From: Lachnospiraceae bacterium
Lineage (GTDB): Bacteria > Bacillota > Clostridia > Lachnospirales > Lachnospiraceae
Direction of reading: 5' to 3'
Length of the DNA: 39,719 nucleotides
Assembly: GCA_017621815.1 (NCBI GenBank)
Contig: JAGASK010000038.1
Span: 1-39,719, forward strand
Shown: positions 1-39,719 of the stretch, one piece after another
Layout of the letters: the number at the start of each line of letters is the position of its first letter
Numbering within the stretch: position 1 is the first letter of the stretch
Program-made: the position numbers and the translations under genes
Notes under the pieces: model-generated
What the model saw: only the letters and a program-made list of their open reading frames with translations
Told to the model about the DNA's origin: nothing
The model's database searches: none

Positions 1-139
1 ATGCATGTACCCATGAGGGATGCCATACAGACGGCTTCAAGGAGAGCATTTGCAAAAGCATTATTTTGAAAAAATAAAACCGAAAAAGGCATCCTGGAAA
101 AACTGAAAGGTAAGTTGCCAATAAAGTGTTGACACAAAC
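1..139. repeat. Terminal inverted repeat, left copy (probable IS end)
   Basis: These 139 bases recur as an exact reverse complement at 39580-39718, and identity stops abruptly at base 140. This is the pattern expected when a repeated element, such as an insertion sequence, ends here with its body to the left of the window. Short open frames run in from the left: frame 1 reads to a TGA at 67-69 and frame 3 to a TAA at about 75-77, so the tail of a transposase could end here. I do not recognise the family. A perfect TTGACA at 129-134 points out of the element towards the first gene. The element boundary is inferred from only two copies. Confidence 0.8.
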
Positions 140-155
140 TTGAAACGGTAATTAT

Positions 156-184
156 TTGCGAAGGTGTGGCTGCTATGGTATACT
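156..184 (+). promoter_or_regulatory. Sigma-A type promoter for the first gene
   Basis: TTGCGA at 156-161 and TATACT at 179-184 are separated by 17 bp, about 75 bp upstream of the start codon at 263. It lies in unique sequence just inside the left repeat. Assignment is by consensus only. Confidence 0.5.
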
Positions 185-262
185 GATACCAATGGCATTT
201 TTTTGAAAAGAGTATGGGTTTCGCAATCACCCGATTTACCATAAGGTAAAGGAGTCAGGTTT

Positions 263-1795
263 ATGGCCTTAAAAATAAAAAAAGAATCTGTTTATTTAAT
301 ATTATATTGTGCAGTTTCAGCGTTTTTCATTCTGCTTTTTGCAACCCGTTCTTCCTTTCTTTATCCCTGTAATGACTGGAATGATGCAAACAGTTATTTT
401 TCCGTGGGCAAGGCGCTTTTTAACGGAAAGGTTCCTTATCGGGATGTATTTGACCAGAAGGGAATGTATCTTTACTTTTTTTACGGGCTTGCCTATCTTA
501 TATCACATACCACTTTTACAGGAGTATTTTTGCTGGAATTGATATTGGCGGTGTTTGATTTGGCCGGTATCTGTAAAATCCTTCAGCTTTATGTGAAAAA
601 AGCATCAGCGCTGATTCTGGCGCCCCTTACCCTTGCGGTAAGCTTTTCTTCCCAAAGCTTTTACTGGGGAGGAAGTGCGGAAGAAATATGTCTCCCCTTT
701 TTAATCTGGGGGCTTTATCTTTCCCTGCGCTATTTTAAAAAGGAATATCCGGGCAGGGCAATGAAGGGCAGGACAATATTCGCAGCAGGACTTTTGGCGG
801 GGATGGTCGCCAATATTAAGTTCACGGTGCTTGGATTTTTCTTTGCATGGATGATGTGCATTGCCTTTTCCTTTCTCGTACGGAAGGATTTGAAAGGAGC
901 TGTCAGGGGCTGTTTGATTTTCCTTGGAGGAATGGCAGTGACCTTTCTGCCCTGGCTCATTTATTTTGCGGTGAATCATGCCCTTTATTACTGGTATTGG
1001 GGCTATGTATATATTAATGTATTTGCCTACAGCAATCTGAACGGAGAAGGACCGGGAATTGCTGAAAGAGTATACACCCTTGCGAAGCTTCTTTATTGGG
1101 TGGCGGTTAAAAATATGGGTTACTTTATATTTGTCATTGCAGGCGTACTTTATGAATTTTTGGGCAAAAATGAAAAATGGCTGGAACGCTTCAATATTCT
1201 GTCCATGAGCTTTTTCTTATTTCTGGGAATTTACGTAGGAGGTTCGGAGCTTCCTTATTATGCCCTTCCCCTCTGCGTATTTACTGTGCTTGGATTTGCC
1301 TTAATTGGCAGAACAGGTGAGAGAATCTGTGAGAAACTGACGGAGAGGAAGGATTTTGGCAGAGGACGGCTCATGCCGGCGGCCGGATGCGGGGCGGCAG
1401 TTCTTGCGGGCGCAGTCTTTGTATATCTTACTTCTATGAATATTCCGTTTATGTCAGAAAAAAGAGAAAATATCTTCTTATATCAGTTTAAAGAAATTGT
1501 AGAGCAGAAGGAAAATCCCACGCTGCTGAATATCGGATGTCTGGATGCGGGACTTTATACGGTGTGTGATATTGTTCCCACCTGCCAGTGGTTTCAGACC
1601 CAGACTGTAATTATGGATACGGTCTTAAGCGAACAGGAGCGCTACATCAGGGAGGGACAGACAGATTTTGTCATAGCAAGGGACAGCTGGCCTGATGTGA
1701 TTTGGGATAATTATGAACTGGCAGCGAAGGCGCCCTGGAAGCTGGGTGAACAGGAATTTACTTATTACTTGTTTGAAAGAAAGGCAGGGCAGTAA
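263..1795 (+). CDS. GT-C fold membrane glycosyltransferase (PMT/ArnT-like)
   Basis: This 510-residue protein is almost entirely hydrophobic, with about 10 or more membrane segments. The first outside loop has the acidic pair D38/D41, followed by a 'PYRDVFDQKG' stretch typical of GT-C (family 39-like) enzymes that take sugars from polyprenyl-phosphate donors and act outside the membrane. The last roughly 100 residues form a soluble outside domain. The start is supported by AAAGGAG at 248-254, 8 bases before the ATG. The next gene begins 2 bases after the stop, so the two are probably co-transcribed. Acceptor and sugar cannot be read from sequence. Lipid-linked sugar transfer to a surface glycan fits the neighbouring acyltransferase and flippase-like genes. 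The fold class is fairly secure and the specificity unknown. Confidence 0.7.
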   Translation: MALKIKKESVYLILYCAVSAFFILLFATRSSFLYPCNDWNDANSYFSVGKALFNGKVPYRDVFDQKGMYLYFFYGLAYLISHTTFTGVFLLELILAVFDLAGICKILQLYVKKASALILAPLTLAVSFSSQSFYWGGSAEEICLPFLIWGLYLSLRYFKKEYPGRAMKGRTIFAAGLLAGMVANIKFTVLGFFFAWMMCIAFSFLVRKDLKGAVRGCLIFLGGMAVTFLPWLIYFAVNHALYYWYWGYVYINVFAYSNLNGEGPGIAERVYTLAKLLYWVAVKNMGYFIFVIAGVLYEFLGKNEKWLERFNILSMSFFLFLGIYVGGSELPYYALPLCVFTVLGFALIGRTGERICEKLTERKDFGRGRLMPAAGCGAAVLAGAVFVYLTSMNIPFMSEKRENIFLYQFKEIVEQKENPTLLNIGCLDAGLYTVCDIVPTCQWFQTQTVIMDTVLSEQERYIREGQTDFVIARDSWPDVIWDNYELAAKAPWKLGEQEFTYYLFERKAGQ

Positions 1796-1797
1796 AT

Positions 1798-2886
1798 ATG
1801 ATTGCATTAAAAATAATCAGCCTGATTATCTGGCTTTTCATCATTCCTTTTGGTGTAGGGCTTCTGCCGGCATATCTTTTGCCGGAAAAAGACAGAACGC
1901 CGGGAGCTGTTTTTGTTTACGGATATTTTGTTATGTTTGCATTGTTTGAGCTTGTGGGAATCCCTATAGTCATTTTTGTAACGTATCATTCTTTTTCCCT
2001 GCTTTCATACCTGTTTACGGCGCTTTCCCTGGCCCTGGGGCTTGCAGGCACGGCACTTACCTGGTTTGGCGGGAAAAAGGGATATAAGCTGGCTTTCTGG
2101 AAGAGAGAAGAATTAAAGCAAATGGCTTTGGAAGAAAAGATATGCTTTCTTATTTTCTTCCTGCTGCTGGCATTTCAGATGTATATGCTCTTTACAAGGG
2201 CTTCTTTTGACGGAGACGATGCTTATTACGGAGTGCAGGGAGTGATTGCGCAGCAGCTTGACAGTCTGTACCGCATTAATCCTTACACTGGAAGGAGCGC
2301 TCCCCTGGATGTTCGTCATGCGCTGGCGCTGATTCCGGTTTATGAAGCCTTTATAGGCAGAATGAGCGGCATTCATGCAACGATTATTGCCCACAGTGTG
2401 GTGCCCCCGGTTTTTCTTGCTTTGACTTACCTTGTGTATTTTCAGATTGGAAAAAGGCTGCTTCATAATAAAAAAGATATGCTGCCCATGTTTATGATAG
2501 TGCTGGCGCTGCTGCAGATGTTCGGAAATGTTTCCATTTATACTAACGAAACCTTTTTGCTTACAAGAACCTGGCAGGGAAAATCCTTAACGGGAAATTT
2601 TATATTACCCGGGGTATTTCTGATTTTCTTATGCCTGTTTGAAAATAATGCGGAAAGCGATAAGAAGGTATCTAAAGGTACGGGATACTGGATTTTGCTG
2701 GCATGTGTAAATCTTGCGGCAGGAGTGAGCAGCTCCCTGGCAGTTTTATTAAGCGCCCTTTTAGTGGCGGGTCTTGCTGTCCTTTTTGCCGCATATAAAC
2801 GGAAATTCAGCATTCTTGTAAAAGCGGCGCTGACCTGTATTCCCAGTGCGGTTTATGTGCTGACTTACCTGATTATCAGTCATTAG
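1798..2886 (+). CDS. DUF6077-like polytopic membrane protein, N-terminal part
   Basis: The protein has 362 residues with about eight membrane segments and a central loop carrying 'FDGDDAYYG', like the acidic first loop of GT-C enzymes. I recognise it as similar to the DUF6077 membrane family of Lachnospiraceae, whose function is unknown and whose members I recall as roughly 600 residues. Here the reading frame stops at a TAG after 'YLIISH', inside what looks like the membrane domain, and the missing C-terminal half appears to be the next gene at 2900. It starts 2 bases after the upstream stop and has only a weak ribosome site, suggesting coupled translation. It could be half of a two-subunit protein or a gene broken by frameshift. 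Confidence 0.6.
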   Translation: MIALKIISLIIWLFIIPFGVGLLPAYLLPEKDRTPGAVFVYGYFVMFALFELVGIPIVIFVTYHSFSLLSYLFTALSLALGLAGTALTWFGGKKGYKLAFWKREELKQMALEEKICFLIFFLLLAFQMYMLFTRASFDGDDAYYGVQGVIAQQLDSLYRINPYTGRSAPLDVRHALALIPVYEAFIGRMSGIHATIIAHSVVPPVFLALTYLVYFQIGKRLLHNKKDMLPMFMIVLALLQMFGNVSIYTNETFLLTRTWQGKSLTGNFILPGVFLIFLCLFENNAESDKKVSKGTGYWILLACVNLAAGVSSSLAVLLSALLVAGLAVLFAAYKRKFSILVKAALTCIPSAVYVLTYLIISH

Positions 2887-2899
2887 GAGGTGTGCGGCT

Positions 2900-3700
2900 A
2901 TGTTTGGAATTTTTATGGAAAGTCTTGTCATATTCAAGCTTTATACCGGGCTGAAGCTGTTAATCGTGTTATTTGCTCTTTCCTGGATATATCTTCTGGT
3001 TACGGAAAAGGATAAAAGGGTAAGGCTTTTATTTGTCTGGGCGCCGCCACTTATTATACTTCTGTTTTTGTTCCCCATAAGCCGTAAGCTTTTTGTGGCG
3101 GCAGGGCTGGACGGAGAAACTTATTACCGGATTCTCTGGACGATTCCCATGGGCGTGATAACGGCTTATGCATCCTGCCGGCTCTTTAGCAGGCATAAAA
3201 GAATCGGACTCATAATTACTTCTGTACTTGTGATATTGTGCGGAAGTCTTGTGTACAAAAACGGATATATTTCCAAAGCGGAAAATCTTTATCATATCCC
3301 AAATACAGTAATCCGCATCTGCGATCTGATTGCACCGGAAGGCGAAAGCGGCCAGGCAATGGTGGTGGTTCCGGAGGAACTGGTATATTATGTGCGTCAG
3401 TACAATGCATCTATCCGTATGCCCTATGGCAGGGAAATGGTAGCCAGTCAGTGGGATTATTATAATGAGGTATACGAGGCAATGGAAGGTACGGAAATTA
3501 TTGACCTGGAAAAACTGCTGGAGGCCACAAGGAAGGAATACTGCCAGTATATTGTGATTAATCCTGTAAGACAGGTAAAGGGCGACCCGGAAAAGCTGGG
3601 ACTTCAGCTTCTTTCCACCATAGACGGCTATCGTGTTTATAAGGACCCTGTAGCTGCGGCAGAGGTGGAAAGCTGGGGACAGTATTATGAGGAAGATTGA
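2900..3700 (+). CDS. DUF6077-like membrane protein, C-terminal part
   Basis: This 266-residue protein has about four membrane helices in the first 120 residues, then a soluble domain of about 145 residues with 'VVVPEELVYYVRQYNASI' and 'MPYGREM'. It looks like the missing second half of the 1798-2886 product. AGGAGG at 2885-2890, nine bases before the ATG, argues that it is translated in its own right. The reading frame differs by +1 from the upstream gene, and this frame is closed by a TGA at 2870. Function is unknown; association with the GT-C enzyme at 263 is inferred from the operon. Confidence 0.6.
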   Translation: MFGIFMESLVIFKLYTGLKLLIVLFALSWIYLLVTEKDKRVRLLFVWAPPLIILLFLFPISRKLFVAAGLDGETYYRILWTIPMGVITAYASCRLFSRHKRIGLIITSVLVILCGSLVYKNGYISKAENLYHIPNTVIRICDLIAPEGESGQAMVVVPEELVYYVRQYNASIRMPYGREMVASQWDYYNEVYEAMEGTEIIDLEKLLEATRKEYCQYIVINPVRQVKGDPEKLGLQLLSTIDGYRVYKDPVAAAEVESWGQYYEED

Positions 3701-3737
3701 CCGGGTTCATGAGTTTATAAGGATGAGGACTGAATAA

Positions 3738-5150
3738 ATGTTATTTAATTCGTATGCATTTGTGTTTCTTTTTTTCCCTTTGTTTTTCATAGGATTTTAC
3801 GGCAGTAAAAAATTCAGAAAAGCCTTACTTACCAAGGCTTTTCTCATTTTGATGTCTTTGTGGTTCTATGGCTTTTTAAATCCGGCGAATGTACCTGTGC
3901 TGTTGTTAAGCATGGTGGTGAATTATGGGATTTATCTGTGGATGAAGAAGAAAAAAGAAAAGAAACTCCCTCTTGTCACAGGTCTTTTTCTCAATCTGGG
4001 GTCGCTGTTTCTTTTCAAATATACGGACTCAGCGTTTGTTCCTCTTGGTATCAGCTTTTTCACTTTCAGCCAGGTGGCTTTTCTGATGGAAGTCTATAGG
4101 GGAAATATAAAAACTTTTGATTTTTGGGATTATGGTGTTTATATTACCTTTTTCCCCAAGCTGGCGGAAGGTCCCATTGCCCTGCCCGGGGAAATGGAAG
4201 GGCAGATGGAAAAGGTATTAAAGACTCCTTTTGACTGGGAAAAATTTTACAGAAGCTTATGCCTGTTTGTTCTTGGGCTTGCCAAGAAGGTGCTGCTGGC
4301 GGATACCCTTGGAGGAGCAGTTGATTATGGTTATGCCAATCTGACAGCGCTGAATTCAGGAGATGCAATTATTGTTATGCTGTCTTATACCCTCCAGATT
4401 TATTTCGATTTCAGCGGCTATACGGATATGGCAATGGGAATTGCGGGAATGCTCGGATTCGATTTGCCTCTCAATTTTAATTCGCCTTATAAAGCAGCCA
4501 ATATTCTGGAATTCTGGAAGGGCTGGCATATTACCCTGACAAGATTTTTTACAAGATATCTGTACATTCCCCTTGGAGGAAACAGAAAAGGGGAAGCGAG
4601 GACCTATATTAATACACTGATTGTCTTTTTTGTCAGCGGCATCTGGCATGGGGCAGGAATCAACTTTATCATATGGGGAATGCTCCACGGCATTTTGTAT
4701 GTGATTACCAGATGGCGGATGAAAGGGAAAAAGGCTTCTTCAGGAAAAATAAAGCATGTGATTTCTGGTTTTGGAACTTTTTTATATGTAAATATAGCGT
4801 GGGTATTTTTCCGTGCACCGTCGGTAAAGGATGGGATTTCGCTGCTTCGGAAAATTGCGGCCTGCCGGTTTGGAAGAATTAACTGGGATATGGCAGGTTA
4901 CTTTAATCTGGATGAATTCTGGTATGTGATTAAAGTGCTTCATATTGACAGCTGGCAGTATGCTCATTATATTCTAATGGTTTTGATTCTGCTTGTGGCG
5001 CTTTGTATTGTATTTTTTGCCAAAAACGCCGTAACGGCGGCAGGAAAAATAAAGCCTTCGGCGGTTAATACGCTGATTATGGCAGTGCTGTTTGTATGGT
5101 GTGTTATTACCTTTTCGGAGGTCAGCTCCTTTATTTACTTTAATTTTTAG
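3738..5150 (+). CDS. MBOAT-family O-acyltransferase (AlgI/DltB-like)
   Basis: The protein has 470 residues with about ten or more membrane segments and the usual family opening 'MLFNSYAFVFLFF'. The diagnostic MBOAT block spans residues 255-320, with 'FWKGWHITLT' and 'YIPLGGNRKG' followed by 'SGIWHGAG'. H304 is the likely catalytic His, and a second conserved His is at 317. Members of this family pass an acyl group, usually acetyl, across the membrane for O-acetylation of extracellular polysaccharides. They typically work with an SGNH-type partner encoded next door, here the gene at 5178. The length is normal and the gene looks intact. It belongs to the same run of plus-strand genes from 263. 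Confidence 0.9.
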   Translation: MLFNSYAFVFLFFPLFFIGFYGSKKFRKALLTKAFLILMSLWFYGFLNPANVPVLLLSMVVNYGIYLWMKKKKEKKLPLVTGLFLNLGSLFLFKYTDSAFVPLGISFFTFSQVAFLMEVYRGNIKTFDFWDYGVYITFFPKLAEGPIALPGEMEGQMEKVLKTPFDWEKFYRSLCLFVLGLAKKVLLADTLGGAVDYGYANLTALNSGDAIIVMLSYTLQIYFDFSGYTDMAMGIAGMLGFDLPLNFNSPYKAANILEFWKGWHITLTRFFTRYLYIPLGGNRKGEARTYINTLIVFFVSGIWHGAGINFIIWGMLHGILYVITRWRMKGKKASSGKIKHVISGFGTFLYVNIAWVFFRAPSVKDGISLLRKIAACRFGRINWDMAGYFNLDEFWYVIKVLHIDSWQYAHYILMVLILLVALCIVFFAKNAVTAAGKIKPSAVNTLIMAVLFVWCVITFSEVSSFIYFNF

Positions 5151-5177
5151 GGTAAAAGAAAAAGAATGGAGGATAAA

Positions 5178-6275
5178 ATGCGAAATATGCAGAAAAAAGA
5201 AGTCAGGAAAAATCCATTTAAAAGAGCAGTGATGGGTTTTATGGGTCTGGCAGCTGCTTTTTGTATCGTGATTGCGGCGCTGGTGGTTTTCGTTGACCCT
5301 TTTTTTCACTATCATAAGCCGCTTTCGGGTTTTCCCTATCTGATTGATAATCAGCTTTCGCAAAATCCGGGTATGGCAGCACATATGGATTATGACAGTG
5401 TTATACTCGGCTCATCCATGACTGTAAACTTCAACACGGACTGGTTTAAGGAGCTTATGGGACTGAATACCATCAAGCTCAGTTACAGCGGGGCTTTTCC
5501 TAAGGATCAGTCCAATATTATGAAGATTATTTTTAACGGTAATCATCAGGTGAAAAAGGTTTTTTTGGGTGTGGACGTGATTACTTATACCGGAGGGGTG
5601 GAGGAAACCAAATATCCCATTCCGGAATATCTGTATGATAATAATTATTTCAATGATATTCAGTATGTGCTGAATAAGGATGTGCTTTTGAATTATATCC
5701 TTCGCCCCCTTGCTGACCCTGATCCCACCAATCTTGCTACGGTGTATGCCAGCTGGTGGACAGAAGAATATTACAGTGAGCAGTGGGTGCTGCATAATTA
5801 TACTTCACCGGAGCAGGTACTTGAAAAGACAGCTGCGGATGCTTATATTCCCGGTGTAAAGGCGAACCTGGATGTGAATATCTGCCCTTTTATTGAGGAT
5901 AATCCAAATACGCAGTTTGTGGTCTTCTTTCCGCCCTACAGCATCCTGTACTGGAATGATGTGCTGAAAGAAAATCACCTGGAAGCCACCATGGAAGAGT
6001 ACCGCTACATTGCGGAAAGGCTGAATGAATATGATAATGTGGAGGTATACTTTTTCCCTGACAGGGAGGATATTATTCTTGACTTAAATCACTATGCGGA
6101 TTACAGCCATTATCATCCCGATTATAATCGTTTTATGACAGAGTGTTTTACAAATGGAACAGGGCTTGTGGCGAAAAACGGTGACGAAGAAGGTAAGACT
6201 ATAGACGAATATCTTTCTCACATGAGGGAAATCGTGGATGAGTTTGATTTTGAAGAACTGCTTGCACGGAAGTAG
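5178..6275 (+). CDS. Membrane-anchored SGNH-like acyltransferase partner of the MBOAT protein
   Basis: The protein has an N-terminal signal-anchor at about residues 20-40, then an extracellular domain. A catalytic serine candidate lies in 'ILGSSMT' (S79/S80), and a C-terminal D308 with H311/H313 in 'DYSHYHPDYN' matches the D-x-x-H block of SGNH enzymes. The AlgX/AlgJ/DltD class of partners receives acyl groups from an MBOAT protein and transfers them to glycan. I chose ATG 5178 over the in-frame ATG at 5166 because GGAGG at 5168-5172 sits properly only for 5178, giving 365 residues. The gene starts 27 bases after the MBOAT stop. Acetylation of a surface glycan is inferred. Confidence 0.75.
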   Translation: MRNMQKKEVRKNPFKRAVMGFMGLAAAFCIVIAALVVFVDPFFHYHKPLSGFPYLIDNQLSQNPGMAAHMDYDSVILGSSMTVNFNTDWFKELMGLNTIKLSYSGAFPKDQSNIMKIIFNGNHQVKKVFLGVDVITYTGGVEETKYPIPEYLYDNNYFNDIQYVLNKDVLLNYILRPLADPDPTNLATVYASWWTEEYYSEQWVLHNYTSPEQVLEKTAADAYIPGVKANLDVNICPFIEDNPNTQFVVFFPPYSILYWNDVLKENHLEATMEEYRYIAERLNEYDNVEVYFFPDREDIILDLNHYADYSHYHPDYNRFMTECFTNGTGLVAKNGDEEGKTIDEYLSHMREIVDEFDFEELLARK

Positions 6276-6293
6276 GAATTAGGACAATAATAT

Positions 6294-6321
6294 AAAAAAG
6301 GCACCCTTGCGGTGCCCTTTT
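6294..6321. terminator. Bidirectional intrinsic terminator
   Basis: GGCACC (6300-6305) pairs with GGTGCC (6311-6316) around a 5-base loop. An A-run precedes it and TTTT follows, so it can serve both the plus-strand operon ending at 6275 and the minus-strand gene ending at 6323. Confidence 0.85.
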
Positions 6322-6322
6322 A

Positions 6323-7363
6323 CTATTCTGCGGCAGAGGAAACGGTTCCCATTCTGTTGTTGATGATATCTGCAATTCTGTCAGCCAGCTTTTCACGGCC
6401 TTTTTCATTATAATGCATATGGTCAGCCATGTATTCTTCGTAATTATCTTCATTAATAGTGCCGAAGTAATTGTCAATAATGGAAACGCCGCAGTCCATA
6501 GCGGCATCAACTTCTTTTACCAGGTAATGATTCAAAGTGCCGTTGCCTAAATCGGTAATGGTGCCGCTGTGCAGCTTGCCGTCCTCATCCAGATATTGGG
6601 CGTAGGTGGGAGACATTACGAAGACTCTGATATACGGCCAGGTGGACTGGATATTATTAAGGGTGGTACGAAGTCCTCCGGTAAAAGCAGTAACATCATT
6701 AGGATTGTCAGGGTTGTCGGAGGGGGTTCCCATATTGTAATCCGTGCTGTCATACATGATAATGATGATATCAACCTTGTCCATATCCACAGTTTTCATT
6801 ACATCCACAGACTCAAGGTAACGGGGGTCAGGTTCATCATTTGCAATGGAATTAATTGCTGTAAACTCATTGTTTCTGAAGCATTCCACTACATAGTAAA
6901 GATTGAAATGGTCTCTGGTATATTCGGGATTATAAACGGGATATTTACAGGCTGCCGAGGAATCGGGGAAGGAACAGTCATAAACCACCGCATTTGTTTT
7001 TTTACCGATTTTGGCAGCAAGACCGTCTTCACTTCTGTCATCTGAAAAAGGATTATTTCCAAGGCAGAGGATAGTGGTGACGCCGTCATCTTCATGTCCT
7101 TCAAGGCGGGAAGAATCCATGGGAATAATCATATCCAGCGTTTCAATATCAAACTCCGAAGCATCCACGTCCATATCATCATCTGAAAGACGGGTGCCCT
7201 GATTCCATTTTACAAGACGGTAGACAGAAATGCCGGCAATCAGGACTATTGCCAAAATCAGAATGACATGCAGATTAATTCTGAATTTTCTGTCATTGTT
7301 TTTGCCAGAGGCCGGTTCTTTGTCCGCCTGCTCCTCATTTAAGTTATTGTTATTTTTAATCAT
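6323..7363 (-). CDS. Membrane-anchored SGNH/GDSL-like protein, nucleophile block altered
   Basis: This 346-residue protein has a charged N-terminus, one signal-anchor at about residues 30-50 and an extracellular SGNH-like domain. The C-terminal D314-H315-M316-H317 block is intact. At block I, where G-D-S normally supplies the nucleophile, the sequence reads G102-N103-N104, with the nearest serine at 107, so it may be catalytically altered or a pseudo-enzyme. The start was set at 7363, not the in-frame ATG at 7387, because AAAGGAG (7372-7378, minus strand) lies 8 bases upstream of it. It is convergent with the MBOAT operon. A role in glycan acylation or deacylation is a guess from context. Confidence 0.7.
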   Translation of the reverse strand: MIKNNNNLNEEQADKEPASGKNNDRKFRINLHVILILAIVLIAGISVYRLVKWNQGTRLSDDDMDVDASEFDIETLDMIIPMDSSRLEGHEDDGVTTILCLGNNPFSDDRSEDGLAAKIGKKTNAVVYDCSFPDSSAACKYPVYNPEYTRDHFNLYYVVECFRNNEFTAINSIANDEPDPRYLESVDVMKTVDMDKVDIIIIMYDSTDYNMGTPSDNPDNPNDVTAFTGGLRTTLNNIQSTWPYIRVFVMSPTYAQYLDEDGKLHSGTITDLGNGTLNHYLVKEVDAAMDCGVSIIDNYFGTINEDNYEEYMADHMHYNEKGREKLADRIADIINNRMGTVSSAAE

Positions 7364-7443
7364 AGAATAATCTCCTTTAGATAGCATTTTCCCTGTTATT
7401 CTACTATTATTTGGACGAAAAATCTATATATTCATAAAAATTT

Positions 7444-7471
7444 AATATACCTGAAAAGAAGAGTGTGTTAA
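7444..7471 (-). promoter_or_regulatory. Promoter for the minus-strand SGNH-like gene
   Basis: On the minus strand, TTAACA (7471-7466) and TATATT (7449-7444) are separated by 16 bp, about 80 bp upstream of the start at 7363. Both hexamers match 5 of 6 consensus bases. Confidence 0.55.
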
Positions 7472-7481
7472 AATTATCTGG

Positions 7482-7510
7482 TTGAAAAAATGTTACAGTT
7501 CACATCCAAT
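7482..7510 (+). promoter_or_regulatory. Weak promoter candidate for the SMR pair
   Basis: TTGAAA at 7482-7487 and TCCAAT at 7505-7510 have 17 bp between them. The -10 is poor. It is the best site I see on the plus strand of this divergent intergenic region. Confidence 0.3.
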
Positions 7511-7592
7511 GTCAAAAGCAGGCATTTTGGCGCAGACATCGGAGACGTGAGTGCCGGGTGAAAAGCCGTAAAGCGGCAGAATGAGAGGAAAG

Positions 7593-7949
7593 ATGAAGAC
7601 TAAAATTGCGGTAAAAGATATTCTGATGCTGCAGGCAGTATTTTTAATTTACAGTGTTAACAGTATTGTGGCTAAACTGGCAGCAGGTGAAGAGCGCTTT
7701 AGCATTATGTTTTTTGTATTTTACGGATTAGAGCTTGTTATTCTTGGAGTATATGCCCTTTTGTGGCAGCAGATTATTAAGAAAATCGAACTGTCTGTAG
7801 CATATGCCAATAAAGCGGTAACCTTAATATGGGCTATGATTTGGGGAAGCCTTTTGTTTAAGGAACAGATAACCCTGCCCAAAATAGCAGGTATTTTACT
7901 GGTGATTGCAGGAATTGTAATTTTAAACAGCGGAAAGGAGGAAGAATAA
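7593..7949 (+). CDS. SMR/DMT-type small membrane transporter subunit (ArnE/F-like), first of pair
   Basis: About 118 residues form four predicted membrane helices, with the SMR-like ending 'GILLVIAGIVIL'. Small four-helix proteins encoded in pairs include the ArnE/ArnF flippase, which moves undecaprenyl-linked sugar across the membrane, and paired multidrug pumps. The gene shares its last base with the start of a second four-helix protein. A GT-C enzyme nearby makes a lipid-linked sugar flippase attractive, but this is inference. An in-frame ATG at 7581 is possible; 7593 is preferred because a GAGG-containing purine run lies 5 bases upstream and the extra N-terminus looks non-helical. Confidence 0.65.
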   Translation: MKTKIAVKDILMLQAVFLIYSVNSIVAKLAAGEERFSIMFFVFYGLELVILGVYALLWQQIIKKIELSVAYANKAVTLIWAMIWGSLLFKEQITLPKIAGILLVIAGIVILNSGKEEE

Positions 7950-8284
7950 TGAACATGCATTTAATGGTATTAATTATTTCTGTTCTGGTAGCCTCTTTTT
8001 CCCAGATTCTGCTGAAAAAAAGTGCGGGAAAAACTTACAGCTCCGTAATTTTTGAATATTTGAATCCCTATGTAATCTGCGGTTATGGCATGATGTTTTT
8101 ATCCATGTTCCTGACAATCATTGCTTATGAGGGAATGGAATTTACCAATGTTCAGATTGTGGAAGCAACCGGCTACATTATGGTTCTTATATTAAGCTAT
8201 TTCTTTTTTCATGAAAAAATCACGAAGAGGAAGCTTTTGGGAATGCTTTTTATATTCGCAGGAATCGCGGTGTATTATTTATAG
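7949..8284 (+). CDS. SMR/DMT-type small membrane transporter subunit, second of pair
   Basis: The protein has 111 residues with four predicted helices: an N-terminal 'FSQILLKKSAG' motif, a central Glu in 'QIVEATGYIMV', and a final helix 'GMLFIFAGIAVYYL'. It overlaps the previous gene by one base and has a strong AAAGGAGG-type ribosome site inside that gene, so the two are surely translated together, probably as a heterodimer. The family includes EmrE-type drug pumps and ArnF-type lipid-sugar flippase subunits. The glycan context favours the latter but does not prove it. Confidence 0.7.
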   Translation: MNMHLMVLIISVLVASFSQILLKKSAGKTYSSVIFEYLNPYVICGYGMMFLSMFLTIIAYEGMEFTNVQIVEATGYIMVLILSYFFFHEKITKRKLLGMLFIFAGIAVYYL

Positions 8285-8295
8285 AAAAAGAAAGA

Positions 8296-8320
8296 GGGAC
8301 CGGAAAAACCGATCCCTTTT
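8296..8320 (+). terminator. Intrinsic terminator after the SMR pair
   Basis: GGGACCGG (8296-8303) and CCGATCCC (8309-8316) pair with one mismatch around an AAAAA loop, followed by TTTT. Confidence 0.8.
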
Positions 8321-8361
8321 CTCTTACGTTTCATGAAAGGCAGAAAGCAGGCTTTCTGTTT

Positions 8362-8709
8362 TCAGATTCTGACAGGCGAGCCTGTCTGTAAAACGCTGTC
8401 ACAGGTGTTATGTACTGCAAGAGAAGCCAATAAGGTGGTAATGGGAAGATTGTTTTCATTTTGTGCCTGAAGTTCGCGATACCATTTACTGTATTTATAC
8501 ATACGGTAAGTGGCTTTCATTTTATTCAGCTGTTCTTCATCGGCACAGGCATTTATCAGTTCTTCCCGTCCCTGCATATCCAGATTTACATAATCCAGAT
8601 AAGAAATACGAAGTTCCGTTAAAGGCTCCGTGCATTTTGGACATATCATTTTATGTCCGTTCAGCATGAAAACACGTTGACAGCATTTACAGTAATGCAT
8701 ATACATCAT
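8362..8709 (-). CDS. Small zinc-ribbon protein of unknown function
   Basis: The 115-residue cytoplasmic protein has an N-terminal four-cysteine zinc ribbon, C7-x2-C10 and C23-x2-C26 (plus C9), followed by a mostly helical, charged region and an uncharged tail. I do not recognise a named family. Such short proteins are common in Lachnospiraceae genomes and their role is unknown. AAAGGGGAA lies about 10 bases before the start; the second codon is also ATG, so the start is uncertain by one residue. It is transcribed alone from its own promoter, between two unrelated plus-strand units. Confidence 0.65.
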   Translation of the reverse strand: MMYMHYCKCCQRVFMLNGHKMICPKCTEPLTELRISYLDYVNLDMQGREELINACADEEQLNKMKATYRMYKYSKWYRELQAQNENNLPITTLLASLAVHNTCDSVLQTGSPVRI

Positions 8710-8765
8710 AGTAAAATTCCCCTTTTCTATTTTATATATGTTATGTAAATCTGTATTTCTATTTT

Positions 8766-8793
8766 ATTTTATAATGTATATTGAAAAAGTCAA
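8766..8793 (-). promoter_or_regulatory. Promoter for the zinc-ribbon gene
   Basis: On the minus strand, TTGACT (8793-8788) and TAAAAT (8771-8766) have 16 bp between them, giving a leader of about 50 nt before 8709. Both boxes match 5 of 6. Confidence 0.65.
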
Positions 8794-8904
8794 TAACTTA
8801 AAGTGGATTATTACGTTAATTTATCGCCCAAATTGACAAAAAATTATGTAAACCGGGAAAATAAATGTTAATATTCTTTTAAGAGACGGAATGGGATAAA
8901 AAGA

Positions 8905-8933
8905 TTGTACTTATATAGTAAAAATGTTATACT
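8905..8933 (+). promoter_or_regulatory. Promoter for the GH25 gene
   Basis: TTGTAC at 8905-8910 and TATACT at 8928-8933 have 17 bp between them, 55 bp before the start codon. The rest of the 279-bp intergenic region is AT-rich and shows nothing else I can name. Confidence 0.55.
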
Positions 8934-8988
8934 AATCAGGTATTACTTTTAAATGTTACAAAAGTGTTAAATTCGGAGGTTTACATAA

Positions 8989-11619
8989 ATGAGCAAATTG
9001 TTTGCCCGGAAGAGTAAGAAAAACAGGAAAAAATTTAATCGGAAAAATGATAATATATCCAGCATGAAGTGGGTGGATTTTGAAGAAGACTTTGACTTTG
9101 AGTTTGAAGACGAATACGAAGAAGATGAGTATGATTACGAATATGACGATGAATATGAAGAGGAAGAAGAGTATGAAGATGACGAAGAGACTGACGAGAT
9201 AGAGGATGAAGAGGAGTACGAAGAAGATGATGATGATGAAGAGGATGAAGAAGAGTACGAAGTAGACGACGAAGAAGAGTATGAAGAGGAAGAAGAATGG
9301 GAAGATGAAGAATCCGATGAGATAGAGGATTACGAAGACGACGAGGACTTCGATGAAGAAGAGTACGAAGATGAAGACGACTACGATGATGAAGATTACG
9401 AAGACGAAGATGAAGATTACGAAGACGATGATGAAGATTATGACGATAAATATGATAAGACTTATGGAAGAAAGAAAAAATCGGTTTTCTTTCTGAGCCG
9501 CATGAGCCTGGTTGACCGTATTACAGCGTTTACGGGGATTATTGTTCTTATAATGGCAGCCGCCGCCGGCTATCTTTATATAAATGCCAAGGCGGATGAA
9601 AAACAGGTAGCAGCTTTTGCAGAAGTGGGGGAAGGAATAGAAGGAATTCAGGTAATCGGTGAAAGCGGACTCCTTGCAATTGCTGATGCACAGGCTGCAA
9701 AGCTTATGGCAGCTGAAATGGAAGAGGCCGAGGAGCAAGCACAGGAAGAAGAAAAGAAGAACAGCAATAATAATAAAACAGAGGTTGTGTTAAATCTGAC
9801 TTCCATTCAAAAGGACCTTAAAATTAAATTTGTAAATAAAAAGACAGAAAAATTGATTCCGAGTGTTGAATTTGAAGTTGAGATTACACCGCCGTCCAAT
9901 AAAACATATATTTTGAAGGATGAAGACCAGGACGGTATTATCTATGAGAAAGGCATGGAGCCCGGAAAATATAAGGTTGCGATTGTGGCTCCCGCCGATT
10001 TGGAGGATTACAGCTTTTCTGCGGAACCTGTGGCAATTACAGTGCGGGATACCATTGAATATAAGAAAGTAGATGTGTCCGATGAGGTAAAGACAGAGGC
10101 TCAGGTTAATGCCAAAGCGGAAGATACCAAGGTAAATGAAACAGTGGTGGAATCTGCCAATACGGATACTGTGGAATGGGTGGAATCTACCAAAACTATA
10201 ATAGAAGGTACGGAAGAAACTTCAGAAGAATATGAGGTTGTGGATAAAGCCAATATATCAGATCCGGGGGCAAAAGCAGCTGTAGGATTCCGGTTACTGA
10301 GCGGAATTACAGACACGCCGCTTGTCACCACGGAAAATCCGGGAACAGATCCGGGCACAGAACCTGCCCCAACCCAGGAGCCGACCGAAGCACCGACACA
10401 GGAACCGACTGAAGCGCCGACCCAGGAGCCTACATCTGTTCCCACAGAGGTTCCCACGCCGACACCGGAACCGACACAGGAACCGACCCAGGCGCCTACC
10501 CCAACCGCGGCGCCGACCGAAGCGCCGACTTCAGCACCGACACCGACGCCTACCGTGGCTCCGCAGGCTACACAGACTCCGACTCCGGTATCTGAACAGA
10601 CGCCCACACCTACGGCAACAGCTGCCGCCTCTCCGACCACAAGCCCGTCGGAGACGCCTACAGCATCTCCCACAGGAACACCGACGCCTACGCCTACCCC
10701 TACGGCAACACCTGACCCTGCGGAGGAAGCAAAAAATAATACAACAAGTGATTTGCTCACAACCAGCGGCGAAAAATTGTATGTAAAGGATGGGGACGGC
10801 AATTTCAGGGAAGCAAAGTATGCTGATTATTACAATAGTGACATAAAGGAATTTTATAAAAAAGTTTCAAAAACTACCGGTAAGTATCGCTATACAGGCT
10901 GGCAGAATATAGACGGAGCAACTTACTACTTTGATAAAAACGGAAATTATGTTACAGGAGAGCAGGTTATTCAGGGAGCAAAATATACTTTTAATGAGAA
11001 TGGTGTCCTGAATACGGGTTCCGGCCAGCTTGGCATTGACGTTTCCAAGTGGAATGGAAACATTGACTGGAACGCTGTAAAGAACAGCGGCGTTTCTTAT
11101 GTAATTATCCGCTGCGGCTACCGTGGTTCCAGTACAGGAGCTTTGATTGAGGATCCTACATTCCGTACAAATATTAAAGGCGCCCAGAATGCGGGATTAA
11201 AGGTTGGAGTTTATTTCTTTACCCAGGCAGTGAATGAGGTGGAAGCGGTAGAAGAGGCATCCATGGTGCTTGGCCTGATTAAAGGCTATAATATATCATA
11301 TCCGGTATTTCTGGATGTGGAGGCAAGCAACGGGCGTGCCGATGCTATCAGTGCAGATACAAGAACTGCGGTGTGCAAGGCTTTCTGCCAGACAATTCAG
11401 AATTCAGGCTATAAGGCCGGGATTTATGCCAATAAAACATGGTTTACGGAGCATATCAATGCGCCCAGCCTGACAAGCTATAAAATCTGGCTTGCCCAAT
11501 ATGCGGCAGCGCCTACTTATACGGCTACCAAATATGATATGTGGCAGTACTCTTCAAAAGGAAGTGTTGCCGGTATCAGCGGAAGTGTGGATATGAATAT
11601 CAGCTATCTGGGATATTAA
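8989..11619 (+). CDS. Membrane-anchored GH25 muramidase with acidic cytoplasmic tail and Pro/Thr-rich stalk
   Basis: Reading along 876 residues: a short basic start; a stretch of about 130 residues (about 25-155) almost wholly D, E and Y; a basic patch 'GRKKK' and one membrane helix at about 177-200; a beta-rich outside domain; a P/T/E/A-rich stalk at about 445-580; choline-binding-type repeats with 'GWQNIDGATYYF' at about 630-680; and a GH25 lysozyme domain at 681-876. GH25 catalytic residues are visible: D684 in 'GIDVSKW' and the D776-V-E778 pair. The enzyme would cleave peptidoglycan outside the membrane. The basic patch before the helix predicts that the acidic tail is cytoplasmic. GGAGG at 8975-8979 fixes the start. 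Gene context suggests wall remodelling linked to glycan attachment. Confidence 0.9.
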   Translation: MSKLFARKSKKNRKKFNRKNDNISSMKWVDFEEDFDFEFEDEYEEDEYDYEYDDEYEEEEEYEDDEETDEIEDEEEYEEDDDDEEDEEEYEVDDEEEYEEEEEWEDEESDEIEDYEDDEDFDEEEYEDEDDYDDEDYEDEDEDYEDDDEDYDDKYDKTYGRKKKSVFFLSRMSLVDRITAFTGIIVLIMAAAAGYLYINAKADEKQVAAFAEVGEGIEGIQVIGESGLLAIADAQAAKLMAAEMEEAEEQAQEEEKKNSNNNKTEVVLNLTSIQKDLKIKFVNKKTEKLIPSVEFEVEITPPSNKTYILKDEDQDGIIYEKGMEPGKYKVAIVAPADLEDYSFSAEPVAITVRDTIEYKKVDVSDEVKTEAQVNAKAEDTKVNETVVESANTDTVEWVESTKTIIEGTEETSEEYEVVDKANISDPGAKAAVGFRLLSGITDTPLVTTENPGTDPGTEPAPTQEPTEAPTQEPTEAPTQEPTSVPTEVPTPTPEPTQEPTQAPTPTAAPTEAPTSAPTPTPTVAPQATQTPTPVSEQTPTPTATAAASPTTSPSETPTASPTGTPTPTPTPTATPDPAEEAKNNTTSDLLTTSGEKLYVKDGDGNFREAKYADYYNSDIKEFYKKVSKTTGKYRYTGWQNIDGATYYFDKNGNYVTGEQVIQGAKYTFNENGVLNTGSGQLGIDVSKWNGNIDWNAVKNSGVSYVIIRCGYRGSSTGALIEDPTFRTNIKGAQNAGLKVGVYFFTQAVNEVEAVEEASMVLGLIKGYNISYPVFLDVEASNGRADAISADTRTAVCKAFCQTIQNSGYKAGIYANKTWFTEHINAPSLTSYKIWLAQYAAAPTYTATKYDMWQYSSKGSVAGISGSVDMNISYLGY
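9061..9462 (+). repeat. Low-complexity GAA/GAT/TAC codon tract encoding the acidic tail
   Basis: Irregular short repeats of Glu, Asp and Tyr codons fill about 400 bases. The tract is coding and in frame throughout. It creates long artefactual open frames on the opposite strand. Confidence 0.85.
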
Positions 11620-11621
11620 GG

Positions 11622-11650
11622 TTGCCTTTTTAACCGGAAAGCGTTATAGT
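11622..11650 (+). promoter_or_regulatory. Promoter before rmlB
   Basis: TTGCCT at 11622-11627 and TATAGT at 11645-11650 have a 17-bp spacer, about 37 bp upstream of the rmlB start. It directly follows the GH25 stop codon. Confidence 0.5.
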
Positions 11651-11686
11651 TTAAACAAATGACTGAAAAAGAAATGGAGAAAGAAA

Positions 11687-12769
11687 ATGAGGACATATCT
11701 GGTAACAGGCGGAGCCGGGTTTATCGGTTCCAATTATATTCACTACATGTTTAAAAAATATGGCAATGAAATCAGAATTATTAACGTAGATGTGCTGACC
11801 TATGCAGGCAATCTGGAAAACTTAAAGGATGTGGAAAAAAGAGAAAATTACACTTTTATTAAGGCAGATATCTGCGATAAGGATGCTATTTCCAAAATTT
11901 TTGCAGAAAATGAAATTGACAGGGTGGTGCATTTTGCAGCGGAAAGCCATGTGGACAGAAGCATCAGGAATCCGGAAGTATTCGTACAGACTAATGTGCT
12001 GGGAACCGCAGTTATGCTGAACTGTGCCAAGGCAGCCTGGGAAAATCCTGACGGAAGCTTTAAGGAAGGGAAAAAGTTTCTGCATGTTTCCACAGATGAA
12101 GTTTACGGCTCATTGGAAGAGGACGGGGGATATTTCTATGAAACAACTCCTTATGCGCCCCACAGCCCCTATTCGGCAAGTAAGGCCAGTTCGGACATGC
12201 TGGTAAAGGCATATATGGACACCTATAAATTCCCTGCCAATATTACCAACTGCTCCAACAATTACGGGCCTTATCAGTTTCCGGAGAAATTCATTCCCCT
12301 GATGATTAACAATGCACTGCAGGGAAAGAAGCTTCCCGTTTATGGAGACGGAAAAAATGTCCGCGACTGGCTCTATGTGGAGGACCATGCCAAGGCCATT
12401 GATATGGTACAGGAAAAAGGACGCCTTTTTGAAACCTACAATGTAGGAGGACACAATGAAAAGCAGAATATCGAAATCCTGCATATTATCCTTGACACCT
12501 TAAGGGAAATGCTTCCTGATTCAGATGAAAGAAAGGCCCTTGTCAGTGATGATTTGATTACTTATGTGGAAGACCGTAAGGGACATGACAGAAGATATGC
12601 CATTGCGCCCGATAAAATTAAGGCAGAAATAGGCTGGGAGCCTGAGACCATGTTTAAAGAAGGCATCAAAAAGACCATTCAGTGGTATTTTGAAAACGAA
12701 GAGTGGATGAAAAATGCCACCAGCGGAGATTACCAGAAGTATTATGATGCAATGTACAAAAATGCATAA
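11687..12769 (+). CDS. rfbB (rmlB): dTDP-glucose 4,6-dehydratase
   Basis: This 360-residue enzyme converts dTDP-glucose to dTDP-4-keto-6-deoxyglucose, the second step to dTDP-L-rhamnose. It has the NAD-binding 'TGGAGFIG' at residues 7-14, 'STDEVYG' around the catalytic Thr-Asp-Glu, and the SDR pair Y162/K166 in 'YSASK'. 'RDWLYVEDH' is also typical. Length and motifs are complete. rmlA and rmlC follow; rmlD, for the final reduction, is not in the window. The order B-A-C is unusual only in that B comes first. Cytoplasmic. Confidence 0.96.
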   Translation: MRTYLVTGGAGFIGSNYIHYMFKKYGNEIRIINVDVLTYAGNLENLKDVEKRENYTFIKADICDKDAISKIFAENEIDRVVHFAAESHVDRSIRNPEVFVQTNVLGTAVMLNCAKAAWENPDGSFKEGKKFLHVSTDEVYGSLEEDGGYFYETTPYAPHSPYSASKASSDMLVKAYMDTYKFPANITNCSNNYGPYQFPEKFIPLMINNALQGKKLPVYGDGKNVRDWLYVEDHAKAIDMVQEKGRLFETYNVGGHNEKQNIEILHIILDTLREMLPDSDERKALVSDDLITYVEDRKGHDRRYAIAPDKIKAEIGWEPETMFKEGIKKTIQWYFENEEWMKNATSGDYQKYYDAMYKNA

Positions 12770-12771
12770 AA

Positions 12772-12804
12772 CCGGCAGAAGCCTCTTCCTTTGATGAGGG
12801 CCGG
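12772..12804 (+). promoter_or_regulatory. Leader hairpin between rmlB and rmlA
   Basis: CCGGC (12772-12776) pairs with GCCGG (12800-12804), and CCTC (12782-12785) with GAGG (12796-12799), leaving a 5-base bulge on one side. Its 3' arm overlaps the GGGAGG ribosome site of the short leader reading frame at 12814. Confidence 0.4.
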
Positions 12805-12813
12805 GAGGTTACT

Positions 12814-12840
12814 ATGAAATGTGAAAAAGAATGGGAGTGA
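12814..12840 (+). CDS. Eight-residue leader peptide candidate upstream of rmlA
   Basis: ATG-AAA-TGT-GAA-AAA-GAA-TGG-GAG-TGA encodes MKCEKEWE. A good ribosome site, GGGAGG (12803-12808), lies 5 bases upstream. The stop codon falls within the 5' arm of the terminator hairpin at 12830-12859, so a ribosome on this frame would cover and open the hairpin. This is the geometry of translation-dependent attenuation. It could be chance: the frame is very short and no run of one codon type points to a sensed amino acid. Confidence 0.4.
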
Positions 12841-12860
12841 TTTACAATCACTCCCATTTT
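12830..12860 (+). terminator. Strong hairpin terminator/attenuator before rmlA
   Basis: An almost perfect stem, AATGGGAGTGATT with AATCACTCCCATT around a 3-base loop, is followed by a short T run (TTTT then G). It would stop transcripts coming from rmlB. The -35 box of the next promoter begins in its loop. Confidence 0.75.
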
Positions 12861-12870
12861 GTGGTATACT
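12841..12870 (+). promoter_or_regulatory. Promoter for rmlA, overlapping the attenuator
   Basis: TTTACA (12841-12846) and TATACT (12865-12870) have 18 bp between them. The -35 lies at the tip of the terminator hairpin, so rmlA can be transcribed afresh where the rmlB transcript ends. The leader to the rmlA start is about 65 nt. Confidence 0.55.
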
Positions 12871-12940
12871 AATACAAGCTATGCTCATTGTTCTGGGCAT
12901 TGGTGTATTGAAACCAGTTAATAATTTGGAGGTATATGCA

Positions 12941-13810
12941 ATGAAGGGAATTATACTTGCGGGAGGATCCGGCACAAGGCTTTATCCGCTTACGAAGGCT
13001 ATCAGTAAACAGATTATGCCGGTTTATGACAAACCCATGATTTATTACCCGCTGTCAACACTGATGTTGGCAGGAATCAGGGAAATATTGATTATATCAA
13101 CGCCAAGGGATCTGCCTGTATTTGAGGAACTGCTGGGGGACGGAAGCCAGCTCGGCATGAAGTTTTCTTATGCGGTGCAGGAACAGCCAAGGGGCCTTGC
13201 GGATGCTTTCATTATCGGTGCGGATTTTATCGGAAAGGATTCCGTGGCACTGGTGCTTGGCGACAATATTTTTTACGGACAGAGTTTTTCTAAAGTGCTG
13301 CGTGAAGTGGCATCCAGGGAAAGCGGCGCTACCATATTCGGCTATTATGTCCGGGATCCCAGGGAATACGGCGTAGTGGAGTTTGATGAGACGGGAAAGG
13401 CTCTTTCCATAGAAGAAAAGCCGGAGCATCCAAAGAGCAATTATGCAGTTCCGGGACTTTATTTTTATGATAATGATGTGGTGGAAATTGCAAAAAATGT
13501 AAAACCTTCAGCAAGGGGCGAAATTGAGATTACCAGCATCAATAATGAATATTTAAGAAGGGGGACCCTGCGTGTGGAAACTCTGGGAAGAGGTTTCGCA
13601 TGGCTTGACACGGGAAACCATGATTCCCTTCTTGATGCGGCAGATTTTGTGGCGGCTTTCCAGAAAAGACAGGGGCTTTATATCTCCTGCATAGAGGAAA
13701 TTGCCTATAAGAGAGGCTTTATTGACAAAGAGCAGCTCCTGAAGCTGGCAGAGCCTTTGATGAAGACCAATTACGGCAAATATATGAAGGAAGTGGCGGA
13801 AGGATTATAA
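12941..13810 (+). CDS. rfbA (rmlA): Glucose-1-phosphate thymidylyltransferase
   Basis: This enzyme joins dTTP and glucose-1-phosphate to dTDP-glucose, the entry step to dTDP-rhamnose. The 289-residue protein has the nucleotidyltransferase signature '[11 protein letters not shown]' at residues 8-18, 'GDNIFYG' and '[19 protein letters not shown]'. The start is ATG 12941, with GGAGG at 12928-12932. An in-frame extension to 12821 is not used because it would run through the terminator and promoter. The length is normal. Its substrate could come from the phosphohexomutase at 23386. Expression is probably controlled separately from rmlB. Confidence 0.95.
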
Positions 13811-13828
13811 TCCGGAAAGGAAGATAAA

Positions 13829-14395
13829 ATGGGAAAGATAACGGTAGAAACATGTGAAATAGAGGGGCTTAAGATAATAACCCCGACGGTTTTCGGGGAC
13901 TCCAGAGGTTACTTTGTGGAGACTTATAATTACAATGATTACAGGGAAGCAGGGATTGACCAGGTATTTGTACAGGACAACCAGTCTGCATCCGTAAAGA
14001 ATGTGCTGAGAGGCCTTCATTTCCAGATAAATTATCCCCAGGACAAGCTGGTAAGGGTAATTAACGGGGAAGTGTTTGACGTGGCAGTGGATTTACGTCC
14101 CGGTTCTGCAACCTATGGAAAATGGCACGGAGTAGTGCTTTCGGCAGAGAACAAGAAGCAGTTTTTCATTCCCAAGAACTTTGCCCATGGGTTTGTGGTA
14201 TTGTCCGATTATGCGGAGTTTGCATATAAGTGCACGGACTTTTACCATCCCAATGATGAGGGCGGGCTTAAGTTTGACGACCCCGATATCGGAGTGGAAT
14301 GGCCCGTTGCACCGGGAACTGAGCTTATCATGTCCGATAAGGATAAGAAATGGGGCGGAATTAAAGAATATACCCGGCGGATGCAGAAGAAGTAA
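13829..14395 (+). CDS. rfbC (rmlC): dTDP-4-dehydrorhamnose 3,5-epimerase
   Basis: This cupin enzyme performs the third step to dTDP-L-rhamnose. The 188-residue sequence has the catalytic His in 'RGLHFQ' (H64), the following 'DKLVRVINGEVFDVAVDLR', and 'GFVVLSDYAEFAYKCTDFY' split around the active-site Tyr region. 'VFGDSRGYFVETY' near the start is also diagnostic. Length and motifs are normal. It follows rmlA by 18 bases and has a purine-rich ribosome site (GGAAAGGAAG). Confidence 0.95.
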   Translation: MGKITVETCEIEGLKIITPTVFGDSRGYFVETYNYNDYREAGIDQVFVQDNQSASVKNVLRGLHFQINYPQDKLVRVINGEVFDVAVDLRPGSATYGKWHGVVLSAENKKQFFIPKNFAHGFVVLSDYAEFAYKCTDFYHPNDEGGLKFDDPDIGVEWPVAPGTELIMSDKDKKWGGIKEYTRRMQKK

Positions 14396-14444
14396 TCCGG
14401 CTTAGCAGTAGAAGGTTTGTTTCGTGAACTTTCTGTTGTCATGA

Positions 14445-15503
14445 ATGAAAGAAAGAATGGTTAATGCGCAAATGGAAAGCAATAAGGAAAAAAGCAGATT
14501 GTCCTGGCTGAAAAAAATACCCAAGCCGGTTGGAATCGGCATATTTTATGCTATCTGCCTTTTGATGGCAGTGATAATTGTAATGCATCATAATCCGCTG
14601 GCACCGGACCAGCATACAGAAAACTTAAAAAAGTTCTGCGCCTGCGCACTGCTGACGCTGGCATGTATTATTTTCGGGGTATATTATGACCGGATGTTTA
14701 TTATTCCGAAGGAGTTGATTCAAAGCCGGGAGTTAATCTGGAAACTTTCTAAGAACGATTTTAAGAAACGTTATGCAGGTTCTTATCTGGGATTTTTGTG
14801 GGCGCTGGTACAGCCGGTGGTAACGGTATTAATGTACTGGATTGTTTTTGACGTGATTTTTGATACAAAAAGCGAAATGGTGGCAAGCGGTGTGGAGGTT
14901 CCCTATGTGCTGTTTCTGACAGCAGGACTGGTACCCTGGTTTTATTTTTCGGAGGCCATTACCAACGGAACTAATGCGCTGCTTGAGTACAGCTATCTTG
15001 TAAAAAAAGTGGTATTTAACATCAGTATACTGCCGATTATTAAGCTGATTGCAGCAACCTTTATCCATGTATTCTTTGTGGCGGTTCTGATTGTTATATC
15101 CATTGCATATGGCTATTATCCTACCTTATATACTTTACAGGTGATTTATTACAGCTTCTGCCTTTTTGTGCTGGTGCTGGCAATGAGTTATTGCACCTGT
15201 GCGATTGTGGTGTTTTTCAGGGATTTGGCTCAGATTATCAACATTGCCCTTCAGGTGGGGATGTGGGCTACGCCGATTCTCTGGAATATCGGAATGATTA
15301 CAGATGACCGTCTTGTTACCCTTGTAAAACTAAATCCGCTTGTTTATATTGTTAATGGATACAGGAATGCGATTTACGGAGACGAGTGGTTTTTTGAGCA
15401 TTTTTATTCCTCAACTTATTTCTGGATTTTTACGGTGACGCTGTTTTGTATCGGTTCACTGATTTTTAAGAGGTTAAAGGTACATTTTGCGGATGTATTG
15501 TAG
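14445..15503 (+). CDS. wzm: ABC-2 type polysaccharide exporter, permease
   Basis: The 352-residue membrane protein forms, with Wzt, the pore that exports lipid-linked polysaccharide. Residues about 30-85 form two extra N-terminal membrane helices, followed by the canonical Wzm domain of six helices with 'LSKNDFKKRYAGSYLGFLWA' at its start. Typical Wzm proteins have about 260 residues, so the N-terminal extension is additional, as is often seen in clostridial and actinobacterial teichoic/polysaccharide exporters. The start is uncertain: ATG 14445, 14457 and 14472 are all in frame and none has a strong ribosome site. The ATPase gene follows after 29 bases. Confidence 0.88.
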   Translation: MKERMVNAQMESNKEKSRLSWLKKIPKPVGIGIFYAICLLMAVIIVMHHNPLAPDQHTENLKKFCACALLTLACIIFGVYYDRMFIIPKELIQSRELIWKLSKNDFKKRYAGSYLGFLWALVQPVVTVLMYWIVFDVIFDTKSEMVASGVEVPYVLFLTAGLVPWFYFSEAITNGTNALLEYSYLVKKVVFNISILPIIKLIAATFIHVFFVAVLIVISIAYGYYPTLYTLQVIYYSFCLFVLVLAMSYCTCAIVVFFRDLAQIINIALQVGMWATPILWNIGMITDDRLVTLVKLNPLVYIVNGYRNAIYGDEWFFEHFYSSTYFWIFTVTLFCIGSLIFKRLKVHFADVL

Positions 15504-15532
15504 CTTTAAGAATGAAATAATGGAGACTATCA

Positions 15533-16927
15533 ATGGAAGATAAGACAGTTGCGATACAGGTGGATAAGCTTGAAAAGGCTTACAAGCTGTATGATAAGCC
15601 TTCTGACAGGCTGAAAGAAGCTCTGGGGCTTAGCAGAAACAAAAAATATAAGGAACATTATGCATTAAAGGGCGTGGATTTGACCATTTACCAGGGAGAA
15701 ACCGTGGGAATTATCGGCACCAATGGCTCCGGCAAATCCACAATTCTGAAAATCATTACCGGGGTTCTGAATCCTACCGGCGGTTCTGTGAAGGTAAACG
15801 GACGTATTTCAGCCCTGCTTGAGCTGGGTGCGGGTTTTAATATGGAATACAACGGCATTGAAAATATTTATCTGAACGGAACCATGATTGGCTTTTCCTC
15901 CAAAGAAATCGATGCGAAGATGGATGATATTTTAAGTTTTGCTGATATCGGGGACTATGTATATCAGCCGGTAAAAACTTATTCCAGCGGTATGTTTGTG
16001 CGGCTGGCTTTTGCTGTTGCCATCAATATTGAACCGGAGATTCTGATTGTGGATGAAGCCCTGTCGGTGGGCGACGTATTCTTCCAGGCAAAATGTTATC
16101 ATAAATTTGAAGAATTCAAGAAAATGGGTAAGACCATTGTTTTTGTCAGCCATGATTTAAGCAGCATCAGCAAATATTGTGACAGAGTAGTGCTGCTGAA
16201 CCAGGGGGTGAAGCTTGGGGAAGGAAGCCCCAAGGAAATGATAGATGCCTATAAGCAGGTTTTGGTGGGACAGTATACTGCCGGTGACGAGCAGGAAGAC
16301 AACCTTCTGAATGATAAAGAAATAGAAGCGGCAGCTGCCGCATCCTCAGGCAGAAAGAACACTGCAGAAAAAGAGAAGGAAAAGGGAAAAGAAACTGCGG
16401 ATGCAAAGACCCTGAAAAACGCAGATGCAGGACAGGCAGCGGAGCGGAATGCAAATGTGGTGAACCCTGATTTACTGGAATACGGAACCAGGGCCGCTGT
16501 CATAGAAGATTATAAAATAACAGATGATATGGGAAGAAGTACCAGCGCTGTATTAAAAGGACAGGAATGCAGTATTCATATGAAGGTACGCTTTTTTGAG
16601 GATATTGAAGCTCCTATTTTTGCTTTTACCATTAAAAATATAAAAGGTGTGGAAATTACAGGAACAAATACAATGGTGGAAAAAGCATTTCTGGAATCTG
16701 TAAAGGCAGGAAGTGTAATGGATATCACTTTTTCTCAGATTGTAAATCTGCAGGGCGGGGAATATCTTTTATCATTAGGTGTTACCGGCTTTGAAAAGGA
16801 AGAGTTTCAGGTATATCACAGGCTTTATGATGTGCTGAATATGACAGTGATTTCCGATAAGAATACGGTGGGATATTATGACATGAATTCCAGAATTTCT
16901 GTAAAAAGGGAAGGAAAACAGTTATGA
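15533..16927 (+). CDS. wzt: ABC transporter ATPase with C-terminal carbohydrate-binding domain
   Basis: The ATPase powers Wzm. Residues 1-245 are the nucleotide-binding domain: Walker A 'GTNGSGKST' at about 62, signature 'YSSGM' at about 151, Walker B 'ILIVDEALS' at about 170. A low-complexity Ala/Lys/Glu linker spans about 255-310. Residues about 315-464 form a beta-rich domain similar to Wzt C-terminal domains, which in E. coli O8/O9a bind the modified chain end before export. The stop overlaps the next start by 4 bases (ATGA), giving tight coupling to the methyltransferase-kinase-like protein, a candidate producer of the bound end group. Confidence 0.9.
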   Translation: MEDKTVAIQVDKLEKAYKLYDKPSDRLKEALGLSRNKKYKEHYALKGVDLTIYQGETVGIIGTNGSGKSTILKIITGVLNPTGGSVKVNGRISALLELGAGFNMEYNGIENIYLNGTMIGFSSKEIDAKMDDILSFADIGDYVYQPVKTYSSGMFVRLAFAVAINIEPEILIVDEALSVGDVFFQAKCYHKFEEFKKMGKTIVFVSHDLSSISKYCDRVVLLNQGVKLGEGSPKEMIDAYKQVLVGQYTAGDEQEDNLLNDKEIEAAAAASSGRKNTAEKEKEKGKETADAKTLKNADAGQAAERNANVVNPDLLEYGTRAAVIEDYKITDDMGRSTSAVLKGQECSIHMKVRFFEDIEAPIFAFTIKNIKGVEITGTNTMVEKAFLESVKAGSVMDITFSQIVNLQGGEYLLSLGVTGFEKEEFQVYHRLYDVLNMTVISDKNTVGYYDMNSRISVKREGKQL

Positions 16928-19029
16928 GTGAAAAGGGAAGGCCCGGGGAGCCTCTTTATTTAAAACAGGAAGATTTAATCAGCAGGCTGCCGGAGAAAAT
17001 CGGAAAGGTTTCTCTTGATTATAAGCACTATCCCGGTGAAGACCTTTACAGCGACGGGAGCATTGAGGATGAGATTCTTTCTATTGTAAAAGAGGCATCA
17101 GCCTTTGAATATCCTGAAATCATTGAGAAAAGGGGCAGCTGGCCTGTTCTTTATCATCTTTCTCCGCTGCGGGCTAATATTGTGGACTGGCTTCCAATCG
17201 ACAAGAACCATAAAGTTCTGGAAATCGGTTCGGGCTGCGGCGTCATTACGGAAAAGCTGTCGGAGAAGGCAGGGGAAGTGACCTGTGTGGATCTTTCGGC
17301 GAAAAGAAGCCACATTAATGCATACCGGAATCAGGACAAGGACAATATAACCATTCATGTGGGAAATTTCAGCGATATTGAGCCGGAGCTTCCCGCAGAT
17401 TACGATTATGTGTGCCTGATTGGCGTCTTTGAATATGGACAATCCTATATTCATTCAAAAACCCCCTATGAAGATTTTATGAAAATCATGTTAAGACATG
17501 TAAAGGATGGAGGGCGTCTTGTAATTGCCATAGAAAACAAGATGGGCCTGAAATATTTTGCAGGCTGCAAGGAAGACCATGTGGGAACTTACTTCAGCGG
17601 ACTGGAGGGATATCCTGATGGTGGAAGCGCCAGAACTTTTACAAGAACAGGTCTGGAAAGAATTATGGCTTCCTGCGAAGTTAAGGATTATTCCTTTTAT
17701 TATCCTTATCCTGATTATAAATTCCCTACGGTGATATATTCTGACAGAAGGCTTCCGCTTCCCGGTGAACTTACAAATAACATGCGTAATTTTGACCGTG
17801 ACAGAATGGTGCTTTTTAACGAAAAATATGTTTTTGACGGAATTATAAAGGATAATCTTTTTCCTGTGTTTTCTAATTCCTATATGGTGGTTATCGGCAA
17901 GGAGCCTGACATTATTTATGCCAAGTATTCCAATGACAGGGCACAGCAGTATGCGCTGCGTACCGAGATAGTGGAGACTTCTTCAGGAAAAGTCATCAGG
18001 AAAATCCCTTCTTCAAAAGAGGCGCAGGAACATATTGCAAGAATGGAACGTTCCTATCAGCTTTTGCTTGGCAGATATGAAGGAAGCGGACTGAAGATTA
18101 ATCCATGCAGGCTGGCGGAGGATAAAAGCTATGTGGAATTTCCCTTTGAAAAGGGAAGAACCCTGGAAGAGCTGCTTGACGAATGCCTTGAAAAAGATGA
18201 TATGGATGAGTTTTACAGACTGTTTGATAAGTATTATTCTTTTATTTCCTACGGTTCAGATTCCGGAGCCGCTGATTATGACCTGATATTTGCCAACATT
18301 CTGGTGGATGGAGATGACTGGACCGTTATTGATTATGAATGGACGGTGGAAGAACAGGTGGCGCCGGAAGAAATTGCATTCCGCGCAGTGTACTGTTATG
18401 TCCTGGAGGAAGAGAAAAGAAATAAATTAAATTTTGATTTGATAATCAGTAAGCTCGGCATTTCCGCCAGGGATGCCGATGAGTACAGGGAAAAAGAGTT
18501 TAAATTCCAAAAGAAGGTAACGGGAAAAAGAAAATCCATGGGGGAAATCAGGGCGGCTATCGGTACTTACGCAGTGGATCCCAGGATATTAATGGAACAG
18601 CACCTTCAGGAAATACTGAATAAAAGAATACAGATTTATCTTGACAAGGGCAGGGGATTTTCCGAAGAAGATTCCTATTATATGCCCGATGTTTATACCG
18701 ATGAATACACTATTGAGGCGGAAATTCCCTTTGACGGGAATGTATGTGCACTGCGAATAGACCCGGCAGACAGATTCTGCATTGTTAAAATTAAAGAACT
18801 GTCAGTCAACGGGGAAACAGTGCCGGTTTCTAAAAAAACTGTTATTACTAACGGAAAAAATGTAAAAAACGGTACTTATGTATTTGCTACAAAGGATCCT
18901 AATCTTACAGTGAATGTATCCCTGCTTCCGAGACAGGGAGAAAATATATTATCGGTAAAACTGGAGCTTTCTCCTTTGCAGGAGGAGATTGCAGGGGATA
19001 TTGCGGAAGGTGTAAAACGTTTATTTTAA
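16924..19029 (+). CDS. Fused methyltransferase and kinase-like protein, possible chain terminator (WbdD-like)
   Basis: Residues about 60-300 of 701 are a class I SAM methyltransferase with motif I 'VLEIGSGCGVITEKL' at about 98-112 and an acidic 'VDLS' following. Residues about 340-540 resemble a protein-kinase/APH fold: lysine K360 in 'VIRKIP', helix Glu E375, hinge-like 'YVEFPFEKGRTLEELL', catalytic-loop-like D453-L-I-F-A-N458, and metal-site-like D470 in 'VIDYEW'. Residues about 590-701 are beta-rich. The same methyltransferase plus kinase order is known in WbdD, which caps E. coli O9a chains. The four-base overlap with wzt strengthens the parallel. The kinase reading is my own motif alignment; a plain methyltransferase with an unrelated second domain remains possible. 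Confidence 0.7.
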   Translation: MSEKGRPGEPLYLKQEDLISRLPEKIGKVSLDYKHYPGEDLYSDGSIEDEILSIVKEASAFEYPEIIEKRGSWPVLYHLSPLRANIVDWLPIDKNHKVLEIGSGCGVITEKLSEKAGEVTCVDLSAKRSHINAYRNQDKDNITIHVGNFSDIEPELPADYDYVCLIGVFEYGQSYIHSKTPYEDFMKIMLRHVKDGGRLVIAIENKMGLKYFAGCKEDHVGTYFSGLEGYPDGGSARTFTRTGLERIMASCEVKDYSFYYPYPDYKFPTVIYSDRRLPLPGELTNNMRNFDRDRMVLFNEKYVFDGIIKDNLFPVFSNSYMVVIGKEPDIIYAKYSNDRAQQYALRTEIVETSSGKVIRKIPSSKEAQEHIARMERSYQLLLGRYEGSGLKINPCRLAEDKSYVEFPFEKGRTLEELLDECLEKDDMDEFYRLFDKYYSFISYGSDSGAADYDLIFANILVDGDDWTVIDYEWTVEEQVAPEEIAFRAVYCYVLEEEKRNKLNFDLIISKLGISARDADEYREKEFKFQKKVTGKRKSMGEIRAAIGTYAVDPRILMEQHLQEILNKRIQIYLDKGRGFSEEDSYYMPDVYTDEYTIEAEIPFDGNVCALRIDPADRFCIVKIKELSVNGETVPVSKKTVITNGKNVKNGTYVFATKDPNLTVNVSLLPRQGENILSVKLELSPLQEEIAGDIAEGVKRLF

Positions 19030-19054
19030 AAAATAAAAATGAGAGGATTCAGGT

Positions 19055-21280
19055 GTGGCTTCTTTAAAACACGGCATCAAGCAGATGCTTATTAATAAAC
19101 AGCATAAGATGTACGAAAAGAAGGTTTTAGAGAAGAAGATGTCTTATGCTGTCTGGATTGAAAAACAGGAAGATAGGATAGAAATTGATAATATTCTTGC
19201 CAGGGAAACAACAAAATGTCTGACAAATGATTTTTTGGATGACGCAAATGGCAGTGAAATAAGAAAAAATGAAGGATTCCATTCAAAAAATGAATTCCCT
19301 TGTCGAAATTTCGTTGTTTATGAAGAAGAAAGCAGAAATACGAAGAAGGTTACTTTTTGTATGCCTTTCTGCGGTAATTTTAACGCAGATGACTGGAAAG
19401 GGTTTTTGGATAATTTAAAAGAATGTGATGATGACATTATTTTACTGGCTCCTTTTCAGGGAGAATTATCAAAAAAATGTCTGCTGTTATTATATCGGGA
19501 ATTTGTGCAGCATGAAAATACAATCATGATTTACGGAGATGAAGATATTATAACCGGCGGGCAAAGAGAAAAGCCATGGTTCAAGCCTGACTGGTCACCG
19601 GATACTTTTCTTTCCTGTTATTATTTAGGGAGCCTTACAGCCGTAAGAACAAAAGCCTTAAAGGAATTTTTGCGGGAGCGAAAAGAAGAAATCGGCAGCC
19701 TTTACGAATTGTGCTATTGTTTTCTGGAAAAGTACGGAGGTTTTTCAAGGGAAACGCTGACGGGGAGCAGCCCTGTCTGTCATATACCGGAAGTATTGTT
19801 TCATGGAGAGCAGGAAGGCTATGGGAGGATTAAAGACTGGAAGCTGTCCGGGGAGGTTTTGAAAGGCTTTCAGCAGAAATATGTGCAGGAAGCCGCCCGG
19901 GAATCTGACCGGAGCAAAGAGGCTTTGATTTCCGTTATTATTCCCTCCAAGGATAATCCGGAGGTTTTATTTCATTGCATTTATTCGCTGATTGAGAGAA
20001 CGCAGGCCGGCTGTTCTTATGAAATCAGGATTGTGGATAACGGAAGCAGTGAGCATAACAGGACGCAAATCAGCAAAGAAATAGAAGAGCTTAATCAGGC
20101 TGCGGAAAAGGGAAACGGTTGTGAAGGGATTTATTACCATTATGAGCCTATGACCTTTAATTTTTCCCGTATGTGTAATATTGGCGCCGGGGAAGCCCGG
20201 GGAGAGCTTTTACTGTTCTTAAATGATGATATGGAAATTATTCAGCCGGACTGGCTTGCGCAGCTTTCGGAAAAAGCGCTTCTGCCTTATGCAGGGGCGG
20301 TGGGAGCAAAGCTTTTGTATCCGGATTCTGCCGTGATTCAGCATGCAGGAATTACCAATTTGAGAGTGGGACCGGCTCATAAGCTGCAGTTCCTTTCCGA
20401 TGAGCAGAATCATTATTACGGGAAAAACCGGGGTGTCCATGATATACTGGCAGTAACCGGGGCGTGTCTGATGGTAAGAAAAGACGTATTTGAGCAGGCA
20501 GGAGGCTTTTCAGAAGAACTGGCAGTAGCCTTTAATGATGTGGATTTATGTTATACCATTTATGAGACGGGTTATTATAATATAGTAAGAAATGATGTGA
20601 CTTTGTATCATCATGAGTCCTTAAGCAGAGGGAAGGACGGGGAATCTGAAGAAAAACAGCTGAGACTTTTAAAAGAAAAGGATATTCTGTATGAGAGACA
20701 TCAGGATATATATGGCAAGGACCCGTTTTACCATAAGTATCTTACAACGGATATGCTGGAATCAGAATATTCACCTGCATTCCGGTATCAGGTAACACTG
20801 GATATGCCATGGGCTGAAGTCACTGCCGAAGGGGCGCTCCCCGAAAATATAAAAGAAGATGCCTGCGTGGTAATCGGCATGGAATGCGCCATGGATATTT
20901 ATAAATGGAAATACGGAGTGGCTCCGGAAAAAGGAAAGGTGAAGCAAAAGTCTTCCGATATGGGATATTATTTCCAGGGGTATTCTTTTGTGATTGGCGC
21001 AGATAACGCATGTTATAAAAAGACCCTTATTTTACAGAACAAAGAGAATCTGCAGGTAATAAAGGTTCCTGTGGATGACAGATACAGGCAGGACATTAAA
21101 AATAATTTAAAAGACCAGTTAAATGTAGATTTAACCGGGTTTGCGGCTAAAGTGCAGCTCGAAAGTATTCCTGAGGGGATTTACCGGTTCGGCATGCTGG
21201 CGGAGGACAGATGTTCCAGACAGAAACTGGTAAATTTCAGCAGCTGGGTTTTGAAGGTGGAAAGAAGACCGGAAGTTTAA
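19055..21280 (+). CDS. Large GT2 glycosyltransferase, first GT-A domain degenerate
   Basis: This 741-residue cytoplasmic protein starts at GTG 19055 with GAGAGGA 7 bases upstream. Residues about 105-270 look like a GT-A domain that lost its nucleotide-binding opening but keeps 'YGDED' (160-164) and 'FKPDWSPDTF'. Residues about 290-540 are a complete family 2 domain: 'SVIIPSKDN', 'DNGSS', 'FLNDDMEI', 'QHAG' and 'FNDVDLCY'. The final 150 residues are beta-rich and unassigned. Such enzymes commonly add rhamnose or other sugars to wall polysaccharides. It lies 25 bases after the methyltransferase-kinase gene. Donor and linkage cannot be inferred. Confidence 0.85.
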   Translation: MASLKHGIKQMLINKQHKMYEKKVLEKKMSYAVWIEKQEDRIEIDNILARETTKCLTNDFLDDANGSEIRKNEGFHSKNEFPCRNFVVYEEESRNTKKVTFCMPFCGNFNADDWKGFLDNLKECDDDIILLAPFQGELSKKCLLLLYREFVQHENTIMIYGDEDIITGGQREKPWFKPDWSPDTFLSCYYLGSLTAVRTKALKEFLRERKEEIGSLYELCYCFLEKYGGFSRETLTGSSPVCHIPEVLFHGEQEGYGRIKDWKLSGEVLKGFQQKYVQEAARESDRSKEALISVIIPSKDNPEVLFHCIYSLIERTQAGCSYEIRIVDNGSSEHNRTQISKEIEELNQAAEKGNGCEGIYYHYEPMTFNFSRMCNIGAGEARGELLLFLNDDMEIIQPDWLAQLSEKALLPYAGAVGAKLLYPDSAVIQHAGITNLRVGPAHKLQFLSDEQNHYYGKNRGVHDILAVTGACLMVRKDVFEQAGGFSEELAVAFNDVDLCYTIYETGYYNIVRNDVTLYHHESLSRGKDGESEEKQLRLLKEKDILYERHQDIYGKDPFYHKYLTTDMLESEYSPAFRYQVTLDMPWAEVTAEGALPENIKEDACVVIGMECAMDIYKWKYGVAPEKGKVKQKSSDMGYYFQGYSFVIGADNACYKKTLILQNKENLQVIKVPVDDRYRQDIKNNLKDQLNVDLTGFAAKVQLESIPEGIYRFGMLAEDRCSRQKLVNFSSWVLKVERRPEV

Positions 21281-21293
21281 GGGAGTCAAGAAT

Positions 21294-23273
21294 ATGGGAA
21301 CAAATCAGGAAAATTATGATTATAAGGAAGCATATGAAAAGGAGCATATAAAAACTGCGGATTTGGCAGAAAGAGTAGCCGTTCTTGAGGCTAAAAATGA
21401 AGAATTGACTTTCAAACTGAACAGGATTAAAAACAATCCCCTGTGGAAGCTTTCTTCTCCTTTAAGAAAATGTATGCACTTTGTAATCAGGCAGAGGGAC
21501 AGGGTTAAAAACTGCGGAAATCTCCGCGGTGTGATTGCAAAATTGAAATATAAAAAGATTGAGCGGCAGGCTATGGAAAATTACGGAACCAGAAGCTTTC
21601 CTGATGAGGCAGGGGTTTCGGAGGAAAGAAACACGGTTTTTGACAGAATGGTAAAAATCAGTATTCTTGTGCCTCTTTATAATACGCCTGAAAACTTCCT
21701 GCGGGAAATGATTGAATCTGTTTTAAATCAGACTTATGAAAACTGGGAGCTGTGTCTTGCGGACGGCTCGGATGGTGAGCATGGTTTTGTGGGGGATATC
21801 TGCCGGGATTATGCGGATAAGGATGAAAGACAGAGAATTGTTTATAAGAATCTTGACAGAAATGAGGGCATTTCGGGAAATACCAACGAATGCTTAAAGC
21901 TTGCTACAGGGGAATTTATCGGTTTGTTTGACCATGATGATATTCTTCATCCAAGCGCCTTATATGAATATGTAAAAGTCATCAATGAGCAGAATGCGGA
22001 TTACATATATTGCGATGAAACCACTTTTAAAAGCGGTGATATCAACAAAATGCTGACCATGCATTTTAAGCCGGACTATGCAGTGGATAATCTTCGGGCT
22101 AATAATTACATCTGCCATTTCAGCGTATTTGCAAGGGAACTTTTGGACGGAACGGAATTATTCCGTTCAAAGTTTGACGGCAGTCAGGATCATGATATGA
22201 TTTTAAGGCTGACGGACCGTGCAAAAAATGTGGTGCATGTGCCGAGGCTTCTTTATTACTGGCGTTCCCATGCGGGAAGTGTGGCTTCGGGAATAGATGC
22301 CAAGCCATATGCGGTAGAAGCGGCAAAGGGAGCGGTGGCAGACCATTTAAGAAGGCATGGTTTTACTCATTTTCAGATTACTTCCACCAGGGCCTTTGAA
22401 ACCATATTTAAAATCAGGTATCAGATTATGGGCGAGCCTTTCATTTCCATTGTAATTGCAAACAAAGACCACCTGCAGGATTTACAGAGATGTATTTCTT
22501 CCATTATGGAAAAATCCACTTATGAAAATTATGAAATCATTGTGGTGGAAAACGGCAGCGAAACAAAGGAAATCTTTGATTATTATGAAAAGCTGAAGGA
22601 TTATTCCAATGTGAAGGTAGTTACTTATGAAAACAAAGGAAAGTTTAATTATTCGGCGGTAAATAATTTCGGTGTAAAGCAGGCTCAGGGCGATTATATT
22701 CTGCTTCTCAATAATGACACAGAGGTAATTACCGTAAACTGGATGGAAGAGCTTTTGATGTATGCTCAGCGGGATGATGTGGGAGCAGTGGGAGCCAAGC
22801 TTTATTACGGTAACAAGACCATACAGCATGCGGGAGTGGTTTTGGGTCTTGGAGCCCACAGAACGGCAGGGCACAGCCATTACGGACAGCACAGGGAGAA
22901 TCTGGGCTATATGGGAAGGCTCTGTTATGCTCAGGATGTGTCGGCGGTAACGGGAGCATGCCTTCTGGTGAAAAAATCCCTGTTTGAAGAAGTGGGAGGG
23001 CTGGAGGAAGGCTTTGCCATTTCCCTGAATGATGTGGATTTCTGCTTAAAGCTGCGGGAAAAAGGGCTTTTGAATGTATTTACGCCCTTTGCGGAGCTGT
23101 ATCATTTCGAATCTCTTTCACGGGGGCTTGATGACCGGGGAGAAAAGGCGGAGCGCTACAATGAGGAGTCCGCTGCTTTCCGCAAAAAGTGGAAAAAAGT
23201 TCTGGAAAAAGGGGATCCTTATTATAATCCTAACTTTTCTCTGGATAGAAGTGACTTTGCTTTGAAAATATAG
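21294..23273 (+). CDS. Bifunctional GT2 glycosyltransferase with two GT-A domains
   Basis: Residues about 10-50 of this 659-residue protein form a coiled coil. Domain 1 starts at about residue 120 ('KISILVPLYNTPENF') and carries 'DHDDILHPSALYEY' near 215 as its metal/nucleotide site. Domain 2 starts at about 381 ('FISIVIANKDH') with 'LLNNDTEV' near 470, 'QHAGVVLG' and 'SLNDVDFC' near 577. Both domains look complete, so the enzyme could add two sugars or one repeating disaccharide. AAGGGAG lies 8 bases before the ATG, 13 bases after the previous stop. Close paralogues are its neighbours at 19055 and 25226, each of which keeps only one good domain. Confidence 0.9.
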   Translation: MGTNQENYDYKEAYEKEHIKTADLAERVAVLEAKNEELTFKLNRIKNNPLWKLSSPLRKCMHFVIRQRDRVKNCGNLRGVIAKLKYKKIERQAMENYGTRSFPDEAGVSEERNTVFDRMVKISILVPLYNTPENFLREMIESVLNQTYENWELCLADGSDGEHGFVGDICRDYADKDERQRIVYKNLDRNEGISGNTNECLKLATGEFIGLFDHDDILHPSALYEYVKVINEQNADYIYCDETTFKSGDINKMLTMHFKPDYAVDNLRANNYICHFSVFARELLDGTELFRSKFDGSQDHDMILRLTDRAKNVVHVPRLLYYWRSHAGSVASGIDAKPYAVEAAKGAVADHLRRHGFTHFQITSTRAFETIFKIRYQIMGEPFISIVIANKDHLQDLQRCISSIMEKSTYENYEIIVVENGSETKEIFDYYEKLKDYSNVKVVTYENKGKFNYSAVNNFGVKQAQGDYILLLNNDTEVITVNWMEELLMYAQRDDVGAVGAKLYYGNKTIQHAGVVLGLGAHRTAGHSHYGQHRENLGYMGRLCYAQDVSAVTGACLLVKKSLFEEVGGLEEGFAISLNDVDFCLKLREKGLLNVFTPFAELYHFESLSRGLDDRGEKAERYNEESAAFRKKWKKVLEKGDPYYNPNFSLDRSDFALKI

Positions 23274-23290
23274 ATAGAGTATGCTACAAT
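23262..23290 (+). promoter_or_regulatory. Promoter for the phosphohexomutase gene
   Basis: TTGAAA (23262-23267) and TACAAT (23285-23290) have a 17-bp spacer and span the end of the previous gene. The leader of about 90 nt shows no strong structure. Confidence 0.65.
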
Positions 23291-23385
23291 AAAAGTAAGT
23301 CATGCAAAACCAACATTGGCTCAGCTGTCGTACCGGCATGACGGATTATGGGATATTAAAAGTATAAATTTCAGGAGGATTAGTT

Positions 23386-25107
23386 ATGAGTTACAAAGAG
23401 CAGTATGATTTTTGGTTGAATGATTCTTATTTCGACGAATTGACCAAGGAAGAACTTCGCAGCATAGCGGGAGACGAGAAGGAAATAGAAGACCGTTTTT
23501 ATAAGGAATTGGAATTCGGTACCGGCGGGCTGCGCGGTGTGATTGGAGCAGGAACCAACCGCATGAATACATATACAGTAAGAAAAGCAACTCAGGGACT
23601 TGCTAACTACATTATTAAGCAGGGCGGCAAGGACAGAGGAGTGGCCATTGCCTATGACTCCAGAAGAAAATCACCGGAATTTGCAGATGAAGCGGCTTTG
23701 TGTCTTGCAGCAAACGGCATCAAGGCTTATGTATTTGATGCACTTCGTCCCACACCGGAGCTTTCCTTTGCGCTTCGTACCTTAAACTGCATTTCAGGTA
23801 TTGTTATAACAGCAAGCCATAATCCTCCGGAATATAACGGGTATAAGGCATATTGGGAAGACGGCGCGCAGGTAACCGCGCCTAAGGATAAAGAGATTAT
23901 CACAGAGGTTAAGAATGTAACCGATTATCATGAAGTGAAGACCATGTCCAAAGAAGATGCCATGGCGGCCGGGCTTTATCAGGTAATCGGAAAAGAAATC
24001 GATGACGCTTACATGGCAGAATTAAAGAAGCAGATTATTCATCCGGAAATTATTAAAGAAGTTGCTGATGATATTAAGATTGTTTATTCTCCTTTCCACG
24101 GAACCGGCAACGTACCTGTAAGAAGAATTTTGTCAGAGCTTGGCTTTAAGCATGTGTATGTTGTTCCTGAGCAGGAACTTCCGGATCCTGATTTCACCAC
24201 ACTGGAATATCCGAATCCCGAAGATCCCAAGGCATTCACCCTTGCCCTTAAGCTGGCAAAGGAAAAGAATGCGGACATTGTACTTGCAACTGACCCCGAT
24301 GCAGACCGGCTCGGTATTTATGCACTTGATACAAAGAGCGGCGAATATGTACCTTTCACCGGAAATATGTCAGGTATGCTGATTGCGGAGTATATTCTCC
24401 GTGAAAGAACACAGACTAAGACCATGCCTGAAAATCCCGCACTGGTTACTACTATTGTTACAACCAATATGGCAGGCGCCATTGCAAGAGATTATAATGT
24501 TAAATTTATTGAAGTTTTAACAGGTTTCAAATTTATCGGTGAACAGATTAAGCTTTTTGAGCAGACCGGCTCTAACAATTATGTATTCGGTCTGGAAGAA
24601 AGCTACGGATGCCTTGCAGGAACACATGCAAGGGATAAGGATGCTGTAGTAGCGGTTATGTGCCTTTGCGAAGTTGCTGCATGGTGCAAGAAGAACGGCA
24701 TTACTGTTTGGGATCAGATGCTGAAGCTTTATGAAAAGTACGGATATTTCAAGGAAACACAGTATGCAATTACATTAAAGGGCATTGACGGTGCAGCGCA
24801 GATTACCGAAATGATGAACAAATTAAGAAGCAATCCTCCTAAAAACTTTGGTGAGCTGACAGTTAAGGAATTCAGGGATTACGATAAGGATGTTGCCATC
24901 AATCTGGAAACAGGCGAAAAGAAGAGCACAGGTCTTCCTAAATCAAATGTACTTTATTTTGATTTATCAAATGATTCCTGGTGCTGTGCAAGACCTTCGG
25001 GAACAGAGCCCAAGATTAAATTCTATATGGGCGTAAAGGGAACAAGCCTTGAAGACGCACAGGCAAAGGTGGAGAAGCTTACAGAAGATTTGAAGGCTTA
25101 TCTGTAG
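23386..25107 (+). CDS. Alpha-D-phosphohexomutase (phosphoglucomutase/phosphomannomutase)
   Basis: This 573-residue cytoplasmic enzyme interconverts hexose 6- and 1-phosphates and so feeds glucose-1-phosphate to RmlA. It has the phosphoserine loop 'TASHNP' with S144, the metal loop 'DPDADR' (D303, D305, D307), the sugar loop 'EESYG', and the phosphate-binding 'RPSGTEPKIKFY' near the end. Length matches the firmicute PgcA-type group. AGGAGGA precedes the ATG. It has its own promoter and is followed by a hairpin, so it is probably expressed independently within the glycan locus. Confidence 0.93.
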   Translation: MSYKEQYDFWLNDSYFDELTKEELRSIAGDEKEIEDRFYKELEFGTGGLRGVIGAGTNRMNTYTVRKATQGLANYIIKQGGKDRGVAIAYDSRRKSPEFADEAALCLAANGIKAYVFDALRPTPELSFALRTLNCISGIVITASHNPPEYNGYKAYWEDGAQVTAPKDKEIITEVKNVTDYHEVKTMSKEDAMAAGLYQVIGKEIDDAYMAELKKQIIHPEIIKEVADDIKIVYSPFHGTGNVPVRRILSELGFKHVYVVPEQELPDPDFTTLEYPNPEDPKAFTLALKLAKEKNADIVLATDPDADRLGIYALDTKSGEYVPFTGNMSGMLIAEYILRERTQTKTMPENPALVTTIVTTNMAGAIARDYNVKFIEVLTGFKFIGEQIKLFEQTGSNNYVFGLEESYGCLAGTHARDKDAVVAVMCLCEVAAWCKKNGITVWDQMLKLYEKYGYFKETQYAITLKGIDGAAQITEMMNKLRSNPPKNFGELTVKEFRDYDKDVAINLETGEKKSTGLPKSNVLYFDLSNDSWCCARPSGTEPKIKFYMGVKGTSLEDAQAKVEKLTEDLKAYL

Positions 25108-25159
25108 GATTATCAGGATAAGCAGGAAAGATTAAAGTATAAAGTTTGATGAACGGACG

Positions 25160-25198
25160 CAGCAGACAGTACAAACTCAGGCAGTGTACTGTCTGTTG
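25160..25198 (+). terminator. Long hairpin after the phosphohexomutase gene
   Basis: CAGCAGACAGTACA (25160-25173) pairs with TGTACTGTCTGTTG (25185-25198) with one mismatch around an 11-base loop. The tail is only moderately T-rich (TTGGTTT), so termination may be partial. Confidence 0.55.
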
Positions 25199-25225
25199 TT
25201 GGTTTCCGGCAAAGCGGAGAATGAA

Positions 25226-26608
25226 ATGAGCGGGATTTTTAAGCTAGTTAATCTCAAAAAAACAATACATTATCTTAAAAAGAACGGTATCCGTCAGGCA
25301 TATTATGCTGCAAGGGAGCGTGTAGAAGAACAGCAGCATGACAGCTATGTTTATGAAGCTCCTTCTGAGGAGGAATTGCAAAAACAGAGGGAGGCGGGAA
25401 AAGCTTTTTCCTGTAAATTCAGCATTCTGGTGCCTTTGTATGAAACTGCTGAAGCGTATCTTCGGGAAATGGTGGATTCTGTTTTAAATCAGACTTATGG
25501 TAATTTCGAACTGATTCTGGCAGATGCCAGTCCATCTGATAATGTAGAAAAGATTATAAAAACATATGACGATAAGCGGATTTTTTACAGAAGGCTGAAA
25601 CAAAACGGAGGTATTGCAGCCAATACCAATCAGGCGCTTATGTATGCCACGGGAGATTATGCTGCCCTGCTTGATCATGATGACATATTGACTGCGGATG
25701 CACTTTATGAAATGGCTTCCTGTATCGAAAATATATGGAAAGACGATTTTGAATTACAGATGTTATATTCTGATGAGGATAAATGCAACAGCAATGGAAG
25801 CCTGTTCTATGAAGTAAACAGGAAACCTGAATTAAATCTTGATTTAATTTTATCCAATAATTATATTTGCCACTTTCTGGTAATGAAACGTCAGCTGATG
25901 CAGGAACTGCAGCTGAGAAGCGTCTGTGACGGCGCCCAGGATTTCGATTTGGTGCTGAGGGCAATTAATCAAATGCTGGGGAAGGATAAAAAGAGGAACA
26001 GAATCAAGGAAGTGCCGGTCGCTCATGTACCCAAAGTGCTTTATCACTGGAGATGTCATGAAGCCTCTACAGCGGAGAATCCGGAAAGCAAGAAATATGC
26101 TTATGATGCAGGAAAAAGGGCAGTAGAGGATTTTCTCCGGGCAAGAGAGTGGAAAGGGCAGGTATCTCATATCAGGCATCTTGGCTTTTATCGTGTGGAT
26201 TATCAGCCGGATTTGCTTTCCAACAGACCGGATGTGGCATTGGTCGGCGGAAGGCTGATTGATAAACATAATAAAATAACAGGTGGTATATATAATGCCC
26301 GTGGAGAACGGATTTATAAGGGGCTGCATAAGGAATACAGCGGATATATGCACCGTGCATCTTTGCAGCAGGAAGCGGAGATGATCGATATACGATGCAT
26401 GCTGGCTTCTAAAGAAGCTGAAGAAATACTGGAAGAAATGACAGGGCTTCCTTATCTCAGGAATCCGAAAAACGGACGTTTTAACTGGAGAGACAGTCTG
26501 AAAGCAGATGTGGATTATGTGGAAATCAGCAGAAAATTGTGTGAAAAGGTCAGAGAGCTGGGGATGCGGATTGTCTGGGACCCTGTGTTAACGGAAAGAA
26601 TTGACTGA
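25226..26608 (+). CDS. GT2 glycosyltransferase, second GT-A domain truncated
   Basis: About 460 residues. Residues 60-320 are a family 2 GT-A domain: 'FSILVPLYE', 'GGIAANTNQAL', 'DHDDIL' near 150, 'LSNNYICHF' and 'VLYHWRCHEAST'. It is a clear paralogue of domain 1 of the enzyme at 21294. The last 120 residues, from 'VALVGGRLIDK', match the latter part of domain 2 of that enzyme, but the roughly 110-residue nucleotide-binding half is missing. ATG 25226 is chosen, with GGAG 6 bases upstream, over a GTG at 25184 that sits inside the hairpin. Likely adds one sugar; the tail may be structural. Confidence 0.85.
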   Translation: MSGIFKLVNLKKTIHYLKKNGIRQAYYAARERVEEQQHDSYVYEAPSEEELQKQREAGKAFSCKFSILVPLYETAEAYLREMVDSVLNQTYGNFELILADASPSDNVEKIIKTYDDKRIFYRRLKQNGGIAANTNQALMYATGDYAALLDHDDILTADALYEMASCIENIWKDDFELQMLYSDEDKCNSNGSLFYEVNRKPELNLDLILSNNYICHFLVMKRQLMQELQLRSVCDGAQDFDLVLRAINQMLGKDKKRNRIKEVPVAHVPKVLYHWRCHEASTAENPESKKYAYDAGKRAVEDFLRAREWKGQVSHIRHLGFYRVDYQPDLLSNRPDVALVGGRLIDKHNKITGGIYNARGERIYKGLHKEYSGYMHRASLQQEAEMIDIRCMLASKEAEEILEEMTGLPYLRNPKNGRFNWRDSLKADVDYVEISRKLCEKVRELGMRIVWDPVLTERID

Positions 26609-26632
26609 AATCATTTTAAGAGGATTTTGAAA

Positions 26633-27631
26633 TTGGAAAATTATGGCCGGAATGAGGAAAGAAGCTGCCGGACAACGGTGGTGATTCCGAATTATAATGG
26701 AATGAATTATATAGAGAACTGTCTGGATTCTTTGTTTCGGGGAAGCCGGATACCTGCAGTAATCGTGGTGGACAATGGCTCTTCTGATGGGAGCTGCGAG
26801 CTTGTCAGGGACAAGTATCCCCAGGTGAAGCTTATTACACTTAGAGAAAATACAGGCTTTTGCCATGCCGTAAATGTGGGAATTGAAGAGACGGAAACGG
26901 AATTTGTCTTTTTGCTGAACAACGATACAGCCGTAGAGGAAAATTGTGTGGAAGAACTGGAAAAGGTAATGGAAAATTCTCACAGTTTTTTTTCAGCAGG
27001 GGCAAAAATGATAAATATGAAATTTCCGGAGAAAATAGATGATGCGGGAGATTTTTACTGCGCTCTCGGCTGGGCGTTTGCAAGAGGAAAGGATAAGCCG
27101 GCGGCGAATTATCAAAAAGGCGGACGGATTTTTGCAGCCTGCGGAGGCGCCGCACTATACAGAACATCACTTCTTCGGGAAGCGGGAATGTTTGATGAAG
27201 AGCATTTCGCTTATTTGGAGGATATTGATATAGGATACCGGGCTAACATTATGGGATACCGGAATGTGTTTGCCCCGGAAGCTGTGGTGTATCATGCCGG
27301 AAGCGGCGTCAGCGGTTCAAGACATAATGCATTTAAAGTGGATTTATCTTCCAGAAACAGTATTTACCTTGTTTATAAAAATATGCCTTTTTTACAGATT
27401 TTGATTAATCTGCCTTTTTTACTTGCGGGTTTTCTTGTTAAATATCTCTTTTTTATTAAAAAGGGAATGGGAGCCGTATATGCAAAAGGAATTCTTAAGG
27501 GGGTTAAGCTATCCTTTTCCGAAAAGGGAAGAAAAAAGAAGGTTGCGTTTAAAATAAGAAGACTTCCTTATTATCTTTGGATACAATGGGAATTGTGGTT
27601 CAGTATCCTGCGGAGAGTGCTTCTTTTTTAA
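26633..27631 (+). CDS. GT2 glycosyltransferase, rhamnosyl/galactofuranosyl type
   Basis: The 332-residue protein has a GT-A domain: 'VVIPNYNG' at about 16, 'VVDNGSSDG', 'LLNNDT' at about 93, 'GGAALYR' and 'EDIDIGYR' at about 196. Residues about 240-265 are hydrophobic, and the tail is basic, suggesting membrane attachment. The family includes rhamnosyl- and galactofuranosyltransferases that act on lipid-linked glycans. The start is TTG 26633: AAGAGGA at 26618-26624 is 8 bases from it, but only 2 from the in-frame TTG at 26627. It lies 24 bases after the previous gene. Confidence 0.85.
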   Translation: MENYGRNEERSCRTTVVIPNYNGMNYIENCLDSLFRGSRIPAVIVVDNGSSDGSCELVRDKYPQVKLITLRENTGFCHAVNVGIEETETEFVFLLNNDTAVEENCVEELEKVMENSHSFFSAGAKMINMKFPEKIDDAGDFYCALGWAFARGKDKPAANYQKGGRIFAACGGAALYRTSLLREAGMFDEEHFAYLEDIDIGYRANIMGYRNVFAPEAVVYHAGSGVSGSRHNAFKVDLSSRNSIYLVYKNMPFLQILINLPFLLAGFLVKYLFFIKKGMGAVYAKGILKGVKLSFSEKGRKKKVAFKIRRLPYYLWIQWELWFSILRRVLLF

Positions 27632-27633
27632 GC

Positions 27634-27662
27634 TTGTGCATTTTGTGATATTATTGTAAAAT
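27634..27662 (+). promoter_or_regulatory. Promoter candidate for the sugar-1-phosphate transferase gene
   Basis: TTGTGC (27634-27639) and TAAAAT (27657-27662) have a 17-bp spacer, just before the ATG at 27684. The leader would be only about 15 nt. Confidence 0.4.
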
Positions 27663-27683
27663 ATTCGCAAGAAGGTAGCGGAC

Positions 27684-29093
27684 ATGATAAAGGACAATCA
27701 GAAAATTTTTAATAGGCTGCATTTAGTGGTAGATGCGATTGTTGTAGCAATCTCCTACTTGCTTGCATGGTATATAAAATTTGCAACTGTGTTTGCGGAT
27801 ACGGAACCCGGAGCGGGGGCATTGTCTATGGATATATATTTCAGTGCCCTTTATTTTCTTGTACCCGGATATGTTTTTTTATATTATTTCTTTAATATGT
27901 ATGCGCCCAAGCGGGCTACCAGGCGTAAATATGAGATTGCAGGAATTTTAAAGGCAAACACCACGGGATTAGCATTGTTTATTGTGGTGCTGTATCTGAT
28001 TAAACAGCCCCATTTTTCCCGGGTTATGCTGTTTATTTTTTATGTAATCAACATAGTGCTTACAACCCTGTGCCGTTCCATGATACGGAGCCTTCTGCAG
28101 TTTTTCAGGAAAAAAGGCTACAATCGTAAATACATTCTGCTCATCGGTTATTCCAGGGCGGCAGAGGAATATATTACAAGAATCAATGCCAATCCTCAGT
28201 GGGGTTATGTGGTCCGGGGAATTCTGGATGACAGGATACCCAGCGGTACCATTTACAAGGGAGTCAAGGTTGTGGGCAGAATAGAAAATATTCATTATAT
28301 TCTGCCGGAAAACAAGCTGGATGAAATTGCCATTACCCTTGCCCTTAAGGATTATGACCATTTGGAATACATTGTGGATTTATGCGAAAAATCAGGTGTT
28401 CATACCAAGTTTATACCGGATTATAATTCATTGGTTCCCAGCCATCCTTATACCGAGGATCTGATGGGACTTCCGGTGATTAATATACGATATGTGCCGT
28501 TGACAAATACCCTGAACTGGGTGGCGAAAAGAGCTGTGGACGTAATCGGCTCTTCTATCGGAATCATTATTTCTTCACCGATAATGCTGGCTGCTGCACT
28601 GGCTGTTAAATTTACAAGCAACGGTCCTGTTATCTTTAAGCAGGAGAGGGTCGGGCTTCATAATAAAACGTTTAAAATGTATAAATTCAGGACTATGGAA
28701 ATGCAGAAGCCTTCTTCGGAGGAAAAAGGATGGACTGTTAAAAATGACCCCAGGGTGACGAAGGTGGGCAAATTTTTGCGGCGGACAAGTCTGGACGAGC
28801 TGCCCCAGCTTTTCAATATTCTGATGGGCGAGATGAGCCTGGTGGGTCCCAGACCGGAAAGACCGCAGTTTGTTGAGAAGTTTAAGGAGGAAATTCCCCG
28901 TTACATGATTAAGCACCAGGTTCGTCCGGGGCTTACAGGATGGGCACAGATTAACGGTTACCGTGGAGATACTTCCATAAGAAAAAGAATAGAATATGAC
29001 CTTTATTATATTGAAAACTGGACAATGGCTTTTGATTTTAAGATATTATTTTTAACTATTTTTAAAGGTTTTATCAATAAGAATGCATATTAG
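27684..29093 (+). CDS. Polyprenyl-phosphate sugar-1-phosphate transferase (initiating enzyme, WbaP/WcaJ-like)
   Basis: The 469-residue protein starts glycan synthesis by moving a sugar-1-phosphate onto undecaprenyl phosphate. Residues 1-125 contain four to five membrane helices, about 140-270 a Rossmann-like CoA-binding-type domain, and about 275-469 the bacterial sugar-transferase domain: one re-entrant helix, 'FKQERVG', 'YKFRTM', 'LDELPQL', 'MSLVGPRPERP' and 'PGLTGWAQING'. Length and motifs are complete. The sugar, commonly glucose, galactose or GalNAc, is not readable from sequence. Surrounding GT2 enzymes would extend its product. Confidence 0.94.
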   Translation: MIKDNQKIFNRLHLVVDAIVVAISYLLAWYIKFATVFADTEPGAGALSMDIYFSALYFLVPGYVFLYYFFNMYAPKRATRRKYEIAGILKANTTGLALFIVVLYLIKQPHFSRVMLFIFYVINIVLTTLCRSMIRSLLQFFRKKGYNRKYILLIGYSRAAEEYITRINANPQWGYVVRGILDDRIPSGTIYKGVKVVGRIENIHYILPENKLDEIAITLALKDYDHLEYIVDLCEKSGVHTKFIPDYNSLVPSHPYTEDLMGLPVINIRYVPLTNTLNWVAKRAVDVIGSSIGIIISSPIMLAAALAVKFTSNGPVIFKQERVGLHNKTFKMYKFRTMEMQKPSSEEKGWTVKNDPRVTKVGKFLRRTSLDELPQLFNILMGEMSLVGPRPERPQFVEKFKEEIPRYMIKHQVRPGLTGWAQINGYRGDTSIRKRIEYDLYYIENWTMAFDFKILFLTIFKGFINKNAY

Positions 29094-29127
29094 CAGGAAA
29101 TTTACAAATCTTAATAATAGCTTAAAT

Positions 29128-29159
29128 AATGAACCGGGGGCTTGCCTTATAGGTTCATT
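29128..29159 (+). terminator. Hairpin between sugar transferase and LCP genes
   Basis: AATGAACC (29128-29135) pairs with GGTTCATT (29152-29159), followed by TTT (including a base of the arm) and then GTG. The U tail is weak. The rest of the 174-bp intergenic region is AT-rich. Confidence 0.45.
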
Positions 29160-29190
29160 TGTGAGAAAATATGAATTTATCAGGAAGGTT

Positions 29191-29220
29191 TTGACCAAAA
29201 ACTTTCTGTTACGATAGATA
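29191..29220 (+). promoter_or_regulatory. Weak promoter candidate for the LCP gene
   Basis: TTGACC at 29191-29196 is a good -35, but the best -10 at the right distance (TAGATA, 29215-29220, 18-bp spacer) is poor. Confidence 0.3.
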
Positions 29221-29267
29221 AAACCCATAATATAAATCGGATTAAGGATAAGGGAGAGATTAATCAT

Positions 29268-30413
29268 ATGGCTACACAATCTAAAAAACCTGTTCACAAG
29301 CAGCAAAGAGGCCGTGAAGAGGAAATAAGGGCTAAAAAAGCAGCAACGAAGAAAAAGGTTGCGGCAAAGAAGGAATCCAAGAAAAAACGTACAAAAATAA
29401 TACTTTTTATAGTAGAAATTTTTGTCCTTCTTCTTATGGTAGTAGTACTGTATGGCGTATTAAAGACAGAAAAGGTCGGAAAAGTAGATATTCCGGAAGA
29501 AGATATTGTTATCAACGAAGAGGTTAAAGTAAAAGAGGAAACTACCATGAAAGGGTACCGTAACATTGCCCTGTTCGGCGTAGACTCCACTACAGGCGCT
29601 TTGACCAAGAATACCCGAAGCGACTCTATTATGATTGCATCCATTAATCAGGATACCGGAGAATGCAAGCTGGTGTCGGTTTACCGTGATACGTATCTGA
29701 ATCTGAGCAACGATTCTTATAATAAATGTAATGCGGCTTATGCGAAGGGAGGACCTGAGCAGGCGATTAACATGCTGAATATGAATCTTGATATGAATAT
29801 TACTGACTTTGTAACAGTTGGTTTTGCGGGTTTAACGGATACGATTGATGCCCTGGGCGGCATTATGATTGACGTGGATTCCGCTGAAATCAGCCATCTG
29901 AATAACTACCAGATTTGTATGGCAGAAGATTTGAAGAGAAGCTACACTCCTGTTTCATCTACAGGCTATCAGCTCCTTGACGGTTTACAGGCTACGGCTT
30001 ACTGCCGTATCCGTTATACAGCGGGCGATGACTTTAAGCGTGCGGAGCGTCAGAGAGAAGTAATTATGGCTATTGCGGAAAAAGCAAAAACGGCTTCACC
30101 GGCTACTTTAAACCAGATAGCGAACGATGTATTCGGAGAAGTTTATACTTCACTTGATTTAACGGAAATCGTTGAACTGTTGGGAGATATATCCAAATAT
30201 CAGATTACGGATCAGGGAGGATTCCCGGAGGAAAGCATGCGGGCAACAGGAACCATCGGTTCGAAGGGAAGCTGCGTTGTTCCGGTATCTCTGGCTGATA
30301 ATGTCAGCTGGCTTCATAAATTCCTGTTTGAGGATGAAGAATATGTGCCTTCCGAGGCCGTGAAGGAGTACAGCGCAAAGATAGCCTCAGATACAAGCGG
30401 ATATTTAAAATAA
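29268..30413 (+). CDS. LytR-CpsA-Psr (LCP) family cell-wall glycopolymer ligase
   Basis: The 381-residue protein has a very basic cytoplasmic N-terminus (Lys-rich, residues 1-42), one membrane helix at about 43-65 and an extracellular LCP domain from about 97. 'NIALFGVDS', 'TRSDSIMIASI', 'LVSVYRDTYL' and 'AYCRIRYT' with a following 'RAERQREV' give the Arg/Asp residues that bind the polyprenyl pyrophosphate. LCP proteins transfer lipid-linked glycan to peptidoglycan, so this is the natural attachment enzyme for the polymer made here. GGGAGAGA-type purines precede the ATG. Confidence 0.92.
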   Translation: MATQSKKPVHKQQRGREEEIRAKKAATKKKVAAKKESKKKRTKIILFIVEIFVLLLMVVVLYGVLKTEKVGKVDIPEEDIVINEEVKVKEETTMKGYRNIALFGVDSTTGALTKNTRSDSIMIASINQDTGECKLVSVYRDTYLNLSNDSYNKCNAAYAKGGPEQAINMLNMNLDMNITDFVTVGFAGLTDTIDALGGIMIDVDSAEISHLNNYQICMAEDLKRSYTPVSSTGYQLLDGLQATAYCRIRYTAGDDFKRAERQREVIMAIAEKAKTASPATLNQIANDVFGEVYTSLDLTEIVELLGDISKYQITDQGGFPEESMRATGTIGSKGSCVVPVSLADNVSWLHKFLFEDEEYVPSEAVKEYSAKIASDTSGYLK

Positions 30414-30431
30414 TTGAATTGAAAGTTTTGG

Positions 30432-30460
30432 AAAAGGACCATGAAACTGGTCCTTTTCTT
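30432..30460 (+). terminator. Intrinsic terminator after the LCP gene
   Basis: AAAAGGACC (30432-30440) pairs perfectly with GGTCCTTTT (30449-30457), with an 8-base loop and T-rich tail. It sits only 12 bases before the next start codon at 30472, with the ribosome site AAGGTGGAG between. Confidence 0.85.
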
Positions 30461-30471
30461 AAGGTGGAGAG

Positions 30472-31398
30472 ATGAAAGAAACTGATATTATAATTCCTGT
30501 ATATAAACCGGACAAAAGGCTGTTTAAGCTTCTTGATATGCTGGAAATACAGACGGCGCCTGTGGGTAAAATCATATTGATTAATACGGAGCAATGCTAT
30601 TTTGACAGGCTGATTGCGGGAACCGATTTCTGGCACAGATATAAGAATGTAATTGTAAGGCATATATCCAAAAGAGAATTTGACCATGGATATACAAGAA
30701 AAAGAGCCGTGTCTGATTCGGAGAGTGAGTATTTTGTAATGATGACGGATGATGCAATTCCGGCAGATGAGTATCTTCTGGAGAAGCTTCTGGCTCCTAT
30801 ATTGGAAGGAAAGGCATCCATGAGTTATGCAAGGCAGCTCCCTGATGAAGACTGCGGAATCATAGAGCGTTTCACAAGGGAATTTAATTATCCCGGGGAA
30901 TCTCTGCTGAAATCAAAAAAGGATTTGCCTCAAATGGGAATTAAAACCTTTTTTGCTTCCAATGTCTGTGCAGCTTATGACAGGGCTGTTTATGATGAGC
31001 TGGGAGGCTTTGTAAAGCATACTGTTTTTAATGAAGATATGATATATGCAAGAAAACTGATTGATGCAGGATACACTATAGCGTATGCGGCAGATGCGGG
31101 AGTGGTTCATTCTCATAATTACAGCGGAAAGCAGCAGTTTCAGAGGAATTTTGATTTAGGTGTGTCCCATGCCCAGTATCCTGAAGTATTTGAAGGGATT
31201 AAAACAGAGAGTGAGGGCGTAAGGCTTGTGGAAAAGACCTGCAGATATCTGCTGAAAATAAAGAAGCCTTTTTTGATAGTTAAGCTGTTCTGGCAGAGCG
31301 GATGTAAATATATGGGATATTTTCTGGGAAAAAGATACAAAAAGCTGCCATTTGATATGGTGAAAGCCTGTTCCATGAACCGGGAGTATTGGAAGTAA
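30472..31398 (+). CDS. GT2 rhamnosyltransferase-like enzyme
   Basis: The 308-residue protein begins directly with the GT-A fold 'DIIIPVYKPD' and has 'EFDHGYTRKRA', the hallmark of bacterial rhamnosyltransferases, then 'MMTDDAIP' at about 90 as the metal site and 'FNEDMIYARKL' at about 187. The C-terminal part is basic with a hydrophobic patch, fitting association with the membrane. With dTDP-rhamnose made by the rml genes it probably adds rhamnose. No convincing promoter lies between the terminator at 30432 and this gene, so expression may depend on read-through. Confidence 0.85.
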   Translation: MKETDIIIPVYKPDKRLFKLLDMLEIQTAPVGKIILINTEQCYFDRLIAGTDFWHRYKNVIVRHISKREFDHGYTRKRAVSDSESEYFVMMTDDAIPADEYLLEKLLAPILEGKASMSYARQLPDEDCGIIERFTREFNYPGESLLKSKKDLPQMGIKTFFASNVCAAYDRAVYDELGGFVKHTVFNEDMIYARKLIDAGYTIAYAADAGVVHSHNYSGKQQFQRNFDLGVSHAQYPEVFEGIKTESEGVRLVEKTCRYLLKIKKPFLIVKLFWQSGCKYMGYFLGKRYKKLPFDMVKACSMNREYWK

Positions 31399-31459
31399 TT
31401 ATTTTTAAAAGATAACATATTTAACAAATTTTTATCACAAAATGTACACAATTGCCGTA

Positions 31460-31465
31460 TATACT
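31460..31465 (+). promoter_or_regulatory. -10 element before htrA
   Basis: TATACT at 31460-31465, about 72 bases before the start. No good -35 is found at 16-18 bp, so an activator or extended -10 would be required. Confidence 0.3.
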
Positions 31466-31536
31466 AAAACCATCATAAAGAAACAGACAGGAACGGACAG
31501 TAAATCCGTCAGAGAGGAAGAAAAGAGGTAATTGTT

Positions 31537-33003
31537 ATGTATGAAAATAACTATCCAAATAACTATGGTAACTCAAATAACGAAACAAGCCCGGTAAATT
31601 ATCAGGCCGGTTCCGGAAATTATACAGAAAGTTCAATGAACGGCAGAAACGGTGAAGGAAATACTTATCACTATGAACAGCCCAAGCCCCAGAAACCGAA
31701 AAAATCAGGCAGCGGCATGGGAAAGAAAGTTGCGCTTGGCATTTGCTGCGGACTTTTGTTCGGAATTTTTGCAGGTGTCGGTTTTGAAGCGGTCACTACG
31801 GCATCCGATGTGGTAAAAGGAAACCTGCTGAAGGAAGCAAGCGCACAGCCGGGGGCGGCTGCCGGAGATACGGAAAGCGAAGCGCAAAGCGGAGAAGACG
31901 GAAATATAAAATCAACTGAAAATTCCGTTGCGGCTGCTGCAGCTGTTGTTGACGAAACAATGCTTACCCAGACAACAGTAACAGATGTAACGGAGGTAGT
32001 AAAGGCAGTTATGCCTTCTGTCGTATCTGTGAATAATAAATATATTGCAACGACTTCTTTCTGGGGACAGCAGTACAGCAGTGAAGGAAGCAGTACCGGG
32101 TCAGGTATTATTGTAGGACAAAATGATACGGAACTTTTAATCGTAACCAATTATCATGTAATTGAATCAGCAGAGGAGCTTTCCGTACAGTTTGTGGACG
32201 GAAGTCAGGTGGAGGCTCAGGCAAAAGGCTCTGATGCAGATAAGGATTTGGCTGTCATCGCAGTGCAGTTAAATGATATTGAAAGTTCTACTATGGATGC
32301 CATTGCCATTGCCAATCTGGGAGATTCCACGCAGCTGACCGTAGGGGAACCTGTTATTGCTATCGGAAATGCCCTCGGTTATGGGCAGTCGGTTACTACT
32401 GGAGTGGTAAGCGCACTGAACAGACCCATAGCAGTGTCAAGCACAGGTGTACAGAATACTGCCCAGGGTGATACAGAGGTCAATACTTTTATTCAGACAG
32501 ATGCAGCCATTAATCCCGGTAATTCCGGCGGTGCCCTCCTTAACAGCAAAGGTGAGGTCATTGGTATTAATTCCAATAAGATTGGCGGTTCTGCAGTAGA
32601 AGGTATGGGATATGCAATTCCGATTTCCGATGCCAAACCTATTATTGAAGAGCTGATGACAAAGCAGACCAGACTTCGTGTGGATGAAGCAAACAAGGGG
32701 TATCTGGGTATTACAGGCATTGATGTAGTAGCTGAATATTCACAGCTTTACGGCATGCCTCAGGGCGTTTACATTTCTTCCGTTTCAGAGGGAACAGGGG
32801 CAGCTGCAGCCGGACTTGTAAAGGGTGATATCATAACGGCATTGAATGGTGAAGAAGTAAAATCCATGGATGATTTAAAGGATGAGCTCAGCTACTATGC
32901 GGCAGGAACCACTGTAGAACTGACGATTATGCAGGGAAGTCCTACAGGATATCAGGCCAAAACAGTATCTGTAACATTAGGGGTTGTCAGCAATGCACAA
33001 TAA
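31537..33003 (+). CDS. HtrA/DegP-type membrane-anchored serine protease with PDZ domain
   Basis: The 488-residue protein has an Asn/Gly/Tyr-rich cytoplasmic tail (1-50), a membrane helix at about 63-85, a linker, then an S1C protease domain with H207 in 'TNYHVIES', D237 in 'DKDLAV' and S330 in 'NPGNSGGALL'. A C-terminal PDZ domain covers about 390-485 with 'GYLGITG' and 'GAAAAGLVKGDIITALNGEE'. All catalytic residues are present. It degrades or refolds damaged exported proteins outside the membrane. It is a single transcription unit ending in a strong terminator; a good GAGG ribosome site fixes the start. Confidence 0.94.
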   Translation: MYENNYPNNYGNSNNETSPVNYQAGSGNYTESSMNGRNGEGNTYHYEQPKPQKPKKSGSGMGKKVALGICCGLLFGIFAGVGFEAVTTASDVVKGNLLKEASAQPGAAAGDTESEAQSGEDGNIKSTENSVAAAAAVVDETMLTQTTVTDVTEVVKAVMPSVVSVNNKYIATTSFWGQQYSSEGSSTGSGIIVGQNDTELLIVTNYHVIESAEELSVQFVDGSQVEAQAKGSDADKDLAVIAVQLNDIESSTMDAIAIANLGDSTQLTVGEPVIAIGNALGYGQSVTTGVVSALNRPIAVSSTGVQNTAQGDTEVNTFIQTDAAINPGNSGGALLNSKGEVIGINSNKIGGSAVEGMGYAIPISDAKPIIEELMTKQTRLRVDEANKGYLGITGIDVVAEYSQLYGMPQGVYISSVSEGTGAAAAGLVKGDIITALNGEEVKSMDDLKDELSYYAAGTTVELTIMQGSPTGYQAKTVSVTLGVVSNAQ

Positions 33004-33020
33004 AATAATGTAACATATGG

Positions 33021-33065
33021 AGCCATTACACCGGCCGGGAAGTGAGTCGGTGTGATGGCTTTTTT
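33021..33065 (+). terminator. Intrinsic terminator after htrA
   Basis: AGCCATTACACCG (33021-33033) pairs with CGGTGTGATGGCT (33048-33060), one G-T pair included, and is followed by a T-run. Confidence 0.9.
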
Positions 33066-33089
33066 CAGCATATTTTATGTCTGCGCATA

Positions 33090-33119
33090 TTGGCATGATT
33101 TGAGTATTGGAGTCATAAA
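33090..33119 (+). promoter_or_regulatory. Weak promoter candidate for the lipoprotein gene
   Basis: TTGGCA (33090-33095) and CATAAA (33114-33119) have an 18-bp spacer. The match is modest. Confidence 0.3.
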
Positions 33120-33150
33120 TTAGTAAAAAGAAAAAAGAGAAATATAATGT

Positions 33151-33570
33151 ATGGCAGAAAAAATCTGTATGACAATTATTATGTTTGTACTATGCACATG
33201 GATAATGACGGGATGCGCAGAGAAAAAGGATCCTCTTGAGAAAATAAAGGATTTGGAATTTACGGTAATCGCGGAAGAAAATATACCGGAGGAGCTTTTG
33301 CAGGTAATTAATGAGAAAAAGGCTGAGGTTTTTAAGATTACTTATCAGGACAGCGGGTTTCTTTATATTTGCACGGGCTATGGGGAGCAGGAAACAGGAG
33401 GTTACAGTATTTCTGTAAATTCCCTGTATGAAACGGAAAATGCAGTTTATTTTGACACCACTTTAATCGGTCCCACACCGGGGGAGACAGACGGAAAGAA
33501 AAACAGTCCGTCATATCCTTATGTGGTAGTGAAAACGGAAATGATTGAAAAGCCGGTGGTTTTTGAGTAA
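33151..33570 (+). CDS. Lipoprotein with PrcB-like C-terminal domain
   Basis: The 139-residue exported lipoprotein has a signal peptide with lipobox 'MTGC', so Cys22 is the lipidated residue. The body contains 'GYGEQETGGYSISVNSL' and 'PGE' then 'YPYVVVKTE', the pattern of the PrcB C-terminal domain known from the Treponema dentilisin protease complex and from many Firmicute lipoproteins. The family is thought to be protease-associated, though most members are uncharacterised. Its position directly after htrA is suggestive, but a terminator separates them. The start is preceded by AAAGAGAAA, a weak ribosome site. Confidence 0.65.
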   Translation: MAEKICMTIIMFVLCTWIMTGCAEKKDPLEKIKDLEFTVIAEENIPEELLQVINEKKAEVFKITYQDSGFLYICTGYGEQETGGYSISVNSLYETENAVYFDTTLIGPTPGETDGKKNSPSYPYVVVKTEMIEKPVVFE

Positions 33571-33588
33571 TAAAATCCGGAAAAACTC

Positions 33589-33618
33589 TTGTTAGGAAAC
33601 AGGGGTGTTTAGTATAAT
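33589..33618 (+). promoter_or_regulatory. Promoter for the pyr operon
   Basis: TTGTTA (33589-33594) and TATAAT (33613-33618) have an 18-bp spacer, about 46 bp before pyrC. The leader is too short for a PyrR attenuator. Confidence 0.6.
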
Positions 33619-33663
33619 GACAGAAGGATAGTAAGAGAGAAGAAAACGGAAGGACAACGGACA

Positions 33664-34956
33664 ATGCTTTATATTAAAAACGGTACGGTAATTGATCCTG
33701 TGAAAGATAAGGTTTATAAGGCGGATTTGCTGATAGAAGAAGGCAGGATAAACAGAATTTTAACGGAAGAGGAAAAGGAAGCGGAAAGCTTTGAAGTGCC
33801 GGAAAATGCACAGATAATCGATGCCCGGGGGCTTATGGCGGCACCTGGGCTTGTGGATACTCACGTGCATTTCAGAGATCCGGGCTTTACCCATAAGGAG
33901 GATATTCTTACGGGGGCGGAAGCTGCAAAAAAAGGCGGTTACACCGGAATTGTGCTGATGGCAAATACAAAGCCTTCCGTGGATAATGAGGAAACTCTCA
34001 GGTATGTGCTTCAAAAAGGAAAGCAGACAGGAATCAGAATTGAAAGCTGTGTGAATGTTACAAAAGCTATGCAGGGAAAAGAAATTGTGGATATGGAGGC
34101 GCTTTCCGGAGAAGGGGCAGCAGGATTTACGGATGACGGCATTCCTTTGCTGGATGAAGCGCTGGTGAGGGAAGCAATGGAAAGGGCAAGGAAGCTGGAC
34201 AAGCCCATCAGCTTTCATGAAGAAAATCCTGAAAGAATTACAAATAACGGAGTGAATGCCGGAGAGGCATCCGCTTTTTACGGAATCGGAGGTTCTCCAA
34301 GAGAAGCGGAAACGGATTTAATTGAAAGAGATGTTAAGCTGGCTCTTGAAACAGGAGCGGAAACAGTCATTCAGCACATCAGCAGCAGGGAAGGGGTGGA
34401 GCTGGTCCGAAGGGCGAGGGCAAAAGGCGGTCACGTGCATGCAGAAGCAACGCCCCATCATTTTACATTGACCCAGGAAGCCGTTATGGAAAAGGGCACA
34501 CTGGCAAAAATGAATCCTCCCCTCAGGGAAGAGGCGGACAGGCTGGCAATCATTCAGGGATTAAAGGACGGAACCATTGATTTGATTGCCACAGACCATG
34601 CGCCCCACAGCAAAGAAGAAAAGGAACAGGATATTACCAGGGCGCCCAGCGGAATAATCGGACTTGAAACAGCCCTTTCTTTAGGAATCAGGGAGCTGGT
34701 AAATAAAGGTTATCTGACTTATCCGGCATTGTTCCGCAGAATGAGCACGGCTCCCGCAGAGCTTTATCATTTGCCGGGAGGACATCTTGCAGAAGGAGAG
34801 CCGGCGGATCTGGTGATATTTCATCCTGAAGAAACATGGATTGTGGAAAAGTTCGCATCCAAATCCTCTAATTCGCCTTTTATAGGCGAGACTATGCCGG
34901 GGGTTGTTTATTATACTGTTTGCAACGGAAAAATTGTTTATCGGAAGGAAAAATAA
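33664..34956 (+). CDS. pyrC: Dihydroorotase
   Basis: The enzyme cyclises carbamoyl-aspartate to dihydroorotate in de novo pyrimidine synthesis. The 430-residue class I protein has the metal-binding pair H67-x-H69 in 'DTHVHFRDPG', 'ANTKPSVD', a second pair in 'HAEATPHHFTL', and catalytic D311 in 'ATDHAPHSKEEK'. Length is normal. It is first in a pyrC-pyrK-pyrD operon; pyrK starts 2 bases after its stop. GGAAGGA is 10 bases upstream of the ATG. Confidence 0.95.
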   Translation: MLYIKNGTVIDPVKDKVYKADLLIEEGRINRILTEEEKEAESFEVPENAQIIDARGLMAAPGLVDTHVHFRDPGFTHKEDILTGAEAAKKGGYTGIVLMANTKPSVDNEETLRYVLQKGKQTGIRIESCVNVTKAMQGKEIVDMEALSGEGAAGFTDDGIPLLDEALVREAMERARKLDKPISFHEENPERITNNGVNAGEASAFYGIGGSPREAETDLIERDVKLALETGAETVIQHISSREGVELVRRARAKGGHVHAEATPHHFTLTQEAVMEKGTLAKMNPPLREEADRLAIIQGLKDGTIDLIATDHAPHSKEEKEQDITRAPSGIIGLETALSLGIRELVNKGYLTYPALFRRMSTAPAELYHLPGGHLAEGEPADLVIFHPEETWIVEKFASKSSNSPFIGETMPGVVYYTVCNGKIVYRKEK

Positions 34957-34958
34957 TT

Positions 34959-35747
34959 ATGGAGAACAAAAAGAAAAAAGAAACAGCACGGGTGCTGTCC
35001 CAAAAGGAACTGGCTCCGGGAATTTATGATATGTGGATAGAGACAGAAATGGCAAAAAGAGCCTTTGCAGGGCAGTTTATCGGTGTGTATCCCAGGGATA
35101 AGGAAACGCTCCTTCCAAGGCCAATCAGTATTTGTGAGACGGACAGGGAGGAAGGAAAGCTTCGCATTGTGTACAGGACAGCAGGCAAAGGAACAAAAGA
35201 GTTTGCGGGCTATCAGGCAGGAGATGAGACGGAAATACTGGGTGTTCTCGGAAACGGCTTCCCTGTAAATGAAGCAAAAGGAAAGCATGTGGTTTTAATG
35301 GGAGGCGGTATCGGAATTCCGCCCATGGTGGAGCTTGCCAGGGAGCTGAAGGAAGCGGGCAATTCAGTAATTGTCATTGCAGGCTACAGGGATGACAAGC
35401 TGTTTTTGAAAGAAGATCTGGAAAAGTACGCAGGCGTGTATGTGGCAACAGAGGACGGAAGCACAGGGGTCATGGGAAATGTGCTGACAGTTATGGAAGA
35501 GAAAAATGTACAGGCGGATATGATTATGGCCTGCGGTCCTATGCCCATGCTTCGCGCCATTAAAAAATACAGCCGGGAGAATGGAATTAAGGCATATATT
35601 TCTTTGGAAGAAAGAATGGCCTGCGGTGTGGGAGCCTGCCTTGGATGTGTGTGCAGAACAAAGGATATCGACCATCATTCCCATGTAAATAATGCAAGAA
35701 TCTGTACCGACGGTCCCGTGTTTGACGCTGAGGATGTGGAAATCTGA
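34959..35747 (+). CDS. pyrK: Dihydroorotate dehydrogenase electron-transfer subunit
   Basis: PyrK carries FAD and a 2Fe-2S cluster and passes electrons from PyrD to NAD in the class 1B enzyme. The 262-residue protein has the flavin-binding 'RPISICET', 'GNGFPV', the NAD-site 'VVLMGGGIGIPPM', 'ACGPMPML', and the cluster cysteines C222, C227, C230 and C249. The start is ATG 34959, with GGAAGGA 9 bases upstream; a longer in-frame reading from about 34920 lies wholly inside pyrC and is not used. It lies directly before its partner pyrD. Confidence 0.95.
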   Translation: MENKKKKETARVLSQKELAPGIYDMWIETEMAKRAFAGQFIGVYPRDKETLLPRPISICETDREEGKLRIVYRTAGKGTKEFAGYQAGDETEILGVLGNGFPVNEAKGKHVVLMGGGIGIPPMVELARELKEAGNSVIVIAGYRDDKLFLKEDLEKYAGVYVATEDGSTGVMGNVLTVMEEKNVQADMIMACGPMPMLRAIKKYSRENGIKAYISLEERMACGVGACLGCVCRTKDIDHHSHVNNARICTDGPVFDAEDVEI

Positions 35748-35801
35748 CAGGAATAAGGGAATTTGAACTGTTGCGAAATCTGGTGGAAAGGAATAAAAAG
35801 C

Positions 35802-36707
35802 ATGAATACAAAAGTAACCATTGCAGGAGTGGAATTTAAAAATCCTGTTATGACGGCATCAGGAACCTTTGGTTCCGGAATGGAATATGGAGAGTTTGTG
35901 GATTTAAACAGGCTTGGAGCGGTAGTGACTAAAGGTGTGGCAAATGTGCCCTGGCCCGGAAATCCCACCCCCAGGGTAGCTGAGGTGTACGGAGGCATGT
36001 TAAATGCCATCGGACTTCAAAATCCGGGAATTGATGTTTTCCTTAAAAGGGACATTCCTTTTTTGAAACAGTATGACACTAAAATTATTGTAAATGTCTG
36101 TGGAAAAACTGTGGAGGATTATCTTGAGGTTGTGGAAAAGCTTTCAGATGCGCCTGTGGATATGCTGGAAATCAATGTTTCCTGCCCCAATGTAAAGGAA
36201 GGAGCCATTGCCTTCGGACAGAAAGCGGAATGCCTTTTTGACATTACCTCACAGATAAAGAAAAAAGCGAAGCAGCCTGTGATTATGAAGCTCAGTCCTA
36301 ATGTTACGGATATTGCGGAAATGGCAAGGGCAGCGGAGGCTGCAGGTGCAGATGCCGTTTCTCTGATTAATACTATTACCGGAATGAAGATTGATATCCA
36401 TAAGAGAGCTTTTGTTTTGGCCAATAAAACAGGCGGTATGTCGGGGCCTGCCATTAAGCCGGTTGCAGTCAGGATGGTTTACCAGGCATCTCATGCGGTA
36501 AAAATTCCGGTAATCGGCATGGGTGGAATTGCCAGTGGGGAGGATGCCATTGAATTTTTGCTTGCAGGCGCATCCGCAGTGGCAGTAGGAGCAATGAATT
36601 TTGTAAATCCCTATGCTACGGAGGAAGTGGTTAAGGGAATTGAGGAATATATGAACCGATATCAGATAGAAGATATTAAGGAACTGATTGGAGCCGTAAG
36701 GGAATAA
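35802..36707 (+). CDS. pyrD: Dihydroorotate dehydrogenase, catalytic subunit (class 1B)
   Basis: PyrD oxidises dihydroorotate to orotate with FMN. The 301-residue barrel protein has 'GVEFKNPVMTASGTFGSG' at the start, 'TPRVAEVYGGMLNAIGLQN', the active-site Cys in 'NVSCPNV' (Cys, as in class 1B, not Ser), and the FMN phosphate site 'GMGGIASGEDAIEFLLAGA'. ATG 35802 has AAAGGAA about 8 bases upstream; an in-frame TTG at 35763 lacks one. pyrF and pyrE are not in the window. The gene is followed by a large hairpin at 36762. Confidence 0.95.
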   Translation: MNTKVTIAGVEFKNPVMTASGTFGSGMEYGEFVDLNRLGAVVTKGVANVPWPGNPTPRVAEVYGGMLNAIGLQNPGIDVFLKRDIPFLKQYDTKIIVNVCGKTVEDYLEVVEKLSDAPVDMLEINVSCPNVKEGAIAFGQKAECLFDITSQIKKKAKQPVIMKLSPNVTDIAEMARAAEAAGADAVSLINTITGMKIDIHKRAFVLANKTGGMSGPAIKPVAVRMVYQASHAVKIPVIGMGGIASGEDAIEFLLAGASAVAVGAMNFVNPYATEEVVKGIEEYMNRYQIEDIKELIGAVRE

Positions 36708-36761
36708 GCTGTTCAGCTGTTCAGCGAACCATGAGAGAATAACCGCCGGGCAGCGGGCATA

Positions 36762-36813
36762 AAATACCTCCCTGTGTCATATACTTAAATAAGTATACGC
36801 AGGGAGGTATTTT
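36762..36813 (+). terminator. Large hairpin: pyrD terminator and cover of the next ribosome site
   Basis: AAAATACCTCCCTG...ATACTT pairs with AAGTAT...CAGGGAGGTATTTT over about 20 bp with one internal loop and a short AAAT loop, ending in TTTTT. The AGGGAGG in the 3' arm (36801-36807) is the only ribosome site for the GTG start at 36815. Confidence 0.8.
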
Positions 36814-36814
36814 T

Positions 36815-38365
36815 GTGGAACTGATAAAGAGGAATATACATATGGACTGCCTGAAATGCAAGGCGTCTATCCAGATAACCCTGGAGGATGATATTAATAT
36901 TTCCGATTCCAGACCTGATGCTTTGAAGCTGATTATGGATAGAGGAAATGTGGTCATAGAGGAAGTGAAGGTAACAGATGACCATGTGGGTGTAAAGGGA
37001 AAGCTGAAGGTTAACATACTCTATCTGACAGAAGGCAGAAATGATGCGGCAGCCATGGAGGGAGAGGTTCCCTTTGACGAGCAGATTTATATGGAGGGAA
37101 TAGAAAGCGGGGACAATGTTTCTGTCAGCTGGGAAATCGAGGATCTCAGCACAGGATTGATTAACTCCAGAAAGTTCAGTGTGCAGTCGGTGCTGCTTTT
37201 AAAAGCTGTCTGTGAGGAAATCCGTGATGAGGAAACCGCAGTGGATATTTCGGGAAACGAGCCGGTGGAATTCAGGAGAAAATCACTGAATATTGCATCC
37301 ATGGTCATGAAGAAAAAGGATATTTTCAGGGTGAAAGAGGAAGTGGAGATTCCGGGAAGCTTTCCGAATATTTTTTCCATGATCTGGTGGGAGATAGATC
37401 CTTCCGAAGTGGAATTCAAGATGCTGGATGATAAAATTGCTGTGCAGGGAGAAATCAGGGCATTTTTTCTGTACAGAGGTGAGGGAGAAGAGGAAGAAAT
37501 ATGTCATTATGAAACCATTCTGCCCTTTGCGGGAAGCCTTGGCTGTGACGGCGCCAGAGAGGGTATGATACCGGAAATCAGATATGCGGCGGAGTCAAAA
37601 GAGGTTGTGGTTCGTCCTGATTTTGACGGGGAAGAAAGGGTTATTACTTTTGAGCTTTGCCTCAATATGGATATCTGCGCTTATGAGGAGGAGCAGATTG
37701 ACATTCTTTCCGATGTCTATGGCGTGGTTCAGGAAACCAGTGTGATGGAGCGGGATGCGGGCTTTAGAAGCTATCTTGGCAGAAGCAGCGGAAAAATGAA
37801 GCTTTCGGAGCATTTTAAAGCGGAGGAAGGAACGCAGATTGGAAAAATTCTTCATACTTCAGGCAATCTTCAGGTTGCGGATACTTCACTTACAGAAAAC
37901 GGAATTGAGATTACCGGGGCATTAAACCTGCAGATTCTGTTTGAAAGCAGCAGTGAAGGAAGCCGCTTTGGGCTGATAAGAGGTGAAATTCCATTCAGTT
38001 ATGTATTGGAGGCAGAAGGAATCGGTAAGGACTGTGTCTATCCTGTGCTTGCTGATGCGACGCAGATTGCGGTCTCCATTATTGATTCTGATGAGGTGGA
38101 TGTTAAATGCGTTTTGTTTTTCCGCACCAATATCTACAGAGAGTGGAATGAGAAAATAGTGGAACAGATTTCAACTTCAGAGCTTGACAGCGAAAAAATG
38201 GATTCCCTTCCCGGAATTGCCATTTATGTGGTAAGGGAAGGTGAAAGCCTTTGGGACATCGGAAAAAGATATTATGTGCCCATATCGGTTATCAAGCAGA
38301 CGAATGAGCTTACGGCTGATGAGGTTAAGGCGGGAGACAGAATTTTAATAATGAGAAATGTGTAA
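36815..38365 (+). CDS. SPOCS-domain (DUF3794) protein with C-terminal LysM, SipL-like
   Basis: The 516-residue protein has repeated beta-rich SPOCS/DUF3794 domains over about residues 30-450 and one LysM domain at about 469-515 ('YVVREGESLWDIGKRYYVP'). In Clostridioides difficile the same layout is SipL, which binds SpoIVA at the forespore surface and is needed for coat assembly; the opening 'MELIKRNIHMD' matches the family. It implies an endospore former. The start is GTG 36815, because the family opening begins there; an ATG lies at residue 10. The ribosome site lies inside the upstream hairpin, so expression is probably structure-controlled. Confidence 0.88.
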   Translation: MELIKRNIHMDCLKCKASIQITLEDDINISDSRPDALKLIMDRGNVVIEEVKVTDDHVGVKGKLKVNILYLTEGRNDAAAMEGEVPFDEQIYMEGIESGDNVSVSWEIEDLSTGLINSRKFSVQSVLLLKAVCEEIRDEETAVDISGNEPVEFRRKSLNIASMVMKKKDIFRVKEEVEIPGSFPNIFSMIWWEIDPSEVEFKMLDDKIAVQGEIRAFFLYRGEGEEEEICHYETILPFAGSLGCDGAREGMIPEIRYAAESKEVVVRPDFDGEERVITFELCLNMDICAYEEEQIDILSDVYGVVQETSVMERDAGFRSYLGRSSGKMKLSEHFKAEEGTQIGKILHTSGNLQVADTSLTENGIEITGALNLQILFESSSEGSRFGLIRGEIPFSYVLEAEGIGKDCVYPVLADATQIAVSIIDSDEVDVKCVLFFRTNIYREWNEKIVEQISTSELDSEKMDSLPGIAIYVVREGESLWDIGKRYYVPISVIKQTNELTADEVKAGDRILIMRNV

Positions 38366-38380
38366 TGCCGCAGAAGCGGA

Positions 38381-38423
38381 AAAAGCGTGCAGGCCCTGTT
38401 TGAAAGGAGCGCTGCACGCTTTT
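38381..38423. terminator. Bidirectional terminator
   Basis: AAAGCGTGCAG (38382-38392) pairs with CTGCACGCTTT (38412-38422), with A-run before and T-run after, between two convergent genes. Confidence 0.85.
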
Positions 38424-38445
38424 AATGTCAATTCATGTTCAGGAA

Positions 38446-39054
38446 TTATGATTCGATTCCGGCCTCTTCTGCCATTTTATCGAAGCCTGCAAAAACTGCG
38501 TCATAGGTTTTTTTGCAAATGTCAGGAAGTTCTCCGCCCCATTTCTTTTCTGCCAGCTTGTAGCCCTTTTCAAAGGCAGCACGCATATCTTCAATCTTGT
38601 CAGGGTCTCCGCCTGTTAATGCTGTAGCAAAATCGAGAATACGCTGTGAGGTCTGGTTAACACCCCAATAACCGTCTTCTGCAATATCAGCCTGAGCCTG
38701 GGCTTTGGTAGCAGGATCAACGGTAAAATTGCCGCTGGATAAGAAACTCCAGATGTCATTGGCTTTACCATAAGTCTGCCCCTGCTTTGTCATCATCTGT
38801 TCTACCAGACTTCTAAGCTGAGAGGTTCTTGCATCAGCGTCAGCTTTCAGCCTGGCAATCATATTGGCATCAGGTGTGTATTTTTTGGTAGAAGCAGCCT
38901 TTGCCTCAGCTGAAGGCTCGTATACAACACCGGCAGATTCGGTGGTTTTTGCTTCGTTTGTGGTTTCTGCTTTTGTTTCGGTACGTGCTGTCTGTGCAGC
39001 GGTGCTGTAAGCGCTGTAAACATCACTTGTACCGGTAACTCCGTTTACACTCAT
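38446..39054 (-). CDS. Unrecognised 202-residue protein, low-complexity N-terminus
   Basis: I do not recognise the family. Residues 1-60 are rich in Thr, Ala and Glu and begin 'MSVNGVTGTSDVYSAYST', without a signal peptide or membrane helix. Residues about 60-200 are mixed helical: 'RLKADADARTSQLRSLVEQM', 'GYWGVNQTSQRILDFATALTG' split around a conserved-looking Gly-Trp-Gly, and two Cys-free helices before 'CKKTYDAVFAGFDKMAEEA'. The unstructured start plus helical body resembles small flagellar or secretion-related proteins, but I see no diagnostic motif. A perfect AAGGAGGG ribosome site predicts high expression. Single gene with its own promoter and terminator. Confidence 0.7.
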   Translation of the reverse strand: MSVNGVTGTSDVYSAYSTAAQTARTETKAETTNEAKTTESAGVVYEPSAEAKAASTKKYTPDANMIARLKADADARTSQLRSLVEQMMTKQGQTYGKANDIWSFLSSGNFTVDPATKAQAQADIAEDGYWGVNQTSQRILDFATALTGGDPDKIEDMRAAFEKGYKLAEKKWGGELPDICKKTYDAVFAGFDKMAEEAGIES

Positions 39055-39088
39055 TTTTTCACCCTCCTTGGTTTTTTAGACATGTACT

Positions 39089-39117
39089 GTTATAGATTTT
39101 ATCGGATAATCTGGCAA
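39089..39117 (-). promoter_or_regulatory. Promoter for the 202-residue protein
   Basis: On the minus strand, TTGCCA (39117-39112) and TATAAC (39094-39089) have a 17-bp spacer, 35 bp upstream of the start. Together with the optimal ribosome site this suggests strong expression. Confidence 0.65.
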
Positions 39118-39225
39118 AAATATTAGAGCTTCGGCCATTTTATTTGATGAATTGTAATTAAAAGAACAAAAATGGTAATAAAAGGGTTTAACGTCTAAAA
39201 TGGGTTTAAAAATAGTATATTGTGA

Positions 39226-39254
39226 TTGAGCTATAAAGAAGCGTGTGTTATGCT
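39226..39254 (+). promoter_or_regulatory. Promoter of the type I toxin mRNA
   Basis: TTGAGC (39226-39231) and TATGCT (39249-39254) have a 17-bp spacer, giving a structured leader of about 80 nt before the toxin start. Confidence 0.45.
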
Positions 39255-39289
39255 TTGAAGCATGGGAAACCATAGAGCCGGGCGGCTTA

Positions 39290-39335
39290 CCCTCTTTTTC
39301 GGAGGGGCTAACCCTCCAGACGAAAGAAAGGAGGG
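39290..39335 (+). promoter_or_regulatory. Structured toxin leader sequestering the ribosome site
   Basis: CCCTCC (39312-39317) can pair with the toxin ribosome site GGAGGG (39330-39335) or with an upstream GGAGGG (39301-39306), which can itself pair with CCCTC (39290-39294). The segments can form competing structures in which the ribosome site is open or closed, as in known type I toxin mRNAs. Confidence 0.6.
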
Positions 39336-39343
39336 CGTTGCCA

Positions 39344-39439
39344 ATGTATGTTACATACTCTGATTTGATTCAGATTGGAATATTCATTGCAGCCCTTGTT
39401 GGATTGTGTTACACAATTTTCAAGGGAAAACGAAAATAG
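39344..39439 (+). CDS. Holin-like small membrane toxin (type I toxin-antitoxin)
   Basis: The peptide has 31 residues: 'MYVTYSDLIQ', one hydrophobic helix 'IGIFIAALVGLCYTIF' and a basic tail 'KGKRK'. Size, single helix and basic end match the 'putative holin-like toxin' group related to TxpA/BsrG-type toxins, which damage the membrane when over-expressed. The start is ATG 39344 with AAAGGAGGG 8 bases upstream; a longer in-frame reading from 39245 would cover the leader RNA and is not used. A predicted antisense RNA overlaps its 3' end, and a ribosome-site-sequestering leader precedes it. The right terminal repeat begins 140 bases later. Confidence 0.8.
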   Translation: MYVTYSDLIQIGIFIAALVGLCYTIFKGKRK

Positions 39440-39528
39440 CCGCCAACTACCGCAAATAGTGACGGCTGACGTAAAACGTTAGTTTAACATTGTTGAGGGT
39501 AGCCGCTTCTATGGCTTTCCCTTTTTGT
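39438..39528 (-). ncRNA. Predicted antisense antitoxin RNA
   Basis: On the minus strand a promoter at 39563-39535 would start RNA near 39528. An intrinsic terminator, AGCCGTC (39467-39461) pairing with GGCGGCT (39444-39438) and then ATTTTCGTTTT, would end it near 39430. The roughly 100-nt RNA is complementary to the toxin mRNA 3' region, the arrangement known for txpA/RatA and bsrG/SR4. Confidence 0.6.
39496..39526 (+). terminator. Toxin mRNA terminator
   Basis: GGG-T-AGCC (39497-39504) pairs with GGCT-TT-CCC, separated by CGCTTCTAT or similar, followed by TTTTT. It lies within the antisense RNA region, so the two transcripts overlap tail to tail. Confidence 0.55.
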
Positions 39529-39534
39529 ATCTTT

Positions 39535-39563
39535 AATATAGCATATCTGGCAACGGGACGCAA
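39535..39563 (-). promoter_or_regulatory. Promoter of the antisense RNA
   Basis: On the minus strand, TTGCGT (39563-39558) and TATATT (39540-39535) have a 17-bp spacer. Confidence 0.6.
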
Positions 39564-39579
39564 GAACTGAGTGAAAAAT

Positions 39580-39718
39580 GTTTGTGTCAACACTTTATTG
39601 GCAACTTACCTTTCAGTTTTTCCAGGATGCCTTTTTCGGTTTTATTTTTTCAAAATAATGCTTTTGCAAATGCTCTCCTTGAAGCCGTCTGTATGGCATC
39701 CCTCATGGGTACATGCAT
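39580..39718. repeat. Terminal inverted repeat, right copy
   Basis: Exact reverse complement of 1-139 (base i pairs with base 39719 minus i). The element body would lie to the right of the window. It begins 16 bases beyond the antitoxin promoter -35, so if it is an insertion sequence it landed right behind the toxin-antitoxin unit. Confidence 0.8.
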
Positions 39719-39719
39719 A

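Follow-up and report, generated by a model that had tools for sequence, protein, structure and literature searches.

A putative methyltransferase-kinase chain terminator beside a Wzt with a predicted cap-binding domain in Lachnospiraceae

A 39,719-nucleotide stretch of a Lachnospiraceae genome (contig JAGASK010000038.1; hereafter the window, with all features discussed here on the forward strand) encodes a putative polysaccharide chain terminator next to a Wzt transporter ATPase with a predicted cap-binding domain. We consider it probable that this 701-residue methyltransferase-kinase (MTK; 16924..19029) adds a phosphate and a methyl group to the non-reducing end of a polymer that contains rhamnose, and that Wzt reads the cap before export. 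Lachnospiraceae are common gut bacteria and, to our knowledge, their surface polymers have been little studied. If the proposal is correct, much of the family terminates its chains with methylphosphate and checks them before export; related gene sets are common among relatives of the window organism. The end group, the capping enzymes and the exporter would then be open to direct testing, and a kinase unmatched in Pfam would gain a function.

Cap-dependent export in a Gram-positive bacterium has already been proposed, for the methyl-capped S-layer glycans of Geobacillus (PMC2943079). The idea of a firmicute analogue, put forward in a sequence-only reading of this DNA, is supported by the terminator fold, the cap-reading domain and the linkage of their genes, but it has a precedent. 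The novelty of the present case lies in its kinase and its proposed phosphate cap. Methylphosphate capping with exporter recognition has so far been shown in Gram-negative bacteria, and we found no methyltransferase-kinase terminator for a Gram-positive organism in the open-access PMC literature, which is not a claim about publication in general.

MTK consists of a SAM methyltransferase domain (residues 22-327; 16987..17904), a kinase-fold domain (residues 328 to about 547; 17905..18564) and a C-terminal beta domain seen in predicted models (residues 566-686; 18619..18981). Pfam methyltransferase families match approximately residues 90-208 (best E 1.3e-9), and the SAM motif VLEIGSGCG, noticed earlier by eye, lies at residues 98-106 (17215..17241). 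The region suspected of being kinase-like is indeed predicted as a kinase fold (residues 317-547), and a model of residues 317-701 comprises the kinase and the beta domain, the latter with pLDDT about 90. Foldseek placed WbdD (4azt) at the top of the matches to the MTK model. A VIA search with the whole model gave only methyltransferases among the matches listed, WbdD not being among those, which says nothing against a likeness to WbdD. No kinase family in Pfam, NCBIfam or PHROGs matched MTK, nor did Pfam match the kinase domain of any terminator member scanned; when the kinase part was searched as a profile against the PDB, the sequence matches were weak, 11 of 13 being to protein kinases (best E 0.012), and they are supportive only.

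Four of the five kinase residues proposed from the sequence are conserved in an alignment of 88 kinase-domain rows: K360 (87 rows, 1 gap), D453 (70 rows, 17 gaps, one X), N458 (72 rows, 16 gaps) and D470 (71 rows, 17 gaps). D453-x4-N458 and D470 (18280..18333) are the putative catalytic or metal-binding residues. The fifth, E375, was rejected as the alpha-C glutamate, E being found in 14/88 rows. H370 is invariant (87/88 rows, 1 gap).

MTK had been described as WbdD-like. Domain order and fold are common to both proteins, but the kinase gave no match in sequence and, judged by sequence, the nearest known enzyme is ORF6 of the Klebsiella pneumoniae O7 locus, not E. coli WbdD. Alignment of the kinase with a single WbdD sequence was poor (hhalign prob 0.6, E 0.098), and WbdD His132-His133, needed for phosphate methylation, align to MTK E170-Y171; on these two grounds WbdD was set aside as the closest relative. 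The E. coli O9a system (PMC3482155; E. coli HS locus L111) has the gene order of the window, and its Wzt_C domain has the same R-x-Y-D motif. In contrast, WbdD carries a coiled coil as well as the His-His pair, neither of which is found in MTK, and the O9a polymer is mannose whereas that of the window is predicted to contain rhamnose.

ORF6-O7 is reported in PMC11231755 to be a tested methyltransferase-kinase with an active kinase, abolished by D441A, and to methylate the phosphate only in part in vitro. It shares with MTK the order of methyltransferase, unannotated kinase and a third domain, Ig-like in ORF6-O7 and a predicted beta domain in MTK, and with the window cassette a rhamnose in the polymer, predicted in our case. 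By analogy with the Ig-like CBM described for ORF6-O7 (PMC11231755), the beta domain is a possible glycan-binding module; the other window proteins examined for it gave no sign of such a domain. ORF6-O7 differs in carrying its coiled-coil ruler and the two GT2 modules within one polypeptide, whereas in the window the terminator and glycosyltransferases are separate, and the window host is Gram-positive. The relatives named in PMC11231755 are alpha- and gammaproteobacterial, cyanobacterial and, in one case, archaeal.

This comparison was made through a proxy, a plasmid-borne methyltransferase-kinase-GT2-GT2 protein of Pseudomonas asturiensis in which all six published ORF6-O7 methyltransferase residues occur at identical numbers. 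MTK aligns to it across both methyltransferase and kinase (hhalign prob 100, E 2.2e-42), with D453-x4-N458 falling on D443-x4-N448 (D441 in ORF6-O7) and Tyr shared at the position of Y171. Over 549 aa, its C-terminal part shares 40% identity with the 659-residue GT2-GT2 protein of the window; the plasmid protein is a terminator fused to a homologue of the window's downstream GT2-GT2 protein. K360 has no Lys opposite it in either the Pseudomonas or the Citrobacter protein, and the latter has Glu in place of D470. Because the extended coiled coil is absent, we file MTK as a variant of the ORF6-O7-type terminators and not as a full member.

The transporter is encoded immediately upstream, by genes for a Wzm permease (14445..15503; PF01061, 2.5e-14) and a 464-residue Wzt (15533..16927; PF00005, 5.1e-23). 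The extra C-terminal domain noted in this Wzt is Wzt_C (PF14524; residues 316-451; 16478..16885; E 1.4e-40, 139 bits against a cut-off of 30.4). The profile of this domain best matches the E. coli O9a Wzt-C (2r5o, 1.4e-12), and the best PDB match of the whole protein is the Aquifex WzmWzt, the best-scoring solved transporter. In Aquifex aeolicus, as described in PMC9445017, Trp362 stacks on the 3-O-methyl group; the window Wzt has an Arg there, within R430-x-Y432-D433 (16820..16831). On our reading, Wzt_C would bind the terminal cap, and this binding would be needed for export. The reported four-base overlap is real, the wzt ORF (15533-16927) and the MTK ORF (16924-19029) sharing ATGA (16924..16927), with a purine-rich stretch immediately 5' of it. 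This is consistent with the suggested translational coupling, but exactly four bases overlap in just 8/88 loci; in 75/88, wzt and the terminator gene either overlap or lie no more than 100 b apart.

We propose that a lipid-linked, rhamnose-containing polymer would be made in the cytoplasm and exported only after capping. The GT2 enzymes of 659 and 741 residues would lengthen the chain, to whose non-reducing end MTK would bind. Its kinase domain would phosphorylate the terminal sugar, perhaps rhamnose, via D453, N458 and D470, and the methyltransferase domain would then methylate the terminal phosphate. The resulting methylphosphate would halt elongation, and the Wzt_C pocket, with R430-x-Y-D, would bind the cap and so license Wzm/Wzt to flip the chain.

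It is unlikely that the cap is methyl only, with the methyl group placed on a hydroxyl of the sugar in the manner of E. coli O8 or Geobacillus WsaE and the kinase fold inactive or structural. Glu-Tyr in place of the WbdD His-His pair would fit such a cap, as would the occurrence of the methyltransferase as a separate ORF; however, the kinase still follows the methyltransferase where the two are split. Apart from the one X, the ungapped rows retain all three catalytic residues (D, N and D), D-x4-N recurs in the Gram-negative relatives, and kinase activity is reported for the Klebsiella relative. The Gram-positive precedent also speaks for a methyl cap: Geobacillus stearothermophilus, as described in PMC2943079, resembles the window in its rhamnose polymer, terminal cap, predicted cap reading by Wzt and overlapping wzm-wzt-wsaE genes. 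Yet WsaE is described there as methylating only, without a kinase and with its methyltransferase fused to two glycosyltransferases. The window is not of this type, given the kinase fold, the Arg in place of the methyl-reading Trp and a Wzt_C in another part of the tree; the WsaE-like MT-GT2-GT4 loci (L149, L163) have Trp at the cap position. Quite unlikely, too, is a cap that is only phosphate or otherwise phosphorylated, with the kinase acting on the polymer and the methyltransferase on another sugar or position. The partial phosphate methylation by ORF6-O7 in vitro would agree with it, but the alignment with ORF6-type enzymes covers both domains with equivalent catalytic positions.

We regard as very unlikely that MTK is no terminator and acts on internal residues or on a lipid or wall intermediate, its position beside Wzt being operon inheritance. 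MTK does lack a coiled-coil ruler, and a paralogue in its own genome is fused to LicD, with no Wzt among the ORFs around it. Against this, among 250 genomes of the window's family the terminator occurs in 130 and Wzt_C in 149, with both in 126 and the terminator without Wzt_C in 4, although these counts are not independent events because family relatives share one inherited cassette. The predicted association with the domain-bearing Wzt is also seen locus by locus: the nearest upstream ATPase has the domain in 88/105 loci and lacks it in 2/105 (15 not seen). A methyltransferase-kinase pair adjoins an ATPase without Wzt_C in L089 and L139, and in L101 such an ATPase lies downstream. The same gene order is found in E. 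coli O9 and on two Gram-negative plasmids, and the Wzt_C motif tracks the presence of the kinase.

R-x-Y-D occurs in 9/40 Wzt rows, all adjoining a methyltransferase and a kinase (one kinase by motif only), while a recognised kinase accompanies 1/31 rows without R-x-Y-D. Trp stands at the cap position in another 9/40, none with a recognised kinase. The match has outliers: L161 is a Trp row outside the Trp group of the tree, L136 has the enzyme pair but the motif CHVYD, and L152 and L153 (HRLID) and L165 lie on the R-x-Y-D side without a recognised kinase. For E. coli PE15 and O99, the terminators were assigned to a class from their domains alone, and for Wzt_C with neither motif no residue is claimed, the motif column being gapped in one alignment and Tyr/Phe in two others. 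We give an even chance to the wider reading, that Wzt_C carries a cross-phylum code (Trp for methyl, R-x-Y-D for methylphosphate) that predicts the terminator chemistry of an uncharacterised cluster. On this reading a methylphosphate-cap cassette is common to Gram-negative surface polysaccharides and to about half of the genomes sampled from the window's family, in which the capped polymer would be exported with no coiled-coil ruler of the usual kind. Were it true, the Wzt_C motif would tell the cap chemistry of a cluster from its sequence, whatever the phylum. We found nothing on this Trp/Arg difference in the open-access PMC literature, and make no claim for the literature in general.

Length control, suggested in the sequence-only reading, is unsupported because the 701-residue protein has no coiled-coil ruler: its models contain no helix of >19 residues after residue 500, and a crude heptad score is low. 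PMC11231755 describes an extended coiled coil in the Klebsiella and E. coli terminators. The heptad-like start of the 659-residue glycosyltransferase has a crude score of 0.45, the same as a stretch within the methyltransferase, and therefore no ruler is claimed there. If the proposal is correct, the absence of the coil would raise the question of what sets chain length in place of the known ruler.

The rhamnan-type setting envisaged for the cassette is supported by adjoining putative rhamnose genes. Upstream lie what we take, judging by sequence, to be an rmlB-like dTDP-glucose 4,6-dehydratase for precursor supply (11687..12769; an SDR that the rmlD model matches under its cut-off), an rmlA-like gene (12821..13810, start possibly 12938) and an rmlC-like gene (13829..14395). 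Their homologues occur in 32/36, 34/36 and 35/36 loci, and both loci lacking rmlA start at a contig edge. Downstream, a 741-residue GT2-domain glycosyltransferase (19055..21280), the next gene in 36/36 loci, precedes the 659-residue GT2-GT2 polymerase candidate (21294..23273) with its short heptad-like N-terminus. What is presumably a phosphoglucomutase-like enzyme (23386..25107), whose homologue flanks most relatives' loci, is followed by two GT2 glycosyltransferases (25184..26608 and 26627..27631) and a polyprenyl-phosphate glycosyl-1-phosphate transferase for initiation (27684..29093; TIGR03023, 512.5 bits, cut-off 410.75). The ORF at 29268..30413, which from its sequence we assume to be LytR-CpsA-Psr-like, is a possible ligase that might attach the polymer to the wall.

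The proposed mechanism is of a known kind, cap-licensed ABC export, in a variant that is new to the literature searched: in these Gram-positive clusters the terminator contains a kinase, is encoded apart from the polymerase and lacks a coiled-coil ruler. The main idea of the sequence-only reading survives. That reading correctly placed both ORFs and the 4-base overlap between them, as well as the C-terminal domain of Wzt (the ABC ATPase; 15533..16927, +) and the SAM motif of the 701-residue methyltransferase-kinase (the terminator; 16924..19029, +). In a profile search Wzt_C (PF14524) scored 139 bits on Wzt (cut-off 30.4). Among the kinase residues proposed, K360 and D453-x4-N458 ... D470 are kept among relatives, but E375 is not conserved. 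Ten residues past the invariant K360, all 87 ungapped kinase rows have H370 (window 18031-18033); to our knowledge, protein kinases have no conserved His at the equivalent position. The proposal of length control falls, because the terminator is without a coiled-coil ruler.

WbdD, first taken as the model enzyme, proved a more distant parallel whose alignment is confined to the methyltransferase. The nearest known system is ORF6 of Klebsiella O7. As described in the accessible text of PMC11231755, this protein comprises a methyltransferase, an unannotated kinase, an Ig-like CBM, a coiled coil and two GT2 modules, and adds 3-O-methylphosphate to terminal rhamnose; D441A abolishes phosphorylation. 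The relatives named there are from alpha- and gammaproteobacteria, cyanobacteria and an archaeon, and that text does not contain the words 'gram-positive' or 'firmicutes'. In a tblastn search of plasmids the window terminator matched three records. The Pseudomonas asturiensis record encodes, immediately after a Wzt with Wzt_C, a 1457-residue protein with a methyltransferase and two GT2 domains, in which the six published ORF6-O7 methyltransferase residues carry identical numbers. The window terminator aligns to it over residues 41-628 (hhalign probability 100), a span that covers the kinase and reaches into the beta domain; the window equivalents of the six residues are Y42, Y77, G102, G104, D123 and Y171, and the D-x4-N of the Pseudomonas protein aligns to D453-x4-N458. 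Since the C-terminal part of that protein also matches the window's 659-residue GT2-GT2 protein (40% identity over 549 residues), the pieces are separate in the window and one protein in Pseudomonas. On a Citrobacter plasmid, rfbBACD-type genes are followed by a transposase, Wzm, a Wzt that carries Wzt_C and, last, a terminator of 649 residues. Terminators at 39-57% identity also occur in three human-stool 'Bacteriophage sp.' records (MT839147.1, MT836085.1 and MT836982.1), perhaps bacterial contigs filed as phage.

The order Wzm (the permease), Wzt with the domain, terminator and glycosyltransferase (GT) is kept in all 35 contig relatives having upstream sequence; a 36th begins at a contig edge. 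Across 250 genomes of the family, the terminator profile was found in 130, PF14524 in 149 and both in 126. Where a terminator position was listed (121 genomes), 101 genomes had Wzt_C at 0-700 b on its upstream side and 13 had it at another place on that contig and strand; for the remaining 7, the rows used held no Wzt_C with matching contig and strand. In 105 neighbourhoods, the nearest upstream ATPase carried the domain in 88 cases and was without it in 2; in the other 15 no such ATPase was seen, at least 4 of these being rule artefacts. Methyltransferase and kinase share one ORF in 80 of the 105 (with GTs too in 3); in 23 they occupy neighbouring ORFs, and 7 of these 23 have a kinase-GT fusion. 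The HMM rule did not settle the arrangement in 2. In one MAG (L033, 4889-8530) a single 1213-residue ORF holds Wzt, the cap-binding domain and the whole methyltransferase-kinase, either as a natural fusion or through a stop lost in assembly. Given this ORF, the shared ORFs and the kinase-GT ORFs, the Wzt-methyltransferase, methyltransferase-kinase and kinase-GT junctions are each fused somewhere, which would fit a physical complex. A phylum-wide draw of 398 genomes yielded the terminator in 12, of which 4 belong to the window's family (its own genome included) and 8 are spread across seven other families. The window's genome holds a second homologue of 845 residues (locus L070, 7052-9589, on contig C44), whose SAM loop is altered and which carries a LicD domain at its C-terminus; it sits in another glycan cluster, with no Wzt among the surrounding ORFs read.

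The best structure match of the family Wzt_C profile is the O9a domain 2r5o (E 1.4e-12), followed by Aquifex (E 1.1e-7) and 5hno (E 0.009), which we take to be the O12 domain. According to PMC9445017, the 3-O-methyl group of the Aquifex cap is stacked upon by Trp362 of Wzt. At the aligned position, Wzt_C from terminator loci of the window family has Arg in 91/92 and His in 1/92. In E. coli, a kinase-containing terminator goes with Wzt 'LDRRYD' (O9 and O99) and a methyltransferase-only one with Wzt 'NYEW' (O8 and strain PE15).

The cap motif follows what the terminator contains more closely than it follows phylum or kinase type. Among 40 Wzt rows, R-x-Y-D occurs in nine, all adjoined by methyltransferase and kinase (the kinase at L156 by motif only). 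Trp occupies the position in another nine; Pfam recognised a methyltransferase in neighbouring proteins at seven of these loci and no kinase among 12 neighbouring proteins, and at L148 and L161 the proteins scanned were solely GTs or sugar-nucleotide enzymes. The remaining 22 rows have Tyr (13), Phe (5), Arg in 'RLID' (2), Ile (1) and His (1), with a methyltransferase-kinase only at the His locus, L136. L156 was chosen through its Wzt_C, not through a terminator, and following up its motif revealed a methyltransferase (hhalign probability 98.7); the adjacent protein of 546 residues, which contains D-x4-N and whose tail aligns weakly to the beta domain (hhalign probability 2), is likely a kinase.

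In a tree of 46 domains, supported branches (97/93 each) split 15 R-x-Y-D rows from 8 labelled Trp rows, and both groups place E. coli rows among Bacillota. A single origin is possible for each group, so we treat the motif as a marker and not as a set of independent inventions. Exceptions are L152, L153 and L165, within the R-x-Y-D side without the motif; L136, on a very long branch within the Trp side; and L161, with Trp outside the Trp group. Of the ORFs examined around L152 and L153 ('HRLID', next to GTs), none was recognised as a methyltransferase or kinase. Eighteen domains from the window's family and other Bacillota (L091-L100, L150, L151, L154, L155, L157, L159, L160 and L164) form a third group, with neither Trp nor R-x-Y-D at the cap position; HMMs found a methyltransferase-like neighbour in 8/18 and a recognised kinase neighbour in 0/18. 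Near the L160 Wzt, a 547-residue protein (2435-4078) without a Pfam match ends in the terminator's beta domain (hhalign probability 75) and is perhaps another kind of terminator.

The polymer is likely wall-linked and rhamnose-containing. Of 36 loci, 34 have an rmlA homologue upstream, 35 an rmlC homologue and 32 an rmlB homologue, and rmlD over its cut-off is found elsewhere in the window's genome. Genes for a polyprenyl-phosphate hexose-1-phosphate transferase and for what is presumably an LCP-like protein follow downstream. Just upstream of the cluster, an 876-residue protein (8989-11619) is very acidic at its N-terminus, contains Pro/Thr repeats and has a C-terminal segment that we take to resemble GH25 lysozyme. 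Two genes at 3738-6275, presumably an MBOAT-like acyltransferase and its partner, possibly acylate a surface polymer.
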